Shown one piece after another: positions 1 to 64,000 of a stretch of DNA of 64,000 nucleotides. A model generated the notes under the pieces. The model was not told the DNA's origin and made no database searches. It worked only from the letters and a program-made list of their open reading frames with translations. The first letter of the stretch is position 1. Every line of letters starts with the position of its first letter. The stretch comes from Cellvibrio sp. KY-GH-1 (GTDB lineage Bacteria > Pseudomonadota > Gammaproteobacteria > Pseudomonadales > Cellvibrionaceae), in NCBI RefSeq assembly GCF_008806975.1, contig NZ_CP031728.1:3493501-3557500 (forward strand), read 5' to 3'. The position numbers were made by a program, and so were the translations under genes.

Positions 1-508
1 CGGCAATGCTGCGGCCTTCACAGACATCGGCGCGGGCGATCAGCTGCATCAAGTCAGCCAATGGGTAGGGGACGACCTCGATCGGCTCTGGCTCATCGCC
101 CTGCAACCGCTCAGGGTATAAGTCCCAGGCGATCACTATGTTGATCCCGTGCTCCATATAGGATGGGGACAGATTGATGCGCTTGAGAAATTTTAGCTGG
201 CGCGCACCGTAGCCCACCTCTTCTTTTAGCTCACGATTGGCGGCATCCAGCAGGGTTTCCCCCTGGTCAATGGCACCTTTGGGCAGGGCCAGGTGGTAAT
301 CCTCCAATCCGACCGCATATTCACGCACCAAAAGCACCGTATCGGCATCGAGCAAGGGTACAATAAGCACCGCACCCGGCCCGCCGGAGCAGAGTTTTTC
401 GTAGGTGCGCTCTTCGCCGTTGCTGAAACGCAGGTGGATTTCGTCGGCGCGAAACAGCCGGCTGCGCGCCACTGTCGCGCGCTTTAAAATACTGGGCTTA
501 ACAGGCAT
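1..508 (-). CDS. nudE: ADP compounds hydrolase NudE (3' end cut by window)
   Basis: Nudix hydrolase that cleaves ADP-containing compounds such as ADP-ribose and NADH. The ATG lies at 508-506 and 169 codons are visible before the window edge; the family is about 185 residues, so only a short C-terminal piece is missing. A complete Nudix box is seen at residues 78-100: G78, E84, then REL at 92-94, EE at 96-97 and G99. Family assignment rests on the box and on the neighbours: nudE, yrfG, hslR and hslO lie close together in enterobacteria too. It is divergent from yrfG, with 41 bases between the starts, so both promoters must lie in that gap or overlap the genes. Confidence 0.85.
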   Translation of the reverse strand, partial: MPVKPSILKRATVARSRLFRADEIHLRFSNGEERTYEKLCSGGPGAVLIVPLLDADTVLLVREYAVGLEDYHLALPKGAIDQGETLLDAANRELKEEVGYGARQLKFLKRINLSPSYMEHGINIVIAWDLYPERLQGDEPEPIEVVPYPLADLMQLIARADVCEGRSIA

Positions 509-549
509 AGGTTGTCTTTAGGCTGATAAATCGTGGTAGAGATGATTTT

Positions 550-1227
550 ATGATTAATTGGGACTCAATAGATACAGTCATGTTGGATATGGACGGCACT
601 TTGCTGGATCTCCATTTCGACAACTATTTCTGGCTGGATCACCTGCCCCAACGCTATGCGCAGATTCACAATGTCGATTTAGCCACCGCACAGCAAAAAC
701 TCAGCGGTGAAATTCGCCAATACGAGGGCACCTTGCAATGGTACTGCCTGGAGTTTTGGTCCAACGCGCTGAATGTGGATATTCGCAGCCTGAAAGAAGA
801 GGTTAAACACAAAATCCAGATTCGCCCTTATGTGGGTGAATTTTTAACGCGCCTGCGCCAGCAGGGCAAAAAAGTATTGTTGGTGACCAACGCGCACCCA
901 CAAAGTCTGTCATTAAAACTGGAAGTCACACAAATCGATCAATGGTTGGATGTGATTGTATCCTCGCATCAATTTAGCGAGCCCAAGGAATCACAAAAAT
1001 TCTGGCAGCAGTTACAAGAAGCCGAACATTTTGACCCGGCGCGCACCTTATTTATTGATGACACCGCGCGTATTCTGGATTCGGCGCAGCAATACGGTAT
1101 TCGCTATGTATTGGGCATTCACCAACCCGACAGCCAGATCCAGCGCCGCATGGAACAACACCCGGCAATTTACCATTTCGATGAAATTATGCCGCCCTTG
1201 ACCAATGAAGTAACCGCCCATGGCTAA
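550..1227 (+). CDS. yrfG: GMP/IMP nucleotidase YrfG (HAD family)
   Basis: HAD-superfamily 5'-nucleotidase; the E. coli homologue dephosphorylates GMP and IMP. HAD motif I is DMDGTLLD with the nucleophile at D13 and the second Asp at D15. Motif II is the LVTNAH stretch, and the acidic motif IV is FIDDTARIL near residue 170. The length of 225 residues matches the family. Its last 8 bases overlap the start of hslR at 1220, which indicates translational coupling in a yrfG-hslR-(DUF4124)-hslO transcription unit. Substrate specificity is inferred from family and synteny, not from sequence. Confidence 0.9.
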   Translation: MINWDSIDTVMLDMDGTLLDLHFDNYFWLDHLPQRYAQIHNVDLATAQQKLSGEIRQYEGTLQWYCLEFWSNALNVDIRSLKEEVKHKIQIRPYVGEFLTRLRQQGKKVLLVTNAHPQSLSLKLEVTQIDQWLDVIVSSHQFSEPKESQKFWQQLQEAEHFDPARTLFIDDTARILDSAQQYGIRYVLGIHQPDSQIQRRMEQHPAIYHFDEIMPPLTNEVTAHG

Positions 1228-1660
1228 GCAACAAAACAAACAACCGCAGGATGAAGACGATGACGACAAGGTTCGCATCGACAAATGGTTGTGGGCCGCG
1301 CGTTTTTTTAAAACCCGCAACCTCGCCAAAGAGGCCATCGATGGCGGAAAAGTGCATTGCGATGGTCAGCGTGTAAAGCCGAGCAAAGAAGCCATCGTCG
1401 GCCTGGAATTAACCATTCGCCAAAACTGGGATGAAAAAACCGTCATCATCAAAGCGCTCTCTGACCAGCGCCGCGGCGCACCGGAAGCGGCATTGTTGTA
1501 CGAAGAAACTGAACCCAGCAAAGAGCTGCGCGAAAAACGCGCGGCAGAACGCAAAGCTGGATTGGGCGCGTTTATTATTAGCGACCACCGCCCCAACAAA
1601 AAAGAACGCCGGCAGATTCACCGTTTCCAGCGCATTAATATACTGGGGGAAGAGGATTAA
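1220..1660 (+). CDS. hslR: Heat shock protein Hsp15 (ribosome-associated)
   Basis: Hsp15 binds free 50S subunits carrying a stalled nascent chain and helps to recycle them after heat stress. An S4 RNA-binding domain is visible near residues 16-65 (VRIDKWLWAARFFKTR, then GGKVHCDGQRVKPSK), and a basic C-terminal tail follows, as in known Hsp15. The 146-residue length is normal. The start overlaps yrfG by 8 bases. A DUF4124 gene lies between hslR and hslO, where E. coli has the two adjacent. Confidence 0.92.
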   Translation: MAKQQNKQPQDEDDDDKVRIDKWLWAARFFKTRNLAKEAIDGGKVHCDGQRVKPSKEAIVGLELTIRQNWDEKTVIIKALSDQRRGAPEAALLYEETEPSKELREKRAAERKAGLGAFIISDHRPNKKERRQIHRFQRINILGEED

Positions 1661-1677
1661 TTTTTAAGGAGGAAGTC

Positions 1678-2130
1678 ATGGATGCAAGTAAAGTGTTGAT
1701 CTTAAGTTTGTTTGCCGTTGCAATGAATTGCAGCGCGGAGGTTTATCGGTGGGTCGATAAAAATGGCAAAGTGCATTTCACTGATCGCAAGCCAGCAGCT
1801 GATGCTGAAAACATCACTGAAAATGTAAAGTCACAAAATATCGATACCAGTAGCAGCGAGTTACAAAAATTAACTTCCATGCGCGAGCAGGAAGAAAAAG
1901 AGAAGCAGGAAAAAACACAACAAGAGCAAAAAGCACAACAAGAGCGCAAGGAACAACTAACAGAGCTGAACCGCCCTGTCTGCGAAAAGGCCAAAATACG
2001 CCTGAAAAAAATCAGCGGACATATAGTTTTTACCGACGAACAAGGCAGAGCCGTCACCGTAACGGAAAAAGAACGCCAGCAAATGGTTGCTGACCTCAAG
2101 CAAGAAATTCAAGAATATTGTAGTGAGTAG
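1678..2130 (+). CDS. DUF4124 domain secreted protein
   Basis: A small exported protein of unknown function. Residues 1-20 form a signal peptide. Residues 21-45 are a typical DUF4124 core (EVYRWVDKNGKVHFTDRKP). A long charged, Gln/Glu/Lys-rich coiled-coil stretch follows at about 60-105, then a C-terminal segment with two cysteines (SGHIVFTDEQGRAVTVTEKE). An excellent ribosome-binding site (AAGGAGG, 6 bases before ATG) fixes the start. It sits between hslR and hslO in the same direction with short gaps, so it is probably co-transcribed with the heat-shock genes. DUF4124 has no established biochemical role. Confidence 0.85.
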   Translation: MDASKVLILSLFAVAMNCSAEVYRWVDKNGKVHFTDRKPAADAENITENVKSQNIDTSSSELQKLTSMREQEEKEKQEKTQQEQKAQQERKEQLTELNRPVCEKAKIRLKKISGHIVFTDEQGRAVTVTEKERQQMVADLKQEIQEYCSE

Positions 2131-2150
2131 TTTATTTTTAAAGGTTTTTT

Positions 2151-3056
2151 ATGCCCAGTAATGATTTGCTCCACCGTTTTTTATTTGATGACTGCGATGT
2201 TCGCGGTGAAATTGTCACGCTCAGTAATAGCTATAGCGAAGTGCTAAGCCATAACCCCCATGTACCGGCCATTCGCCGCTTACTGGGTGAATTCCTTGCG
2301 GCTGTGGGCTTGCTGTCCAGCACGCTAAAATTTGACGGGCGGATAATTCTGCAGGCGCGCGGTGATGGCCCCATCTCCACGATCATGGCAGAGTGCAATC
2401 ATCACAACAGTTTGCGCGGTATAGTACGTATTAACGAAGATATTGAACTAACAGAGGAAATTGCCGCGCACGGCAATATGCAACAATTGCTCGGCAACGG
2501 CGTGCTCGTGATCAGCGTCGAACCACAGCGCAGCGAAAATTTTGAAGGCAAGTTGGAACGCCATCAGGGCATAGTCCCTATGGATGCCGAGAGCCTTGCC
2601 GGTTGCCTTGAACATTATTTCCAGCAATCGGAACAACTGGCCACGCGCTTATGGTTCGCGGCCGATGACAATTCCGCCACTGGTTTTTTAATTCAAGCAC
2701 TGCCACAGCAATTAAATACCAACCCGGATGATAACCGCGATAAATGGGAAACGATCATTACCCTCGCGGAAACTATCACTCGCGAAGAATTGTTGGAGCT
2801 GGATCACCCCACTGTGCTCTACCGTTTATTCAACGAGCAACCCGTGCGTATCTTTGACCCTAAAAAATTGCACTTCGCGTGCAGCTGTTCCAAAGAGCGC
2901 TGCGCCAGTGCGTTGTTGACTATCGGTATTGAGGAAGTCGAAGAATTGCTAATCGAGAAAGGTCATATCGATATCGACTGCCAATTCTGTAATCAGCACT
3001 ATCATTTTGCCGCCGATGAAGTACGCAAACTACTGGGTGGGAATGTGTTGCATTAA
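2151..3056 (+). CDS. hslO: Redox-regulated chaperone Hsp33
   Basis: Cytosolic holdase chaperone switched on by oxidative stress. The zinc-binding redox switch is visible at the C-terminus: CSC in FACSCSKERC, then CQFC about 30 residues later, the four cysteines of the family. The N-terminal part (LLHRFLFDDCDVRGEIVTL, RGDGPISTIMAEC) is typical Hsp33. Length 301 residues against about 290 for the family. It follows the DUF4124 gene by 20 bases and ends the operon; a GC-rich hairpin near 3060-3090 may terminate it. Confidence 0.95.
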   Translation: MPSNDLLHRFLFDDCDVRGEIVTLSNSYSEVLSHNPHVPAIRRLLGEFLAAVGLLSSTLKFDGRIILQARGDGPISTIMAECNHHNSLRGIVRINEDIELTEEIAAHGNMQQLLGNGVLVISVEPQRSENFEGKLERHQGIVPMDAESLAGCLEHYFQQSEQLATRLWFAADDNSATGFLIQALPQQLNTNPDDNRDKWETIITLAETITREELLELDHPTVLYRLFNEQPVRIFDPKKLHFACSCSKERCASALLTIGIEEVEELLIEKGHIDIDCQFCNQHYHFAADEVRKLLGGNVLH

Positions 3057-3092
3057 TCATCCTCTCCGTCCCTTAACAGGCGGAGAGGTCAC

Positions 3093-3296
3093 TTAACTGG
3101 CTGATGTATATATCGCACTAATATTCAACCCACCGGTTAATATCAATCCAATAATAAACAACCTGAATGACTGCCAAAAACCAATTCGTTTAAAGCCGAA
3201 AAGCTCAGACAATGTCATATTCCAAAACAACATCAAAATTATTGTAACGACAGCTAACGAAATAGTTAACCAAAACATCATTTCCAGAAAATGCAT
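3093..3296 (-). CDS. Small membrane protein, unknown
   Basis: 67 residues with two predicted membrane helices (about 6-27 and 42-64) separated by a short polar loop (SELFGFKRIGFWQ). No family recognised. A ribosome-binding site (AGGAA, 8 bases upstream) supports the ATG at 3296. It lies 15 bases after the stop of the anchored protein at 3312-4100, so it is probably the last gene of that unit. It could be a membrane partner of the anchored proteins; this is only inferred from position. Confidence 0.6.
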   Translation of the reverse strand: MHFLEMMFWLTISLAVVTIILMLFWNMTLSELFGFKRIGFWQSFRLFIIGLILTGGLNISAIYTSAS

Positions 3297-3311
3297 AATA
3301 AATTCCTTTTC

Positions 3312-4100
3312 CTATAAAGGCCGAAGCATTTCCTCGTAGAACTTAATTACTGAATCAGGAACACTGTTATCAAATTCACCAAGCTCTTGCGCATTTCTTG
3401 CTTTCTGAATCTCATCATAGATTTTTTTCGCATTTTCTTGAACTGCGTCTTTATCTTGTTGATTTATCTCATGTGAATAGCGCTTTAACAGGTTCTCACC
3501 GCGAACAATGCTACCCCACCAATCCCCTCTTAATTGCGCTGCATCATAATAAGATAACGCCTCAATTATTTTTGCTTTCCTGTCATCGACGTTCATACTG
3601 TCCAAATTCTCAGCCTCATTGATGGCTCCCATTCGGATCAGCGCCTCTGTAGACCCCAAAACAGCCGCCTTATGCAACACGCTTTCGAAGTCATTAATAT
3701 TTTTTGCTCTATCTGCCAGAACATGCAACGCCCTTAAATCTCCATTTTCACCGAGCTTTATTAATACATTATCTTCATATGTTGCATAGTCACTTAATTG
3801 CTCATCTCCCATAAAGCTAAAATTACCGCGCTGAGCAAACCAATCTTTAATTTCAGCTGCATCAGCAGGATTTCCCATTGGGTTCAAAATTTCTTTTTTG
3901 TTGTTACTGGTCTGCTTTATATTTTTCACTGCATCCGACAGTACAACGTCACTTTGTTGTAAATTCAGTGATTCCCTTTGATCGGCCTGCATATCGCCCA
4001 CACTTTTAAATAAGCTTGTATAGCAATATAAGCATGCAGCCACCAAAAAAATGGCGCCAGCAACTACTTTTGTAATTTTTTTAAAATGCAAACCATTCAC
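3312..4100 (-). CDS. Membrane-anchored Sel1-like repeat protein (copy B)
   Basis: 262 residues: a cytoplasmic N-terminus, one membrane segment at about 12-30, a variable linker to about residue 75, then an alpha-helical domain with Sel1/TPR-like periodicity (NGDLRALHVLADRA, LHKAAVLGSTEALIRMGA, YYDAAQLRGDWWGSI) and the C-terminal signature FYEEMLRPL. It is a clear paralogue of 4231-5052: both share RGDWWGSI, the linker-to-domain opening (MG..WF..RGN.SF) and the same last nine residues. The start is a GTG at 4100; no nearby in-frame ATG exists. Function unknown. The helical domain most likely faces the periplasm and binds another protein, which is inference. Lower GC than the housekeeping genes around it. 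Confidence 0.7.
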   Translation of the reverse strand: MNGLHFKKITKVVAGAIFLVAACLYCYTSLFKSVGDMQADQRESLNLQQSDVVLSDAVKNIKQTSNNKKEILNPMGNPADAAEIKDWFAQRGNFSFMGDEQLSDYATYEDNVLIKLGENGDLRALHVLADRAKNINDFESVLHKAAVLGSTEALIRMGAINEAENLDSMNVDDRKAKIIEALSYYDAAQLRGDWWGSIVRGENLLKRYSHEINQQDKDAVQENAKKIYDEIQKARNAQELGEFDNSVPDSVIKFYEEMLRPL

Positions 4101-4115
4101 AATGTCATACCACTT

Positions 4116-4217
4116 TTAAAAAGAGCTGCATTTCACATGCTGCTCCTGTTCAATTTTTTCAGGTGTTTTTGGCACTAGTGATGGAGACGGAAAGAAGGGA
4201 AGGACTCTCCCCTCCAT
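4116..4217 (-). pseudogene. Remnant of a second copy of the secreted Cys/Pro-rich gene
   Basis: Read on the minus strand, this stretch gives a 33-codon open piece ending in TAA. Its middle, PSLVPKTPEKIEQEQHVK, matches PSVVKTPEEIEREQHVKF of the secreted gene split by the IS element. The DNA agrees too: the 13-mer ATTTCACATGCTG (plus strand) occurs at both 4130-4142 and 6660-6672. The signal peptide, the cysteine-rich parts and the C-terminal half are missing. It lies just upstream of copy B of the anchored protein, where the intact gene lies upstream of copy A, so a two-gene unit was duplicated and one member decayed. Confidence 0.65.
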
Positions 4218-4230
4218 GATAGAATAAATT

Positions 4231-5052
4231 TTATAAAGGTCTTAACATTTCCTCGTAAAACTTCATTACTTCATCTGGTACTGTATTGTCAAAATCACCC
4301 AAACCCAAGTCGGTTCGTTGCCTCTGAAGCTCATCGTAAATTTCCTTGGCTCTATTCCTAATGCGAGCCATATCATGTTCATCAGGCTGATATGAATACC
4401 TTCTTTTTAGTGAACCTCCATCATTAATACTGCCCCACCAATCACCACGAAGTGTTGCAGCCTCATAATGAGCAAGCGCCTCTACAATAAAAGCATTTCT
4501 CTGATCATCAGGTAACTGATCAATATTTTGCCACGACTCAATAGACGAACCAATTTGCGAAATAGCAGCCGTAGAACCAAAAATGGCCGCACGATATAAA
4601 ATAGAGTTTGCTCCCTCTATGGTCTCAGCTCTATTAGCTAACTCATGCATCGCACGAATATCACCGGAGTCGCTGAGCTTTTTCAGTGTTTCAAGATCAT
4701 AGTTTTGAATATCCCTTTTTTCATCTGGCCCATAAAAACTGTAATTGCCTCTAGCAGAAAACCAGGACATAATTTTTGCCTTCGACGCCTCGTCCCCCAT
4801 GGGACTCCAAGTTTGCGCCTTAGCAGCCTCATGATTTGTCTCTTTACCAATTTCTTCATTTTCCAATATTACGGTTTCAGTTGCTGTTATTCTTTTTGCT
4901 GGTTCAATAAGTTCTGTTAAATCTGAAGAACCACCTAATGGCAATAACGGTTTATAGAAGAGCCAAATGACAAAAGCAATTATCAAACAAGCTCCAATGA
5001 ACAACAAAGAAAATAATTTCATCCCCGGATTTTTATCATCTGAATTAACCAT
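4231..5052 (-). CDS. Membrane-anchored Sel1-like repeat protein (copy A)
   Basis: 273 residues from the ATG at 5052, chosen because GGAGG lies 5 bases upstream; the open frame continues 25 codons further but without support. One membrane helix at about 11-32, a low-complexity linker, then the same helical repeat domain as 3312-4100 (SGDIRAMHELANRA, LYRAAIFGSTAAI, HYEAATLRGDWWGSI) and the same FYEEMLRPL terminus. It lies 56 bases downstream of the original stop codon of the IS-split secreted gene, so those two probably formed an operon. Function unknown; an inner-membrane protein with a periplasmic protein-binding domain is the most that can be inferred. Confidence 0.72.
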   Translation of the reverse strand: MVNSDDKNPGMKLFSLLFIGACLIIAFVIWLFYKPLLPLGGSSDLTELIEPAKRITATETVILENEEIGKETNHEAAKAQTWSPMGDEASKAKIMSWFSARGNYSFYGPDEKRDIQNYDLETLKKLSDSGDIRAMHELANRAETIEGANSILYRAAIFGSTAAISQIGSSIESWQNIDQLPDDQRNAFIVEALAHYEAATLRGDWWGSINDGGSLKRRYSYQPDEHDMARIRNRAKEIYDELQRQRTDLGLGDFDNTVPDEVMKFYEEMLRPL

Positions 5053-5108
5053 CACAACCTCCATTTTCATTGAAAAACGGGCAAGATTTACCTGCCCGTT
5101 AATATGAT

Positions 5109-5236
5109 TTAATGCACATCGGAGCACTGTTTTACCAATGCTGACACATACTTATCTCCACTAGCAGCACATGCGCGAATAGTGTCATCCATAGCGAGTT
5201 CAGCATTAGCTCTACATGTGGGACCAGGCTCCACAG
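5109..5236 (-). pseudogene. Secreted Cys/Pro-rich protein, 3' part (split by IS)
   Basis: The C-terminal 41 codons of the gene interrupted at 6489. Minus-strand reading gives VEPGPTCRANAELAMDD and onward to QCSDVH and TAA at 5111-5109. Joining this piece to 6489-6999 after removing the insertion and one copy of the 3-base target duplication (CTG) gives one uninterrupted 211-codon frame (636 bases with stop). In its present state the fragment has no start of its own and is probably not translated. Confidence 0.85.
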
Positions 5237-5266
5237 TGATCCCTACCGCCAACTTCGGACAGTTAA

Positions 5267-6118
5267 CTAACATACATTTTTTGCCTCAAAGCGCTCGGGG
5301 CTAACAAAGCCAATAGCGCTGTGACGGCGGTAGCGATTGTAATCCACTTCGATATATTCAAAAATAGACTCGCGCGTGTGCTTTCCATCTAGCAATGGCT
5401 CGCCGTGAACCAGCTCAACCTTAAGTGAATGAAAGAAGCTTTCCGCACACGCATTGTCCCAGCAATCACCCTTGCGACTCATACTCTGTATTAGCGAATA
5501 TTTTTCCAGTAAATCCCTAAACGCATGCGATACATATTGGCTGCCACGGTCACTGTGAACAATAACGCTTTTTGGGAATTTTCGTCGCCACAACGCCATC
5601 ATCAATGAATCACAAACCAATTGCGCATCAATATGTTTGCTCATCGACCAACCAACAACTTTTCGAGAATATAAATCAATCATCACGGCCAGATACAACC
5701 AACCTTCTGTAGTTTGAATATAAGTAATATCGGTCACCCATTTTTCATTAGGTTGTTGCGCAGAAAAATCTCTAGCCAACAGGTTGGGCGCAACAGGTAG
5801 TGTATGATTGCTGTCCGTAGTCACCTTGAACAGCTTGGCCGCTTTTGCAATTAACCCCTGCCGTTTCAGGCTTTTCCGAATGGTTTTTATGTCGAGCGGA
5901 TTATCTTGCTCCGCCAAATCATAAAAAATCCGATCCGCGCCATACCGGCCTTTTCCAGCCTCAAATGCTGCCTTTACCAACGCATCAATCGCTTCTCTTT
6001 GCTGCATGCGCCAACTAACCATTTCACGATTATCAAGCCAGCTGTAATACCCACTTCGCGAAACCAACAGAACGCGCGCCATCATCGCGATTGAATATAG
6101 CGCGCTATTTGTCAGCAT
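5267..6118 (-). CDS. IS3-family transposase OrfB (DDE integrase core)
   Basis: 283 residues. An N-terminal helix-turn-helix-like region (SRSGYYSWLDN, GRYGADRIFYDL) is followed by an rve integrase core. The catalytic triad is visible: D130 in WVTDITYIQ, D190 in VHSDRGSQY and E226 in DNACAESFF, with the 35-residue D-E spacing of the family. In IS3 elements the active transposase is normally the OrfAB fusion made by a -1 frameshift; here the -1 frame is open from the slippery site into this frame, through 16 codons before this ATG. The separate OrfB may act as a regulator. Confidence 0.95.
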   Translation of the reverse strand: MLTNSALYSIAMMARVLLVSRSGYYSWLDNREMVSWRMQQREAIDALVKAAFEAGKGRYGADRIFYDLAEQDNPLDIKTIRKSLKRQGLIAKAAKLFKVTTDSNHTLPVAPNLLARDFSAQQPNEKWVTDITYIQTTEGWLYLAVMIDLYSRKVVGWSMSKHIDAQLVCDSLMMALWRRKFPKSVIVHSDRGSQYVSHAFRDLLEKYSLIQSMSRKGDCWDNACAESFFHSLKVELVHGEPLLDGKHTRESIFEYIEVDYNRYRRHSAIGFVSPERFEAKNVC

Positions 6119-6132
6119 AAATTCGTAGCGTT

Positions 6133-6426
6133 TTATTTTTGATGCTTCGCGAAGTAGGTAGCCGCCTTTTTTAGGATTTCAAGCTCCTCTGCTTGCTCGG
6201 CGAGCTGACGCTTGAGGCGTGCATTTTCAGCGGCGAGGAGCGATTCTCTTTCAACATCAGTACGGCTATTGTTGAGTGCGCTACGCCAACTGTAAATTTG
6301 ACTGGCATATATGCCCAGTTTTTCGGCGGCTTCCGCTACGCTCAATCGTTCGGCCAGTTTAATGGCCTCACTTTTGAACTCGGCTGTATACTTCTTATTC
6401 TCTTTTGGGGTTGGTTTCTTGCTCAT
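6133..6426 (-). CDS. IS3-family OrfA (HTH, DNA-binding part)
   Basis: 97 residues. A helix-turn-helix at about 12-50 (YTAEFKSEAIKLAERLSV, AEKLGIYASQIYSWR) is followed by a leucine-zipper-like coiled coil (AENARLKRQLAEQAEELEIL) that serves in multimerisation. It binds the element ends and, fused to OrfB by frameshifting, forms the transposase. The C-terminus carries the slippery codons AAA AAG. Confidence 0.93.
   Translation of the reverse strand: MSKKPTPKENKKYTAEFKSEAIKLAERLSVAEAAEKLGIYASQIYSWRSALNNSRTDVERESLLAAENARLKRQLAEQAEELEILKKAATYFAKHQK
6166..6172 (-). promoter_or_regulatory. Programmed -1 frameshift site A AAA AAG
   Basis: On the minus strand the orfA reading is ...CTA AAA AAG GCG..., which places the heptamer A AAA AAG exactly in the X XXY YYZ phase needed for -1 slippage. 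After the slip the frame reads GGC GGC TAC CTA CTT and stays open into orfB. This is the classic IS3-family route to OrfAB. Frameshifting itself is inferred. Confidence 0.85.
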
Positions 6427-6488
6427 GGATCACCTCTGGAGTAAGTTTACTCAGTTTCTAAGGTGTCCGATATTCGCGGAGGGGATCA

Positions 6489-6999
6489 CAGTTTGTGAAT
6501 ACTGAAAGCCAAAAATATCTTTAAATCCAGAACTAACACTCCAAGTTTGCGATGTAGTTAGAGGGCATTTAGTACCTACAAAATAACTAAAATATCCTCT
6601 CGCAGTATCTTGGCATTGTTTTACAGCAGTATTTATTTGCCCTGGATACTCCTTGCAAAATTTCACATGCTGTTCCCTCTCAATTTCTTCCGGCGTTTTC
6701 ACTACCGAAGGCGGAGGAGATGATGGAGGTATTGACGATGGCGGAGGCGTAGATGGAGGCGGTGAGGAAGGAGCATCAGGAACCCAAGTGCAACTTTGAG
6801 ACGGTTTACAAACTCTTTCCCAGTAATACACTCTATCGATCATTGCACATGACTCATATTGTTGACACACGTATGCAGCTTTTACCGGCATTACGGTAAA
6901 AACTGCGGTTGCAGGCAATAAATAAATCATACCCTTTAAAAGCAAAGAGACGTGCGATGCATATTTTTTACAACGAAATCCCAAGTTAGCCCTAAGCAT
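6489..6999 (-). pseudogene. Secreted Cys/Pro-rich protein, 5' part (split by IS)
   Basis: Starts at the ATG at 6999 (AGGAG 6 bases upstream). Residues 1-41 form a long signal peptide ending in PVKA before AYVCQQYESC. A cysteine-containing region follows (CAMIDRVYYWERVCK, CTWV), then a Pro/Ser linker (residues about 72-95, repeated SPPPS), then a helical Cys-containing domain (HVKFCKEYPGQINTAVKQCQDTA). The coding frame runs to the insertion at 6488. Spurious translation into the element adds about 13 residues before a stop. Rejoined with 5109-5236 the protein is 211 residues. No family recognised; it heads the cassette that continues with the two anchored proteins and the small membrane protein. 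Confidence 0.85.
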
Positions 7000-7169
7000 A
7001 ATATTCTCCTGTTGTATATGTTGTTTCCTTTCGCGAAAAGGCAGGGAATAGTACTCCCCGTAACAACACGCATCCATGCACTTAAGTGCCAACATGAAGA
7101 TTTATGTAACCGTTCTCACACCCAGTAGTTGTAGTCAATTTCCTACAAATAATGTAGAGATTAACAACT

Positions 7170-7214
7170 ATGCCCACAGGCGTGAATTGGGTGCAGCTTA
7201 AGATGTATGGGCAT
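7170..7214 (-). terminator. Possible hairpin after the gluconate-type permease
   Basis: The inverted repeat ATGCCCA (7170-7176) / TGGGCAT (7208-7214) lies just beyond the permease stop codon at 7233. The loop is long and no clear run of T follows, so it may be a weak terminator or nothing. Confidence 0.25.
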
Positions 7215-7232
7215 CAGGCTGAACGCACTGAT

Positions 7233-8546
7233 TTAGATAAACATATCCAGCACCAAAACACCGATCAGCCCAGCGACACCAATAATTGTTTCCATTAGCG
7301 ACCAGGATTTAAAGGTGTCTTTCAAACTTAAATTGAAATATTCCTTGTACATCCAGAAGCCGGAGTCGTTAACGTGTGAACACATCAGACTGCCTGCACC
7401 GATGGCGAGCACCATTAAGTTGGGATCAGCGCCGGTCAGTGGAATGATGGGCGCAACAATACCTGCCGCTGTTAAACCTGCAACAGTAGCAGAACCCAGC
7501 GCGATGCGAATGACAGTTGCTATTAACCAGGCGAGGATGAGTGGATTGATATCAATATTTTCCAATGAGTGCGCGAGCTGATCGCTAACGCCACTCACCA
7601 CCATTACTTGTTTCAGTGCGCCGGCACCGGCAACGATTAATAAAATTACGGCGATATCTTTAATTGCATCGCCATAAATCGCCATGACTTTGCTAATACT
7701 CATGCCCTGCTTTACTCCCAGGGTATAAGTAGCAATTGCCAAAGCCACCATTAATACCAGCATGGAATTGCTAATAAATTTAGTGATAGGTGCTTGCGCT
7801 ATGGGCGCTGGCATGGCGTAAACCGCAATGCTGCTTAACGCGATTAATAACACTGGCAACAATGCCGTGATAAAACTGTTTGCGATGCCGGGCAATTTTT
7901 CTGCAGGCAAATCGGTCGGTTTGAAGGTAGCGAGTGGCACACTGTGAATGCTTTTCAGCGTCGAGGAAAAAATGGGACCGGCGAGTATCATCGTCGGTAT
8001 GGCGACCAAAAAGCCATAGAACAAGGTAGTCCCCATATCCGCGCCGAATTGTGGAATCAACGCAACTGGCGATGGATGTGGCGGTAGAAAACCGTGGGTT
8101 ACCGACAGCGGCGCTAACAGTGCAATACCCAAATAAACCGCCGGTAATTTGGTTTGGTGCATCACTGAAAACACCAGCGGCACCAGCAATACAAAGCCCA
8201 CGTTGTAAAACAATGGAATACCGACAATAAAACCGGTAAGCATGAGTGCCCAGGTAATGTAATTTTTCCCACACCAGCGCATTAAGCTGCTGCTGATTTG
8301 CTGCGCCGCACCCGATTCTGCCACCAGCTTTCCAAACATGGCGCCCAAGCACAAAATAATTGCCAGCGAGCCGAGCATTGCACCAATGCCCGCTTCGATA
8401 GTGCCGGGAATTTTATCCAGCGGAATTCCCAACATGACCGCCGCGCAAATGGAGGAAACCAAAAACGCCAGGAAGGGATTGAGTTTTACCCCAGTGATTA
8501 ATACCACCAGAATTAAAATTGCAATAACGACTGCAGCTATGGCCAT
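7233..8546 (-). CDS. GntP-family gluconate:H+ symporter
   Basis: 437 residues, almost entirely hydrophobic, with 12-14 membrane helices. Typical GntP/GntT sequences are visible: VTHGFLPPHPSPVAL near residue 155 and the C-terminal half GSLMCSHVNDSGFWMYKEYF, which is nearly diagnostic. It imports gluconate or a related sugar acid with protons across the inner membrane. No gluconate kinase or GntR regulator lies beside it, so the true substrate is open. The start is the ATG at 8546. It is followed by the IS-bearing cassette and preceded by an inverted-repeat element. Confidence 0.88.
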   Translation of the reverse strand: MAIAAVVIAILILVVLITGVKLNPFLAFLVSSICAAVMLGIPLDKIPGTIEAGIGAMLGSLAIILCLGAMFGKLVAESGAAQQISSSLMRWCGKNYITWALMLTGFIVGIPLFYNVGFVLLVPLVFSVMHQTKLPAVYLGIALLAPLSVTHGFLPPHPSPVALIPQFGADMGTTLFYGFLVAIPTMILAGPIFSSTLKSIHSVPLATFKPTDLPAEKLPGIANSFITALLPVLLIALSSIAVYAMPAPIAQAPITKFISNSMLVLMVALAIATYTLGVKQGMSISKVMAIYGDAIKDIAVILLIVAGAGALKQVMVVSGVSDQLAHSLENIDINPLILAWLIATVIRIALGSATVAGLTAAGIVAPIIPLTGADPNLMVLAIGAGSLMCSHVNDSGFWMYKEYFNLSLKDTFKSWSLMETIIGVAGLIGVLVLDMFI

Positions 8547-8600
8547 GACTAGTCCTATTTTTAATTATTGTTTAATTGATAGACCGAGTCTGATTTCTAT

Positions 8601-8680
8601 GGTCCCTTTACGACACGCCGTGAACCCATCCATGGGGGCTTGTCGTCGACGCCCCTGTCTCCGACAGTCGTAAAGGGACC
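8601..8680. repeat. 80-bp intergenic inverted-repeat element
   Basis: Perfect 14-base arms GGTCCCTTTACGAC (8601-8614) and GTCGTAAAGGGACC (8667-8680) enclose 52 bases that contain a second small palindrome (CCCATCCATGGG). It sits between dbpA and the permease gene, both on the minus strand. It resembles dispersed intergenic repeats of the bacterial palindromic type, and could also fold as a long RNA hairpin after dbpA. Only one copy is visible here. Confidence 0.7.
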
Positions 8681-8770
8681 AGAGACACCAGCCTCTCAAC
8701 ACTTCGAATAGAGTAAGGAAAACAATTATCAGGTTGTGAAATTTAACAGTATTTAACCGGCATCTATTAC

Positions 8771-10147
8771 TTAAAGTTTTCTCGCCCTAAATTTCCGCCC
8801 CTTCAATTTTCCATCTGACAATTGTTTCAAGGCAGCACGAGCAATACTGCTATCTACCGCTACGTAGGCCGCAAAATCAAACATATCAATTTTGCCGATT
8901 TTCTCAAATGGCAGGCCAGCGTCTTTGGTGAGCGCGCCGATAATATCCCCGGGGCGCAACTTATCTTTTTTACCACCATCAATATTGAGCGTAACCATGT
9001 TAGGCGAAGGTAATGATTTTTTATCACCGTGCGGCAAGGCTTCAAGATTAATGGATTGCCCCATATAATCTTCCAGTCGATTAATTTTATGCACTTCTTT
9101 TTGCACCACCAGATTCAACGCCAGACCGGATTCACCTGCGCGCCCGGTGCGACCAATGCGATGTACGTGCACTTCGCTGTCGCGCGCCAAGTCCACATTA
9201 ATTACCGCATCCAAACCTTTGATATCAATACCGCGCGCAGCTACATCCGTGGCAATTAATACGGAACAACTTTTATTGGAAAAACGCACCAGAACCTGGT
9301 CACGTTCTTTTTGCTCCATATCGCCGTGCAGCGCTAACGCACTAACACCTTCATCGCGCAGATAATTCAATAAATCATCACAACCCTGTTTGGTGTTGCA
9401 AAACGCAATAGAGCTTACGGGATGAAAGTGGGCTAATAACGTTAATACCGCCGGGTGAGTTTCATCGCTTTCGCGCAACTCATAAAAATGTTGTTCGATC
9501 TGCTGTTGATCGTGAATGGTTTCCACCTCAATCATTTGCGGATTTTTTTGGCAGCGCGCGCTGATTTTTTTAATGTTGTCGGGATAGGTGGCGGAAAACA
9601 ATAAGGTCTGGCGATTTTCATTACAGGCAGCCAGCACTGTATCTATGTCATCCGCAAAACCCATATCGAGCATACGATCAGCTTCATCCAATACCAATTG
9701 ATTAATGGTACCCAATTGCAACGTGCCTTTGCGAATGTGATCCACAATACGGCCGGGCGTACCCACCACAATATGCGCACCGCGCTCCAGTGACCCAATT
9801 TGCGGACCAATCGACACACCGCCGCAGAGCGTGAGAATTTTTACATTGTGCGTGAGGCGCGCCAGGCGACGCAATTCTTTCGCCACTTGATCGGCCAATT
9901 CACGCGTGGGGCACAGCACCAATGCCTGCACACCAAAAAAACGCACATTTAATTTTTCCAATAGCGCAATACCGAACGCCGCCGTTTTTCCGCTGCCAGT
10001 TTTTGCCTGGGCAATAATATCCTCACCGCGCAAAATTTGCGGCAAGCTTTCTGCTTGAATCTGCGTCATCTCCTTGTAGTCAAGCGAATCCAGATTGGCG
10101 AGCATGGCTTCGCTCAGCGGCAGTGATGAAAATGAAGAAGCAGACAT
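8771..10147 (-). CDS. dbpA: ATP-dependent RNA helicase DbpA
   Basis: DEAD-box helicase that acts on 23S rRNA helix 92 during 50S assembly. In order: Q motif (MTQIQAESLP), motif I AKTGSGKT, Ia PTRELA, II DEAD in VLDEADRMLDMG, III SAT, V ATDVAARGID, VI HRIGRTGR. The C-terminal about 75 residues (MVTLNIDGGKKDKLRPGDI, then GKIDMFDFAAYVAV) form the DbpA-specific RNA-binding domain, which separates it from other DEAD proteins. The ATG at 10147 is preferred; the frame extends 4 codons upstream to a TTG. Confidence 0.95.
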   Translation of the reverse strand: MSASSFSSLPLSEAMLANLDSLDYKEMTQIQAESLPQILRGEDIIAQAKTGSGKTAAFGIALLEKLNVRFFGVQALVLCPTRELADQVAKELRRLARLTHNVKILTLCGGVSIGPQIGSLERGAHIVVGTPGRIVDHIRKGTLQLGTINQLVLDEADRMLDMGFADDIDTVLAACNENRQTLLFSATYPDNIKKISARCQKNPQMIEVETIHDQQQIEQHFYELRESDETHPAVLTLLAHFHPVSSIAFCNTKQGCDDLLNYLRDEGVSALALHGDMEQKERDQVLVRFSNKSCSVLIATDVAARGIDIKGLDAVINVDLARDSEVHVHRIGRTGRAGESGLALNLVVQKEVHKINRLEDYMGQSINLEALPHGDKKSLPSPNMVTLNIDGGKKDKLRPGDIIGALTKDAGLPFEKIGKIDMFDFAAYVAVDSSIARAALKQLSDGKLKGRKFRARKL

Positions 10148-10173
10148 AAATTCACTCAAATAAAATAGAAAAA

Positions 10174-10785
10174 TTAAATACGTTTAAGCAAACCGAGCGT
10201 TTTGATTAACGGCAGTGCTTCAAACATTCCGGATTCCTGCGCAAGCTTCCAGATTTCATAAGGCGGGCGGCCACCATCGGCAGGATTGGGAAATACATCA
10301 TGGATTGCCAGCCAACCACCGCGCATTACCTGGGGAGCCCAGCAACGATAATCATTGAGTGCTGCCTCCATACTGTGGCCGCCATCAATAAATACCAATG
10401 ACAAAGGTGTAGCCCAAAAACGCGACGCCAATACCGAAGGTGCGACAATAGGAACCACAGTTTCCTCGAGTTGCGCGCGCGCCAGGGTGTGGCGAAATTC
10501 GCGAAAGCTATCCAGTTTGCCAAAGGCTGCATCATAGAGTTCGGGATCGTGGTATTCCTCGCCCAATTGGTGCTCTTCTGAACCACGATGGTGATCTACC
10601 GCATACAACACTGATCCCGCCTTTTTACAGGCCGCACCCAGGTACACAGTGGATTTGCCGCAGTAACTGCCTATCTCCAGGCAGGGGCCAAGGTTCGCGC
10701 TCTGCAAGGCATATTCATACAGGGCGCGACCTTCCTCATCATCCAGAAAGCCTTTGACTGTCTCTATGGCAATTGGCAGCATCAT
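10174..10785 (-). CDS. Class I SAM-dependent methyltransferase
   Basis: About 203 residues. The glycine-rich SAM motif is CLEIGSYCGKSTVYLG (near residue 35), followed by LYAVDHH (strand 2 acid) and LVFIDGGHSMEAALNDY (motif of Methyltransf_24-type enzymes). The late GGWLAIHDVFP segment also fits. The substrate is unknown; O-methylation of a small molecule or a sugar is typical of relatives. ATG at 10785 is preferred, although a GTG lies 3 codons earlier at 10794. It ends 26 bases upstream of dbpA and could be its operon leader; it is divergent from the acyltransferase at 10835. Confidence 0.8.
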   Translation of the reverse strand: MMLPIAIETVKGFLDDEEGRALYEYALQSANLGPCLEIGSYCGKSTVYLGAACKKAGSVLYAVDHHRGSEEHQLGEEYHDPELYDAAFGKLDSFREFRHTLARAQLEETVVPIVAPSVLASRFWATPLSLVFIDGGHSMEAALNDYRCWAPQVMRGGWLAIHDVFPNPADGGRPPYEIWKLAQESGMFEALPLIKTLGLLKRI

Positions 10786-10834
10786 GTTTCTCACTCATAA
10801 TCGTAAACCGAATTCTAACAGACGCAGGACTGCC

Positions 10835-11557
10835 ATGCGCCGCAGTAATACGCCTTATCTGGTCAAAAAAATCTACAAAACCATTAACCAATGGTATATC
10901 ACCCGCTTTATCGCCCCGCAATTTGATAGCCTGGGCAGCATTCCTGAGATTGCGCACCCACGCAGCCTGGTAATTTTTGGTCGCAACATTCACTTGGGAA
11001 AATATGCGCAGATTATTTGCGCAAGCGATAATTGCGTGCGCTTTACCAGCTGGCCCAGCAAACAAAGCGATGCCGAAATTGTGCTGGGTGATTACTGTTT
11101 AGTTGCGCCCGGCGTGCGCATTTCTGCTGCGCAATCAATTCGAATTGGCGATAACTGTATGCTCGCCGCTAATGTCATTATTAGTGATAGTGACTGGCAC
11201 GGAATCTACAATCGCATTCGCCCCTTTCGCTGCACAAGGCCGGTGATTATTGAAAACAATGTGTGGCTGGGCGAGCGAGTGATTGTCACCAAAGGCGTCA
11301 CCATCGGCGAAAACTCCGTCATTGGTGCCGGGGCAATAGTTACCAAAAATATTCCCGCTAATTGTGTCGCCGCCGGCAACCCGGCGCGGGTGATTAAAAC
11401 CATTAACCCTAACCGACGCATGTTAAAACGCGAATTATTATTTAGCGATGCCGAGCATTATTTTTATAATCAGGATCAGCTTGATAAATATATGCTGGGC
11501 AATAACGGCTGGTGGAATTGGCTGCGTAGCTTATGGAAGCCCACGCAGCAAGATTAG
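10835..11557 (+). CDS. Hexapeptide-repeat acyltransferase
   Basis: About 240 residues with a left-handed beta-helix of hexapeptide repeats at roughly 90-195 (APGVRISAAQSIRIGDNCML, NNVWLGERVIVTKGVTIGEN, SVIGAGAIVTKNIP) ending in CVAAGNPARVIK, the standard end of maltose/galactoside O-acetyltransferase-like proteins. It probably transfers an acetyl or other acyl group to a sugar or lipopolysaccharide component. ATG at 10835 with GCAGGA upstream is preferred to two earlier in-frame ATGs that overlap the divergent methyltransferase. Acceptor unknown. Confidence 0.8.
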   Translation: MRRSNTPYLVKKIYKTINQWYITRFIAPQFDSLGSIPEIAHPRSLVIFGRNIHLGKYAQIICASDNCVRFTSWPSKQSDAEIVLGDYCLVAPGVRISAAQSIRIGDNCMLAANVIISDSDWHGIYNRIRPFRCTRPVIIENNVWLGERVIVTKGVTIGENSVIGAGAIVTKNIPANCVAAGNPARVIKTINPNRRMLKRELLFSDAEHYFYNQDQLDKYMLGNNGWWNWLRSLWKPTQQD

Positions 11558-11578
11558 TTGGCACACACGAGAATTGAA

Positions 11579-12427
11579 ATGCGCAATTTGATCGGTCCAA
11601 CACATTTGTACAGCCCGCCAATCGACAACCTCGCGCATTTGGGGTTTCGCAGTTTTTTGCCGCACCCTTATTTGCAAACCTGGGTACAACGTTATTGGAT
11701 CGCACGGCAACCACGCATTCCTGAACAGGGCTTTGTAGAAAAGCTTTATCCTGATGGCGGCACCAATATCAATTTTCGTTTTATTACCAATCAATTGCCT
11801 GAAGTAAGTTTCAACGCATTCCAAACACTGAGCACCATGAAATTCACCAGCAGTGTCGATTTAATGGGTATACGTTTTCATCCCGGCGGCGCCTTTCAAT
11901 TATTTGGTTTGGACATGCCCGGGTTAATGGGCAATGTGTACGACACTCAGGATCTGGATACCGATATCAACAATCAACAGCTACTGGATTTGCGCGATCA
12001 ATTAAATAGCGCAAACAACATCGCCGCACGCATTGGTTTGATTGACGATTGGCTACTGCAGCAGGCGGCACAATGCATGGCACAAGCAGGTCCAATACAA
12101 CAATTGTTGCCGCACTTACCAAGTGCAGATAATTCCATTGAGACCATGAGCGCGCAGGTAAATTTGAGCCGCCGTCAACTCGAGCGACGCTTCCAGCAAG
12201 AAGTTGGGTTGACGATGGTGTACGTCAAACAGTTGCAACAAATTAAAAAAGCACGCCAGTTAATTAGCGCCAATCCTGAGCGCCCATTGGTAGACGTCGC
12301 CCATGAAGCCGGCTTTTACGACCAGGCCCATTTCAATCGCCAATTCCAAAGGATTAACCAGCAAACACCAGGGCAATATCGCGACAAAAAGCGTGCGCAG
12401 AAAATTCCTCACAAGAAACCCAATTAA
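11579..12427 (+). CDS. AraC-family transcriptional regulator
   Basis: About 282 residues. The N-terminal part (YLQTWVQRYWIARQP, LYPDGGTNINF, SVDLMGIRFHPGGAFQLFG) is the DUF6597-type sensing domain. The C-terminal 100 residues carry two helix-turn-helices (VNLSRRQLERRFQQEVGLT and VDVAHEAGFYDQAHFNRQF) typical of AraC regulators. A TTG at 11558 is possible; the ATG at 11579 is preferred. It precedes an AhpD-like gene by 95 bases, which is its most likely target. The inducer is unknown. Confidence 0.88.
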   Translation: MRNLIGPTHLYSPPIDNLAHLGFRSFLPHPYLQTWVQRYWIARQPRIPEQGFVEKLYPDGGTNINFRFITNQLPEVSFNAFQTLSTMKFTSSVDLMGIRFHPGGAFQLFGLDMPGLMGNVYDTQDLDTDINNQQLLDLRDQLNSANNIAARIGLIDDWLLQQAAQCMAQAGPIQQLLPHLPSADNSIETMSAQVNLSRRQLERRFQQEVGLTMVYVKQLQQIKKARQLISANPERPLVDVAHEAGFYDQAHFNRQFQRINQQTPGQYRDKKRAQKIPHKKPN

Positions 12428-12522
12428 CGAACCACTCATCCCGGTAAGATGTCGCAAATATACAATCCAGATTAAAATCCGTCCGACACAATGACTCCCA
12501 CACCCTAACCAAGGAGTCTATT

Positions 12523-12975
12523 ATGAAAGAACGTATTGCCTACCAAACCACCTACCAACTACAACCCGCGCTGGCTAATTCACTAATTGATCTGGGTGAA
12601 GCCGCCGCACAGAAAATCGACGTATCTCTGGTGCATTTGGTAAAACTGCGTGTATCGCAAATCAACGGTTGCGCATTCTGCCTGCACATGCATGTCAACG
12701 CCGCACGTAAAGATGGCGAAAAACAAAGCCGTTTGGATGTATTGCCAGCGTGGAAAGAGGTTCCTGTTTTTTCTGCACGCGAGCGCGCGGCGTTGGCTTG
12801 GTCAGAAAAACTGACGTTGCTTGCCAACAAGGAGGTGCACGATGAGGATTATCTGGCAGTACGCGAACAATTTTCAGAAGAAGAAATTGTCAATCTGACA
12901 GCAATTATAGTTGCTATTAATGCATGGAACCGAATCGCTGTTGGCTTCCACTTCTTGCCCGTTATCAAGGATTAA
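12523..12975 (+). CDS. AhpD-like carboxymuconolactone decarboxylase-family protein
   Basis: 150 residues. The active-site pattern CAFCLHMHVNAARKDGE (CxxC followed by His, near residues 47-57) is that of alkylhydroperoxidase-like CMD-domain proteins, which reduce peroxides through the cysteine pair. A good ribosome-binding site (AAGGAG) precedes the ATG. It follows the AraC regulator gene; a regulator plus AhpD-like pair is common and suggests inducible antioxidant or detoxifying action. The substrate cannot be read from the sequence. Confidence 0.88.
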   Translation: MKERIAYQTTYQLQPALANSLIDLGEAAAQKIDVSLVHLVKLRVSQINGCAFCLHMHVNAARKDGEKQSRLDVLPAWKEVPVFSARERAALAWSEKLTLLANKEVHDEDYLAVREQFSEEEIVNLTAIIVAINAWNRIAVGFHFLPVIKD

Positions 12976-13024
12976 AAAGCCGCCCATAACCGGATAAATA
13001 GTAATGCCGGTTATGCGCACCCTT

Positions 13025-13444
13025 TCAGTTTTGCCTATTATCAGTGACGCGGTTCACAGTACCAATTCCGATTGCAACCAGAATTTCTTCTTCCGCATGG
13101 CGGGAAAAAACCTGGCACTCACAAACAACCTGCCGCGACCCTACATGAATAGATTTTGCTCTGGCAACAATTTTTTCACCTACGGCAGGGCGCAAATAAT
13201 TTATTTTTAGTTCGGATGTCACACAGTCGCGAATTTCCGAGGCAGCTGCATAAGCCAAGCCGACATCAATCATATAACTGATTACACCACCATGGACTGC
13301 GCCGTAATTTTGTTTAAATTCATCCCTGACATCCAATGATAAAACAACATCTCCCTTTTCCGCTTTTTCAAATTTTGTTTCCATCAAACAACTGAATGGC
13401 TGCTGCGACAAACTCCACCTTCCCAACTCCAACAGATCGCTCAT
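13025..13444 (-). CDS. PaaI-type hotdog thioesterase
   Basis: 139 residues with a single hotdog fold. The signature YGAVHGGVISYMIDVGLAYAA (residues about 48-68) contains the HGG turn of PaaI-like acyl-CoA thioesterases; the C-terminal strand region KINYLRPAVGEKIVARA also fits. It hydrolyses acyl- or aryl-CoA thioesters in the cytoplasm; the substrate is not known. It is convergent with the AhpD-like gene and divergent from the BFD-like gene. Confidence 0.85.
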   Translation of the reverse strand: MSDLLELGRWSLSQQPFSCLMETKFEKAEKGDVVLSLDVRDEFKQNYGAVHGGVISYMIDVGLAYAAASEIRDCVTSELKINYLRPAVGEKIVARAKSIHVGSRQVVCECQVFSRHAEEEILVAIGIGTVNRVTDNRQN

Positions 13445-13503
13445 ATCGCCTTACTTCCTTTAATTAATAAACAAACGTTACGTAGACAAATTATGCAACA
13501 CTA

Positions 13504-13530
13504 TTTATGATAAAGAAACCTTTATGATAA
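13504..13530 (+). promoter_or_regulatory. Direct repeat upstream of the BFD-like gene
   Basis: TTTATGATAA occurs at 13504-13513 and again at 13521-13530, a 17-base period. The second copy ends 24 bases before the BFD-like start codon. AT-rich GATAA-type half-sites next to an iron-sulfur/diiron pair suggest an iron- or redox-responsive operator. The match to a canonical Fur box is poor, so this is a suggestion only. Confidence 0.35.
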
Positions 13531-13554
13531 GTGCATAAAGACAGGGAGAACGTT

Positions 13555-13740
13555 ATGTACTGTTTATGCTCCAACAAATCTTTCGATGAAATCATCGCAA
13601 ACCAATCGCAGGAACGTCTGCCGCTCAATGAATTCTTCCAAACATTTACCAACTGCACCACAACAGGTTGCGGCTCTTGTGTGGAGCTATTGACCGCTGA
13701 ACTGGCCGACAACGATCTGTTAATCCACAACGCTGACTAA
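13555..13740 (+). CDS. BFD-like [2Fe-2S] protein
   Basis: 61 residues from the ATG at 13555 (AGGGAG upstream). Four cysteines in the BFD pattern are present: C-L-C at residues 3-5 and TTGCGSC near 40-45, with the helix-forming SFDEIIANQS between. BFD-type ferredoxins deliver electrons, classically to bacterioferritin to release iron. It ends 11 bases before a ferritin-like diiron gene, so the two are very likely co-transcribed and may be redox partners. Confidence 0.85.
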   Translation: MYCLCSNKSFDEIIANQSQERLPLNEFFQTFTNCTTTGCGSCVELLTAELADNDLLIHNAD

Positions 13741-13751
13741 AAGAGGGACCT

Positions 13752-14618
13752 ATGCTTTTCTCAAAAATATTCATTGATATGGAAAATGCCCGCTGGAATC
13801 TTTCCAAAGATATTCCCTGGGATAAATTCAATGCAGACAGGCTGAGTGATCGTCAATTGCACGGAATCAAGATGAATGCATTATTGGAGTGGGCTGCCGT
13901 ACCTGCTGTCGAAATGTTTTTACGGGACAACCCGAACGATCCGGATTTCGCTGCGTTTATTTCAATATGGTTTTTTGAGGAACAAAAACACAGTCTTGTA
14001 TTATTGGAATACCTGCGCCGCTTCGCTCCTGACTTTGTACCCACCACAGAGGAACTTAACGAAGTCAATTTTGAATTTGATCGCGCCTCACCATTGGAAT
14101 CCCTTGCACTGCATTTCTGCGGTGAGACGCGCTTGAACCAATGGTATCGATGTGCCCACGAATACCATGATGAACCGGTGATAAAACATATCTATACAAC
14201 ACTGGCAACGGATGAAGCGCGCCACGCACGTGCCTATTTTCAATATATGCAACGCGCAATCCAAAAATATGGAGACACGGCGAAATTACATTTTGCAAAA
14301 ATTGGTGTATTGATGACGAATGCGCGCTTGAATCCGGCGTTACACCCTACCAATTTGCACGTCAACAAAGAGCTATATCCAAGGGATACAATCACCAGCC
14401 GCCTTCCAGATCCTGAGTGGCTCAGCCGTTGGCTGGACAATGAAATAAAATTTGATATTGAATGGGAGAATAAAGTTGAGCAGGGAATTCTCGGAAATCT
14501 GTCTGCTTTACTCTCCCAAAAATTTGAATCCTCTGCCGATTTGCGACAGTATAGAAAAAAATTGGAGATAGTTAGCAGTAATTCAGCCAGGAAAGAAATA
14601 GAAACTTGCCCTGCATAA
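13752..14618 (+). CDS. Ferritin-like diiron protein (acyl-ACP desaturase-like)
   Basis: 288 residues, mostly helical. Diiron ligand motifs EEQKH (near residue 77) and DEARH (near 157) are the paired ExxH motifs of the ferritin-like superfamily, with further helix acids in between (CGETRLNQWY). Length and motif spacing are closer to acyl-ACP desaturases or diiron oxygenases than to bacterioferritin (about 158 residues). It should bind two irons and activate oxygen; the substrate is unknown. It lies directly after a BFD-like [2Fe-2S] gene, which could supply electrons. Confidence 0.75.
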   Translation: MLFSKIFIDMENARWNLSKDIPWDKFNADRLSDRQLHGIKMNALLEWAAVPAVEMFLRDNPNDPDFAAFISIWFFEEQKHSLVLLEYLRRFAPDFVPTTEELNEVNFEFDRASPLESLALHFCGETRLNQWYRCAHEYHDEPVIKHIYTTLATDEARHARAYFQYMQRAIQKYGDTAKLHFAKIGVLMTNARLNPALHPTNLHVNKELYPRDTITSRLPDPEWLSRWLDNEIKFDIEWENKVEQGILGNLSALLSQKFESSADLRQYRKKLEIVSSNSARKEIETCPA

Positions 14619-14630
14619 AACAATGGCTCG

Positions 14631-15188
14631 CTAAAGATCTACTGCTATTCGGAGCAACGCAGCAACAGAAGGGCCATCCGTAATCTCTCCGCGTTTCACC
14701 ATCGCAATGGCTTCTTCAAGCGGAACTTTACTATATTCAATATCTTCCGTTGCTTCCAATTGCTGCTGTCCTGCATATAAGTCACGGGCAATGAAAATAA
14801 TACAGACCTCATCCGTAACTGAATTGGATAAATGCACGGTCATTAATTCTTGCCAGCTATTTGCTTGCAATCCAACTTCTTCTTCCAATTCCCGCTTGGC
14901 CGCATTTAATGGAATTTCACCGTGCGGGCAACCGCCTTCCGGAATTTCCCAAGTGTATTGATTGAGCGTATAGCGACTTTGTTTTACCAGCCAAGTATTG
15001 CCATCATTATCAATGGGCACAACACCAATCGCGGTATTTTTAAAATGCACCACGCCATAGATACCATCTGTACCTTTGGGTGTAATGACTTCTTCGTGGG
15101 ACACTTTTATCCAGGGATTTTCATAAACGGTGTTAGCGGTTTTGGTTTTCCAACCGCCGGGTTTTTCGGCCAGGTATTTTTCGCTCAT
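14631..15188 (-). CDS. Nudix hydrolase (ADP-ribose pyrophosphatase type)
   Basis: 185 residues. The Nudix box GGCPHGEIPLNAAKREL then EEEVG lies at about 85-107. The downstream region (VHLSNSVTDEVCIIFIARDL) resembles ADP-ribose or sugar-nucleotide pyrophosphatases. The cytoplasmic enzyme hydrolyses a nucleoside-diphosphate-linked substrate. It is the last gene of the 15974-14631 minus-strand group and is convergent with the diiron gene. Confidence 0.88.
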   Translation of the reverse strand: MSEKYLAEKPGGWKTKTANTVYENPWIKVSHEEVITPKGTDGIYGVVHFKNTAIGVVPIDNDGNTWLVKQSRYTLNQYTWEIPEGGCPHGEIPLNAAKRELEEEVGLQANSWQELMTVHLSNSVTDEVCIIFIARDLYAGQQQLEATEDIEYSKVPLEEAIAMVKRGEITDGPSVAALLRIAVDL

Positions 15189-15239
15189 AGTTAATTCTCA
15201 ATGCTTTATTTCAACACAATATGAATCAGTGTTCGCGCA

Positions 15240-15644
15240 TCAATAATTGCTTTTCAACATCCAGGCACGCGGGTTGTGCGTGAAACCCAATTTGGGGTAA
15301 TAGTCGTTCGCTTGCGGGGCGGAGAGCAATACCAGCATACAATCCGGTGCGGCTTGCGCCTGGGTTAAATCAATTAATTGTTTGCCAATGCCTTGTTGTT
15401 GATAATTTTCATGCACTACCAAATCGGCAAGATAAGTGACATACACTAAATCGCTTAATGCGCGCGCAATACCTACCAGCTTTTCCTTATCCCACGCAGT
15501 GATAACAATATTGGCATTAGCAATCATGCCCTGAAACACGTCGGGTTTATCGACAGGGCGACGCGCCCCCAGCGTAGACGATTTATATAATGCTATTACC
15601 TGATCAACGTCGAGCGCTGCATCGGTGCGGTATTCAATCGTCAT
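15240..15644 (-). CDS. GNAT-family N-acetyltransferase
   Basis: 134 residues. The acetyl-CoA-binding motif A is LVVHENYQQQGIGKQLIDL (Q-x-x-G-I-G, near residues 74-92), followed by MLVLLSAPQANDYYPKLGF, the usual end of the domain. The acceptor is unknown. It lies 12 bases after the DUF3301 gene and about 50 bases before the Nudix gene, consistent with one transcription unit. Confidence 0.87.
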   Translation of the reverse strand: MTIEYRTDAALDVDQVIALYKSSTLGARRPVDKPDVFQGMIANANIVITAWDKEKLVGIARALSDLVYVTYLADLVVHENYQQQGIGKQLIDLTQAQAAPDCMLVLLSAPQANDYYPKLGFTHNPRAWMLKSNY

Positions 15645-15656
15645 AATAGAAACTCT

Positions 15657-15974
15657 TCAGTGCAGGCGATGCGGGTCAAGCTCGACATGAGTAATGCTTG
15701 GGCCAAGCATGATAACGCGACCGAAGTAACGATCAGATCCGCTGACTGTAAATTCAAAATAAAAGGCGCGCCACAGCGACAGCACACCACGATCATTGCG
15801 CTTGAACCAGATGCGCCGCAAATACACAGTTTCATCGAGCAATTGCACATCCATTTCCGCACAGCGCCGCTGCGCCGCAACAAATGCGCGCTCTTTTACG
15901 CGCAGCGCACCCCGCCAGTAGTAAATAGTCAGAATGATCAGAGTCAGCCAGAGAATGGATTGCAAATCGAACAT
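15657..15974 (-). CDS. DUF3301 small membrane-anchored protein
   Basis: 105 residues from the ATG at 15974, chosen because DUF3301 proteins begin MxDLxSxLWL. One N-terminal membrane helix (residues 4-18), then a small soluble domain with conserved VQLLDETVYLRRIWFKR and WRAFYFEFTVSGSDRYFG. The frame extends 37 codons upstream without support. Function unknown for the family. It follows the cold-shock gene beyond a strong hairpin. Confidence 0.8.
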   Translation of the reverse strand: MFDLQSILWLTLIILTIYYWRGALRVKERAFVAAQRRCAEMDVQLLDETVYLRRIWFKRNDRGVLSLWRAFYFEFTVSGSDRYFGRVIMLGPSITHVELDPHRLH

Positions 15975-16062
15975 GAAGCAGAAGCCGTTGCGGATAATAA
16001 AAAGTGATCGCCTGATTAAACCAGCGAAATAAATAGTGCAGAAAATATGAAAGCCCAAAACA

Positions 16063-16095
16063 CTAAGGGGCGATTGATTACTCAATCACCCCTTA
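16063..16095 (-). terminator. Terminator after the cold-shock gene
   Basis: A long stem formed by CTAAGGGG-GATTGA and TCAATC-CCCCTTAG with one bulge, four-base loop, directly downstream of the csp stop codon at 16113. On the minus strand it is followed by GTGTTTTG, a modest T run. Confidence 0.75.
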
Positions 16096-16112
16096 GTTGA
16101 AACTCGCACAGA

Positions 16113-16322
16113 TTAGAGTGGAGTTACGTTTTCCGCTTGCGGGCCTTTTTGACCCTGGGTTACTTCGAAAGTGACCTTTTGGCCTTCTTTCAAGGTTTTA
16201 CGGCCAGTGCCGTTAATTGCGCGGAAGTGTACGAATACATCGGCACCGCCTTCACGCTCAATAAAACCATAACCCTTGTCATCATTGAACCACTTAACAA
16301 CACCAGAGACTAGATCTGACAT
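16113..16322 (-). CDS. CspA-family cold-shock protein
   Basis: 69 residues from the ATG at 16322 (GAGGAAAC upstream); the frame reaches 6 codons further. RNP1 KGYGFIE and RNP2 DVFVHFRAI are intact, with the usual GVVKWFN opening and PQAENVTPL end. It binds single-stranded RNA and DNA as a transcription antiterminator or RNA chaperone. Which paralogue (cspA, C, D or E) cannot be told. An untranslated leader of up to 280 bases is available upstream. Confidence 0.95.
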
Positions 16323-16604
16323 AGTTTCCTCATCTTGCATCTAAAACGTCAGCGCAGCTGACCGAACAAAAAAACCGACTTTACTAAAAGCCAGAGTGAA
16401 ATAGCTTGAAATAAAGCTATTGCTCAGGTCGTGGTACGTCCAAGTGTCTTGAGCAAGCGGTTGTCTTACAAAAGCCTAGTCTTGGGGCGGATCTCAATCT
16501 GTAGCGGATCAAAATTAAAGCACTTGGCCGCGCCGAGTCAAGCGCTTATCCATGAATTTGGCGAATATCGACACTTTTTGTAATGCTGTGTAACAGGGAC
16601 ACAA
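16323..16604 (-). other. Leader and promoter region of the cold-shock gene
   Basis: 282 bases without a gene. The minus strand contains a short self-complementary stretch (AATAGCTTTATTTCAAGCTATT, as an AATAGCTT/AAGCTATT pair at about 16400-16424) and a T-rich segment followed by GGTCAGCTGCGCTGACG, a perfect 6-base stem (GTCAGC/GCTGAC). Long structured leaders are usual for cold-shock mRNAs; whether this one responds to temperature is inference. Confidence 0.4.
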
Positions 16605-16979
16605 TTAATCGGGCATTTTTGGATCATCATTCACAGAATTGCCATCATTTTGTGCAGATTTCGCGGCAGCTTTTCCTAATGTTTCGTGCAAAAAAAGGGC
16701 AAGCGGAATGACTGCAAATCCCAACATCATCACGTGGCGCTTAATACTTTGAAATTCATAACCTTGCTTAGCTAATTGGTAACAAGCAAGCGCCCATGCG
16801 GCAGCGGCAAAGTAACCCCAGCGATTATGCTGATAGCAAAACCAGGCAATTGCTGCTGTTACGGCAGCCAGAAAAAATCCGTACGCATTGGCAAAGGAAA
16901 TAAAACCCGCAACAGCGGCAACTAATATCACCAACAAAAACCCATTTAAGACGCGCGCAACCACCATTACTTTTGACAT
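16605..16979 (-). CDS. Small integral membrane protein, unknown
   Basis: 124 residues with four predicted membrane helices (about 5-28, 30-46, 48-65 and 80-100) and a polar acidic tail. No family recognised. It stands alone between the cold-shock gene and MgtC, all on the minus strand, with 60 bases to the next gene. Confidence 0.65.
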   Translation of the reverse strand: MSKVMVVARVLNGFLLVILVAAVAGFISFANAYGFFLAAVTAAIAWFCYQHNRWGYFAAAAWALACYQLAKQGYEFQSIKRHVMMLGFAVIPLALFLHETLGKAAAKSAQNDGNSVNDDPKMPD

Positions 16980-17039
16980 AAAACCTTCAATATTAAGTGT
17001 TACTTTTCTACACCATTTGCGCAGAGCTACAAGGGTGAA

Positions 17040-17558
17040 TTAATCCGAACTACTTTTATTTTTGCCGCGCCAGTCCTGATATTTTTTATGGACACCGCGT
17101 GTAAACGCTTGGGAATAATCTTCTAACAAGTCCACACCGACCAGTACGGCAATTACCACCAGCGATAATTTTATCGCCACCAGGTTGTAGCCTATGGCGA
17201 TGACTACACCGATAGAGGCCAGCGCCCAAATAGTCGCTGCGGAGGTAACTCCCAGCACAAAACCATCGCGCGCCAACATAACGCCAGCGCCTAAAAATCC
17301 AATCCCGGTAATAACCTGACCAATAATACGCGAGGGATCAGTCACGACTTTTTCCGGGCCGGAAAAATGCGATGAAGCAAACAGGGAGGCGGCGATAAAA
17401 ATATAGGTGCCCAAGGTAATCAGGGAGGAGGTACGGATACCGACCGGTTTGCCACGCAGCTGTCGCTCCACACCGATGATACTGCCACAAAGCAAGGAAG
17501 TTCCTATGGATGCCCAGTCAAAGGGCGCTATCTCAAGCCAAACATCTAATGATGCCAT
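17040..17558 (-). CDS. MgtC/SapB-family membrane protein
   Basis: 172 residues. The MgtC core is clear: GSIIGVERQLRGKPVGIRTSSLITLGTYIF, then ITGIGFLGAGVML and GVTSAATIWALASIGVVIAIG, giving four to five membrane helices. Family members modulate magnesium homeostasis or the F-type ATPase, or have housekeeping roles. The short cytosolic tail lacks the ACT-like domain of virulence MgtC, so a SapB-type role is more likely. Confidence 0.88.
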   Translation of the reverse strand: MASLDVWLEIAPFDWASIGTSLLCGSIIGVERQLRGKPVGIRTSSLITLGTYIFIAASLFASSHFSGPEKVVTDPSRIIGQVITGIGFLGAGVMLARDGFVLGVTSAATIWALASIGVVIAIGYNLVAIKLSLVVIAVLVGVDLLEDYSQAFTRGVHKKYQDWRGKNKSSSD

Positions 17559-17602
17559 CTAAACCACCTGCAAACGCTCACTCACCCACAACGCACAGCC
17601 CC

Positions 17603-20122
17603 TTATTGAACGCCAAGGGCGGCATTAACAATAATTTTTTTAACTGCTGTTATGGAGTTTAGCTGTCGCATGCCAGTATTGCGTAACCAATTTACCGCCA
17701 ATGATTGACTACCGAACAAGCGCTTAAAGGTTTCCATCGCCGCCATCATGCCCAGGTTGCCCGCCAGGCGTTTGCGCTGGTAGCGGCGCAGAATAGATTC
17801 ATCGCTTAACGGCAAGGCTCGCACGAGTGCACGCTCAAGCTCCTCCGCTAGCGCAATTACATCCAGAAGGCCGAGATTGACACCCTGCCCGGCCAGCGGA
17901 TGGATGTTGTGCGCGGCATCGCCCACCAACGCAATGCCCCGCTTGATGTAGCTAGTCGCGTGGCGCTGGCGCAACGGAATTACGTAACGTTTATCGCAGG
18001 TGCGAACATTGCCTAACCGCGATTCAAACGCGAGAGTTAGGCGCGCGCAAAAGGCTCCATCATCCAACTCCATCAACTGTTGTGCCAGCTCGTCATCTGC
18101 TGACCAGACAATCGAACACTGATGTGCATCACCATTATTTTGCAACGGCAAAAATGCCAGTGGCCCTGTGTGCATAAAGCGTTGCCAGGCAGTAAATTCA
18201 TGCGGCTGTTCCGTGCGCACCGTAGTGATAATCGCTTGCTGACCGTAATCCCATTCGCGCGTAGAAAAGCCCGCTAATTCACGCACGCGAGATTTGGCAC
18301 CGTCAGCCGCAACAATTAGTTCCGCACGCAACTCACTGCCATTATCCAAACGAATCTGCACCGCTGAATGTTGCTGCTCCAACGGGATTAAGTCTGTCAC
18401 AGTCGCAGGTTGAATTAAGGTGATATTGGGTAACTGAGCCATACGTGCGCGCAGTTGGTTAACGATCAATGAATTTTCCACAATATGGCCGAGATGATTT
18501 TGCTGTACCTCGGCACAATCAAATTCAATGGCAGCAGTGCCTTCACCATCCCACACCTTCATTTCGCGATATGCACAAACGCGTGCGCGCACAATCGCAT
18601 CCCAACATCCGATTTTACGCAATAGCTTTTCTGAGGCGTGTGTTAATGCCACAACGCGCGGATCAAAATTATCACCTGAAAAATGCTGCGCTTCACTGCC
18701 AGCTTCAATGACAGCAATACGCAGCTGCCGTGCACTGCCAGTTTGTGCAATAGCACACGCGAGAGAGGCGCCAACCAAACCAGCCCCCACAATAATTACG
18801 TCAAAAGTGGTACCCGGAGTTGTATTTGCAGTTGAACCCTCTACAGTTTCGCTCGCAGATTGGCTTGGCAGTAAGAGATTCTGTTTCCACTGAAACTGTC
18901 GCCCCGCTGTACCCATGGTTTGCGCGATAAACTGATCTTTCAGCAAAGGAAAATATTCAAGACTAAACAAGCCCAAATGACGCAATGCAATCAAGGGTAA
19001 ATGGTCATTGGAAAAAAGACGCACCAGCTTATCGCTAAATTCGATCGTTAATTGTTGATCAAACGCCTGGCGATCGAGATAGGTTTGCAGCACTGACAAA
19101 TCGCCAGGTGATAATTTATTTGCGATTGCACCGCGCAGCGTTTCTACCAAACACGCGCAATCGCGCAAGGCGAGATTAAACCCCTGTCCGGCTACTGGAT
19201 GCAAAAAATGCGCAGCGTTGCCCAACAACACCACATGCGAACGAATTTGCTCTTCCGCCAACAACAATTGCAATGGGTAGGCATAACGCCTGGCAACACG
19301 AGTTAATTTTCCTACGCGAAAACCAAACCGCGCCTGCAGCTGCGACAAAAAATCCTCTTCGCTAGCCTGCAGGATTTTTTCTGCCTGATCCGTCGGCAAG
19401 GTCCAGACTAGCGCGGATTGTTGCGCGTAAATGGATTCACCTAACGGCAATAATGCAATCGGCCCCTGATCGGTAAATCGCTCATAGGCCACGCCAGCGT
19501 GAGGTTCGGAAAATTCCACATTGGTGATAATCGCCGTTTGACCATACTCGCGCACTTGCGTTGCAATACCCAGGTTACGCCGTACGGCGGAATCTCCGCC
19601 ATCAGCCACTACGGCGAGTGCAGCATCAATAAAAAACTCCTGCCCATCCGCTTGCACCTGCAAACGTGCCGAGTTTTCCTGCGGAATTAATTGCACCACT
19701 TTCGCCGGTGCAAAACATTGAATAGTTTCCTGCGCTTGCAGGTGGCCAAGCAATACCTTGCCCAGCCACGCGTTTTCCACAACATAACCAACGGCATCAA
19801 GATTGTTCGCCGCTGCATCAATCAATCCACCGAGAAAATGCCCGCGATCAGAAACATGAACCTGAGCAATTGGCGTAATGTGCTGTTGCAACGTTTCCCA
19901 CAGACCCAACTCGCGCAGAATTTTTGCTGTGCCGTAAGAGAGCGCGGTAGAGCGCGCATCAAAACTGGCTTGATAATGAATTTCATCGGCGCGCGCAAAC
20001 GGCTGCGCTTCAATCAAAGCAATACGCAACTGCGGCTGACTCACCGCCAACATATTCGCCAGACTGGTGCCAACCATACCGCCACCGATGATGGCGATAT
20101 CAAACGCAAGAATCTCAGACAT
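17603..20122 (-). CDS. Fused UbiH-UbiI ubiquinone hydroxylase (two FAD monooxygenases)
   Basis: 839 residues forming two complete flavoprotein hydroxylases in one frame. Residues 1 to about 410 are UbiH-like: IIGGGMVGTSLANM dinucleotide fold, FDARSTALSYG, VVADGGDS and GNAAHFLHPVAGQGFNL. A linker of about 25 polar residues follows. Residues from about 437 are UbiI/VisC-like: VIIVGAGLVGASL, DPRVVALTHASEKLL, VWDGEGTAAIEFD, and GDAAHNIHPLAGQGVNL. UbiH makes the C6 and UbiI the C5 hydroxylation in aerobic ubiquinone synthesis. In most gammaproteobacteria these are two adjacent genes after pepP; here no stop codon separates them. It starts 3 bases after the pepP stop. Confidence 0.9.
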   Translation of the reverse strand: MSEILAFDIAIIGGGMVGTSLANMLAVSQPQLRIALIEAQPFARADEIHYQASFDARSTALSYGTAKILRELGLWETLQQHITPIAQVHVSDRGHFLGGLIDAAANNLDAVGYVVENAWLGKVLLGHLQAQETIQCFAPAKVVQLIPQENSARLQVQADGQEFFIDAALAVVADGGDSAVRRNLGIATQVREYGQTAIITNVEFSEPHAGVAYERFTDQGPIALLPLGESIYAQQSALVWTLPTDQAEKILQASEEDFLSQLQARFGFRVGKLTRVARRYAYPLQLLLAEEQIRSHVVLLGNAAHFLHPVAGQGFNLALRDCACLVETLRGAIANKLSPGDLSVLQTYLDRQAFDQQLTIEFSDKLVRLFSNDHLPLIALRHLGLFSLEYFPLLKDQFIAQTMGTAGRQFQWKQNLLLPSQSASETVEGSTANTTPGTTFDVIIVGAGLVGASLACAIAQTGSARQLRIAVIEAGSEAQHFSGDNFDPRVVALTHASEKLLRKIGCWDAIVRARVCAYREMKVWDGEGTAAIEFDCAEVQQNHLGHIVENSLIVNQLRARMAQLPNITLIQPATVTDLIPLEQQHSAVQIRLDNGSELRAELIVAADGAKSRVRELAGFSTREWDYGQQAIITTVRTEQPHEFTAWQRFMHTGPLAFLPLQNNGDAHQCSIVWSADDELAQQLMELDDGAFCARLTLAFESRLGNVRTCDKRYVIPLRQRHATSYIKRGIALVGDAAHNIHPLAGQGVNLGLLDVIALAEELERALVRALPLSDESILRRYQRKRLAGNLGMMAAMETFKRLFGSQSLAVNWLRNTGMRQLNSITAVKKIIVNAALGVQ

Positions 20123-20125
20123 GAA

Positions 20126-21439
20126 TTAACCAGCCATCAAGGCTTCAATTTCGATAACTGTTTTGGGGACGCCCGTAGTAAGAACCTCATTACCATCTTT
20201 AGTGATGACCACATCATCTTCGATGCGAATACCGATACCGCGCCATTTTTTGGCGACGCGTTCGTTGTCCGGTGCCACATAAATTCCTGGTTCGACCGTC
20301 ATCACCATGCCGGGTTCCAGCACGCGCCATTCACCGCCGACCTTATAGTCGCCCACATCATGTACATCCATTCCCAGCCAGTGACCGGCGCGGTGCATGT
20401 AAAATTCTTTGTAGGCTTCACTTTTAATTAATTCGTTTACATCGCCTTCGAGCAAACCAATTGTTACCAGACCTTCAGTAATGACACGCACAGTGGCTTC
20501 GTGCGGATCATTCCAGTGATTACCCGGTTTGGCGACGGCGATGGCCTCCAGCTGTGCTTGTAAACAAATTTCGTACAATGCTTTTTGTTCGGGAGAAAAT
20601 TTTCCGCTAACCGGAAAGGTACGGGTGATATCGGCAGCGTAATAGTCCAGTTCACAACCGGCATCGATTAATACCAGGTCACCATTTTTAAGCGGTGCCG
20701 AATTTTCAATGTAGTGAAGAATGCAGCCATTTTTTCCGCCGCCCACAATGGAGTTGTACGCGGGAAAGCGCGCACCGCTCATTTGGAACTCGTGGATAAT
20801 TTCCGCTTCCAGCTGATATTCCATCACGCCTTGCTTGGCGGCTTTCATTGCACGCACATGAGCGCGCGCCGAAATTTCACCCGCTTCTTTCATTACTCGC
20901 AATTCAGCCGCACTTTTAAATAAACGCATGTCATTTAAAAAATGGCTTAAATCCAAAAATTCACCGGGAGGTGTCGCACCCGAGCGAACTTTTGCGCGAA
21001 TGGTATTCACCCAGTTCATAACATGCTTATCGAATTCGCTGTCTTTACCCATGGAGTAATACACACGCTGCTTACCTTCCAATAAGCCGGGTAAAATTTC
21101 ATCGATATCGTCGATGGGAAATGCGTCGTCCGCTTCAAAGTCGCTGCAGGCACCTTCAGGGCCTGCGCGATATCCATCCCAAATTTCACGCTCGCGATTG
21201 CGTTCGCGCACAAACAACACAAACTCACCATGCTCGCGCCCGGGAATGAGCACCAACACCGCTTGCGGTTCTTCAAAACCGGAGAGGTATAAAAAATCAC
21301 TGTCCTGACGATAGTGGTATTCCGTATCGCGACTACGCGGGCGCTCAGGTGCAGCGGGTACTATGGCGATGGAGTTGGGCTCCATTTGAGCCATTAATTG
21401 TTTGCGGCGGCGAGCAAATTCGGATTTGGCAATTCTCAT
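20126..21439 (-). CDS. pepP: Xaa-Pro aminopeptidase P
   Basis: Metallopeptidase (M24B) that removes an N-terminal residue before proline. The metal ligands are visible: D in LIDAGCELDYYAADITRTF (two Asp), H in HRAGHWLGMDVHDVGDY, E in TVEPGIYV and E in GIRIEDDVVIT. The N-terminal domain (AKSEFARRRKQLMAQM, DSDFLYLSGFEEP) fits PepP. 437 residues, full length. It lies between ygfB (45 bases) and the fused ubiHI (3 bases), the conserved order. Confidence 0.96.
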   Translation of the reverse strand: MRIAKSEFARRRKQLMAQMEPNSIAIVPAAPERPRSRDTEYHYRQDSDFLYLSGFEEPQAVLVLIPGREHGEFVLFVRERNREREIWDGYRAGPEGACSDFEADDAFPIDDIDEILPGLLEGKQRVYYSMGKDSEFDKHVMNWVNTIRAKVRSGATPPGEFLDLSHFLNDMRLFKSAAELRVMKEAGEISARAHVRAMKAAKQGVMEYQLEAEIIHEFQMSGARFPAYNSIVGGGKNGCILHYIENSAPLKNGDLVLIDAGCELDYYAADITRTFPVSGKFSPEQKALYEICLQAQLEAIAVAKPGNHWNDPHEATVRVITEGLVTIGLLEGDVNELIKSEAYKEFYMHRAGHWLGMDVHDVGDYKVGGEWRVLEPGMVMTVEPGIYVAPDNERVAKKWRGIGIRIEDDVVITKDGNEVLTTGVPKTVIEIEALMAG

Positions 21440-21484
21440 AATTTTCCCTACGGCGAAGGTGTTTTTAATGTAATTAGCAAACGA

Positions 21485-22096
21485 TTAATGCAGTTGATGG
21501 GATACCGGCGCCGTGGTCGATGGATCGACTGCAGTATCTTGTTCAGCAGCAAATTCAAAATAGAGCGAACTCACCACGACGCGCACATATTCAGTCACTT
21601 CCATATAATCCGCTTCTGCGCTGGGCTCATCGTCTTCATCATCGGCCTGGATTTGCACTATATCCGCGAGGTCATGCAACATTTCTTCCGCTTCTTCGGA
21701 AATCTCACGCTTGCCTTGGTGATCCACACTGCCGAAACCGGTTAGGAATCCGTGGCACCATTCGCTTAATGCGCGCACGCGCTCGCTCAGCAAATTGTCA
21801 TCATCGGGTAGCATTAATTTCAGATTGAGCTCACCCTGCAACTGACTGTTAGTGCTGTGATACAAGCGGCTAAGTGCACGGCGCACCTGCTCGTCCGGTG
21901 CAGCAATAAAATCGAGAAACTCCACTGCCTCCAGCAGCCAATTAATTTCCGGCAACTGGGCACCACCGGCCAACTTCCCGCATAGCAATCCGTGCAATTC
22001 AGAAGGGCTATTCAGCGTTCCCAAGGGAGCTAGCAGGTTGGCAAGGTCATCGAAATTCAGGGGGGATTGTAGGTAATCATCAGCAGTTGTGGTCAT
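21485..22096 (-). CDS. ygfB: UPF0149/YgfB-family protein
   Basis: 203 residues from the ATG at 22096 (GAGAGG upstream); 9 further codons are open. All-helical YgfB fold with the conserved LHGLLCGKLAGG near residue 35 and LSEWCHGFLTGFG near 110, and an acidic tail. Its direct role is unclear in most species; the position at the head of pepP-ubiH-ubiI is conserved across gammaproteobacteria. Confidence 0.9.
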   Translation of the reverse strand: MTTTADDYLQSPLNFDDLANLLAPLGTLNSPSELHGLLCGKLAGGAQLPEINWLLEAVEFLDFIAAPDEQVRRALSRLYHSTNSQLQGELNLKLMLPDDDNLLSERVRALSEWCHGFLTGFGSVDHQGKREISEEAEEMLHDLADIVQIQADDEDDEPSAEADYMEVTEYVRVVVSSLYFEFAAEQDTAVDPSTTAPVSHQLH

Positions 22097-22329
22097 GAGG
22101 GGCCTCTCTATCGCAATGGGCAAATGCTACCACGATTGCCGCTAGCGACCCTGCAAAGTTTTTATATAGCAAATTCAATGGTTGATAAGCCCCAAGTAAA
22201 ACCTGTTTGTGAATCATTTAATAACAATCGACTTCTCGAATTTACATTAACTTAAGCTGTGTGATTGACCACCTGCCGAGGGCGCAATATAGTGGGCAAC
22301 CCGCGCTTTTTATTGGTTATTAATAAATC

Positions 22330-22536
22330 ATGTCTGACGATCTTTTACTCGCCCTGGAAACCAAGCTGGATAAGCTGATCCTGTTGTGCAATCGCTTGCA
22401 ACAAGAAAATGCTGACTTAAAGGCCCGCGAAAGTGAATGGCAGCGCGAGCGAGTGCGCCTGATTGAAAAGAATGAGCTCGCCCGCAGCCGTGTAGAGGCC
22501 ATGATCACCCATTTACGCAATCTGGATGCCGAATAA
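22330..22536 (+). CDS. TIGR02449/ZapB-like coiled-coil protein
   Basis: 68 residues, nearly all coiled coil (ALETKLDKLILLCNRLQQEN, EWQRERVRLIEKNELA), matching the short TIGR02449 family found just upstream of zapA. It is probably a cell-division accessory protein. It ends 30 bases before zapA, likely one operon, and is divergent from ygfB. Confidence 0.85.
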   Translation: MSDDLLLALETKLDKLILLCNRLQQENADLKARESEWQRERVRLIEKNELARSRVEAMITHLRNLDAE

Positions 22537-22566
22537 TCGGCCCAGCCATCGGGAGCACCAGCACCA

Positions 22567-22866
22567 ATGAGCAACGAAACTGTTTTTGTAAAAATCCTGG
22601 ATAAAGAATACCAGGTGGCCTGCCCACGCGAAGAGCGTCAAGCGCTGGTTGAATCTGCCCAATTGTTGGATGAGCGAATGAAAGCCATTCGCGGCACCGG
22701 CGCCATTATCGGCCTGGAGCGTATCGCGGTGATGGCTGCACTCAACCTGAGCCACGAACTGCTGCAGGCTCGCCAGGCCGGCAACGGGGGCGACAGCTCT
22801 GCCAGCCAGGTAGATTTATTGCGTTTGAATGAAAAGCTGGATCGCAGCTTGGCGAATCTGGGCTAG
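22567..22866 (+). CDS. zapA: Cell division protein ZapA
   Basis: 99 residues. ZapA binds FtsZ and promotes bundling at the septum. The N-terminal VFVKILDKEYQVACP and ERQALVESAQLLDERMKAIR are characteristic, followed by a helical dimerisation tail. It is followed by a terminator and then 6S RNA and ygfA, the standard gammaproteobacterial layout. Confidence 0.93.
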   Translation: MSNETVFVKILDKEYQVACPREERQALVESAQLLDERMKAIRGTGAIIGLERIAVMAALNLSHELLQARQAGNGGDSSASQVDLLRLNEKLDRSLANLG

Positions 22867-22889
22867 TCAAGCACAACCCCATTTTTCGA

Positions 22890-22915
22890 TAAAGCCCGCA
22901 ATTGCGGGCTTTTTG
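22890..22915 (+). terminator. Terminator after zapA
   Basis: AAAGCCCGC-AATT-GCGGGCTTTTT, a perfect 7-base GC-rich stem followed by T5, 25 bases after the zapA stop. Confidence 0.9.
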
Positions 22916-23088
22916 CTATTGAAACTAGCGGGTTACTGCACCCGTGCACACGAAGGAATCAAATCGATCAGTTGCACACCATAAGCAAAGAATTTCGTTT
23001 TTCGCCAGTCATGTTTAAGACGAATATTTGCTAACCGGTTATATAACCCAATCATAATTTCATTTGCGAAAGCCCACCAACCTTGGGT

Positions 23089-23094
23089 TATACT
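23089..23094 (+). promoter_or_regulatory. -10 element of the 6S RNA gene
   Basis: TATACT ends 6 bases before the expected 6S RNA start at about 23101. A TTGCGA at 23064-23069 is the best -35 but with a 19-base spacer. sigma-70 type, inferred. Confidence 0.55.
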
Positions 23095-23100
23095 GGCGCC

Positions 23101-23275
23101 ACGCCCTGGAATGTTTGCAAACCGACAAGTCCTTGAGCCGATTTCCACAAAACTGGTGGTGTCTCGTTGTGTTTGGTGTGCATGTCCGCCTGACGGAAAG
23201 CCTTAAAAACCACAGGTGCTACCTCCTTGAACCTATGGGTTCAAGGCCAGCTTGGTAGCGGCATTTCGGGGTATC
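23101..23275 (+). ncRNA. ssrS: 6S RNA (SsrS)
   Basis: About 175 nt. It aligns by eye with E. coli 6S RNA: GTTTGCAAACCGACAAGTCC, TTGAGCCGAT, GGTGTGCATG, AAGCCTTAAAA, CCTTGAACC-GGGTTCAAGG and GGCATTTCGGGGTAT. The two ends pair (ACGCCCTGGAATG with CATTTCGGGGT) to form the closing stem, and the central bubble mimics an open promoter that sequesters sigma-70 RNA polymerase in stationary phase. Its position between zapA and ygfA is conserved. The 3' end is placed to within a few bases. Confidence 0.93.
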
Positions 23276-23324
23276 TTATTTCCTTTCTGTTGTTCCCCTG
23301 TAATTCGTGTATTCAAGGCTAGTT

Positions 23325-23951
23325 ATGGCCGACGCTTCAAACCCTATCCCCGAGAACAACCAAAATAAAGCCCTGTTGCGTCAGGAATTGCGCCAACGTC
23401 GCCGCGCGCTGAGTCCGCCACAACAAGCCCAGGCATCAGCTCTGCTTTTGCGCCACCTGCTGCAGTTTTCAGCCTTTATGCGTGGCCGTCATGTGGCGCT
23501 ATACATCGCTAATGATGGGGAAATTGACCCGGGGCCTATCGCCCAACGACTGTGGCAAATGGGCAAACGCTGTTATTTGCCCGTATTGCACCCCAGTAAA
23601 GTACGCGAATTATGGTTTGTGGAATTTACCCCCAATACCACCCTGATTCCGAACCATTTTGGCATTCCGGAGCCGGATCATCGTCACGCGCATAAAATGC
23701 CGGCGCATATACTGGATGTGGTGCTGATGCCGCTGGTGGGTTTTGATCGCCGAGGTGCGCGCCTGGGCATGGGTGGTGGGTTTTACGATACGACCTTCGC
23801 GTTCAAACAACAAAAGCCAGCCAGCAAACCGGTATTGATCGGTCTGGCCCACAGTTGTCAGGAAGTGGAATCACTCAGTGCCGATAACTGGGATATTCCC
23901 CTCGCGGCTATCGCGACCGAAAAAGAAGTCCTGCAAATCCAGCCCCTATAA
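23325..23951 (+). CDS. ygfA: 5-formyltetrahydrofolate cyclo-ligase
   Basis: About 208 residues from the ATG at 23325 (AAGG upstream); a GTG 6 codons earlier is less likely. The enzyme converts 5-formyl-THF to 5,10-methenyl-THF using ATP. Visible: the basic opening KALLRQELRQRRRAL, GEIDPGPIAQRLW, and the signature DRRGARLGMGGGFYD near residue 150. It lies 50 bases after 6S RNA and is probably cut from the same primary transcript, as in E. coli. Confidence 0.93.
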   Translation: MADASNPIPENNQNKALLRQELRQRRRALSPPQQAQASALLLRHLLQFSAFMRGRHVALYIANDGEIDPGPIAQRLWQMGKRCYLPVLHPSKVRELWFVEFTPNTTLIPNHFGIPEPDHRHAHKMPAHILDVVLMPLVGFDRRGARLGMGGGFYDTTFAFKQQKPASKPVLIGLAHSCQEVESLSADNWDIPLAAIATEKEVLQIQPL

Positions 23952-23958
23952 ACGACAA

Positions 23959-23976
23959 CTCCCGCCAAAGCGGGAG
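23959..23976. terminator. Hairpin after ygfA
   Basis: CTCCCGC-CAAA-GCGGGAG, a perfect 7-base stem 8 bases past the ygfA stop. The T run is weak in both directions, so termination efficiency is doubtful. Confidence 0.5.
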
Positions 23977-24020
23977 CTGGTTACCAAATTCCGTTTACTG
24001 CTTAACCTGTCAGACAGGAC

Positions 24021-24146
24021 TCATTTATCAGACATGGAGTCAACGGCGGCCTCAGCAAAAGAAACCAGCGCATTAACATCCACGACTGTGATGCAGACTC
24101 CCAAGCAAAACAAAAAGATTACGACTGAGAGAACATCGACTTTCAT
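24021..24146 (-). CDS. Possible 41-residue small hydrophobic protein
   Basis: ATG at 24146 preceded by AAGG at good spacing on the minus strand, then 41 codons to TGA at 24021. The product begins MKVDVLSVVIFLFCLGVCIT, a single hydrophobic segment that looks like a membrane anchor or a signal peptide, followed by a short helical tail (VSFAEAAVDSMSDK). No family recognised. It lies alone between the convergent ygfA and the GH20 gene. Expression is unproven. Confidence 0.4.
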   Translation of the reverse strand: MKVDVLSVVIFLFCLGVCITVVDVNALVSFAEAAVDSMSDK

Positions 24147-24446
24147 GGCTGTACCTTACTTTTGACTGCAAATTGCAGCCACACCTTGCGCGTTGTTATT
24201 GGAAAAACACGATTGGATCTTCCACCACAAAACAGCACAGGTACAAAAAGTAATCTGGCTGTGGCGTGCACTAATAATAGGCAGGGTGTTTCAGGAATGA
24301 AACCCGCGACAGGTTGAAATGCGCGACAATTTGCTCAAAAAGTCTCAAAAATCAGCAATTTTCCCGTTTTTCTTAGTGTTTTACATGAAGAAGCCCGAAG
24401 TTCATCAATGAAAACCAGTGGTTAGCGCATCCTTGCGCCGCGTCCA
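24147..24446. other. Intergenic, no gene seen
   Basis: 300 bases between the small frame and the GH20 stop. I see no reading frame, RNA gene or strong hairpin; it should contain the promoter of the 41-residue frame and the 3' end of the GH20 transcript. Confidence 0.5.
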
Positions 24447-27044
24447 CTACTTGCTGGTACTGATTGGGCGACTGGTGGATTCACCCAGGCGACTGCGCAC
24501 CAATGCGCTTGAATTGCGCACACTGTCATTGCCGTTATAACCAGTCCAGCTCGCGCCATTATCTAGACTGTATTCCAGCTTGAGACCAGGTAATGCGCTA
24601 TTTGCTTTCAATACACCATCATCGACGACGGCTCCAGGGGGAGGCAGATAGAAGCTCCCACCCAAGGCTGCCAGTTTGGGGAGCTCTTTAACGGCCAACT
24701 GGACGGAAAATGCGGCCCACTCCGCATTGCGCGCCTCGATGTTCGGCTTATCGCCCTCCCAGGAAGCTTTGTGCCAGGCACGCTCAGCCAACGGAATCAA
24801 GCGAGGATAGATCATCTCTTCCATTTGCTTTCCGGTACGAATTGTTTCGCTCCACACCTGGCCTTGCAGCCCACGTAGATTTTCCGGTTTTTCCAAGGCA
24901 GGCAAGGCCCGCCCTACCAATGCTTCCAGGTTCTTAATGGGTGCGCCCATGCGGGTTTTATCGGCATTGGCGTAGAGGTTATCCGGCATAAAACCAAATA
25001 CCTTGGCAGTATCGGTGTAGCGCGCCGCCCAGTAGTAGCCGCGCTCTTCAGCGTTAGTCTCATAAGGATGATCAAAATACAAATGGGTCGCGGGCGACAA
25101 AATCGGCTCGTAACCCGCGTTCGCCAAGCGATAGGCGCGGTCGGCTACACCCCATTCCCAAATGTTATCCCAGGCATTGGCCAACACATGCTTGTTAGCA
25201 AACTGACTGCGGTTAAAGGTGTTATTGGGGTCGTACATCAAACCATCTTCCCAACCGGCCAGATCCAACCCGCGCAGCGATGTGATCGCCGAGATTTTGC
25301 TAACAAAATAGGGTTTGAGATCAGCAACGCCGGCAACGCCCTGCTCACCTTTGGCAAAGAGTGCATCACACGCCGGTGATGCCGTCCAGGAGCCTGCCCC
25401 TACTTCATCACCGCCCATATGGAAGGTCGCGAGCTTTGTGCCCGCTTTGCGATACATTTGCTGCAATTCGTAAATCACTTTATCGGCAAACGCGTAAGTC
25501 GATGGCAAACACACATTGATGGAATTATCGGTGTAACTTTGCACGGTAATGTATTGGGATTTATCTTGCGGATCAGATAACAAATATTGCTCCGCTTCGG
25601 CTTTTTTACCGGCCTTCAATAATTTTTTGTAGCGCGCTTCCATAGATTTCACGGCGGCACGCGCATGACCGGGCATATCAATTTCCGGAATTACTTCAAT
25701 ATGACGCACGCTGGCATATTTTAAAATTTCAATAAAATCTGCGGTGGTGTAATAGCCATTTCCCGAACCTGTTTTGTGTGGGCCAGTCCCCAGCTGCGTA
25801 AGCAAACAGCGTTGTTCACTCAGATCAAAACAGCGATAGGCACCTATGTCTGTCAACTCTGGCAAGCCGGGAATTTCGATCCGCCAACCTTCGTCTTCGG
25901 TTAAATGCAAATGCAACTTATTGAGTTTGTAGCGTGCCATTTGCTCGATCAACCGCAGCGTATATTCTTTGCCGTGGAAATTGCGCCCCATATCGTAGTG
26001 CATACCACGCCATTGAAACCGTGGTGAATCCACCGCAGTAAGCTGTGGGATTGTGTAACTGCTCGCGGTTTGCGCGGGCAATAAACTCAGTACGCTTTGA
26101 ATGCCGTAGAAAGCACCGGCGTTGTCGCCCCCCACAATAGTAATTTTATCGGCGCCGATTGTGAGTGAATAACCTTCGGCATTGCCGATCGATTTATCCA
26201 CTGTTACTTCAATTACCTTGCCTGATACCGGCAAATGATCCGCGACAGTTTTTACCGTTAAGCCATAGGTTTTTAATTGATCCGCGAAATATTTTGCTTC
26301 TCCGGTTAGGCGCCCGGCAAAATGAATTTGCCAGTTACTATCCAACAGCGTTGTGTCTTTGCGATATTTAATTTCCGCAGGCGTTGGAATAATTTTCGCG
26401 CTGGTATCGGCTTTTATCGCAGCGGCATTTACTGCGAGATTATCCTGATAACGCGTCGCCGCTGTCGCGATTGGATACTCATCATTGCTCGCACGTAATT
26501 GTTGCTCAGGTTTACTAAATGGCTCGACAAATTCACTCAATTTTTCAGTATCGGTATTCGCAAAAACTTCTGCTTGCAAACCCGCCTGGGCGATAAACGC
26601 ACGCGGCATAAAATCGGTGTAGCTAACCAAATGTGCGCCCGCCGTGTAAGGAACTTCCAGCTTTGCATTGGCCGCCAAACCCTTAAAGGCTGACGTCGGC
26701 GCCAACTCATGTAAATCACCCTGAACATGACGCAAACTCAAACCGTCCACCTGAGTGGAATCCAGTTTGCGCACCGAGTGAAAATAAATTTTCCAATCGC
26801 CGGCTCCGGCCGGTATTGCGGAAGCGCCATTGGTAATAGTGACGCGAGCTTGCGGTTTGGTAGCGAAGTTGCTGATCACACCAAAGCCCAGCTTGGTGTC
26901 GCGCGCGATGTCGTTCAGTTGTTGCTGGCTCAAATTGGTGGCACTGGCACCCTGCGCAAGTCCGAGCGCAAGCGCGAGCAGCGCAAGGCACGTACTGGTC
27001 GCCCTAAACGTTTGAATGGGTAATTTCACTAAGGTTGGCTTCAT
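24447..27044 (-). CDS. GH20 beta-N-acetylhexosaminidase (chitobiase type)
   Basis: 865 residues. Signal peptide 1-35 (LALLALALGLAQGASA). An N-terminal chitobiase carbohydrate-binding-like domain (about 45-185), the GH20b domain (IIPTPAEIKYRKDT, about 217-335), the catalytic TIM barrel (about 340-770) with the acid pair D546-E547 in FHMGGDEVG, and a C-terminal Ig-like chitobiase domain (LEYSLDNGASW). It splits N-acetylglucosamine from chitin oligosaccharides in the periplasm or outside. No chitinase lies nearby. A 12-base palindrome 75 bases upstream could be its operator. Confidence 0.93.
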   Translation of the reverse strand: MKPTLVKLPIQTFRATSTCLALLALALGLAQGASATNLSQQQLNDIARDTKLGFGVISNFATKPQARVTITNGASAIPAGAGDWKIYFHSVRKLDSTQVDGLSLRHVQGDLHELAPTSAFKGLAANAKLEVPYTAGAHLVSYTDFMPRAFIAQAGLQAEVFANTDTEKLSEFVEPFSKPEQQLRASNDEYPIATAATRYQDNLAVNAAAIKADTSAKIIPTPAEIKYRKDTTLLDSNWQIHFAGRLTGEAKYFADQLKTYGLTVKTVADHLPVSGKVIEVTVDKSIGNAEGYSLTIGADKITIVGGDNAGAFYGIQSVLSLLPAQTASSYTIPQLTAVDSPRFQWRGMHYDMGRNFHGKEYTLRLIEQMARYKLNKLHLHLTEDEGWRIEIPGLPELTDIGAYRCFDLSEQRCLLTQLGTGPHKTGSGNGYYTTADFIEILKYASVRHIEVIPEIDMPGHARAAVKSMEARYKKLLKAGKKAEAEQYLLSDPQDKSQYITVQSYTDNSINVCLPSTYAFADKVIYELQQMYRKAGTKLATFHMGGDEVGAGSWTASPACDALFAKGEQGVAGVADLKPYFVSKISAITSLRGLDLAGWEDGLMYDPNNTFNRSQFANKHVLANAWDNIWEWGVADRAYRLANAGYEPILSPATHLYFDHPYETNAEERGYYWAARYTDTAKVFGFMPDNLYANADKTRMGAPIKNLEALVGRALPALEKPENLRGLQGQVWSETIRTGKQMEEMIYPRLIPLAERAWHKASWEGDKPNIEARNAEWAAFSVQLAVKELPKLAALGGSFYLPPPGAVVDDGVLKANSALPGLKLEYSLDNGASWTGYNGNDSVRNSSALVRSRLGESTSRPISTSK

Positions 27045-27118
27045 TCATTGGACTCCTGCCACATGGAATTGGGGTTGATAAGTCATCCAATAGTCATTAT
27101 TGGCGTTAGAATTGTTCT

Positions 27119-27130
27119 GACAACGTTGTC
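27119..27130 (-). promoter_or_regulatory. LacI-type operator candidate upstream of GH20
   Basis: GACAACGTTGTC, a perfect 12-base palindrome with the central AACGTT seen in many LacI-family operators. It lies 75 bases before the GH20 start and would be suited to repress it. Chitin and N-acetylglucosamine regulons in several gammaproteobacteria use LacI-type NagR; the link is inference. Confidence 0.5.
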
Positions 27131-27233
27131 CAGATTACACCAAAATCTGCAGACCGCCAGTGCCTGAACATAAATTAACCCTTGGAATAGAGGTAGATTA
27201 AGGATAGACGTTGTAGTAAAGAACGCGCTGGAA

Positions 27234-27258
27234 AGAAAAAAGGGCGCCAAAGCGCCCT
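27234..27258 (-). terminator. Terminator of ilvA
   Basis: On the minus strand AGGGCGC-TTTG-GCGCCCT followed by TTTTTTC, 23 bases past the ilvA stop codon. Confidence 0.92.
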
Positions 27259-27280
27259 CTGTGGATCAGCTACTTGCCGA

Positions 27281-28795
27281 TTAACTCAAGAAAAACTTAA
27301 ACGCTTCATTCTGGGTCTCGTCCCAGAAGGGGTAATTGAGCTCGCTCAAAAATGTTTTCAGCTCTGCGTAATCTTTCTTGGGCACCTGCATGCCAACCAA
27401 TACCCGCGCAGCGGCCGAGCCGTGGTTGCGGTAGTGGAACAGCGAAATATTCCAGCGCCCCGCCACTTTGGTTAGGAAGGTCATCAAGGCACCTGGACGT
27501 TCCGGGAATTCAAAGCGATAGAGCACTTCATCGGTAATCTGCGGCGCGTGGCCACCGACCAAATGACGAATATGCAACTTCGCCAATTCGTTTTCGGTCA
27601 TGTCCACCAGGTCATAGCCCTGGGCTTTTAACTCGTTCACCAAATCAGCACGGTCCTTACCCCCCGCCGCCACCTGCACGCCAACAAAAATGCGCGCGTC
27701 TTTGGCATCGGCGTAGCGATAGTTAAATTCGGTGATATTGCGTTTGCCCAGTGCCTTGCAGAATTCCTTGTACGCACCCGGACGCTCTGGAATAGTGACT
27801 GCGAGAATTGCCTCGCGCTGTTCGCCGATTTCCGTGCGTTCGCTGATATAACGCAGGCGGTCGAAATTAATATTGGCTCCACAGTCAATTGCGATCAGCG
27901 TTTGTCCACTGATGTTATGTTCCGCGACGTATTTTTTCAGCCCGGCAATACCGGTTGCGCCGGCCGGCTCAGCGATGGAACGGGTATCTTCAAAAATATC
28001 CTTAATACCCGCGCAGATTTCATCGTTAGTCACAGTGATGCATTCATCCACTGTCTTGCGCAAAACACGGAAGGTCTCTTCCCCAATTTGAGCCACGGCG
28101 ATGCCGTCAGCAAAGATGCCAACCTGTGGTAACACCACGCGCTTTTTCTTTTCCATGGCAGCTTTGAGACACGCAGACTCTTCCGATTCCACGGCGATAA
28201 TCTTGATCTCCGGGCGCACATATTTCACATAAGCGGAAATACCTGCCGCCAAACCGCCGCCGCCAACCGCGATAAAGATCGCGTCAATTTTGCCGGGATA
28301 CTGACGCAGAATCTCCATCGCGATAGTACCCTGGCCCGCGATCACATCCGGGTCATCAAAGGGGTGCACGTAGGTCAGGCCTTTTTCTTCAACCAACTTT
28401 TTAGCGTGCGCTGAAGCCTCATCATAGCTATCACCATGCAACACTACTTTTGCGCCGCGCGCTTTCACCGCATCCACCTTAATGGCAGGCGTAGTCCGCG
28501 GCATTACGATAGTGGCTTTAATACCCAAGTGCTGCGCGCCGAGCGCCAAACCCTGCGCATGGTTGCCAGCCGATGCAGCAATGACCCCGCGATTGCGCTC
28601 TTCGTCGGAAAGCATTTGCAGCTTGTTGTAGGCGCCGCGCAATTTGAATGAAAACACCGGCTGCAAATCTTCGCGCTTGAGCAACACTTTATTGCCGGTG
28701 CGGACCGACAGTAAGCGCGCTTCATCAAGCGGGGTTTCGACCGCCAAATCATAGATTCGGGCGTTGAGGATACGTTTTATGTAGGATTCAGGCAT
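27281..28795 (-). CDS. ilvA: Threonine ammonia-lyase, biosynthetic
   Basis: 504 residues from the ATG at 28795 (the frame extends 7 codons upstream). PLP enzyme that converts threonine to 2-oxobutanoate, the first step to isoleucine. The PLP lysine lies in FSFKLRGAYNKL, with SAGNHAQGLALGA and the phosphate loop VGGGGLAAG. Two ACT-like regulatory domains occupy the C-terminal about 180 residues (AVTIPERPGAYKEFCKALG and RFEFPERPGALMTFLTKVA), giving isoleucine/valine allostery as in the long biosynthetic form. It is divergent from rpiA, the conserved arrangement. Confidence 0.95.
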   Translation of the reverse strand: MPESYIKRILNARIYDLAVETPLDEARLLSVRTGNKVLLKREDLQPVFSFKLRGAYNKLQMLSDEERNRGVIAASAGNHAQGLALGAQHLGIKATIVMPRTTPAIKVDAVKARGAKVVLHGDSYDEASAHAKKLVEEKGLTYVHPFDDPDVIAGQGTIAMEILRQYPGKIDAIFIAVGGGGLAAGISAYVKYVRPEIKIIAVESEESACLKAAMEKKKRVVLPQVGIFADGIAVAQIGEETFRVLRKTVDECITVTNDEICAGIKDIFEDTRSIAEPAGATGIAGLKKYVAEHNISGQTLIAIDCGANINFDRLRYISERTEIGEQREAILAVTIPERPGAYKEFCKALGKRNITEFNYRYADAKDARIFVGVQVAAGGKDRADLVNELKAQGYDLVDMTENELAKLHIRHLVGGHAPQITDEVLYRFEFPERPGALMTFLTKVAGRWNISLFHYRNHGSAAARVLVGMQVPKKDYAELKTFLSELNYPFWDETQNEAFKFFLS

Positions 28796-28873
28796 AACCG
28801 CTCGTGCTTTTACCAAGTGAAAAAAGTCGCCGCAGTGTAAACAATTTGCCCGCCGCTGGCACGGCGATATCCG

Positions 28874-28879
28874 TATAAT
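28874..28879 (+). promoter_or_regulatory. -10 box for rpiA
   Basis: A consensus TATAAT 61 bases before the rpiA start codon. No good -35 at 16-18 bases is seen (TTGCCC lies 22 bases upstream), so activity is uncertain. Confidence 0.4.
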
Positions 28880-28940
28880 GCGGCAAGTTTTTTAGCCTAA
28901 TGAAGAACTGCTCCCGGGTTCACTTTTTTTCGAGACAACC

Positions 28941-29615
28941 ATGACACAAGATCAACTCAAACAAGCCGTTGCGCGCGCCGCGATTGAATACATCAAACCC
29001 AAGTTGTTTAGCGACTCGATTATCGGGGTGGGCACCGGCTCGACGGCCAACTTTTTTATCGATTATCTGGGCGAGATCAAATCCCTGTTTGCCGGCGCCG
29101 TTGCCAGCTCCGATGCCTCGGCCGAGCGCTTGAAAAAGCTGGGTATTGAAGTGCTCGACTGTAATTCGGTGAGCGAGTTGGTGGTCTATGTCGATGGTGC
29201 CGATGAGAGCAACGCCCAACTCCATTTGATCAAAGGGGGCGGCGCCGCCTTGACCCGCGAAAAAATTGTGCGCGCCGTTTCCAAAGAGTTTGTATGTATC
29301 GCCGATGGCAGCAAATGGGTGGACGTGCTGGGCAAATTCCCGCTGCCCGTAGAAGTCATTCCCATGGCGCGCTCCTATGTTGCACGCGAGCTGGTAAAAC
29401 TGGGGGGCACACCGGTCTATCGTGATGGGGTAATGACCGATAACGGCAACGTCATTCTTGATGTGCACAACCTGCAAATTGTTGACCCCGTTGGATTGGA
29501 AAATTGCATCAATCAGATTACCGGGGTAGTAACCAATGGGCTCTTCGCCGCACAGGGCGCGGATGTGTTATTGCTCGGCACCAACGAGGGCGTAAAAACC
29601 CTGTATCCTCGTTAA
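28941..29615 (+). CDS. rpiA: Ribose-5-phosphate isomerase A
   Basis: 224 residues; interconverts ribose-5-phosphate and ribulose-5-phosphate in the pentose phosphate pathway. Conserved motifs: [15 protein letters not shown] (phosphate loop), VVYVDGADE (catalytic Asp), [14 protein letters not shown] (catalytic Glu/Lys) and [13 protein letters not shown]. Full length. Divergent from ilvA. Confidence 0.97.
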
Positions 29616-29650
29616 GCGCGATTAATAGCGCGCTAGCGTTTCGCAAAAAA

Positions 29651-29680
29651 GCGCCAGCTAATGCAGTTGGCGCATTCTTT
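29651..29680. terminator. Hairpin between rpiA and the chemoreceptor gene
   Basis: GCGCCAGCT-AATGC-AGTTGGCGC with one wobble pair, followed by ATTCTTT on the plus strand and by TTTTTT on the minus strand. It can end rpiA transcription. Confidence 0.7.
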
Positions 29681-29725
29681 CCTATACTCGAATAACCTTC
29701 CTTCGGTTCTTTCGGGGCATTTCTT

Positions 29726-31345
29726 ATGTTTTCCTTTTCCAGCATCCAGGGTCGCCTGATTTTTGCCGTTAGCGCCGGCGTAATCTTATTTGTGATTATC
29801 AGTGGTATCGCCATCTCGCTGCTGAGCCGAACCATCACCGATTACAACCAATTGATTGCAGGTGCGGTTGCCCAGGAACGCAGCATCAACACCATGAACT
29901 TTAAATTTAAAGTCCAAGTACAGGAATGGAAAAACGTGCTGCTGCGGGGGAAAGACCCAGCCAAACTCACTCAATACTGGAACCAGTTTGAAACCCTGCA
30001 TAAAGAAATCCAACAGCTGGGTATGACGCTGAACAAAACACTGGCAGGCGAAGCACACCAGAAAGTCGATGCATTCCTGAAAGCCCACGACCAGGTATTT
30101 GGCCGCTACAAGGCCGGTTTGGAAGCCTTTAAAAACGCTGATTTTGACCCGGCAGCGGGCGATAAGGCGGTTACCGGTATAGACCGGGAGCCGAGCGCAC
30201 TGCTAGAGGAATCCGCAAAATTGATTAGTGACCGGGTAGCCAAAGATACCGAACACAACCTCGCCGTCAGCAGCAGTGTGTCACTCTGGTCCAACGCCTT
30301 GATTATCCTCGGCGCTATTTCCGTGGTATTCCTGGTCCTGTTTATTTTGCGCAAAAGCCTGATAGTGCCGCTCGCGCAAATCAATTCACACCTGAGCCTG
30401 CTGGCCGAAGGCAACTTCCGTCAGCCTTTGCATTTTTCGGCGTCGGGCGAACTGGGGCGTTTGAGCAACAGTATCCAGCAAGTGCAGCAAAGCATCGTAG
30501 AGGTAATTACTGCCGTACAAAACTCCATGAGTAGCCTGAGCCAAGCATCCAATGCCATCACGCAAAGTTCATCGTCACTCGCTACCTATGCCGATGACAC
30601 TCACCATGCCACTGATCAGGTATCAGCGGCTATTACCGAAATGAGCGCAACCGTTCAGGAAGTTGCCGGCAATGCCAGCGGCGCAGCGGATGCGGCGCAA
30701 TCGGCGGATAACAATGCCCGACAAGGCTTAAAGGTTATGGACAATACCCTAAACGCCATCAACCAGTTGAGCAACGAGGTCGACCACGTGGGTAGTGCCA
30801 TGGCGCAATTAGAAACAGACACCTCCCGCATCGGTAGCGTATTAGATGTCATCAAAAGTGTGGCCGAGCAAACCAACCTGCTCGCGCTCAATGCGGCGAT
30901 TGAAGCGGCGCGCGCGGGCGACCAAGGGCGCGGGTTTGCGGTAGTGGCCGATGAGGTTCGCTCGCTGGCCAAACGCACGCAGGACTCCACCGCTGAAATT
31001 CAGCAGATTATCGAAGCAGTCCAACAAGGCGCGGCCAAGGCCATGAACGCCATGAAGGTGAGCCAGGAAAAAACCGGTGTTACCCTTGAGATGGCCGGGC
31101 AAGCGGGCCAATCAATTAACCAGATCACCCAATCCATTTCGGCAATTCTGGGCATGAATATGCAAATCGCCACCGCGGCCGAAGAGCAGAGTTATACGGC
31201 TGAAGAGATCAACAAAAACATTGTGAAAGTGGTGGGACTCATTAGCAATTTGAATCGCGATGCGCAAAAATCCGCGCAAATTGCACAGCAACTGGATGGC
31301 ACCGCAAAAGGACTGGAAACCCAAATCGCCCATTTCACCATCTAA
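29726..31345 (+). CDS. Methyl-accepting chemotaxis protein
   Basis: 539 residues. Membrane helix 1 at about 10-32, a four-helix-bundle-like periplasmic sensor (about 35-185), helix 2 at about 190-212, a HAMP region (about 213-265), then the cytoplasmic signalling domain with the conserved tip [20 protein letters not shown] and [20 protein letters not shown], which contacts CheA/CheW. Methylation-site-like Gln/Glu/Ala stretches lie on both sides. No C-terminal NWETF-type pentapeptide. The ligand is unknown. A strong bidirectional terminator follows. Confidence 0.93.
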
Positions 31346-31366
31346 TTGCCAACAGCTATCTCGCCA

Positions 31367-31397
31367 TAAAAAAACCGGGCATTTCGCCCGGTTTTTT
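31367..31397. terminator. Bidirectional terminator
   Basis: AAAAAACCGGGC-ATTTC-GCCCGGTTTTTTT, a perfect stem with A and T runs on either side, between the convergent chemoreceptor and PEP-CTERM genes. Confidence 0.95.
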
Positions 31398-31417
31398 TCA
31401 CTAAATCCCCACAGATC

Positions 31418-32338
31418 TTACTTGCGGCGACGCAGACGGCTAAACCCAATCAGGCCCAAACCGCTTAACAACAATACCAACAACGATGGCTCAGGCACTT
31501 CGACTTCAGTTTCTGGCTCTGGTGGAGTCCAGAAATAGCCGTGCACTTCGCGCAAACTGCTGTTGGTGTAAGACTTGGCATAAAGAGAACCATCAAAACC
31601 CGCTGCATCAAAAACGTTGGCGTTGGCAGCTAATACTGAACCGCGCACTGCCATGTAGTTGAAGTTTACGCTGGTGGCGTTATAGAAGTTCCACAGGGTG
31701 TTGGAGTAGTTCCAGGCACCAGTAAGGTTGGTGTTGGATACACTCACATTACCAGACACGTTGATAATCGCCTTGGTTGCAGAACCCAACAGCAATTCAA
31801 TGCCCGAGTTTTGGAAGAAGATATCTGTAGCATTCAGATTGAAAACTGCCAAATCTTCGGTGCCGGTATAAATCAGTTTTACCTGATTGCCACTCACATT
31901 GGCGGCGGCATTCGCACTGAGGCTCTGATAGCTGCTCGCCAAGCCAGTCATTTCGGATGTCAGCGCTGTCTTTTTCGCAGACAGGTCAACACCGCCGGTT
32001 GTGCAATTTACGCTACCTACACAATCGATCTGCGCGCCTACACTCTTGGTACCGTAGGATGCAGTTTCGCCGTGCATAATTTTCATCTGGCCGCTGACGT
32101 TACCCGCCACTTCGAGACCATCAAAACTTGCCGGGTCGGCAGGTGTGAAATCCTTGTGGTTGAACTCAGACATTTGCGTAGAAACCAGGTTACCGCCCAC
32201 GAAGGTTGCCCCTTCAACGTGAACTGCACCCGTGAGGTTTCCGCTCAATACCAGATTGTAATCCAGCAATCCTGCGCTTGCGGTCAGCGAGCACAGACTC
32301 AGACTGGATGCTGCTAACAGCTTGGAATAAAAGTTCAT
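31418..32338 (-). CDS. Choice-of-anchor A family protein with PEP-CTERM sorting signal
   Basis: 306 residues. Signal peptide 1-22 (SLSLCSLTASA). A choice-of-anchor A domain follows (LDYNLVLSGNLTGAVHVEGA, TFVGGNLVSTQMSEFNHKDF), with beta-rich repeats. The C-terminus has VPEPSLLVLLLSGLGLIGF and RLRRRK: the PEP motif, a membrane span and a basic tail, the sorting signal recognised by exosortase/EpsH-type systems. It is therefore predicted to be exported, processed and released or incorporated in an exopolysaccharide matrix. AGGGGA precedes the ATG. No exosortase is in this window. Confidence 0.88.
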   Translation of the reverse strand: MNFYSKLLAASSLSLCSLTASAGLLDYNLVLSGNLTGAVHVEGATFVGGNLVSTQMSEFNHKDFTPADPASFDGLEVAGNVSGQMKIMHGETASYGTKSVGAQIDCVGSVNCTTGGVDLSAKKTALTSEMTGLASSYQSLSANAAANVSGNQVKLIYTGTEDLAVFNLNATDIFFQNSGIELLLGSATKAIINVSGNVSVSNTNLTGAWNYSNTLWNFYNATSVNFNYMAVRGSVLAANANVFDAAGFDGSLYAKSYTNSSLREVHGYFWTPPEPETEVEVPEPSLLVLLLSGLGLIGFSRLRRRK

Positions 32339-32566
32339 AAAAATCCCCTTGCTTGTAGTGTCGTCTTATTTTGCTTATTCAGTACAGCAGGAAATGTGCC
32401 TATTTTATTTTCTTCTTTAAGATCAATTATTCGCGCCATTTAGTGCTAAGCGCATCACAAAAACATGTCAATTTAACCGACAGTGATAAATTGACAGCGA
32501 AGGACATTATTTTATTAATAAAAAATTTCAATCATTATTTTTTATTAATCACCCACCATTTTTCAG

Positions 32567-32593
32567 TAAAAAAGCCACCGTTTCAGGGTGGCT
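32567..32593 (-). terminator. Terminator of the GH26 gene
   Basis: On the minus strand AGCCACC-CTGAAAC-GGTGGCT then TTTTTA, 22 bases past the GH26 stop. Confidence 0.88.
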
Positions 32594-32615
32594 TTTGGGC
32601 AAAACGCAGAAACGC

Positions 32616-33872
32616 TTACTGGTAAAGGTTGGGCAATTCGCTTTCAAACATTACAAAAGGATTATCGAGAAACGCTTTGAAATTATCTGCGGAGGCGTGC
32701 CCTGCATAAGGTGCATAAAACTGTTCGGCTTTTTCACGCGCGCTATTGGCATTGCGCCACACCAATACATAGGTAATTAATTGCGCATCCGGGTCAGCCA
32801 ACACCGGCCCAAGGATTCGGTCAGTCCAGAGGTTGGGCAGCTTCACCCCGTTGTTACCCGTTTCCGTCAGTGCGGCGATTTTGCGGCGTAATTGCGCGAT
32901 TTTGGAAATACCGCGCAAGGCTGCGGTGAAATTGGCTTTTTGCTCGTCGGCACTGGCAGTGTTGGCCTCATGACCGAGATCCCAGTAGTTGTCCAATCCA
33001 ATGACATCCACGTACTCATCCCCCGGGTACCCGTAAAAATAATCACTTTCGAATTTAGCCATGTCGATACGACTGCGGTCGGGTGAGAATGCAAAAATCA
33101 GGTTGTGCTGATCTTTTTCATCGCGCAAATATTTCACGGTAAATTGATATAGCGCGATGTAATCCTGCTCGCTCGCATGGCCTTTACCCCACCAAAACCA
33201 GTCGCCGTTGTGCTCATGCCAAGGCCGGAAAATAATCGGGATTTGCTGCTCCTTGCCCTGCGCATTTGTCACCACTAAAGCTTCATTAAACTCGACAAAT
33301 GCATCCAGGTATTTTTTCAATTCTTCATGCTTGGCTCCGCCCGGAACCAATTCGTGGACCGTCGGTGTTTTATCCCAGGAATTACCGCCGGACACCGGGC
33401 TGTACATATGCCAGCTGATGGTAATTACACCACCCCGGTTAAAACCGGCCTTAATCCATTCCTGCATTTGTTTGAAATTAACGCCGTCCAGATTTTTTTC
33501 ATGGCCCAATTCCAAACCGCCAATTTCCCAGCCGTAAACCGCCGGGTTTGAACCGGTGACGTCGCGCACGTCGGAGCGATCCAGGTCACCCTCCCAATTA
33601 ACACCATAGGCCAGGCTGTCTTGATGACCAAACAGAAAATGTTTGCCGCGCAGTGCCGCCAGATTGTTGTAAAGCGCCACTGACGCCGGGATGGCATCTT
33701 TATCGATCAATTTAAACGGGCGGTTGGCAGAAGTAGAATCCTGCTCCTGCAACGCCCCCTCTGTCAGCACTAACGATGAGGAAGAAGGCGCAGATTGGTT
33801 GTCACAGCCGGCCAGACCAGCCAGGAGCAAAAGCGCTACAAGGGGATTAAAAAGAGAAGTTAATCGGGACAT
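32616..33872 (-). CDS. GH26 beta-mannanase lipoprotein
   Basis: 418 residues. Lipobox LAGC with C23, so it should be lipid-anchored, followed by a Ser-rich linker. One GH26 domain: HFLFGHQDSLAYGVNW, GVITISWHMYSP, the acid/base glutamate E220 in FRPWHEHNGDWFWWG, and the nucleophile E337 in AALTETG. It hydrolyses beta-1,4-mannan or manno-oligosaccharides. Lipid anchoring, single domain and length are like the exo-acting mannobiohydrolase Man26C of Cellvibrio japonicus; exo mode is inferred from that. AAGGAG precedes the ATG. An operator-like palindrome lies 71 bases upstream. Confidence 0.93.
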   Translation of the reverse strand: MSRLTSLFNPLVALLLLAGLAGCDNQSAPSSSSLVLTEGALQEQDSTSANRPFKLIDKDAIPASVALYNNLAALRGKHFLFGHQDSLAYGVNWEGDLDRSDVRDVTGSNPAVYGWEIGGLELGHEKNLDGVNFKQMQEWIKAGFNRGGVITISWHMYSPVSGGNSWDKTPTVHELVPGGAKHEELKKYLDAFVEFNEALVVTNAQGKEQQIPIIFRPWHEHNGDWFWWGKGHASEQDYIALYQFTVKYLRDEKDQHNLIFAFSPDRSRIDMAKFESDYFYGYPGDEYVDVIGLDNYWDLGHEANTASADEQKANFTAALRGISKIAQLRRKIAALTETGNNGVKLPNLWTDRILGPVLADPDAQLITYVLVWRNANSAREKAEQFYAPYAGHASADNFKAFLDNPFVMFESELPNLYQ

Positions 33873-33942
33873 GAGAGCTCCTTACGGGGAATAGCGCAGA
33901 ACGTGGCGTTTTGCAGGTTTGTTATCAGTGGTCGTTATTATC

Positions 33943-33960
33943 AATGTAACCGTTTTCATT
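33943..33960 (-). promoter_or_regulatory. LacI/cre-like operator upstream of GH26
   Basis: AATGTAACCGTTTTCATT, an imperfect palindrome around a central CG that fits the LacI-family pattern TGWAANCGNTNWCA at all defined positions (33945-33958). It lies 71 bases before the mannanase start. A sugar-responsive LacI regulator is inferred; none is encoded nearby. Confidence 0.5.
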
Positions 33961-34076
33961 TGACGCATACTACCAGCCAAAAACCTGAACTGGCAAAAGT
34001 ATCCGGCAAATAAATGTTGAGCAGGGCTGCTATTTTGCCTAGCCTTGCCGTTTATTTGAGTGACCGGCAACCTGTT

Positions 34077-34796
34077 ATGGACTTTAGCTTTCCCGCCATC
34101 GGCATAGTGCATTCCTGTTTCAAGGAAAAATTCGGCATACCCCGTCAGCCGGGCTTAGCTCCACTAGCAGAGGCGGAAATCGAAATTCTCCCACCCTTTG
34201 ATGATATCCAGGCCTTTGCAGGCTTAGAGGGTACGTCTCACCTGTGGGTTCAATTTGTGTTTCATGCCAACAAGCGCGAGGAGTGGAAAGCCAGGGTAAA
34301 ACCGCCCCGGCTGGGGGGCAATAAAACCCTGGGCGTATTTGCCACCCGCTCGCCGACTCGACCAGCGCCAATTGGTTTGTCGGTAGTGCGGCTGCGCAGC
34401 GTCATTGAACGCGAGGGGAAAATCTTTGTGCAAATCAGCGGGGTGGATTTACTGGACGGCACACCGGTGTTGGATATCAAACCCTACGTGCCCTATGTGG
34501 ATTGCGTGGTCGCCGCGGAAAACAGCTTCGCGCCAGAACCACCGGCGCCAATCGATGTGGATATTCCCGCCGCGTTGATGGTGTTTTGTGTCAGCTATTG
34601 GAGACAGACCGGAACAGATCTGGCCGGATTAATCACCCAGGTGTTGCAACAAGATCCGCGCCCGCAGTATCAGCAGCCTGACCAAGGGCGAGTGTACGGG
34701 ATGAGGTTGTTGGATCTGGATGTGCGCTGGCAGTATCGACTAACGGGAAATAGCTACAGTATTTGTCTTACGCAACTATTGCCCTGCCAGCCCTAA
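34077..34796 (+). CDS. trmO: tRNA (t6A37) N6-methyltransferase TrmO
   Basis: 239 residues from the ATG at 34077. The UPF0066/TsaA barrel is clear: IGIVHSCFKEKFGIPRQPGL near the start, LEGTSHLWVQFVFH, and the signature VFATRSPTRPAPIGLSVVRL at about 95-115, followed by DGTPVLDIKPYVPY. It uses SAM to methylate t6A37 in tRNA-Thr. The C-terminal domain (RVYGMRLLDLDVRWQY) is present, as in the full-length enzyme. Confidence 0.93.
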   Translation: MDFSFPAIGIVHSCFKEKFGIPRQPGLAPLAEAEIEILPPFDDIQAFAGLEGTSHLWVQFVFHANKREEWKARVKPPRLGGNKTLGVFATRSPTRPAPIGLSVVRLRSVIEREGKIFVQISGVDLLDGTPVLDIKPYVPYVDCVVAAENSFAPEPPAPIDVDIPAALMVFCVSYWRQTGTDLAGLITQVLQQDPRPQYQQPDQGRVYGMRLLDLDVRWQYRLTGNSYSICLTQLLPCQP

Positions 34797-34811
34797 AAAA
34801 ACCAGTCAGCC

Positions 34812-36053
34812 TTAAGAGGTCGCTTCACCGGTACGGGGATCGGCACCCGCACTGCCAATTAGCTCCGGGTTGCGTCGCGCATCAATAATCATCCAGTAAA
34901 ACATACCCATTCCCGCCATAGACAACAGCACGCCGACCCAGCCAGTGGCGGCGTACCCCAAACCGGCGTCAATCACCAACCCACCTAAAAAGGCACCGGC
35001 GGCATTGGCAAAGTTAAAGGCTGAATGGTTCATGGCGGCTGCCATGGTCTGCGCCTTGCCGGCCACATCCATCAGGCGAATTTGCACGGCCGGACCAATC
35101 ACCACCACGGTGCCCACACAGAATACCGTGACGCAGGCGAGCCAGAGATTCGGGGCAACCAGCGCGAAAACCGCGCAGACAATCATCGACCAGATCAGAC
35201 AGCGCTTGATGGTGCCGAGCAGATCGCGGTCAGCCATGCGCGAACCGAAAATATTGCCCGTCACCATGCCCGCACCGAATAGCGCCAGCACAAAAGGCAC
35301 GCCCATTTCGGTCAATCCTGCCAGGCTCATCAGCGTGGGTTTGACGTAGGAATAGATGGCGAACAACCCGCCCGAACCAATTGCACCTATCCCCAGGGTG
35401 ATCCACACCTGACGATTGGTGAACATCGACAATTCATCGACGACGCGCCCACCCACTTGCGGCGGCTCATAGGGGACAAACTTTGCTATGCACACTGCTG
35501 ACACCAGTGCTATTCCTCCCACCAAAACAAACGCCGCGCGCCAACCCAGCCACTGCCCGAGGGCTGTCGCTATAGGTACACCGGCGAGCGTCGCAATCGA
35601 GAGCCCCAACATCACATAGGCCACCGCGCGGGTGCGCATATGCGAGGGTGCCAGCGAGGCCGCCACCAGTGAGGCAATCCCGAAAAAAGTCCCGTGCGGC
35701 AAACCACTCAACAGACGCAATGCCAACATAGCTTCATAGTTTGGCGCGAGCGCACTGGCAATATTGCCGAGCGAATAAAGGGCTATTAACACCACCAGCA
35801 TGCGCGTGCGCGAACGGCCGGTACTGAAGATCGCCAACAGCGGCGCGCCTATCACCACCCCCAGCGCATAGGCGCTGATGGTACGCCCCGCTTGCGGAAT
35901 ACTGATGGACAGCGAAGAGGAAATTTCGGGCAACAAGCCCATGGAGACAAACTCGCCAACACCTATCGCGAAACTACCCAACCCCATGGCGAGGAGTGCG
36001 ATAAAAAATGTTGCAGAAGGTGCTTCGTTCGATACCACTGAAGACGATGACAA
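34812..36053 (-). CDS. MFS transporter (AraJ/PbuE-like DHA1 efflux)
   Basis: 413 residues with 12 membrane helices. The A-type motif GVVIGAPLLAIFSTGRSRTRML follows helix 2, and GLPHGTFFGIASLVAASLAP is typical of sugar or nucleoside efflux DHA1 proteins such as AraJ. The substrate is unknown. The upstream frame has no ATG: the best start is TTG at 36053 (GAGG 8 bases upstream), with a GTG 5 codons later as alternative. Convergent with trmO. Confidence 0.85.
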   Translation of the reverse strand: MSSSSVVSNEAPSATFFIALLAMGLGSFAIGVGEFVSMGLLPEISSSLSISIPQAGRTISAYALGVVIGAPLLAIFSTGRSRTRMLVVLIALYSLGNIASALAPNYEAMLALRLLSGLPHGTFFGIASLVAASLAPSHMRTRAVAYVMLGLSIATLAGVPIATALGQWLGWRAAFVLVGGIALVSAVCIAKFVPYEPPQVGGRVVDELSMFTNRQVWITLGIGAIGSGGLFAIYSYVKPTLMSLAGLTEMGVPFVLALFGAGMVTGNIFGSRMADRDLLGTIKRCLIWSMIVCAVFALVAPNLWLACVTVFCVGTVVVIGPAVQIRLMDVAGKAQTMAAAMNHSAFNFANAAGAFLGGLVIDAGLGYAATGWVGVLLSMAGMGMFYWMIIDARRNPELIGSAGADPRTGEATS

Positions 36054-36251
36054 ACCTTGAACCTCGAAGGACGTGATTATCTACCGCAGATAATCGGTGC
36101 CGCCATTATAAGAAGTTCAGGCGCCAAGAGTAATATAAATATTGACTATAAGCTGTGTAAAACCACTAGTTTCAACGCAACTCAACTCGCCCCTAGCGTT
36201 AAATATCCGTCATCTGCTCGCGGCGGCAGCTGCTTTTCCCTCGGGCGGCTG

Positions 36252-36260
36252 TGGTATGAT
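36252..36260 (+). promoter_or_regulatory. Extended -10 promoter of serA
   Basis: TGGTATGAT matches the extended -10 pattern TGnTATnnT; a TTTTC-type -35 lies 16-17 bases upstream. Transcription would start near 36267 and give a leader of about 130 bases. Confidence 0.5.
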
Positions 36261-36395
36261 GCGCGCCTTTTTCAGCCTCCGCCGGCTCAGGTTCCGGCCC
36301 CTCCGTCTCCCGTTTGATGCCGTTGCTCCCGGAGACGCCGCTGTCCCGCTTTCGATTTTAAATTTTAGGTGCCTCGCACTTTAGGAGTTTGTTCC
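36261..36395 (+). other. Structured leader of serA
   Basis: GC-rich untranslated leader with two local hairpins: GCCGG-CTCAGGTT-CCGGC (36282-36300 region) and CGTCTCC (36304-36310) pairing with GGAGACG (36331-36337). No known riboswitch recognised. AGGAG lies 8 bases before the ATG. The remaining part of the gap (36054-36251) shows no gene. Confidence 0.4.
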
Positions 36396-37625
36396 ATGAG
36401 CAAGACCTCGTTAGACAAAAGCAAAATCAAGTTTTTATTGCTGGAAGGCGTACACCAATCGGCGGTGGATACCCTCCATGCCCAGGGTTACACCAATATC
36501 GACTACCTGAAAACCGCACTCGGTGAAGATGAGCTTATCGCCCGCATTCAGGATGCCCACTTTGTTGGCCTGCGCTCGCGCACCCAGCTGACCCGCCGCG
36601 TGTTTGAAAACGCGCCCAAGCTGATCGCCGCCGGCTGCTTCTGTATCGGCACCAATCAGGTAGATCTGAAAGCCGCACAAGAGCACGGCGTTGCGGTATT
36701 TAACGCGCCCTACTCCAACACTCGCTCGGTGGCGGAATTGGTAATCGCTGAAGCGATTCTGTTGCTGCGCAATATTCCGCAGAAAAACTTTGTCTGCCAT
36801 CGCGGCGGCTGGGACAAGTCTGCAACTGGCTCCTACGAAATTCGCGGCAAGACCCTGGGCCTGATCGGCTACGGCTCTATCGGCAGCCAAACCAGTGTGC
36901 TGGCGGAATCCCTGGGCATGAAAGTGCGTTTTTACGACGTGGTTACCAAGCTGCCACTGGGTAATGCCGCGCAAGTGCGCGAGCTGGATGAACTGCTGGC
37001 TACCGCCGACATCATCAGTCTGCACGTACCGGAAAATGCCTCCACCCAAATGATGATCGGCGCGCGCGAAATCGGCCTGATGAAAAAAGGCGGCATTTTG
37101 ATTAATGCCTCTCGCGGCACTGTGGTAGATATTGATGCCTTGGCGGACGCCATTAAATCCGGTCACATCGCCGGCGCGGCGATCGACGTATTCCCGGAAG
37201 AGCCAAAAGCAAACGGTGACGAGTTCCTGAGCCCACTGCGTGGTTTGGACAATGTAATTCTCACCCCGCACATCGGCGGCTCCACTATGGAAGCGCAAGA
37301 AAATATCGGTGTGGAAGTTGCGGAAAAACTGGTTAAGTACTCCGATAACGGCACCACCACCAGCTCGGTTAACTTCCCGGAAGTGGCGCTGCCCGGTCAT
37401 CCGGACGCACACCGCTTGCTGCACGTGCACGCCAACGTTCCCGGCGTACTGTCGAAGATCAACAAAATTTTCTCCGACAACCAAATCAATATTTCCTCCC
37501 AGTACCTGCAAACCAACGACAAGGTTGGCTACGTGGTAGTAGATATCAACTCACCCTACAGCGAAGTCGCGCTGGAGCAGTTGAAAAATATTGAAGGGAC
37601 TATTCGTTGCCGCGTGCTCTTCTAA
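36396..37625 (+). CDS. serA: D-3-phosphoglycerate dehydrogenase
   Basis: 409 residues from the ATG at 36396. NAD enzyme that commits 3-phosphoglycerate to serine synthesis. The Rossmann motif is LGLIGYGSIGSQTSVLAESL, the catalytic His is in LTPHIGGSTMEAQENIG, and the C-terminal ACT domain (LLHVHANVPGVLSKINKIFS) carries the serine-feedback site. The length and layout are the E. coli-type short form. Confidence 0.96.
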   Translation: MSKTSLDKSKIKFLLLEGVHQSAVDTLHAQGYTNIDYLKTALGEDELIARIQDAHFVGLRSRTQLTRRVFENAPKLIAAGCFCIGTNQVDLKAAQEHGVAVFNAPYSNTRSVAELVIAEAILLLRNIPQKNFVCHRGGWDKSATGSYEIRGKTLGLIGYGSIGSQTSVLAESLGMKVRFYDVVTKLPLGNAAQVRELDELLATADIISLHVPENASTQMMIGAREIGLMKKGGILINASRGTVVDIDALADAIKSGHIAGAAIDVFPEEPKANGDEFLSPLRGLDNVILTPHIGGSTMEAQENIGVEVAEKLVKYSDNGTTTSSVNFPEVALPGHPDAHRLLHVHANVPGVLSKINKIFSDNQINISSQYLQTNDKVGYVVVDINSPYSEVALEQLKNIEGTIRCRVLF

Positions 37626-37650
37626 TCCACCGCAAATAAATCGCCGCATA

Positions 37651-37685
37651 AAAAAACGCCGCACTGGAGACAGTGCGGCGTTTTT
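37651..37685. terminator. Bidirectional terminator between serA and dedA
   Basis: AAAAAA-CGCCGCACTG-GAGA-CAGTGCGGCG-TTTTTA, a perfect 10-base stem between convergent genes. Confidence 0.95.
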
Positions 37686-37702
37686 ATTTCTGACCACTTA
37701 AC

Positions 37703-38359
37703 TTAGGCGACTGAATTCGCTTTACTCGCTTTCCGCGATTTCCACGCCTCATAAACAATGGGCAGAATCGACAACACAAGAATTCCCAAAATCAACAGAG
37801 TGAAGTTTTTTCTCACCACAGGCAAGTTGCCAAATACGTAACCGGCGTACAGAAAAATCCCTACCCACGCCACCGCACCGATCATGTTGTACAACATAAA
37901 ACGTTTGTAACCCATACTGCTCATACCGGCCGCAAAAGGCGCAAAGGTGCGGAAGATAGGCACAAAGCGAGTCATTACAATGGTTTTGCCACCGTGCTTT
38001 TCATAAAACGCGTGAGCGCGGTCAAGATAATCGCGCCGGAAAATTTTGGAGTTGGGGTTTCTAAATAGTTGCTCACCAAAGAAGTGGCCGATGGTGTAGT
38101 TCACGGTGTTCCCCAGAATCGCTGCACTGACTACCACCAGGGCCATTAAATTAATATCCAGCGTAGTGCCCACCACCAAGGCACCGGTAGCAAACAGCAG
38201 CGAATCACCCGGTAAAAATGGCGTGACCACCAAGCCTGTCTCACAGAAAATAATCAAAAACAAAATGCCGTAAATCCACAATCCATATTGATTAAACAAC
38301 TCGGTGAGATGCTGGTCTACATGCAAAATAAAACTGATAGCTAACTGGATGAGTTCCAC
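37703..38359 (-). CDS. DedA-family membrane protein
   Basis: 218 residues with about five hydrophobic segments. DedA/SNARE-associated hallmarks: [22 protein letters not shown] near residue 45 and the re-entrant motif [22 protein letters not shown] near 130. Family members act as lipid (undecaprenyl phosphate or phosphatidylethanolamine) flippases and support membrane homeostasis. The start is GTG at 38359 with AAGGAA upstream. Which DedA subgroup is not clear. Confidence 0.9.
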
Positions 38360-38395
38360 GGTAATTCCTTAGTCGTCGCTGATAATGAAAAGGGT

Positions 38396-39382
38396 TCAAG
38401 GCAGTGTACAAAAATAATCGCGCAAGGTTACAAAGACTTGATCACGAAAATCCTCGCGCTCATTCACTAATTGATGGCCAGCGCCCTCGATAAATTGCAC
38501 GCGCGCTTGCGGCAGGCGGCGCTGAATTTCGCCAAGATTGTAGCGCCAGGCAACGGTTTGATCGTCAGTCCCCTGCAGGATCAACGCCGGCGTATCCAGT
38601 GGCTGGAAACGCAAGAATTGCGCATGCCAGTTTTTCATGGCGCCCACCCAGCGCACCGACAGAAAACGCGATTGCAAGCAATCTTGCTCGTCCAGAAAAC
38701 GAATAAACTCCTCGTCGTGTGAACTGCGTGAGGGGCCGCGCGGCAGTTGCCGTACAAATCGGTGAATGAGCATATAGAGCCAGCGTCCACGCGTCCACCC
38801 GCGCGGCAGAATCAGCGGTGCACAAAGCGCCCTCTTGCTTAGCCAGGGCTCGACGCGCTGAATCTCGTAGCGCCACAAATGATTGAGCAACACCGCGCCA
38901 CCAGTGCTTTGCCCCAAGCCATACCAGGGCAACGGCAATTGTCCCTTGGCGCGCAGGAGTACCGCCTCAAGCGCATCTCCGTACTGATCAAACGAATCAA
39001 TCGCCGCGCGCGCGCCGCTACTCAAACCGTGACCGGGTAAATCAAACGCCAAAACCGCCAGCCCCTGTTGCAAGCCAAAGGCGATAACCTTGTCGTATAT
39101 TCCCACGTGATCGTAATAGCCATGCACCACCAGCAAGGTGCCACGCGCTTCCGGTGGAATCCAACACTGGGTAGCAATACGAAATCCCGCTGCATTAACT
39201 ATTCCGATTTCATGGTGAACACCGGGGAAGCGAGCACTGAAATCCAGTTGATAACAACCGAGGTAGGCCGCTAACAACGGATCATCACTGCTGATCCCCG
39301 CAAATTCACCGGAAAACTCCAGCTCAGGTAACAGCGCTTGCAAGGCATCGCCCTGCTCCCGGGAAAAGCTCACTGGCGACAT
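38396..39382 (-). CDS. Alpha/beta hydrolase (monoglyceride lipase-like)
   Basis: 328 residues. The oxyanion region is LVVHGYYDHVGIYDK, the nucleophile serine lies in LGQSTGGAVLLN (GxSxG), the acid in LILQGTDDQTVAWR and the histidine in IEGAGHQLVNERE. The overall pattern is that of Hydrolase_4 lysophospholipases. No signal peptide, so cytoplasmic. Natural substrate unknown. Confidence 0.87.
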   Translation of the reverse strand: MSPVSFSREQGDALQALLPELEFSGEFAGISSDDPLLAAYLGCYQLDFSARFPGVHHEIGIVNAAGFRIATQCWIPPEARGTLLVVHGYYDHVGIYDKVIAFGLQQGLAVLAFDLPGHGLSSGARAAIDSFDQYGDALEAVLLRAKGQLPLPWYGLGQSTGGAVLLNHLWRYEIQRVEPWLSKRALCAPLILPRGWTRGRWLYMLIHRFVRQLPRGPSRSSHDEEFIRFLDEQDCLQSRFLSVRWVGAMKNWHAQFLRFQPLDTPALILQGTDDQTVAWRYNLGEIQRRLPQARVQFIEGAGHQLVNEREDFRDQVFVTLRDYFCTLP

Positions 39383-39604
39383 AAAAGGCTCACAATCAAA
39401 GTGTCATTTTCACTATATCGATGTAATCGGTTCACTTTCGCCACCGATACATCATCCCCTCAAAGTAACTGGGTAACGCAGGGTAAATCGGTGCGACACC
39501 TGCGGGAGCTTCCACTATAATCACCCCCATCAACCAAAGACACCCCAATAAAATAACAACCAGACCTAAAAACCATAACAACGACAACACCAGGGTTTGA
39601 GCTA

Positions 39605-40765
39605 ATGCAAAAACATATATTCAACATTCACGATGTAGTGCTGTTTATGACCGTAGCAGAGTGCTTCTTGCTGGTCATTTTTCAGGCGATACTCCCGGTA
39701 AAAAACCAGCTGGCCAATCGCCTGCTCAGTACATTTTTAATTTCCATTGCGATTACCTCCGCGTGCATTCTGGTGTTGTGGAATGACGACGTCAGTTTAT
39801 TCACCGCCTTTGACGAGTATTTATTGCCTTACTTTTTAGTAATCGCGCAAATGCTCAAGGGGCCACTCTTATTGATTTATGTCATAGCGCTCACAGAGGA
39901 TGCCTTCAAGCTGGCGCGACGACATCTGGTACATTTAATTCCAGCGGCCGTTGCCGTCGCCTGGCTCGCACTCTTCCAGATTGACAGCACTGATTTACGG
40001 TTTCGCACACTGGGCATGACCGAAACCGAGCGGCAAATTGCGAATGGTGTTTGGCATTTTATTAAAATAATGCCGTTCTTTTATGCACTCGCCGCCGTGA
40101 ATCGTGTGCGCCTTTATCGGATTGGCTTGCACAACCAATATTCAAACTTTTCACCCACTGAGCCCAGTTGGTTAAATATTCTCACCCTCGGGTTTTTATT
40201 TACCTGGAGCTTTTCAATTCTCGTTCACGTGATAGCCAACACTGTCGCATTAGCTGCACCGCAAATTTCCGACCTCTTTGGCATTGCCGAAAATTACATC
40301 ATTTTTATTCTAATCAACGCACTCTTCGTTAACAGTGTCGTGCACACGCACAAGCTGCTCACTACCAAACCAGAAGCCGCCAAAGATAAAGTCGACGAAA
40401 AACTGACGGATACCGCCATCCAGAAAGTACAGCAGGGCATGGAAATCCAGAAGCTATTCCTGAAACAAAACCTCAATATCGATGAGTTTTCCAAACGCAT
40501 CAATTTGCCGGTAAAAGAGGTGTCCGCCGTCATCAACAAACACTACGGCACCAACTTTTTTGAATTTATGAATTCCTATCGCGTAGAGGAAGCCAAGCGT
40601 TTGCTAAGCGACAACCAACACGCCGACATGACCGTAATGGATGTGTTACTACATGCGGGCTTTAACAGCAAATCAGCGTTTCACCGCTTCTTTAATCGCT
40701 TGGTGGGCATGTCACCCACTGAGTATCGAAAACAGAACATGAATAAAGAGGTGAAGATAGCGTAG
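39605..40765 (+). CDS. Membrane-bound AraC-family regulator
   Basis: 386 residues. The N-terminal 240 residues form about seven membrane helices (first VAECFLLVIFQAILPV, last IIFILINALFVNSVV). The C-terminal about 110 residues carry an AraC-type DNA-binding domain (NIDEFSKRINLPVKEVSAV and VMDVLLHAGFNSKSAFHRFF, then GMSPTEYRKQN). It probably senses a membrane or periplasmic signal and controls transcription directly. Several such regulators occur in Cellvibrio and Bacteroidetes near sugar genes; its targets are unknown. Confidence 0.87.
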   Translation: MQKHIFNIHDVVLFMTVAECFLLVIFQAILPVKNQLANRLLSTFLISIAITSACILVLWNDDVSLFTAFDEYLLPYFLVIAQMLKGPLLLIYVIALTEDAFKLARRHLVHLIPAAVAVAWLALFQIDSTDLRFRTLGMTETERQIANGVWHFIKIMPFFYALAAVNRVRLYRIGLHNQYSNFSPTEPSWLNILTLGFLFTWSFSILVHVIANTVALAAPQISDLFGIAENYIIFILINALFVNSVVHTHKLLTTKPEAAKDKVDEKLTDTAIQKVQQGMEIQKLFLKQNLNIDEFSKRINLPVKEVSAVINKHYGTNFFEFMNSYRVEEAKRLLSDNQHADMTVMDVLLHAGFNSKSAFHRFFNRLVGMSPTEYRKQNMNKEVKIA

Positions 40766-40775
40766 GTAAAAAAGA

Positions 40776-40804
40776 AAGCCGGCAACTATGCCGGCTTATT
40801 TTTT
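40776..40804 (+). terminator. Terminator after the membrane AraC regulator
   Basis: AAGCCGGC-AACTAT-GCCGGCTT followed by ATTTTTTC, 11 bases past the stop. Confidence 0.9.
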
Positions 40805-40822
40805 CATTTGTTCGCGCCAAAC

Positions 40823-40969
40823 TTAGCGCGTAAATTTCATCCTAATCTCGCAATCCGTTTGGCGTTCGGGAATGACGTATTGCCCTCCGTTAAGCACGCC
40901 ACCGCAACCACCCAAAAGAAGCGCCCCGCCAAAGACAACGCTGAAAAACGCCGACGATAATAATTTCAC
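40823..40969 (-). CDS. Small lipoprotein (48 residues)
   Basis: GTG start at 40969 with GGA upstream. The product opens MKLLSSAFFSVVFGGALLLG and then GC at the lipobox LLGGC (C22), so it is a lipoprotein with only about 27 mature residues (GGVLNGGQYVIPERQTDCEI). One further cysteine is present. No family recognised. It stands alone between the AraC regulator terminator and the glucan locus. Confidence 0.6.
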   Translation of the reverse strand: MKLLSSAFFSVVFGGALLLGGCGGVLNGGQYVIPERQTDCEIRMKFTR

Positions 40970-41090
40970 GTTTATTCCATAATTAGATTTCATCAATGAA
41001 AGCTTTTCCCCTGATTATTCCAATACCCGTCAGGGGGCGCACAGAATAACATTTATGCCATTAAAATTTGTCGCCCGGTTTTCATCCAGG

Positions 41091-42449
41091 TTATTCAGAG
41101 AGTGGTATCCGCCAAACATTGCGCTCTTTATCAATGATTCCATTCATTTTTTGAACAACGACTTTATCGACGATTGTCAGCCCAGTCGCAGCCATAGCAT
41201 CAAAAGTATCTATGCCATTATTGGGAAAATTTTTCCGGGTGCGATGAATATTAAAACGGTTGGAGAATGTTTTACCAAAAGCCTGTTCAATTTTATCTTT
41301 ACCGACGATAAAACCGAGCAGCCCGCCCCAGGTCGCCGTTGGGTTATCAGAATCCCAGCCTGCCAGTGCGCCGATTTTTATCGTCGCTTTTAAATCACCT
41401 TCACCGTAAAAAAGACTGATTAAACTGGACGCAAAATTAATTCCGGCTGCAAAACATCCATTGCAATAGAGCTTGCGGGAGGTGAGCGTATAACCATCCA
41501 ATTGCTCTACCTGGTAGCGCTGATAAATTGCATCGCGCGCCTGCTCCCAAGGCACGCCCGATTCATACTGTTGTTTAACAAAATCGTACATAGCTGCAGG
41601 GTATTGCCCCTCCGGTAAATAGCGCCGCGCCTCCTGTGCGAGCCAATGTACCTTTTGCGCGGGCGTTAACGCGGGATCAACGCGCGCGGCAAGCGAATAG
41701 ATAACAACATAGAAACGTGCAATGTCAGCGGCTTCTTTGTCTGCCACTGTGCGTATGGGCAAATCAGCGAGTTGCAGCGCAACATCGGCGCGCGTTGGCG
41801 CAAAAAAACCAAAAATCTCTGTGGTTAATTGCGCGTCAATCATATCGAAATGAGGATTAAGCGGCAGGCTTCCCGTTGCTGGAGGCAATATACCCTGCTG
41901 CATTAGATCCATCGCACGTTGATTGGAAACCCAGAGGAAATTTTCAGAGTTTCCTTCCGGATCTTTACCAAAGGGTGTGGGCTCCTGGGCAGAATAAATG
42001 TGTGTTAACCAGGCATTGCGTATTTGCTCTGGGCTAAGCAGCACCGATTCACTTTGCGCTAGTGCGGTTTGATAAATATATTCAATATCCGTATCGTCAT
42101 CCGCCCCCCAAATGCCGTCCGGACCCACTGTCACAAAGTCGATGTTCGCCGAGAGATTACTCGGAATACCTTGCCCCCAGATACTGGGTTGATCCGGTTT
42201 ACCCCAATCAGCGCGCGTATAAAACGGACCTGTTTTGATTTCGCCGAGATTGCCAACTTTATCCATTTCCGTCACCAAACCAGTCCAGTTAGCTATGCAT
42301 TGCCCCAACCAAAAACCGTACAGTGAGTCCAAATACTGAGTGCGAGAAATTTCAATATAGCGATCACTTGATAATGTTGACCCAGTATGTGAAGACTGAC
42401 TCGCACATCCCACTAACGCAACTAACAAACACAGTGCTCGTAGAGTCAC
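41091..42449 (-). CDS. ADP-ribosylglycohydrolase-family lipoprotein
   Basis: 452 residues from GTG at 42449 (GGGAG 7 bases upstream); the frame extends 10 codons further to a TTG inside a terminator stem and this is rejected. The lipoprotein signal LCLLVALVGC gives anchoring at C15. ADP-ribosylglycohydrolase-fold motifs: LDSLYGFWLGQCIANWTG near the start, GADDDTDIEYIY, and GALAGWDSDNPTATWGGLLGFI near the C-terminus, the acidic pairs that bind two Mg ions. An exported member cannot act on cytosolic ADP-ribosyl proteins; hydrolysis of a glycoside in the glucan locus is an inference. It lies downstream of the GH16 gene across a terminator. Confidence 0.85.
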   Translation of the reverse strand: MTLRALCLLVALVGCASQSSHTGSTLSSDRYIEISRTQYLDSLYGFWLGQCIANWTGLVTEMDKVGNLGEIKTGPFYTRADWGKPDQPSIWGQGIPSNLSANIDFVTVGPDGIWGADDDTDIEYIYQTALAQSESVLLSPEQIRNAWLTHIYSAQEPTPFGKDPEGNSENFLWVSNQRAMDLMQQGILPPATGSLPLNPHFDMIDAQLTTEIFGFFAPTRADVALQLADLPIRTVADKEAADIARFYVVIYSLAARVDPALTPAQKVHWLAQEARRYLPEGQYPAAMYDFVKQQYESGVPWEQARDAIYQRYQVEQLDGYTLTSRKLYCNGCFAAGINFASSLISLFYGEGDLKATIKIGALAGWDSDNPTATWGGLLGFIVGKDKIEQAFGKTFSNRFNIHRTRKNFPNNGIDTFDAMAATGLTIVDKVVVQKMNGIIDKERNVWRIPLSE

Positions 42450-42462
42450 AATTGATGCTCCC

Positions 42463-42496
42463 AAAAAAAACGGCTGCAATTTTGCAATTGCAGCCG
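42463..42496 (-). terminator. Terminator between GH16 and the ADP-ribosylglycohydrolase gene
   Basis: CGGCTGCAATT-TTGC-AATTGCAGCCG, a perfect 11-base stem followed on the minus strand by eight T. The next gene's ribosome-binding site (GGGAGC, 42462-42457) starts directly at the end of the T run, so that gene has no room for its own promoter after the terminator. Confidence 0.92.
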
Positions 42497-42517
42497 TTAA
42501 TAGTTATTTCGTTGAAA

Positions 42518-44650
42518 TTACTGTTTTTCTACCAAACGCACGTTATCAAACACCACATCAATGGCACCGGACGGCTCCATTACAAATAGATTGGTAATCG
42601 AGTTGAGTTTGGCAATGCCTGGACAGCAGGAAACTGAATTGCCGTTATCAATTAAATCGGCAACACCGATACGGTATTCGGTCCAGACTCCATCCGCCGG
42701 TAAAGGCACAGTAACATCGCTCACGTTAGGCCAGCCGCTGTCCATTTTTATCAATAACTTAGTGTCAGCTGCTTTGCTATTTACTTTGAAATCAAATACC
42801 AATTCACCTTTGGCGGACCAGTGATTTAAATTGGCCGGACCACTGATCACGTTGAAAAACACATTGCCATCGGGCCCGGTTTTTACCACCTTAAATACTT
42901 TCCCATGAGCACCGTCGTCAACTTCAGATGAGCTGATTTGACCAGAAGGATTATAGCTTTGCACTTGTAACCCGGATGCAATACTCGTGTCATACAAAGT
43001 AAACAACGGCAACTTGGCAAATTCATCAACACCGCTACTGGCTTTACCTTCAATGCGCACATTGTCGAACGAAACATTCATCGCTGCAGACGGATCAACC
43101 ACAAAGGTATTTACGATAGAGGCCAAGGTCGCTTTACCCGCTGCCAATGAATTACCGTTATCCAATAAATCATCGAGAGTGATGCGATATTCTTTCCACA
43201 CACCCAAATCGGTAACTGGTACGCTCACGTCGCTCACTGCAGGCCAGCCACTATCGAGCTTAACCAAAAGTTTTGCACCGTCTGCTTTGCTATTTACTTT
43301 GTAATCAAAAATTAATTCGCTATCACCTGACCAACCACGCATATCGGTTGGATCGCCAGCGACCTTAAAATAGGCGTTGCCGTTTGCGCCGCTTTTAACA
43401 ATGTTCCACACATCGCCGCGTCCGCTTTCAGCAATTTCCGAATGGCTAATGACGCCGTCAGGGTTGTAGGAATCAAAACTCAGCCCCCCAGCCAAATCGT
43501 TATCGAACATGGTGAATAACGGCGGCCCTGGCAATTTCACAGCGCCAATTACCGGGCGTTGATGACCGGCAACCAATTCAGCATTCGCACCAATAGTCGC
43601 GCAGCCTTTACCGGTAGATGGATTGGCGCTGCATTGATAGACGCGCACAAAATCCACCAACATTTTTTGTGGGAAAACTGATTCGTCTACACCTTTATTA
43701 TTGACGTTACCGGCCCAATTGCCTCCCACCGCTAAATTGAGCAGCAGATGAAATTTGGAGAAGCGATCAAAAGGCGCACCAACGGGAGCATCTTTTAACA
43801 CACCATCTTGCATGTACTGGCCATACCAACCGGTTTCGCGTTGAGTTGCAAAATGAACATCATCTACATACCAACGAATTTCACCCTCTTCCCACTCAAC
43901 CGCGTAAGTGTGGAAATCATCTGCCGGGTTGGCATTATTCGGTAATAAATAATCTGCACCCGAGTTAACATTGCCCGGCCAGTTGCGGCCAAAATGTAAA
44001 GTCCCGTGCACATGAGCTTCCGGCGCACTGCCATTAGTAACGACTTTTAAATTCACCGCTTCCATAATGTCGATTTCGCCACTGGAGGCCCAGCTGCCGT
44101 AAGGTGAATTAGTCGGCAACATCCAAATCGCGGGCCAGGTGCCTTGGCCAGCAGGTAATTTCGCACGAATTTCAAAGCGACCAAAAGTCCACTCTTTAAT
44201 ATTTTTGGTGCGTAACCGCGCCGAGGTGTAGGGTAAGGTTTTTGTGGTGGGGCTTTCACCTTCGGGCGAATCCGAACCGGTAAAGTCCTCGCGTTGGGCG
44301 ACAATATTTAACACACCATCAGCCACAAATGAGTTGGCTGGGCGATCGGTGTAACACTGCTGTTCATTATTACCGCCGCCCCAACAATTTTTTTCGAAAC
44401 CCCATTTGCCCATATCGATTGTGGTGCCGTTAAATTCGTCACTCCACACCAACTCCCAGGTGGGCGCGGCCGAACTCGCAGCACTGCTGGAACTCACCGC
44501 CGCACTCGACGCCAGTGAGCTGGATGCCGGTACACTGGAATTATTGCTGTTACCACCGCCGGAGCCGCCACAGCCCACCAGGCCAAGCAGCGCGATACCG
44601 AGCAGAGAATGAGATAAACCGGGTTTGAAGCCATATTCGTGATTTTTCAT
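42518..44650 (-). CDS. GH16 endo-beta-1,3-glucanase (laminarinase) lipoprotein
   Basis: 710 residues. Lipobox LVGC with C27, then a Gly/Ser linker (to about 63). The GH16 domain spans about 64-345: WSDEFNGTTIDMGKW, ARLRTKNIKEWTFGRFE, and the catalytic E192-x-D194-x-x-E197 in GEIDIMEAV. The methionine in EIDIME and the WMLP stretch fit the laminarinase branch. Two tandem modules follow (about 385-545 and 555-710), each starting PLFT and ending in FDNVR; they resemble the C-terminal domain of the GH3 enzyme in this locus. It cuts beta-1,3-glucan at the cell surface. A GGTAAG-type RBS precedes the ATG. Confidence 0.93.
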   Translation of the reverse strand: MKNHEYGFKPGLSHSLLGIALLGLVGCGGSGGGNSNNSSVPASSSLASSAAVSSSSAASSAAPTWELVWSDEFNGTTIDMGKWGFEKNCWGGGNNEQQCYTDRPANSFVADGVLNIVAQREDFTGSDSPEGESPTTKTLPYTSARLRTKNIKEWTFGRFEIRAKLPAGQGTWPAIWMLPTNSPYGSWASSGEIDIMEAVNLKVVTNGSAPEAHVHGTLHFGRNWPGNVNSGADYLLPNNANPADDFHTYAVEWEEGEIRWYVDDVHFATQRETGWYGQYMQDGVLKDAPVGAPFDRFSKFHLLLNLAVGGNWAGNVNNKGVDESVFPQKMLVDFVRVYQCSANPSTGKGCATIGANAELVAGHQRPVIGAVKLPGPPLFTMFDNDLAGGLSFDSYNPDGVISHSEIAESGRGDVWNIVKSGANGNAYFKVAGDPTDMRGWSGDSELIFDYKVNSKADGAKLLVKLDSGWPAVSDVSVPVTDLGVWKEYRITLDDLLDNGNSLAAGKATLASIVNTFVVDPSAAMNVSFDNVRIEGKASSGVDEFAKLPLFTLYDTSIASGLQVQSYNPSGQISSSEVDDGAHGKVFKVVKTGPDGNVFFNVISGPANLNHWSAKGELVFDFKVNSKAADTKLLIKMDSGWPNVSDVTVPLPADGVWTEYRIGVADLIDNGNSVSCCPGIAKLNSITNLFVMEPSGAIDVVFDNVRLVEKQ

Positions 44651-44733
44651 ACTTACCTCTATTGTTATTGTAAAACCCTGGGATTTTGGAATTGCTGGTA
44701 AAAAAGAGCTGTAGTTATTATTTAGATCATTCG

Positions 44734-44750
44734 TTGAAAATTTTTCAAAC
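44734..44750 (-). promoter_or_regulatory. TTGAAAATTT...TTCAAAC element upstream of GH16
   Basis: TTGAAAATTTTTCAAAC, an inverted repeat TTGAAAA/TTTTCAA that also occurs, with one extra base, upstream of the TonB receptor gene at 56964-56981. It lies 84-100 bases before the GH16 start. A shared regulator site is likely. Confidence 0.45.
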
Positions 44751-44758
44751 GTCGCGCT

Positions 44759-44801
44759 AAAAAAATCTCGGCGGAGCCTTTCACTGCGCCGAGATTTTTT
44801 T
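44759..44801 (-). terminator. Terminator of the GH3 gene
   Basis: ATCTCGGCG / CGCCGAGAT stem (44765-44773 with 44787-44795), A and T runs on both sides. It is the only separation between GH3 and the GH16 promoter region. Confidence 0.92.
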
Positions 44802-44807
44802 CAGAAA

Positions 44808-47360
44808 TTATTCCGTACACGCAGGTGCAGTGGCATTTTTCTCAATACGAACGTTGTAGAGCGACACATCCAGACTGCCATCGGTACTGAGCATGAAAGG
44901 CGCAAGTACCATATCCAGTTTCACGCGTTTTTTCGCAAAGCATTCCAGCGCAATACTGACACTGGTCCACTCACCCAGAGGGGCAGCATTTAATTGCTCG
45001 GTCACTGGAATTTCCCCCGCACAATCACTGCCGCAGTACATACCCACACTCACTGCAGCGGTGGGTTTTGCATTCACTTTCATATCGAATACCAACGCGC
45101 CCTTGTTTTCTGCATAAACACTCAGATCCGAGCGCGTTGTTGAACCGAAAGTCACTGTCGCTTTAGCACTGCCGTTAAATTGCACACGGCGTGTATCTTC
45201 CTGCACTTGTTTATCCTGCGAGGTAACTTTCACGGCACCCAACTCGCCGCTGCTCGTGGTCACTGGCGCCATATTATTTACATGGTCCAGTAACACCAAG
45301 GTCCAGGGATTCATCACGCGTTGATTAAACACAGGCACCACATCCGGTGCCTGTGCAGCGACCAGTTGTGCAGCGGTTTCATCCAGCGCGGGTGTTTCGG
45401 TTTTATCGGCGTAAGTCAAACCAAAATCAAACGCAAATTGTGGTTTGTAATCAGCATCACCTTGGTTAAGCGGCGACTGCACAGGTGACGCAGGCCAGGA
45501 GAAAGGTAATTTACCTTTCACATCGTAATTCAAGGAACCGTCTGCTTTGGTGAGCAACACATCGGCAACCCCAACACCTTCGGAACCGGGTAACCAGACA
45601 ACCGCAAAAGCATCAGACGCATTGATAAAATTATTAGCCCAGAGCGGGCGGCCAGTAATAAATAGCGAAACCACTTTAATGCCATCGGCCTTCAATTTTT
45701 TCAGCAGTGCCAAATTGGTTTCGCTTTTGTAGATCAACGTCCCAACATCGCCTTGCATTTCAGCGTAAGGGTCTTCACCAAATACCACGAACGCAACATC
45801 GGGTTTGGTTTTGTAATTGCCATCAACACTTAACTCAGCCGCACCACCCGCGGCGTTCGCCGCATCGGCAATGCCTTGATAAATAGAGGTGCCGCCGGGG
45901 AAGTCCGCATTGGTATTTCCAGTGCCCTGCCAGGTGATACTCCAGCCACCGGATTGTTTGCCGATATTGTCCGCGCCATCGCCCGCCACCAATATTTTGC
46001 TGTTGGCTTTTACCGGCAGAGTCTGCGCATTATTTTTTAACAATACGATGGATTCACGCACAGCCTGGCGCGCAACAGCGCGATGCGGAGCCGAGCCAAT
46101 CACTTCGCGTTTTCCGGCGAGTTCGCGGGTAGAGGGTGCACCTTTCTCAAAGAGACCCGCGCGAATTTTCACACGCAGAATACGCGCAACGGCATCATCC
46201 AGACGCGCTTGCGATATTTCGCCGCTTTTCACTTGCGCCACAGTGTTGTGATACAACTCTTTCCAGTTACCTTCCGGCGCCATGAAAATATCCAGGCCGG
46301 CATTAATTGCTTGCGGGCAGCTCACCGGTGTACAACCCGACACAAATGCATGGCCATTCCAATCACCCACCACCAGACCATCAAAACCCATTTGGTTTTT
46401 TAATTGTTCAGTAAGCAGATATTGGTTGCCGTGCATCTTCACGCCCTGCCAACTGCTGAAGGAAGCCATGACAGTTTGCGCGCCGGCGGCCAGTGCCGTT
46501 TCATAACCCGCGTTATGGATTTTTACCAACTCGGCTTCGCTGATTTGCGCATCGCCGCGATCCTGCCCGCCCTGGGTTCCGCCATCAGCCAGGAAATGTT
46601 TGGCCGTCGCAATGACATGCTGCTCACTGAGGAAATCCTTACCCGCAACGCCCTGCAAACCTTCCACCATTTTGCCGCCGTAGGATTTCACCACTGCAGG
46701 ATCTTCAGAATAGGATTCATAGGTGCGGCCCCAACGATCATCGCGCACTACTGCGAGCGTTGGAGCAAAACTCCAGTCAATACCCGTCACGGCAATTTCC
46801 GCACCGGTCGCCGCACCAATTTGTTGGATTAATTCGGGATTACGTGTTGCCCCCAAGCCAATGTTATGGGGGAAAAGGGTTGCGCCGATAATGTTGTTAT
46901 GGCCGTGAACGGCATCGGTACCCCAGATAATTGGAATCGCCACGCGGCCATTTTCCGCGTTCATGGAGGCGTTATAAAAACCATCGGCCAGGGCTAACCA
47001 ATCCTCCACTTTTGCGTGTTTATTTTCACCCGGGTAAGACCCGCCGCCATTCAGAATTGAGCCCAGGTTGTACTCAATAACATCCGCCGGGGTTACATGG
47101 CGCAGTTCGGGCTGAATCAGTTGCCCTACTTTTTGCTCGGTGGTCATCTTGCCCAGCAGTTCAGTAATTTTTGCTTCTACGGCGGGATCTTTCTTGACCG
47201 CAAAGTCCAGCTTGGGCCACAGCGATGCAGGCGCATCCGCAACCGGGGCACTGACTTCAGTTGGAGTCGCTTCTGTCGATTTTTTACCGCAGCCCGTCAA
47301 AGCCGCCACCACCGCCAGACTGCAAAATGCCAATGCTGCGGATTTGTAAAGAAGGGGCAT
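44808..47360 (-). CDS. GH3 beta-glucosidase lipoprotein (ExoP-like)
   Basis: 850 residues. Lipobox LTGC with C24. GH3 N-terminal barrel (about 55-400) with WGTDAVHGHNN, YESYSEDP and the nucleophile D333 in VVGDWNGH; GH3 C-terminal domain (about 440-655) with FVVFGEDPYAEMQGDVGTL; then an ExoP-type beta-sandwich domain (about 700-845, ALVFDMKVNAKP to YNVRIEK). The architecture is that of marine 1,3/1,4-beta-glucan exohydrolases. It releases glucose from the oligosaccharides made by GH16 and GH81. The start has GAGG upstream. A long leader with its own terminator precedes it. Confidence 0.93.
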   Translation of the reverse strand: MPLLYKSAALAFCSLAVVAALTGCGKKSTEATPTEVSAPVADAPASLWPKLDFAVKKDPAVEAKITELLGKMTTEQKVGQLIQPELRHVTPADVIEYNLGSILNGGGSYPGENKHAKVEDWLALADGFYNASMNAENGRVAIPIIWGTDAVHGHNNIIGATLFPHNIGLGATRNPELIQQIGAATGAEIAVTGIDWSFAPTLAVVRDDRWGRTYESYSEDPAVVKSYGGKMVEGLQGVAGKDFLSEQHVIATAKHFLADGGTQGGQDRGDAQISEAELVKIHNAGYETALAAGAQTVMASFSSWQGVKMHGNQYLLTEQLKNQMGFDGLVVGDWNGHAFVSGCTPVSCPQAINAGLDIFMAPEGNWKELYHNTVAQVKSGEISQARLDDAVARILRVKIRAGLFEKGAPSTRELAGKREVIGSAPHRAVARQAVRESIVLLKNNAQTLPVKANSKILVAGDGADNIGKQSGGWSITWQGTGNTNADFPGGTSIYQGIADAANAAGGAAELSVDGNYKTKPDVAFVVFGEDPYAEMQGDVGTLIYKSETNLALLKKLKADGIKVVSLFITGRPLWANNFINASDAFAVVWLPGSEGVGVADVLLTKADGSLNYDVKGKLPFSWPASPVQSPLNQGDADYKPQFAFDFGLTYADKTETPALDETAAQLVAAQAPDVVPVFNQRVMNPWTLVLLDHVNNMAPVTTSSGELGAVKVTSQDKQVQEDTRRVQFNGSAKATVTFGSTTRSDLSVYAENKGALVFDMKVNAKPTAAVSVGMYCGSDCAGEIPVTEQLNAAPLGEWTSVSIALECFAKKRVKLDMVLAPFMLSTDGSLDVSLYNVRIEKNATAPACTE

Positions 47361-47462
47361 AAATTACCTCGCCGTAGAAATATTATTGTTGGATAGTCAG
47401 GTTGCTAATAATTTGTTGGTTGTTCACGTATCAGGTCAGCTACCACTCCAAATAGCAAAAAT

Positions 47463-47501
47463 GCCCCCCGCATTCTCCTTCGAGGAAAGAATGTGGGGGG
47501 C
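47463..47501 (-). terminator. Terminator inside the GH3 leader
   Basis: GCCCCCC(A)CATTCT paired with AGAATG(C)GGGGGGC, then ATTTTTG on the minus strand. It lies 103 bases upstream of the GH3 start and downstream of the shared motif at 47702. Confidence 0.8.
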
Positions 47502-47701
47502 AAAGCAAGGAGAGCTAACAAGCGTAATTCGGGTTGGCATATGTGTACCTAAACCACTCTTGCTAACACCCATGGGGACCTGACATCACCCAGGGGTTCA
47601 GTCCCAGTGAGAAAACGGATCACTGGCACACCGAACAGCGGCTCAACCACGGGCGCGCTATCCGGCTGACCAATGCATAGTGGCATCGGAATCAAAAGGG
47701 T

Positions 47702-47714
47702 GTCGTCCCACTTT
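47702..47714 (-). promoter_or_regulatory. Shared glucan-locus motif, site a (GH3)
   Basis: Minus strand AAAGTGGGACGAC, preceded by ATT. It is nearly identical to sites upstream of the TonB receptor, GH81 and the small secreted protein, and points in the direction of transcription of GH3, about 345 bases before the start codon. Confidence 0.6.
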
Positions 47715-47833
47715 AATCAGCGGTGGAACATGGGGCTGTTCACTTTTGTGAGGGGGATTTTTTCATACGGCGTTCTGATAAATTTTGGCGTTTGAGCTAG
47801 TCGAACCTGCCTTTTTTTTCGTTTAAATAAAAA

Positions 47834-47859
47834 AGCCGGTTATTGGGTTATAACCGGCT
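47834..47859 (-). terminator. Terminator of the first halogenase-like gene
   Basis: AGCCGGTTAT-TGGGTT-ATAACCGGCT, perfect 10-base stem followed by TTTTTTAT on the minus strand. Confidence 0.93.
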
Positions 47860-47897
47860 TTGAGCAGACATTCACTTCAGGTGAAGGCGGGGAAAAA

Positions 47898-49457
47898 CTA
47901 GATTTTCTGAAACCCGAACTCACGCACCTTGTTCAAGAGCGCTCGGTTCGTCGGCAAGTTGTTTATAAATGACTGGGTTTTTTTCATATTGGCGTTAAAC
48001 AGTTCACCCGCTTTTTCACTGTTTGCTGCCGCTGCTCGCTTGGCCACCGATGAAATCTGTGTGTCAAACCCCATGCCGTAAAGCACGTATTGGTAGCTCG
48101 CCCAGGGAAACATTTCATCGCCGCGAATATCGTGTTTCCAGGGAACGTGATAACGCCAGAGGTCGAGTAATTCGCGCAGTCCATCCGGCTGGGTTGAGTC
48201 TGCCAAGTGATCGCGCCAGTAGTCGGTATCGCGTCGCTCACTCAATACATAGTGCAATTTCAGGAATTCAATGATGCGCTGCCAGTGATCAAAGAACTGC
48301 TGGTTAAAGCGTTTAGCCACAGTATCCATCACCGCGCGTGTTGCCGGTAGTTGTTCGGCGATCATTTGCGCCGACAATTCAATCAACACCAACGCCGTTG
48401 CTTCAAGCGGTTCAATGAAGCCCGCCGCTATACCCACACCCACACAGTTCTTGTGCCATAACACCTTGCGATAACCGGGGTTAAAGGTCAGCTTGCGCGG
48501 CATAATTTTTTCAGCGGCCGCCTTGCCGATAGCGGGTTCAAGATAGTCCTGCAGATTTTTCAGCACCTGCTCATCACTGGTGTGCGCACTGGAAAAAACA
48601 TGGCCGATCCCACGCCGCGTCGGCAGGCCAATATCCCAAATCCAGCCGCAATCCTGCGCGGTAGAAACCGTGCAGGATTGAATGGGCGATTCCGTTTCGC
48701 CATAAGGAATTTGCACCGCCAGGGCACTATCGTTAAACAACACCCGGCGCTCTTCGTTAAGCGGGATTTGGTAGTGCTCGCCTAACAACAACGAGGCAAA
48801 ACCGGTGCAGTCGATAAATAAATCCGCAACCAGGTCACCATTCATCTTGGTGGAAATGGAGGCAATATCACCGTTTTCAGCAGAATTAATTTTTATGACG
48901 TGATCCTGAATATAAGTTACGCCCAGTTTTTCAGTGCAGTGCTTTTTCAGGAAGTTGGAAAATTTACCCGCATCCAGATGATAGCCATAGTTACTGGCAC
49001 CACCATACTCCGGGGAAGTAATTAATTTAGGTGCGAGATTACGATCTGAAATAAAGCGAATGGGGCAGACAGCATCGGAAAAATTCACTTGATCGCGATG
49101 CGCTAGCCATTGCTCCGCCAGATTAAAGTCGTTGCCGCCATCGGGCAGACTAAAAGGATGGTAGTAGGCGCCGCCAGCCGGCTTCAACCAATCGACAAAC
49201 TTGGAGCCTTGCTTAAAGCTTGCATCGCATTCGCGAAAAAATTCTGTCTCCGACACACCAATTTTTTTCAGGGTAGAACGCATGGAAGGCCAGGTGCCTT
49301 CGCCCACACCGATAGTAGGCACGTCGGGTGATTCAACCAACACGAGTTCCAGGCCGTTATCTGGATCGACCAAATGCTCGGCCGCAATTACTCCTGCCGT
49401 TAACCAACCGGCAGAACCACCGCCGACAATCATTATTTTTTTAATTGGATTATTCAT
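47898..49457 (-). CDS. Flavin-dependent tryptophan halogenase homologue 1
   Basis: 519 residues. FAD fold IMIVGGGSAGWLTAGVIA at the N-terminus, GVGEGTWPSMRSTLKKIG, a lysine in SFKQGSKFVDW where halogenases have their catalytic lysine region, and GIAAGFIEPLEATALVLIE (the conserved loop near the active site). The WxWxIP motif of true halogenases is altered to WIWDIG. Members of this family next to TonB receptors are not known to chlorinate tryptophan; they may modify a sugar- or receptor-linked molecule. It is a paralogue of 50465-51949 and has its own terminator. Confidence 0.85.
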   Translation of the reverse strand: MNNPIKKIMIVGGGSAGWLTAGVIAAEHLVDPDNGLELVLVESPDVPTIGVGEGTWPSMRSTLKKIGVSETEFFRECDASFKQGSKFVDWLKPAGGAYYHPFSLPDGGNDFNLAEQWLAHRDQVNFSDAVCPIRFISDRNLAPKLITSPEYGGASNYGYHLDAGKFSNFLKKHCTEKLGVTYIQDHVIKINSAENGDIASISTKMNGDLVADLFIDCTGFASLLLGEHYQIPLNEERRVLFNDSALAVQIPYGETESPIQSCTVSTAQDCGWIWDIGLPTRRGIGHVFSSAHTSDEQVLKNLQDYLEPAIGKAAAEKIMPRKLTFNPGYRKVLWHKNCVGVGIAAGFIEPLEATALVLIELSAQMIAEQLPATRAVMDTVAKRFNQQFFDHWQRIIEFLKLHYVLSERRDTDYWRDHLADSTQPDGLRELLDLWRYHVPWKHDIRGDEMFPWASYQYVLYGMGFDTQISSVAKRAAAANSEKAGELFNANMKKTQSFINNLPTNRALLNKVREFGFQKI

Positions 49458-49901
49458 TTTCTGTTTGACCCGTAACCACTATGGCTGTGTAGTGGCTGGC
49501 ATTATGCCCCAGGCCCACGCGGGGCGCACCTCTCGGATTATTGCTATCCGCTATCCCTGATCACCCGATGGCCGCTGCAACCAACCCACCCCCTTATTTC
49601 CCCGTACATCGTTCACCGATTTTGCCCAGTTTTAACCAACACAAAAGGTGGGACGATATTTTTTGCATTTAGGGTTACAACTCTCGCCCACGTCAAGGCC
49701 GAGCCTTACTGCTTGTTTTAGCTGTAGTTAGAGTGACGCGACAAGCAGTCAAGTTTGAACCCGCGAGAAATTTCTGGTGGGTTCGATCATCAGCCAGGAG
49801 GCTGATAACACTGGCGATGTAATTTGCATCGCCGCGAATATTCAACCGGATGCTGAATATTACGCGCGCATAATCAACCTAAACAATGAATGGGAATTTA
49901 T
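49458..49901. other. Divergent intergenic region with motif site b
   Basis: 444 bases between halogenase 1 (minus) and the small secreted protein (plus). It contains the shared motif at 49645-49656 and a hairpin CATCAGCC-AGGA-GGCTGAT near 49790-49810 in the leader of the plus-strand gene. No other gene seen. Confidence 0.5.
49645..49656 (+). promoter_or_regulatory. Shared glucan-locus motif, site b
   Basis: AAGGTGGGACGA on the plus strand, in the orientation that the other copies have toward their genes; it therefore points to the small secreted protein gene at 49902 (about 245 bases), but it also lies about 190 bases upstream of halogenase 1 in reverse orientation. Confidence 0.55.
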
Positions 49902-50372
49902 ATGAAATTAGTAAAATTAATCCTGGGTATCAGTATCTCGCTCGCGGGCAGCTTGGCCGCGAGCAGCTTTGCGCAATCAACCCAACCTTCGGGTTGCAGC
50001 TGGGTTAACACCAGCGTGCAAAACATTCCCTCTGGCGCGATTGTTACATCATCGTGCCAACTGAACGGCACTTCAATTGCGACACGCGAACAAAAACATC
50101 ACCAGTACAATCCATCTACGTGCAGCATCACCTGGGTTGCATCGGGTTATGTGTCCAGCGGCGCTTGTGACAGTGCAGTTATTTTAAAATATGTCACTAC
50201 CAGCACACCGAGCAGTTGTAATACCGGTGCCACATTAATAGTACAAACTGGTCCTAATGGTTCATTAAATCCGAATATGACACCCAGCCAATTCTGTGGC
50301 CAGAATTGTCCCTACACGGTACAACCACTGGACCCATATTCTTATCCACGCTTGAAATACACGTGCAATTAA
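49902..50372 (+). CDS. Small secreted Cys-rich protein, unknown
   Basis: 156 residues from the ATG at 49902 (GGGA 7 bases upstream). Signal peptide 1-24 (LILGISISLAGSLAASSFA). The mature part is Thr/Ser-rich with eight cysteines (SGCSW, SSCQLN, STCSITW, SGACDS, SSCNTG, FCGQNCPY, KYTCN), which suggests disulfide-stabilised beta structure. No family recognised. The only plus-strand gene inside the glucan locus, inserted between the two halogenase-like genes and carrying a copy of the shared motif upstream. A glucan-binding role is possible but not supported by a recognised module. Confidence 0.7.
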   Translation: MKLVKLILGISISLAGSLAASSFAQSTQPSGCSWVNTSVQNIPSGAIVTSSCQLNGTSIATREQKHHQYNPSTCSITWVASGYVSSGACDSAVILKYVTTSTPSSCNTGATLIVQTGPNGSLNPNMTPSQFCGQNCPYTVQPLDPYSYPRLKYTCN

Positions 50373-50395
50373 CTCCGCCCGGTATTTGCGAACAC

Positions 50396-50429
50396 AAAAA
50401 AGCCGGATAACTTTTATCCGGCTTTTTTT
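50396..50429. terminator. Bidirectional terminator
   Basis: AGCCGGATAA-CTT-TTATCCGGCT with A5 before and T7 after, between the convergent small secreted protein and halogenase 2 genes. Confidence 0.95.
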
Positions 50430-50464
50430 ATTGTCACTGGCCAAGTATTGGCAAAAAAATAATT

Positions 50465-51949
50465 TTAACCAGGCGCTATCGCTTTGCAGTAATGATTAAT
50501 AAATTGCTGGTGACTGGGGAAGCGCGCCAGATATTGATTGTGTTCGTTTTCGATGGAATTCATGAGTTTCACCAACTCTTCATCGCTGAGTTTATCCACC
50601 ACCGGGTGATATGCAGTGGGGGTTATACCCTGCCCTAACATCACCTGCTGCCAGGAACCTTCATGAAATAGTTCGTCCTGCTCTTTAAATACGCTGGTGG
50701 TGTTTTTATAAACTTCAATTTTGCGCGCAAGGGTTTCCGGAATAGACATGCGGCGGCAGTAATTCCAGAAAGCACTATCGCTACGTTGAGTCACATGGTA
50801 ATGCAGAATAATAAAATCGCGGATACGTTCGTATTCATAGCGCGACTGGCGATTGTATTCATCAATTTCCGTTTGATTAATTGCATCGCCGGGGAACATG
50901 CGAATCAAGCGCACAATACCGGTTTGGATTAAATGCAAACTGGTGGATTCCAGCGGCTCCAAAAATCCACTCGACAAACCAATTGCAATACAATTTTTAT
51001 TCCACTGCTTAAGCGCGCGCCCGGTGCGAAATTTAATCAGCCGAGGCTCAGTTCTTACCTCACCCTCCACATTTTCCAGCAGGAGTTTTTTAGCATCCTC
51101 ATCGCTACTATAACGACTGCAATAAACCAGCCCATTACCCACACGATGCTGCAAGGGAATGCGCCATTGCCAACCCGCGGAGTGAGCAATAGAGCGGGTA
51201 TAGGGAATAGGTTCACCTACCGATTCAGTTTGTACGGCAAGCGCACGATCGCACGGCAACCAGTGTGACCAGTCTTCAAACCCGGTGTGCAGTGTGTGTT
51301 CAATCAGCAGCGCGCGAAAACCCGAGCAATCAATAAATAGTTCACCGGCAATGATATCGCCCGCTTGCAGTTTTACCGATTCAATAAAGCCATCATCGCG
51401 GGTTTGCACTGATTCAATGAAACCTTCGATACGTTTTACACCGCGCGCTTCGCTGTATTTACGTAAATAAGCCGCGTATAAACCGGCATCAAAATGATAG
51501 GCATAATCCAGCCCGCTATTGGGGTCGATCATGCATTTGTTGGCTTTGGCGGTGCGAATATTCAACGAATAATCGAAATAACTTTTTGCCACACCCATGC
51601 GTTTTGCTTTCAACCAGAAATGCTGGAAGTTGGCCATCCAGGAATCCTTACCCACCAGGCCAAAGGGGTGCATATACACATCGCCCTGCGCACCCCAGTT
51701 TTCAAATTGAATACCCAGTTTAAACGTGCCCTGAGTAGTTTTTAAAAACTCCGCTTCATCAATGCCCAACAATTTGTTAAAGGATTTTACCGCCGGAATG
51801 GTTGCCTCACCCACCCCCACAGTGCCAATCGCCTCGGATTCAATCAGGGTAATTTGCTGGGTTGCGCCAAACGCGTTGGATAAGGCCGCAGCAGCCATCC
51901 AACCGGCGGAACCACCGCCGACGATTACAATGCGATTATTTTTTTTCAT
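50465..51949 (-). CDS. Flavin-dependent tryptophan halogenase homologue 2
   Basis: 494 residues. FAD fold IVIVGGGSAGWMAAAALS, GVGEATIPAVKSFNKLLG, TFKLGIQFENW (candidate catalytic lysine), an intact WxWxIP motif in AGWQWRIPLQHRVGNG, and IGLSSGFLEPLESTSLHLIQ. This copy keeps all motifs expected of a halogenase, unlike homologue 1. It is the last gene of the TonB receptor-SapC-cupin unit, 37 bases after the cupin stop. The substrate is unknown; flavin would have to be supplied by a separate reductase not seen here. Confidence 0.88.
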   Translation of the reverse strand: MKKNNRIVIVGGGSAGWMAAAALSNAFGATQQITLIESEAIGTVGVGEATIPAVKSFNKLLGIDEAEFLKTTQGTFKLGIQFENWGAQGDVYMHPFGLVGKDSWMANFQHFWLKAKRMGVAKSYFDYSLNIRTAKANKCMIDPNSGLDYAYHFDAGLYAAYLRKYSEARGVKRIEGFIESVQTRDDGFIESVKLQAGDIIAGELFIDCSGFRALLIEHTLHTGFEDWSHWLPCDRALAVQTESVGEPIPYTRSIAHSAGWQWRIPLQHRVGNGLVYCSRYSSDEDAKKLLLENVEGEVRTEPRLIKFRTGRALKQWNKNCIAIGLSSGFLEPLESTSLHLIQTGIVRLIRMFPGDAINQTEIDEYNRQSRYEYERIRDFIILHYHVTQRSDSAFWNYCRRMSIPETLARKIEVYKNTTSVFKEQDELFHEGSWQQVMLGQGITPTAYHPVVDKLSDEELVKLMNSIENEHNQYLARFPSHQQFINHYCKAIAPG

Positions 51950-51986
51950 GGCGAACTATCTATAAAAAAATTGGTGGGAAGAGCCA

Positions 51987-53000
51987 TTATCGGTTTAACC
52001 GATTCAATAACTGCGAACGCAAACGGCGCGCGGCGGTCTCATCGATATCACCGAGCACACCGAGCTTATCCTGAGGAATATGTGCCGTGTCTTCAGGGTT
52101 CGCATCAAAAATGTAGTAGTCGAATAGATTTTTCCAATGCTGACGTTCATCGGCCGGGAGCGAACGAATATTCATCAGCGCATGGGTAAAGGCATCCTGC
52201 GGTGAGCCCAGGTAATTGGGGAACGCCGTCCACCAGTAATTCACCATTACATTAAACGGCATTAATCCTTCAACATGGTGCCACCACATACTGGGAATAT
52301 AAATCGCATCGCCCGGTTCCAATTCGGCAATTTGCGCGTGCGCCAGCGCTTCTCTATAGCGAGGAAATTTTTCAAAGTCGGGATTGTGTAAATCCACCAG
52401 ACTGATTGCCGGGCCGGCGGGATTAAAATCCAGCGGTCCAATGTATAAATTTTGTAATTGATCCGGAGGGAAGACGACAAAGCGGCGCTTACCAATTACT
52501 ACGCAGGCAATATTGTCAGGAATATCGTGATGGGCAGAGACGATGGTTCTATTACCCATCCACACACTGACACGCGGATTGAATTGCCCCAGATTTAAAT
52601 CATTGTGCGCGCGAAAGCCGGGCACGCAGGCATTAACAGGCGCCGAGTCCACATAATAGGCGCGCTGCGAACCATTGGCGTGCAGGCGATTAATATTTTC
52701 GTAAACATTGGTGAGCGATGAACGCGCGCGTTCGTAGGCAAAGCCGGTGAAATCCTGATTGTAGAAAATCGCACCGTTATTATTTTCATCGCCAATGGCT
52801 GTATTCACCAGTTCACCATTATAAAACTGGCAGAGATAATCAAAACCAGCCTGCGCAGAATCTTGTGCCGCCTGCACAATGGGCCATTGTTTTACCAGAC
52901 CTTTGAGCACCAGAGGTACGACCGAGGTTAATACCCAATCCGGAATTGCATCGGCACTGACACCCTCAACGACATTTATGGCTTGCAGGTTTTGCAACAT
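51987..53000 (-). CDS. Cupin-8/JmjC-like protein
   Basis: 337 residues. Cupin_8 fold with GNRTIVSAHHDIPDNIACVV (iron-ligand H-x-D type site), KRRFVVFPPDQLQNLYIGPL, and ELEPGDAIYIPSMWWHHVEG (second histidine). These are Fe(II)/2-oxoglutarate-dioxygenase-like hydroxylases in better-known relatives. Here it lies between SapC and halogenase 2 with gaps of 27 and 37 bases, the standard order next to TonB receptors of this class. The substrate is unknown; an oxidative modification coupled to the halogenase is speculative. Confidence 0.88.
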   Translation of the reverse strand: MLQNLQAINVVEGVSADAIPDWVLTSVVPLVLKGLVKQWPIVQAAQDSAQAGFDYLCQFYNGELVNTAIGDENNNGAIFYNQDFTGFAYERARSSLTNVYENINRLHANGSQRAYYVDSAPVNACVPGFRAHNDLNLGQFNPRVSVWMGNRTIVSAHHDIPDNIACVVIGKRRFVVFPPDQLQNLYIGPLDFNPAGPAISLVDLHNPDFEKFPRYREALAHAQIAELEPGDAIYIPSMWWHHVEGLMPFNVMVNYWWTAFPNYLGSPQDAFTHALMNIRSLPADERQHWKNLFDYYIFDANPEDTAHIPQDKLGVLGDIDETAARRLRSQLLNRLNR

Positions 53001-53027
53001 GATACTGCCTCACTCACCCGGCGCTAC

Positions 53028-53747
53028 TTAGAATTGCAGCAATTTATTTTTTTTACTCACCAACTTCTTAATGTTGGCCATAGAGGCAATTGACATATAA
53101 ATCAATTCCAGAAAATTTTGACTGTGCAAACGCGCCAATTGTTCTGCCCCCAGATCGCGCAACACCATTTCATTGATGGTATAGAAGCCTCCTAACTCTA
53201 CTTCCGCTCCGTTGTCCAACATAATTTTCAACACGAAGGGCTCCAGTAGATCTTCCGCCTGCAAAATGTCGGTGTAGCGCTGGCAAATAGTTACACCATT
53301 AATCAATTCCGCAAGAATACTGTTAATACTTTCCAAATAATCGGAATTTCCACCTTGCGGCAGAAACACCGGCAGGCCTTCTGTTGCGCTCACGCGCGGA
53401 TGATCCATATCCACGTGAATCACCGGTTGCCGGTGGCCGGTCGCGGAATCCTGAGTATAGCCAATGGAAAATGGAATACGCTCCATGGAGAGAGGCAAAT
53501 AATTCCCACACCAACCCGCTGCATCAATAAATAAATTTTCGTCGGGAGCAAACCCAAACAGCGCTACGGCTTCGAATTGGTTGTTGGTGGTTTTGCGATA
53601 AAAAATCGGGTAGTTCGCAGCGACCTGCCGAAATTCCCAAGGCACTATCGCGGCGTAGCCTATCGCATCACCAAGGTGCCGGCCCCGCGCTGGATTTATT
53701 TTTAAATCTTTATGAGTGACGTTATCGAGCAACACATTCTTGGCCAC
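53028..53747 (-). CDS. SapC-family protein
   Basis: 239 residues from GTG at 53747 (CAGGAG 7 bases upstream); the frame extends 24 codons further but through the terminator-proximal spacer. SapC-family features: KINPARGRHLGDAIGYAAIVPWEF near the start and AVALFGFAPDENLFID. No signal peptide with this start. SapC was named from Campylobacter S-layer work, but in TonB-receptor clusters its role is unknown. It is the second gene of the unit and lies after a terminator that follows the receptor gene. Confidence 0.87.
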   Translation of the reverse strand: MAKNVLLDNVTHKDLKINPARGRHLGDAIGYAAIVPWEFRQVAANYPIFYRKTTNNQFEAVALFGFAPDENLFIDAAGWCGNYLPLSMERIPFSIGYTQDSATGHRQPVIHVDMDHPRVSATEGLPVFLPQGGNSDYLESINSILAELINGVTICQRYTDILQAEDLLEPFVLKIMLDNGAEVELGGFYTINEMVLRDLGAEQLARLHSQNFLELIYMSIASMANIKKLVSKKNKLLQF

Positions 53748-53804
53748 AACAGACTCCTGACAACTGCAAAAAATTGAGTCAACCGTTTTGATCGACAGAA
53801 AAGA

Positions 53805-53831
53805 AAAAGCCGCTAACACACAGCGGCTTTT
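53805..53831 (-). terminator. Terminator between the TonB receptor and sapC
   Basis: AGCCGCT-GTGTGTT-AGCGGCT followed by TTTTC on the minus strand, 28 bases past the receptor stop codon and inside the apparent operon. It would lower expression of sapC, cupin and halogenase relative to the receptor. Confidence 0.85.
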
Positions 53832-53858
53832 CCTTAACTCAACTAACCCGTAAACGAA

Positions 53859-56819
53859 TTAGAAACTGTAGCGAACACCCAGGTTATAGCGCGCACCGTA
53901 TTGGTAAGCCGATTTAAACTGGTTCTCATAACGCGCATACACACGTTGCGATTCTTCACTCACGTTAATACCTTCCACAAACACAGTCATACCTTCCACA
54001 AACGGCAAGTCATAACTCACGGAGATATCGATTTGGCCGTAGTCTTCGGTGTAGTAAGGCGCATTACCTTCGCCCACGCCGTTCAAGTAGGTATCGCGCC
54101 AGTTGTAAGCGATACGCGCCTGCAGACCATTTTTGTCATAGAAACCCACCAGGTTGGCTGAGTCACTCATGCCAGGCAATACGAACTGGAAGTCGGTAGA
54201 CGCGTTATCCACATCCAGATCACCGTCCACCAGGGTCGCGTTAGCCTGCACACCGAAACCGGATTCGCCGAACATGTGCTGAACCGCCAGTTCCCAGCCG
54301 TAAAGCTTGGCTTGTTCCTGGTTGATTGGCTGGGATACTTTGAACTTGGCCAATGGGTCGGTGTTGTCCTGAATAATCGGACTGCCTGCTGGTCTACCGG
54401 TGTTGATGTTGATTTGCTCGATAATGGTGGTGTCATTAACCGGCTTGCCCGCTGCTTGCAGCGCCGCTTTCGCCGCTTCAACACGTGGACCCGCTGACGG
54501 ATCACGCAGATTGCCCACGGTGCGTTCGATAATTTGGTTAACGATAAAGTCATCCACTTGCTTCATGAAGAAGCCCGCCGACACATAGCTGGAATCCGCG
54601 TAGTACCACTCGGCCGACAGGTCGAAATTGTCTGCCATAAAGGGCTTCAGATCCGGGTTACCTGCGGTACCGGTACGCTCGCCCGGCTTCGGACGCGAGG
54701 TCACATCGAAGGTGCCAATCATGCTACCCAGGGTTGGACGGGTAATGGATTTGCTGTAGCTCAGACGGCCGACTACGTCATCGGTAATTTGCAAGCTGGT
54801 ATCCAGGCTTGGCAACCACACATCGTAATCACCTTTCTCGGCGGTGTAGCTACTGTCTTTCGCCAGGTTACGGCTCCACTCGGTAGAGCTTACCCACACC
54901 AGTTCAGTGGGGTCTTTCTGGAAGCTGTTGGACTCAATAGACGTTGATTCGTAGCGCAGGCCGGTAGTGGTTTTCAGCTCCATACCAACCAAGTCGCCAA
55001 CATTGTTGACTTCCATGTAGGCGCTGGTGGTTTCTTCGGTTACGCGGTGATCGTTAACAGGATCGCCGTTTACATTGGGTTGCATTACGCATGGTTTACA
55101 GGCTGAAGGACCTGAACCCCATACCCAATCCACTGGCTCTTTCCACTTGCCGTTTTCCAACACTTGCACGTTGGTTTCAAAATCCCAGGAGTGATAGAAA
55201 GGCACGTTGGAGCCACCGCCAGAGAAGGATGGTGTCAGACCATTCAGATTTTCTTGCTTGAACACTTCATCCGGGAAGAGGTTAGCATTGCCGCCGTACC
55301 AGCCCGCCGGGATCTGACCCGTGCTGTAGCCTCTCCAACGGTTTTCGATCTCGGATTGGCCTGCGCCGAAATCAATAGAGGTAATTCCGGTATCGGCGTT
55401 GGTGTCGAAGCTGCCGGTGAATTGGAACTGGGTTACTTCCGATTTGTTAATGTTCAGGTTGGCTTCACCGAACAGCGAATCGTAAGACGCTGCTGTTGGG
55501 AACCCATCAACGATACCCGGGTCATTTTCTTTAAAGGTCACGTGCATGTAGGGAATATCCTGTCCCTTGGTAGCATCGTAAGTTTTTTGGTCGATAGACG
55601 CCGCCGCCAAAATCAGGAAGGCATTGTGGCCACGACCCACGCCGCCATTTTCATTGGTGGAGTTGTGCGCATCGAAACCGAGCTTCAGGTTGTCGGACGC
55701 TTCCCACGCGATGTTGAAGCCAACGGAGTTGTTCTCGGTTTCAGAGGTGTTCAAACGGATATTGGACGCAAAGTCATCGCCCGCGGCAGTCAGCTTGGTG
55801 ATAGTACCGTTCTTGTCGATCACGACTTCGCGCGCGTCAGAACCTGAATCGTTGTACCAAATACCAACACCGGTGTTGAGTGCAGTCATGTCAACCTTGG
55901 CGTAGGTGTAATCCAGGGTCGCTTTCAGGGTATCTATTGGCTGGTATTGCAATACCAATTGGCCGTTGGTTCTTTCGCGGTGGAAATCTTCAATGCCGTA
56001 ACCGAAGTTACGTGGGTAGTAAACGTTGCCGGTTTTGTCTTCGCGGTTGTCTTGCACTACGCGCAGGTTAGAGCCAGCCGCTGATTCAAAATCGATATTG
56101 TTACGCCAGTTGGCGATATCGGCGTTAACCGCGCGGTTGTCGCGCTCCTGATAAGAACCGGAAATCGCTACGCCAAAGGTGTCATCGGCAAAGGTATTGC
56201 TGAAAATGCCAGACACTTCCGGAGTAATGTCATCACCCACTTCGTTAGTAGAGTCCATTACTGCCTTGGCACCCACAGATGCCTTAAGACCTGGGTTATC
56301 CAGCGGGCGAGCAGTTTTGATGTTCACCAGCGAGCCAATGCCACCCGAGGTGCGGGTAGCACTGAATGTTTTGTAGACCTCTACACCACTCACGGTTTCT
56401 GCCGCCAGATCGGAGAAGTCAAACGAACGGCTATAGCCATTGGTCGGCATTTGACGGTTGTTCAAAGTCACCAGGTTGAAGTCGGGGCCGAAGCCGCGCA
56501 CGGTAATTTGTGAACCTTCGTTGTTGTTGCGGCTAATGGATACACCGGAAATACGCTGCAGTGATTCTGCCAGGTTGGTATCGGGAAACTTGCCGATATC
56601 CTCCGCCGAAATCGCATCGACAACACCCTTGGCATCGCGCTTAACGTCCATCGCACGCTGTAACGAGCCTTTAATACCGGTAACAACAACTTCTTCTACG
56701 TTGTTATCTTGCTGTGCCATGGCCATGCCGGTCATGCCGAGCATTGCTGAAGCAACGGCGGTGGTGATGAGCTTTCTCTTGAAGCCTTGGGTTTGCTTGT
56801 TGGTTAGTGTCTTACTCAT
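53859..56819 (-). CDS. TonB-dependent receptor (oligosaccharide type)
   Basis: 986 residues from the ATG at 56819 (GGAG 7 bases upstream); 42 further codons are open. Signal peptide 1-34 (SAMLGMTGMAMA). A TonB-box-like EEVVVTG follows, then the plug domain (DISAEDIGKFPDTNLAESL, GVSISRNN, ITVRGFGPDFNLVTLN) and the long beta-barrel ending in ARYNLGVRYSF with a terminal Phe. The sequence style is that of the Xanthomonas/Caulobacter-type TonB receptors (TIGR01782), which import plant or algal oligosaccharides. The neighbourhood points to beta-1,3-glucan oligosaccharides. Confidence 0.95.
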   Translation of the reverse strand: MSKTLTNKQTQGFKRKLITTAVASAMLGMTGMAMAQQDNNVEEVVVTGIKGSLQRAMDVKRDAKGVVDAISAEDIGKFPDTNLAESLQRISGVSISRNNNEGSQITVRGFGPDFNLVTLNNRQMPTNGYSRSFDFSDLAAETVSGVEVYKTFSATRTSGGIGSLVNIKTARPLDNPGLKASVGAKAVMDSTNEVGDDITPEVSGIFSNTFADDTFGVAISGSYQERDNRAVNADIANWRNNIDFESAAGSNLRVVQDNREDKTGNVYYPRNFGYGIEDFHRERTNGQLVLQYQPIDTLKATLDYTYAKVDMTALNTGVGIWYNDSGSDAREVVIDKNGTITKLTAAGDDFASNIRLNTSETENNSVGFNIAWEASDNLKLGFDAHNSTNENGGVGRGHNAFLILAAASIDQKTYDATKGQDIPYMHVTFKENDPGIVDGFPTAASYDSLFGEANLNINKSEVTQFQFTGSFDTNADTGITSIDFGAGQSEIENRWRGYSTGQIPAGWYGGNANLFPDEVFKQENLNGLTPSFSGGGSNVPFYHSWDFETNVQVLENGKWKEPVDWVWGSGPSACKPCVMQPNVNGDPVNDHRVTEETTSAYMEVNNVGDLVGMELKTTTGLRYESTSIESNSFQKDPTELVWVSSTEWSRNLAKDSSYTAEKGDYDVWLPSLDTSLQITDDVVGRLSYSKSITRPTLGSMIGTFDVTSRPKPGERTGTAGNPDLKPFMADNFDLSAEWYYADSSYVSAGFFMKQVDDFIVNQIIERTVGNLRDPSAGPRVEAAKAALQAAGKPVNDTTIIEQININTGRPAGSPIIQDNTDPLAKFKVSQPINQEQAKLYGWELAVQHMFGESGFGVQANATLVDGDLDVDNASTDFQFVLPGMSDSANLVGFYDKNGLQARIAYNWRDTYLNGVGEGNAPYYTEDYGQIDISVSYDLPFVEGMTVFVEGINVSEESQRVYARYENQFKSAYQYGARYNLGVRYSF

Positions 56820-56952
56820 GGAATTCTCCACTTTATTTATTGGTATGGAATTATCCTGGCCCGCTCTATGGAGCAGATTCTCTCGGGTCCCCCTCGTATC
56901 GGGCCATGACCGCTTTTCTAGCGGGGCGATAATCCCAACTGGCATCTAATGA

Positions 56953-56965
56953 GTCGTCCCACCTT
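56953..56965 (-). promoter_or_regulatory. Shared glucan-locus motif, site c (TonB receptor)
   Basis: Minus strand AAGGTGGGACGAC, 134 bases before the receptor start codon and in its direction. A weaker relative (GTGGGAAGA) lies at about 57083-57095. Overlaps by two bases the TTGAAAATTT element described next. Confidence 0.62.
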
Positions 56966-56981
56966 GAAAATTTATTCAAAC
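56964..56981 (-). promoter_or_regulatory. TTGAAAATTT...TTCAAAC element upstream of the TonB receptor
   Basis: TTGAAAATTTATTCAAAC, the same element as at 44734-44750 upstream of GH16 with one inserted A. Confidence 0.45.
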
Positions 56982-57116
56982 CTGACGCATATCACTTTTT
57001 TTCCACCTTACTGGGAAGCTATTAAATTTAATATTTTCAATGGCTTATCAACAAAAACAGCGCTAAAAAACACTGTGTAGATTCTTCCCACTCGCAAAAG
57101 TGGTACTAAAAAAAAG

Positions 57117-57146
57117 CCCCCTAAAGAACGGGTTCTTTAGGGGGCG
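57117..57146 (-). terminator. Terminator of the GH81 gene
   Basis: GCCCCCTAAAGAAC / GTTCTTTAGGGGGC, a perfect 14-base stem with 2-base spacer, followed by eight T on the minus strand. Confidence 0.96.
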
Positions 57147-57179
57147 AAAGGGCATCCCACTCAACGTGGGAAGACGAAC

Positions 57180-60100
57180 TTATAAACGGGTAATACGGAA
57201 CCAGTTGAAGTTCCATCCAGCCTGTTGGGCGAAGACACCGAAGCTGTAAGTGCCCGCATTCAGGGTCACGGTATGGCTAACGGTAGTCCAGTTTTGCCAG
57301 CCGCCAGTGGCTGGAATAGCGAGATTACCCAGCTGAATCGCACCGGCATTCAGGTCAGCAGAAAGCAGTGACCCCGATGGACTGGCAACGCGGTATTCAA
57401 TGCGATAGCTGCCCGTTGCCGGGACGGTGATGTTGCCGTAGGCCATCCAGTCACCGGCATCGATGTAAGCCACGTTCTGGCCGCCATTGGTGTCGGTAGT
57501 GGCTTCGGTCTGCACACCACTCATGGCAGTAAAGGCTTCGGCCTGTACCAACTGGGTAAACGCCGGCGTTGAACTACTGGCCGCCACACTGCTTGCAGGA
57601 GTGCTGGAGGTACCGCCAGTGCAGCAACCAAACTGCACCCAGGCGGTATCAATCGCACCAGCACCCTGGGCGATGGTGAAGAAGTAGCGCACAGTCGCAC
57701 CCGCCGGAATACCGGTCAGGGTATAGGTGTTGGAGTTATCCGCATTGTGGGTCATGCGGATATTCTGCTGGGCGCCACCATTGATGGTGTAGTGAATGTC
57801 TGCCCAAGCCGCTGCATTGGCATGGAAGCGCACACTGGTGCTGGTTAAAACCGTATGCCCGTAGGGCGTTGCAACGGCAGAGCTAGCGACTGAGGAAGTC
57901 GCCACGGACGATTTGGAAGAGCTAGCCACAGAACTTGGGGTAGAGCTGGCAACCGAACTGCTGGTACCGGAACAACCTGCACCACTCGAAACCACCGATT
58001 GACCGGTGCGCTTCAGGGCATAACCCTTGGCTGGAACCGAGAAGCTGGTGCCATCCGAATAGGCCACATTGATCGCTGAGCAACCGAAGTTGTAGGCGAT
58101 GTAGGTGAGGATGCCGCCCTTGTTAAAGGCGACTGCGGCCGGGTGGTTAGCGGTTAATGCACCAGTACCCGTCGCCAGGCTACCCAATTGCTTGAGGGTA
58201 TAGACCCAATGATAGGTATGTGCTTTTGTTTCACCCTCTTCCGGAATCAGGTTGTTCAAGCCGTAGGCGAGCATGTCATCCACCGCCGCCTGACCGTTTG
58301 TCATTGACCAAATATTCCACCAGACATCGCGCCACTGGCCGTTAGGCAGACCGGAAGGTTTTCCATTAGAGGATTCACTCAAACCCAATGCGACATAGTT
58401 GTTCAGGTAGCCGGCGTGCTGACCAATGTGCAGTACCAACGGGCTGAGTGGCAAACCCTGAATACCCAGGATGTGCGCATATGCACCGGAGAACCAGGTA
58501 GAGAACACGTGGCCGTTGCCCCAAATAATGGAGGTGGTTGGCTTGGTATAGCTGGCGGAGAAGTTATCGTAATCGCCACCCAGACCTTTGTAACGGTCGA
58601 TGTTGTTCCAGTATTCCCAGTAGGTTGCGGCCGATGACGCATGCAAATACATGCCACGTTCGGTCAGGGCATTGTTACCGGTGATCATGCCGTAGAGCAC
58701 AATCGCACCATAGGCGTTAGCGGCTTCCGACGTGGATTCGTTGTTGTTGCCCAGTGCGAAGTTGGCGTGACCGGAAGCCCAGGAGAAACCATAGGCCGGG
58801 TCAAAGTTACGCAGATAGGGGAACTGGCTGTCATCGCGCCCAGCGGCGTAATCGCGAATTAACAATTCCACCATGGGACCGTATTGGGTAGATCCACACC
58901 AGGCCGCATCAACACGACAGATTTCAGCGGCAGCACGCACAAAGTAACCGTAGTGGAAATGGTGGTCGTTCAATTGTTGCTGTGCACCGAAGGACTCATC
59001 AAAGCCCAGCAGGGTGTTCCAGTTGCTGTCGTAGGCGAAGTACTTGGTGGTATCCAGGTTGCCGGTGGTGTTGGCGCGGAACCAATCCTGCAATTCGGCT
59101 TTAAGCCACGCAATCATTTGGTTAGCTTCGGTGGTCATACCAATAGAACGAGCAATCGCGGCCAGTTCCGCTACCTTGCCGTAGTTTTTACCGGCCCAGT
59201 AGGTATCAGTAGCGGTGTTCCACTTGGCGGTACCCTGGTTTACAAACTCAGTCACCAGCGCGCGCAATTGGGTCGCGTTGTAATCGCCAATATTTTCCGG
59301 GAAGTAAGGCAGCACGCCCACGTAGGGGATGGTGTAGCTAAAGCTGTTGGTCGCCGCAAACTTGGTCACCCCGCGCGCCGAGCGAACCTTATAGCTGGTC
59401 ACGGCCTGGGTAGAGTTTTTCCAGTGCAACGGCAACAGGCCCGCCAGTGTAGTCACATTGGCACCATTGAATTGGTACTGGTGGCTGATGGTGACTTTGT
59501 TGGTATTGCGGTCTACGGCGTAATTGATATTGACCTTATCCACGCGTTGGGTTGCGTACTGGATAAAGGTATTGATCATGGATGCATCCGGCGTACCGGT
59601 CAGTTGCGGCAACCAGGCCACGGTCATACGTTTGGTGCCGTTACTTACACCGATGCTGGCGGTGTTTACGCCGCTGAAGGTAGTGGCATCGTGGCCGGTA
59701 ATCAGGAAGGCATTGCGATTGCCTGCCACTTCGGTCCAAACACCCAAACTATTCCCACTTTGATAGAAAATTCCTTTTTCACCGCTATCTGCTGCCTTGG
59801 TGCGTACGACAAGGTTTCCCTGCAGGGCGGTGAAATAAACATAGGGCGAGCCATGCACGAAGGTCGCTTCCATTACCGGGGTAGAACCGCTTTTCCATTG
59901 CACGGTGACTGAGCCATCGCTGTAGTCTTTGAGAAAGGCGTCGAGGTTGGAATAGGCGGAGTTGCCAATGGCGATGCCATCAAACACTTCACTGAATGGA
60001 TCAGGAATGGCATAGATGGTGTCATTAGTGCCGGTTCGCAGGCCACCGGGAATACCCAAAAGACGTACACCGCGATCGGTAATGCGGGCGGTGATTGGGT

Positions 60101-60443
60101 CCGGGGTGATATAGCCAGAGTCAGTCGATGCGCCAACTTTCATTTCGCCCATGAAGGAAATCGAACCCCACCAGCGATGGGTCATGGTTGGCTTGGTAGT
60201 AGCTGGCGACACTTTTTGTGGGTAGATCGGGGTAGGTGCGCCTATAGGGTTACAGCTGCTAACGCCGGGCTTTACCACACCGGCGTTGTGAATCCAGTTG
60301 CCGTAGTCGACAGTACATTTCCAGCCGGCGGTATTGATGGTATCGCTGATATTACCCGCACCATAATTGAGAATGGCGGCATGGCTGGCCTGAGCAAAGC
60401 CCAGGACGCCCAGCAAAAGCAAGGCTCGCTTGAATCGGTTCAT
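57180..60443 (-). CDS. GH81 endo-beta-1,3-glucanase with CBM56-like and CBM6 modules
   Basis: 1087 residues from the ATG at 60443 (AGG upstream); the open frame runs 24 codons further. Signal peptide 1-22. The GH81 catalytic region spans about 60-745: QQLNDHHFHYGYFVRAA, FSWASGHANFALGNNNESTS (the conserved glutamates of the family) and IIWGNGHVFSTWFSGAYAHI. A poly-Ser linker (about 800-835) leads to a CBM56-like beta-1,3-glucan-binding module (DIHYTINGGAQQNIRMTHN to CC), a second Ser linker, and a CBM6 (QAEAFTAMSGVQTEA, YIDAGDWMAYGNI, FNWFRITRL) at the C-terminus. It is a secreted enzyme that opens long or triple-helical beta-1,3-glucans. Confidence 0.93.
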   Translation of the reverse strand: MNRFKRALLLLGVLGFAQASHAAILNYGAGNISDTINTAGWKCTVDYGNWIHNAGVVKPGVSSCNPIGAPTPIYPQKVSPATTKPTMTHRWWGSISFMGEMKVGASTDSGYITPDPITARITDRGVRLLGIPGGLRTGTNDTIYAIPDPFSEVFDGIAIGNSAYSNLDAFLKDYSDGSVTVQWKSGSTPVMEATFVHGSPYVYFTALQGNLVVRTKAADSGEKGIFYQSGNSLGVWTEVAGNRNAFLITGHDATTFSGVNTASIGVSNGTKRMTVAWLPQLTGTPDASMINTFIQYATQRVDKVNINYAVDRNTNKVTISHQYQFNGANVTTLAGLLPLHWKNSTQAVTSYKVRSARGVTKFAATNSFSYTIPYVGVLPYFPENIGDYNATQLRALVTEFVNQGTAKWNTATDTYWAGKNYGKVAELAAIARSIGMTTEANQMIAWLKAELQDWFRANTTGNLDTTKYFAYDSNWNTLLGFDESFGAQQQLNDHHFHYGYFVRAAAEICRVDAAWCGSTQYGPMVELLIRDYAAGRDDSQFPYLRNFDPAYGFSWASGHANFALGNNNESTSEAANAYGAIVLYGMITGNNALTERGMYLHASSAATYWEYWNNIDRYKGLGGDYDNFSASYTKPTTSIIWGNGHVFSTWFSGAYAHILGIQGLPLSPLVLHIGQHAGYLNNYVALGLSESSNGKPSGLPNGQWRDVWWNIWSMTNGQAAVDDMLAYGLNNLIPEEGETKAHTYHWVYTLKQLGSLATGTGALTANHPAAVAFNKGGILTYIAYNFGCSAINVAYSDGTSFSVPAKGYALKRTGQSVVSSGAGCSGTSSSVASSTPSSVASSSKSSVATSSVASSAVATPYGHTVLTSTSVRFHANAAAWADIHYTINGGAQQNIRMTHNADNSNTYTLTGIPAGATVRYFFTIAQGAGAIDTAWVQFGCCTGGTSSTPASSVAASSSTPAFTQLVQAEAFTAMSGVQTEATTDTNGGQNVAYIDAGDWMAYGNITVPATGSYRIEYRVASPSGSLLSADLNAGAIQLGNLAIPATGGWQNWTTVSHTVTLNAGTYSFGVFAQQAGWNFNWFRITRL

Positions 60444-60935
60444 GATAATGACCTGCATGATGGTGTTGTTATTGGTTATTCGCACCTGGGTTTTTTGCGT
60501 CCCGCCCACAGCCACTTCTTATTGTTATTAATCCTTAAAGACACAACGGAGCTGTAATCGCGCAAAGACTTGGAGGAGACCCCAGTTACACCAGTGTTGC
60601 CCAAGGCCTCAACCCTGTCGTCCCAGCTTGGGTTTTCACCCTAAGGTGGGCGACGTCTCACTTTAATTTGGCACAAAGAGGGAATTGGCACTAACGACCC
60701 GCGGTGGGCTGCTATAGTTTTGAGGTTCAGGTGCCAAGGGCGGTAAGCGCCATGGCGCGCAGATTCGCTCGCCAAACGTCCAGCCAACGAGGCCGTTACC
60801 AATTAACCCTCACCGGTTAGACCCCAAGGTCCATTATGTGGTTAACTGGCTGGACCTTAACAACGACACTCTAACCTTCGCTGTAGCGGGGCGCCGCTGG
60901 TATCTGGCTCTGGGAATGAACTGGTAAAACTCTTT
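60444..60935. other. Divergent intergenic region upstream of GH81
   Basis: 492 bases between the GH81 start and the binding-protein-like gene. It carries three copies or half-copies of the shared motif (60617-60667) and the putative promoters of both genes. No other gene seen. Confidence 0.5.
60617..60667 (-). promoter_or_regulatory. Cluster of shared glucan-locus motifs, site d (GH81)
   Basis: Minus strand AAGCTGGGACGAC (60629-60617) and ATTAAAGTGAGACGTC (60667-60652), and on the plus strand AAGGTGGGCGAC (60643-60654). The last and first form an inverted repeat around 60630-60642. ATTAAAGTGAGACGTC matches ATTAAAGTGGGACGAC of site a at 14 of 16 positions. About 175-225 bases before the GH81 start. 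Confidence 0.6.
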
Positions 60936-61826
60936 ATGAAAATGTCGATCGCCAGGGTGTTGTTCATATTGGCGCCGCTCTATTTGCTATCGGAACACGC
61001 AATCGCCGTCAATGCGACCGGCACCACTATGGAGGTGCGTTACTATGATCGCGGCACCCAGGATGCCCGCCATGCTTACAAATTCGAACTGATTCGCGCC
61101 ATTCTGGAAAGTACCCGCGCCGAATTCGGCGACTACACAATTCTTCCCTTTGGCGAAGAGCCCAGTGCCAAGCGCCAGTCACTGCTCATCAGTGAAGGTA
61201 AAATTCTCAACCTGCTCTGGGCCTCACCCGGCACTGCAATCGCCAAAGGCGATGTGATTACTATCCCGGTAGATATATTGCGCGGGCTGGCCGGGTTTCG
61301 CGTATGTCTGATTAACCCGGTTAATTTCCCCAGCGGCCCCATTGAATCTTTGCAACAGTTGCAATTGGGCCAAGGACTGAACTGGGCCGATATGGAGGTG
61401 TACAAGTACAACGGCGTACTGCCCAAACAAGGCCCCACCTTTGAATCCCTATTTGAAATGCTCGCGGCCCAGCGCTACCACTGCTTGCCGCTCGGAGCTG
61501 ATGAAGTGATGTTTACCTGGCGCGAGAAAAAAGTGCTCTACCCCTTCCTGACCCTCGAACCCAACTTACTGATTTACTACGATTACCCCGTTTATTTGCA
61601 CGTGAGCAAACGAATCCCCGCGCTAGCGGAGCGGGTCGCGCTGGGCCTGAAAAAATTACAGGAGAACGGCGAGTTTCTGCGCTTGTTTAACAAGCATCAC
61701 GCCACTGATGTTGCGCAGCTCCGCCTGGATCAACGCAAAGTGTTTTGTTTGCGCTCGCCCTATTTGCCCCAAAAGGGACAATGCGAAAAAACGCTCAACT
61801 ACCCTCAGTTACCAGCAAAGCGCTAG
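60936..61826 (+). CDS. Periplasmic binding-protein-like (SBP_bac_3 type)
   Basis: 296 residues with a signal peptide (residues 1-24, VLFILAPLYLLSEHAIA). Remote similarity to bacterial extracellular solute-binding proteins family 3: the N-terminal lobe EVRYYDRGTQDARHAYKFEL, the hinge-like GLAGFRVCLI, and the C-terminal RVALGLKKLQENGEFLRLFNKHH, a typical end of that fold. No ABC permease is adjacent. Such orphan proteins may be sensors rather than transporters. Divergent from GH81; it might share its control region. Confidence 0.7.
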   Translation: MKMSIARVLFILAPLYLLSEHAIAVNATGTTMEVRYYDRGTQDARHAYKFELIRAILESTRAEFGDYTILPFGEEPSAKRQSLLISEGKILNLLWASPGTAIAKGDVITIPVDILRGLAGFRVCLINPVNFPSGPIESLQQLQLGQGLNWADMEVYKYNGVLPKQGPTFESLFEMLAAQRYHCLPLGADEVMFTWREKKVLYPFLTLEPNLLIYYDYPVYLHVSKRIPALAERVALGLKKLQENGEFLRLFNKHHATDVAQLRLDQRKVFCLRSPYLPQKGQCEKTLNYPQLPAKR

Positions 61827-61878
61827 TTGGAAGGCTCATCATCAACGCCGGCATTCATCAAACACCGTCTTAAAAAAG

Positions 61879-61903
61879 CTGCCCGGCTCACAGAGCCGGG
61901 CAG
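61879..61903 (-). terminator. Terminator of the pectate lyase gene
   Basis: CTGCCCGGCT-CACAG-AGCCGGGCAG followed by CTTTTTTA on the minus strand; also serves the convergent plus-strand gene. Confidence 0.93.
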
Positions 61904-61937
61904 AAGCAAGGGCGCCACGGACGACGCTTAGGGAATA

Positions 61938-63098
61938 CTAATTAATCGGGCAAGAACCTGCGCAAGCAGAGGTATTCATTTGACTGTTACCGAGCAGAGT
62001 CACATCCGCCGGGCGCACGTCGCAGTTGGCAGTATCAAATTCCACCCCCAGCGCAGAGCTGCTGCCAGAACCTTTCACTACGCCTTTATACACCTGGCAA
62101 ATTTTGGTTTTGGATGTACCGCTGTTATTCAGGGTTAGGTTGCGGATAATTGCCGTATCACCAAAGTTGGTGTTGATGCCGACAATAGTACTGACATCGC
62201 GCGTGATCACATCGTTGATCACAATTTTGCGCGGGCCGCCGTTGTTGGTGCAGTCACCACAGGTACGCGCCAATTTACCTGCGCTCTGCACGTAGAATTT
62301 ACTAATGTGCAATTCACCGCGACCATTAAACTGGAAGGTTTTATCCGAGCCATTAAATGCCGCACCGCAAGTGATGTTCATGATGGTACCGGCTGGGCCC
62401 ATCGCCGTCGCCGCATCTTCACCGATATCTTCCCACCACACACGCTCAATGGTGCAATTGCCTTTACAGTGAATCCCATCCGCCGCGAGCGAACCGATAA
62501 TCACGTTGCGCACTACTCCGCCCTCTTGCACTTCAAACAATGGCGGCTGTCCCTCACTTTGGCTACCGCCCGACAAGTTGTAGCGCTTATTCAAACCATC
62601 AAATATTTCCCCCGCCGCCACTACGCGCGTCGCCGGCAATTGCACAGTTTCGGTGGGTTCAGGTTTTTCACAACCGGGATAATAACTGCCGACCGAAGGT
62701 GCACTTGAAGCTGCACTGCTCGCCACTGAACTTTTAGAGCTGGCGATTGAACTGGGTGCGCTCGAATTTACTTTACTGGATGTTACTGCACTGGACGATG
62801 ACTGCGCCGGCGCAGAACTGCTGACAGCTGAAGTTGCACGACCAACCGAACATTCATTAGTGCCGCCCGCTACTTTGGTGCCCGCTCCAAAGGTCACTTC
62901 GCCGCACACAAAACTGCCGCTCAGGGTTTTATAAGTAAATTTATCGGCGCGACCATATGCCACCAGCGTCGATGCAGGAACAGAACAGGTTTTGCCTTCG
63001 TTGCAAATGGTAGTAAAACCGGTAGGACGATTGGCAGCAAAGGCGCTGGTCGCACAAGCAGCCAGCACCACACCGGACAATAACAGGGAGATACGCAT
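61938..63098 (-). CDS. PL3 pectate lyase with N-terminal accessory domain
   Basis: 386 residues from the ATG at 63098 (GAGGAA 8 bases upstream); 35 more codons are open. Signal peptide 1-21. An N-terminal Cys-containing domain of about 65 residues (TTICNEGKTCSVPASTLVAY) follows, then a poly-Ser linker (about 90-140, SSKSSVASSAASS), then a PL3 beta-helix domain (about 165-386): GVVRNVIIGSLAADGIHCKG, ERVWWEDIGEDAATA, GRGELHISKFYVQSAGKLAR, with many cysteines. It cleaves polygalacturonate by beta-elimination with calcium. The accessory domain may bind polysaccharide. Confidence 0.9.
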   Translation of the reverse strand: MRISLLLSGVVLAACATSAFAANRPTGFTTICNEGKTCSVPASTLVAYGRADKFTYKTLSGSFVCGEVTFGAGTKVAGGTNECSVGRATSAVSSSAPAQSSSSAVTSSKVNSSAPSSIASSKSSVASSAASSAPSVGSYYPGCEKPEPTETVQLPATRVVAAGEIFDGLNKRYNLSGGSQSEGQPPLFEVQEGGVVRNVIIGSLAADGIHCKGNCTIERVWWEDIGEDAATAMGPAGTIMNITCGAAFNGSDKTFQFNGRGELHISKFYVQSAGKLARTCGDCTNNGGPRKIVINDVITRDVSTIVGINTNFGDTAIIRNLTLNNSGTSKTKICQVYKGVVKGSGSSSALGVEFDTANCDVRPADVTLLGNSQMNTSACAGSCPIN

Positions 63099-63488
63099 AA
63101 TAATTTCCTCAAGAAGATTAGCTGTGTTGCATTTAGGAACACGCACCGCTGAAAACTTATGAGGTATTGCACGAGAGAACCGAATAACCCAGAGGGAAAC
63201 CACAACGGTTCAGGAATCGCCACGCCGAAAATTATTCTTATGTTTTGATGAATTATTGCGGCGGCAGTCTACTCCGCAAAAATAAAAGCACAATTCCGTC
63301 ACAGACCGAATTTTCAAACTCAGCACTCTCCCACACATGAACTGTGTTGGGGTATACACAAAAAAAGGGACGCAGGTTGTATGAATTTACCTGTAAAAAA
63401 TTCACAGTTTAATTTGCGGAAATAAAATTCCAGCACATAAAAAAGGCGATCCGAAGATCGCCTTTTATCAACACCAGAGGTTAGCAAA
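63099..63488. other. Intergenic region between pectate lyase and pgk
   Basis: 390 bases with the pectate lyase promoter region and the pgk terminator. Short inverted repeats are seen (ACACATGAACTGTGT at about 63334-63348). No gene seen. Confidence 0.45.
63446..63463 (-). terminator. Terminator of pgk
   Basis: GGCGATC-CGAA-GATCGCC with A/T runs on both sides (minus strand CTTTTTTAT), 25 bases past the pgk stop. Confidence 0.93.
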
Positions 63489-64000
63489 TCAACCCTTGGC
63501 GCGCTCTTCCAGAATCGCTACTGCTGGCAATACTTTGCCTTCCACGAACTCAAGGAATGCACCGCCACCGGTAGACACGTAAGAAATTTTATCCGCCAGG
63601 TTCCACTTGTCGATTGCCGCCAGAGTGTCACCACCGCCCGCTACGGAAAATGCAGCGCTTTCAGCAATTGCGCGGGAAATAGTTTCAGTACCCTGTGCGA
63701 AAGCATCAAATTCAAATACGCCGCAGGGGCCGTTCCACAATACGGTTTTAGCGTTTTTGATAATGTCGGCAACGCGCGCTGCAGTTTCAGGGCCGTAGTC
63801 GATGATTTCTTCGTCAGCTTGAATTTCGTTCGCTTTTTTCGCAACGGCAACAGAGTTGTGATTCCATTGTTTGAAGCCTTCTTTAGTCACACGCACGTCA
63901 GTCGCGTAAACCACTTCGGTGGTTTTGCACAGACGCTGAGCTTCGGGGATCAAATCTTTTTCGTGCAGTGAATTACCTACTTGATTGCCGGCGGCCGCAA
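63489..64000 (-). CDS. pgk: Phosphoglycerate kinase, C-terminal part (5' end outside window)
   Basis: About 170 codons visible, open to the window edge. It makes ATP and 3-phosphoglycerate from 1,3-bisphosphoglycerate in glycolysis. Visible: [39 protein letters not shown] (nucleotide-binding), [12 protein letters not shown] and [18 protein letters not shown] near the C-terminus, all characteristic. The true start lies beyond 64000; the internal ATG at 63953 is not the start. Confidence 0.97.

What the first reader, a model, noticed from the sequence alone, without database searches (positions are those of the whole stretch)
47702..60667. A recurrent 13-base motif marks a candidate beta-1,3-glucan regulon
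AAGGTGGGACGAC or a close variant occurs upstream of GH3 (47702-47714), upstream of the small secreted protein or halogenase 1 (49645-49656), upstream of the TonB receptor (56953-56965) and at least twice, plus once inverted, upstream of GH81 (60617-60667). Sites a, c and d all point in the direction of transcription of their gene. Two sites also share a further ATTAAAGTG extension. The one lookalike I noticed outside the locus is a partial match inside ilvA. I infer an operator for an unknown regulator of the locus; no regulator gene lies within it.
Basis: partly seen in the sequence, partly recalled or inferred. Interest (0 to 1): 0.78.

Follow-up and report, generated by a model that had tools for sequence, protein, structure and literature searches.

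The report
Membrane AraC operator with small RNA
The repeated DNA motif is one third of a conserved promoter switch that, most likely through a membrane-embedded activator encoded nearby, turns on a bacterium's genes for eating beta-1,3-glucan together with an apparently undescribed small RNA.

Summary
The motif is real but is only the promoter-proximal third of a composite element: AAAGTGA, CCCAnnTT (inverted half-site), 12-13 bp, AAnnTGGGACGAC, and a -10-like box about 18 bp on. A profile trained on other genomes finds five strong sites in this genome: four in the window, one before an unlinked second GH81. The pattern has 63 hits in 144 family genomes against 2 for the reversed control; those examined lie mostly before beta-glucanase or TonB-receptor genes. 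A regulator gene at the locus edge (39605-40765; seven predicted membrane helices plus AraC domain) co-occurs with it: outside the genus 36 of 38 genomes with the element have the orthologue (Fisher p 6.7e-21, phylogeny uncorrected), and in 21 genomes of one genus a variant lies 108-258 bp upstream of it. I read the element as its activator site. The site "upstream of GH3" precedes a conserved, covarying ~215-nt RNA that ends in a terminator before GH3; it is in 20 of 21 genus genomes and beside the regulator in five genomes of another genus, without Rfam match. Published C. japonicus expression of glu81A on fungal necromass fits. Nothing was tested at the bench; the RNA's targets are unknown.

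The parts
39605..40765 (+). candidate regulator: 386-aa protein, seven long predicted helices (8-251) and C-terminal AraC-type DNA-binding domain (269-385)
   Evidence: Pfam HTH_18 6.9e-19; six hydropathy segments; AlphaFold2 model pLDDT 76; orthologue in 20 of 21 genus genomes
41091..42479 (-). ADP-ribosylglycohydrolase-family protein (start uncertain; a terminator-like hairpin at 42469-42498 overlaps the listed start)
   Evidence: Pfam PF03747
42518..44650 (-). GH16 beta-glucanase
   Evidence: Pfam PF00722
44808..47360 (-). GH3 glycosidase with Exop_C domain
   Evidence: Pfam
47455..47672 (-). candidate small RNA (~215 nt); conserved GUUAGCUCUCCUUGC at 47505-47519; intrinsic terminator about 47462-47502
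   Evidence: fold z -5.2; covariation; terminator; CM hit 2.8e-41 by a model it helped build
47676..47681 (-). -10-like ACTATG of the GH3-side promoter
47702..47714 (-). site a, element C AAAGTGGGACGAC
   Evidence: R1 4.8e-13
47727..47734 (-). site a, element B CCCATGTT
47740..47746 (-). site a, element A AAAGTGA
47898..49457 (-). tryptophan-halogenase-family protein 1 (regulation uncertain)
   Evidence: Pfam PF04820
49625..49632 (+). site b, element B CCCAGTTT (no A element found)
49645..49657 (+). site b, element C AAGGTGGGACGAT
   Evidence: R1 3.3e-4
49902..50372 (+). small secreted protein, no Pfam match (ORF can start at 49890)
50465..51949 (-). tryptophan-halogenase-family protein 2
51987..53000 (-). 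cupin_8 protein
53028..53819 (-). SapC-family protein (start uncertain; a terminator-like hairpin at 53809-53824 overlaps the listed start)
53859..56819 (-). TonB-dependent receptor (start chosen by me at MSKTL; ORF can start at 56945)
56929..56934 (-). -10-like GATTAT
56953..56965 (-). site c, element C AAGGTGGGACGAC
   Evidence: R1 3.2e-12
56979..56985 (-). site c, element B TCAGGTT
56992..56998 (-). site c, element A AAAGTGA
57180..60443 (-). GH81 beta-1,3-glucanase with CBM56 and CBM6 (start chosen by me at MNRFK)
60617..60629 (-). site d, element C AAGCTGGGACGAC
   Evidence: R1 1.1e-7
60643..60650 (-). site d, element B CCCACCTT
60658..60664 (-). site d, element A AAAGTGA

Best explanation
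The motif is the promoter-proximal half-site of a composite operator for the membrane-embedded AraC-type protein encoded at 39605-40765. The protein is predicted to have seven membrane helices and a cytoplasmic two-HTH DNA-binding domain. On a beta-1,3-glucan-derived signal it binds the half-sites A, B and C (inferred), with C at the -35 position, and helps RNA polymerase at a promoter whose recognisable core element is a -10 box (inferred). It thereby induces the TBDR (and by inference the SapC, cupin and halogenase genes after it), GH81, the small secreted protein, an unlinked second GH81, and a structured small RNA that lies before the GH3-GH16 genes; GH3 is then transcribed by read-through past the terminator or from a promoter of its own. 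Shown: sequence, conservation, geometry, genome-wide specificity, co-occurrence and co-localisation, RNA covariation. Inferred: binding, activation, signal, operon extents, and what the RNA does.
For: Held-out profile R1 gives five hits at E <= 3.3e-4 in the own genome: GH3/RNA, TBDR, GH81, second GH81, secreted gene; the next are 0.058 and 0.073. Composite pattern: 63 hits against 2 for the reversed control in 144 family genomes, variant 53 against 1, and 0 of 372 searched genomes of other families of the order. Geometry: B-C gap 12 or 13 bp in 51 of 53 sites; a -10-like peak 18 bp after C that 0 of 2000 letter shuffles reach. Sites remain where the TBDR is a 38-45% identical paralogue. Regulator: orthologue in 20 of 21 genus genomes; outside the genus element and orthologue 36 genomes, element only 2, orthologue only 8, neither 77 (Fisher p 6.7e-21); 54 of 64 hits within 20 kb of an orthologue, 24 within 400 bp, 22 of these 108-258 bp upstream of its start and pointing away. 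Six own-genome AraC paralogue loci: no R1 hit at E <= 1. Published: C. [quoted passage not shown] C. japonicus (G002) carries the site before its GH81.
Against: No binding, mutant or transcription-start data. G016 keeps A, B and TGGGACGA before its GH81 although no orthologue of the regulator was found in that 97%-complete MAG. G141 has a variant hit and no orthologue; G038 has only a 43% homologue. Eight genomes outside the genus have the orthologue and no exact pattern hit. A terminator separates site a from GH3. Neither the co-occurrence test nor the -10 and RNA shuffles correct for relatedness of the sequences. My A pattern is missing in 11 of 53 sites, and the -10 matches of GH81 sites vary in place. 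Weak hits: own genome 0.058 lies before a di-haem protein, not a glycosidase; G016 0.019 lies inside an ORF.
Confidence: 0.82

Rival explanations
1. The operator is real but belongs to another, unlinked transcription factor; the membrane AraC-type gene is only a frequent neighbour.
For: In the window the sites lie 7-20 kb from the AraC-type gene; in G012, G013 and G014 sites lie far from it or on other contigs; G016 has a site and no orthologue found.
Against: 22 sites in 21 genomes of genus g22 lie 108-258 bp upstream of the orthologue's start, and 36 of 38 non-genus genomes with the element have the orthologue. No other regulator family was matched among the 13 proteins of the locus that I scanned with Pfam.
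Confidence: 0.12
2. The GH3 leader RNA is a cis-acting attenuator or riboswitch of GH3 rather than a free small RNA.
For: The terminator lies just before GH3 in most of the genus leaders examined; an exact complement of the conserved loop (ACCTGAC) lies before the GH3 start in the window.
Against: In five genomes of genus g13 the RNA stands 3' of, and convergent with, the AraC-type gene, and I saw no ORF for it to control; the loop complement is not conserved (either 6-mer in 8 of 19 genomes); a relative in G001 (E 1.3e-9) has no TGGG(A/G)CGA in the 250 bp before it.
Confidence: 0.25
3. The motif cluster is chance or duplicated sequence without function.
For: The 13-mer at up to 3 mismatches is at the chance level in the window, and at up to 2 the genome is below the reversed control.
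Against: Conservation at orthologous promoters, fixed geometry and 63 against 2 hits.
Confidence: 0.02

Closest known systems
AraC/XylS-family activators of class II promoters, such as RhaS with two inverted half-sites next to -35 (recalled, comes from no call)
   Same: two-HTH DNA-binding domain; half-sites of which the proximal one sits at -35; activation by promoter contact inferred
   Different: sensor is a predicted seven-helix membrane domain instead of a soluble sugar-binding domain; three conserved elements; other letters
Hybrid two-component systems with AraC-type output in C. japonicus (review PMC10766802, passages)
   Same: sensing of a polysaccharide signal, AraC-type output
   Different: one protein here; only HTH families matched in it, no kinase or receiver domain
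Xyloglucan utilisation locus of C. japonicus (PMC4285296, passages)
   Same: TBDR plus glycosidases in one cluster
   Different: a candidate regulator gene and a conserved operator are present; that paper says its locus appears to lack a sensor or regulator
Small RNA of Caulobacter (PMC6237742; search listing and start of abstract only)
   Same: bacterial small RNA in a paper that also deals with TonB-dependent receptors
   Different: no relation tested; the RNA here stands behind an operator of the glucan regulon and its targets are unknown

Membership tests
AraC/XylS family (regulator gene) | C-terminal ~100-aa domain with two HTH motifs | tested here: met
   Pfam HTH_18 and HTH_AraC above cut-off; model matches AraC-type domains, 3oio TMt 0.85, E 0.0093
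AraC/XylS family (regulator gene) | soluble N-terminal sugar-binding domain (typical, not obligatory; recalled) | tested here: not met
   six hydropathy segments and seven long helices in the model
AraC-type class II operator | proximal half-site at -35, fixed distance to -10 | tested here: met
   -10-like peak 18 bp after C, 0 of 2000 shuffles; transcription start not mapped
AraC-type class II operator | direct binding of the protein | not testable with these tools
   needs gel shift or footprinting
bacterial trans-acting small RNA | own promoter and intrinsic terminator | tested here: met
   operator with -10-like box in front; terminator found by my pattern in 18 of 24 leaders; transcription not shown
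bacterial trans-acting small RNA | conserved structure supported by compensatory changes | tested here: met
   95.1% of cells paired, 10 pairs with changes on both sides, 0 of 500 shuffles
bacterial trans-acting small RNA | acts on other mRNAs | not testable with these tools
   no expression or target data; only 14 own-genome gene starts looked at, no 7-base complement of the tail
any Rfam family | gathering-score match | tested here: not met
   0 in 39000-64000; at E up to 5 only MIR6425, 4.8
sigma-54 promoter | GG-N10-GC at -24/-12 (recalled) | tested here: not met
   read by eye on sites a-c: no GC at the required spacing

The most novel reading that the evidence does not exclude
A one-component membrane receptor made of a seven-helix sensor fused to an AraC domain binds its operators from the membrane and switches on, by one composite promoter type, both the beta-1,3-glucan-degrading apparatus and a new family of trans-acting small RNA whose exposed CUCUCCUUG tail masks ribosome-binding sites of competing genes, so that substrate sensing, enzyme induction and post-transcriptional silencing form one regulon.
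Probability: 0.35. Interest if true: 0.78.

Novelty: new variant of a known kind. Interest (0 to 1): 0.64.

Why it matters
How Cellvibrio senses individual polysaccharides is open in part: the xyloglucan-locus paper calls the sensing proteins unknown (PMC4285296, passages). Here a regulator, its operator consensus, its probable regulon and a small RNA are predicted together, and C. japonicus, for which deletion mutants and RNA-seq are published, carries all of them. If the membrane AraC-type protein binds DNA directly, its paralogues (8 matches in this genome at E <= 1e-20 with itself counted) become a candidate class of receptors whose operators can be sought in the same way.

Tried and rejected
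Rejected or inconclusive: (1) the 13-mer alone as a genome-wide predictor, at chance. (2) Own-genome sites at 2007954, 2009369, 207238 and 2637908: no B element next to them by eye; their genes were not resolved. (3) Sigma-54 promoter: spacing wrong by eye. (4) Known RNA family: none. (5) Cis pairing of the loop GUCAGGU with ACCTGAC before GH3: exact in the window only; either 6-mer in 8 of 19 genomes. (6) Small ORF in the RNA: frames printed for the window only; no frame is open throughout, no codon-level test was made. (7) Fold of the membrane domain: no PDB match at E <= 0.001; the seven-helix part resembles unrelated receptors only weakly. (8) Weak R2 hits in G039, G112, G030, G049, G060 and others: L301 (G112) resembles the tail, the rest did not convince me by eye. 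(9) Genome-wide target prediction was not made; whole genomes were not available as files. (10) Which C. japonicus GH3 and GH16 names (cel3C, glu16A, B, F) belong to this locus was not established. (11) R2 in G042, the sixth g13 neighbourhood searched: no hit; G044 and G047 were searched only with the strict filters. R2 has no hit in the g22 neighbourhoods L250, L253 and L255.

Selection told: A1 holds 49 sites chosen by me from those seen; the own genome was left out, and so were some seen sites (such as L039:16137, those of L062, L055:4212). A5 holds 17 of the 23 leaders of A4; G013 and five g13 leaders were left out, and G018, G004 and the second G010 leader were not in A4. One search leaves out the one genus hit (G006). 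First looks were capped: 150 of 934 candidates of the own genome were scored, 20 per genome with stricter filters. In one search, 70 of the 80 loci were given, and 64 of the 70 had no match. Two of 53 sites gave odd gaps (5, 6). Only part of the hits (30 loci; 20 loci; 20 regions, beside the fetched locus regions) had their genes looked at. Paper searches show capped lists (20 of 546, 12 of 179).
Full report
OBSERVATION. As a bare 13-mer the motif proves little: up to 3 mismatches gives 12 hits in the window against 11.9 expected, and up to 2 gives 46 in the 5,762,391-bp genome against 169 for the reversed pattern. But 4 of the 5 genome sites with at most one mismatch lie within these 13 kb.

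CONSERVATION AND ANATOMY. I fetched orthologous regions from the genus (21 genomes held). The sites recur before GH81, TBDR and GH3, and near the secreted-protein gene in G003 and, more weakly, G001 and G002, even where the TBDR is a different paralogue (38-45% identity). Aligning 49 sites from other genomes (A1) shows a composite element: A = AAAGTGA, B = CCCAnnTT (TCAGGTT at the TBDR), C = AAnnTGGGACGAC. B and C are inverted half-sites. Over these 49 and four own sites the gap between B and C is 12 or 13 bp in 51 of 53; A begins 32-35 bp before C where my pattern finds it (42 of 53). A TATAAT-like hexamer peaks 18 bp after C (mean 2.82 matches; largest value in 2000 letter shuffles 2.27). 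So C lies where a -35 box would be, as in class II activator promoters (recalled).

SPECIFICITY. A sequence profile of A1 (R1, own genome held out) gives in the own genome GH3/RNA 4.8e-13, TBDR 3.2e-12, GH81 1.1e-7, a second, unlinked GH81 at 5.12 Mb 1.5e-6 and the secreted gene 3.3e-4, then 0.058 and 0.073. The composite pattern has 63 hits in 30 of 144 family genomes against 2 for the reversed control, and none in the 372 genomes of other families of the order that were searched (control there: 3 hits in 390 genomes). Among the hits whose genes I looked at, most precede GH81 (three groups), GH3, GH16 or TBDR genes, and GH5- or GH9-like genes by eye in a few. Exceptions: a serine-rich secreted protein (L098), an F5/8-type protein (L101), a di-haem protein behind weak hits, a weak G016 hit inside an ORF (L158), and the RNA described below.

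REGULATOR. At the locus edge, 39605-40765, lies a 386-aa protein with a C-terminal AraC-type domain, six hydropathy segments and, in an AlphaFold2 model of moderate confidence (pLDDT 76, pTM 0.59), seven long helices before the DNA-binding domain. Orthologues (60-94% identity) are in 20 of 21 genus genomes, the own one counted; G016 has only a 43% homologue. Outside the genus I counted 123 genomes: element and orthologue 36, element only 2 (G038, G141), orthologue only 8, neither 77; Fisher p 6.7e-21 without phylogenetic correction (from; orthologue means at least 380 bits). Of 64 hits 54 lie within 20 kb of an orthologue and 24 within 400 bp (some hits are the two strands of one palindrome). 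The variant with TGGGGCGA (53 hits against 1 for the control) is found mostly in genus g22; one of its genomes, G104, has the contig length of a Microbulbifer taiwanensis record. In 21 g22 genomes 22 sites stand 108-258 bp upstream of the orthologue, pointing away from it. Where I looked, the gene on that side seems to be a glucokinase (L265, L269, L274, L275, L277, L279) or GH81 (L253, L268), by eye. Six loci of paralogues of the regulator in the own genome have no R1 hit at E <= 1. This co-localisation makes the protein the most likely ligand of the element.

AGAINST. G016 keeps A, B and TGGGACGA before its GH81 although no orthologue of the regulator was found in that MAG; either the gene is in the missing part or the pairing is not strict. 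Eight genomes outside the genus have the orthologue without an exact pattern hit; of these, R1 finds sites near it in G048 and G053 (2.9e-9, 8.1e-7), only weak ones in G046 and G043 (about 0.04) and none in the G042 neighbourhood; G062, G076 and G098 were not examined further. I found no biochemical evidence.

SMALL RNA. Between site a and GH3 the window has about 340 bp with a strong terminator before GH3. The stretch 47455-47672 folds 5.2 standard deviations better than shuffles. Across 17 genus leaders (A5) the structure has 29 pairs, 10 with changes on both sides and 95.1% of cells paired; 0 of 500 shuffles reach it on four of five measures and 3 of 500 on the fifth, and the slid controls pair 38-57%. 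Its hallmarks are a hairpin with GUCAGG in the loop, a long stem (GUUAGCAAG with CUUGUUAGC) and an unpaired UCUCCUUG before the terminator. A covariance model (R2) finds it in 18 of 21 genus genomes at E <= 1.1e-6, 17 of them its own training sequences; held-out finds are G018, G013 and G004, which makes 20 of 21. In five of six g13 neighbourhoods of the regulator gene the model finds it 3' of that gene and convergent with it (E 1.7e-5 to 0.0044), behind a C-like element in at least four, with no ORF that I could see. That placement argues for a free RNA rather than a GH3 attenuator. A relative in G001 (E 1.3e-9) keeps the tail but has no TGGG(A/G)CGA in the 250 bp before it. Rfam has no match. 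The tail is complementary to Shine-Dalgarno-like sequences; none of the 14 own-genome gene starts I checked has a 7-base complement, so targets are open.

LITERATURE. PMC11497827 (passages) reports for C. [quoted passage not shown] G002 is C. japonicus (identical regulator protein), its only long GH81 match is at 271488-275015, and the site stands before it. PMC12981069 (whole text) gives barley beta-glucan RNA-seq without analysis. My ten searches (open-licence papers, capped lists) listed no paper that I recognised as describing this regulator, operator or RNA; besides those named I saw passages of PMC10766802, PMC10714805 and PMC4285296.

HOW IT MOST LIKELY WORKS. A glucan-derived signal is sensed by the membrane domain (inferred; the ligand is unknown); the DNA-binding domain occupies the half-sites and activates (inferred from geometry). 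The regulon supplies glucanases, outer-membrane uptake and breakdown of the products; in g22 genomes it also seems to include glucokinase and, in L250/L278, a sodium/solute-type transporter, by eye. The small RNA probably adjusts translation of other genes during growth on glucan (speculative).

VERDICT. The finding stands and is larger than described. My odds: operator real about 0.95; membrane AraC-type protein as its regulator about 0.85; activator mode about 0.7; RNA a genuine transcript about 0.85; acting in trans about 0.55.

Noticed in passing
window 47455-47672 (-): Conserved structured RNA with intrinsic terminator between the operator and GH3; became part of the main result.
   Followed up: yes
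L246, L247, L248, L256, L257 (3' of the AraC-type gene): The same RNA stands alone, 3' of and convergent with the regulator gene, in five genomes of another genus.
   Followed up: partly
L265, L269, L274, L275, L277, L279: In g22 (Microbulbifer-like) genomes the operator lies between the regulator and a divergent glucokinase-like gene; in L278/L250 the next gene looks like a sodium/solute sugar transporter.
   Followed up: partly
L159 (own genome 2784792) and L144 (G007): Weak partial operator (A and B elements) before a ~1050-aa F5/8-type plus di-haem oxidoreductase protein.
   Followed up: partly
L062 5328, 6225, 6402 (+): G009 has a second GH81 1.9 Mb from the regulator with three C-like sites in front.
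   Followed up: partly
L298, L300, L306: Weak R2 hits 3' of TonB-receptor-like genes and before a GntR/FadR-like regulator carry ...GGTCTCTTCTT and a terminator; perhaps another 3'-UTR RNA.
   Followed up: no
window 53809-53824 and 42469-42498 (-): Terminator-like hairpins between TBDR and SapC and between GH16 and the ADP-ribosylglycohydrolase gene; the listed ORF starts of the latter two genes are probably too early.
   Followed up: no
window 49902-50372 (+): Small secreted protein without Pfam match is a predicted regulon member; other genus genomes have other unmatched small proteins near the site (L053, L056, L058).
   Followed up: partly
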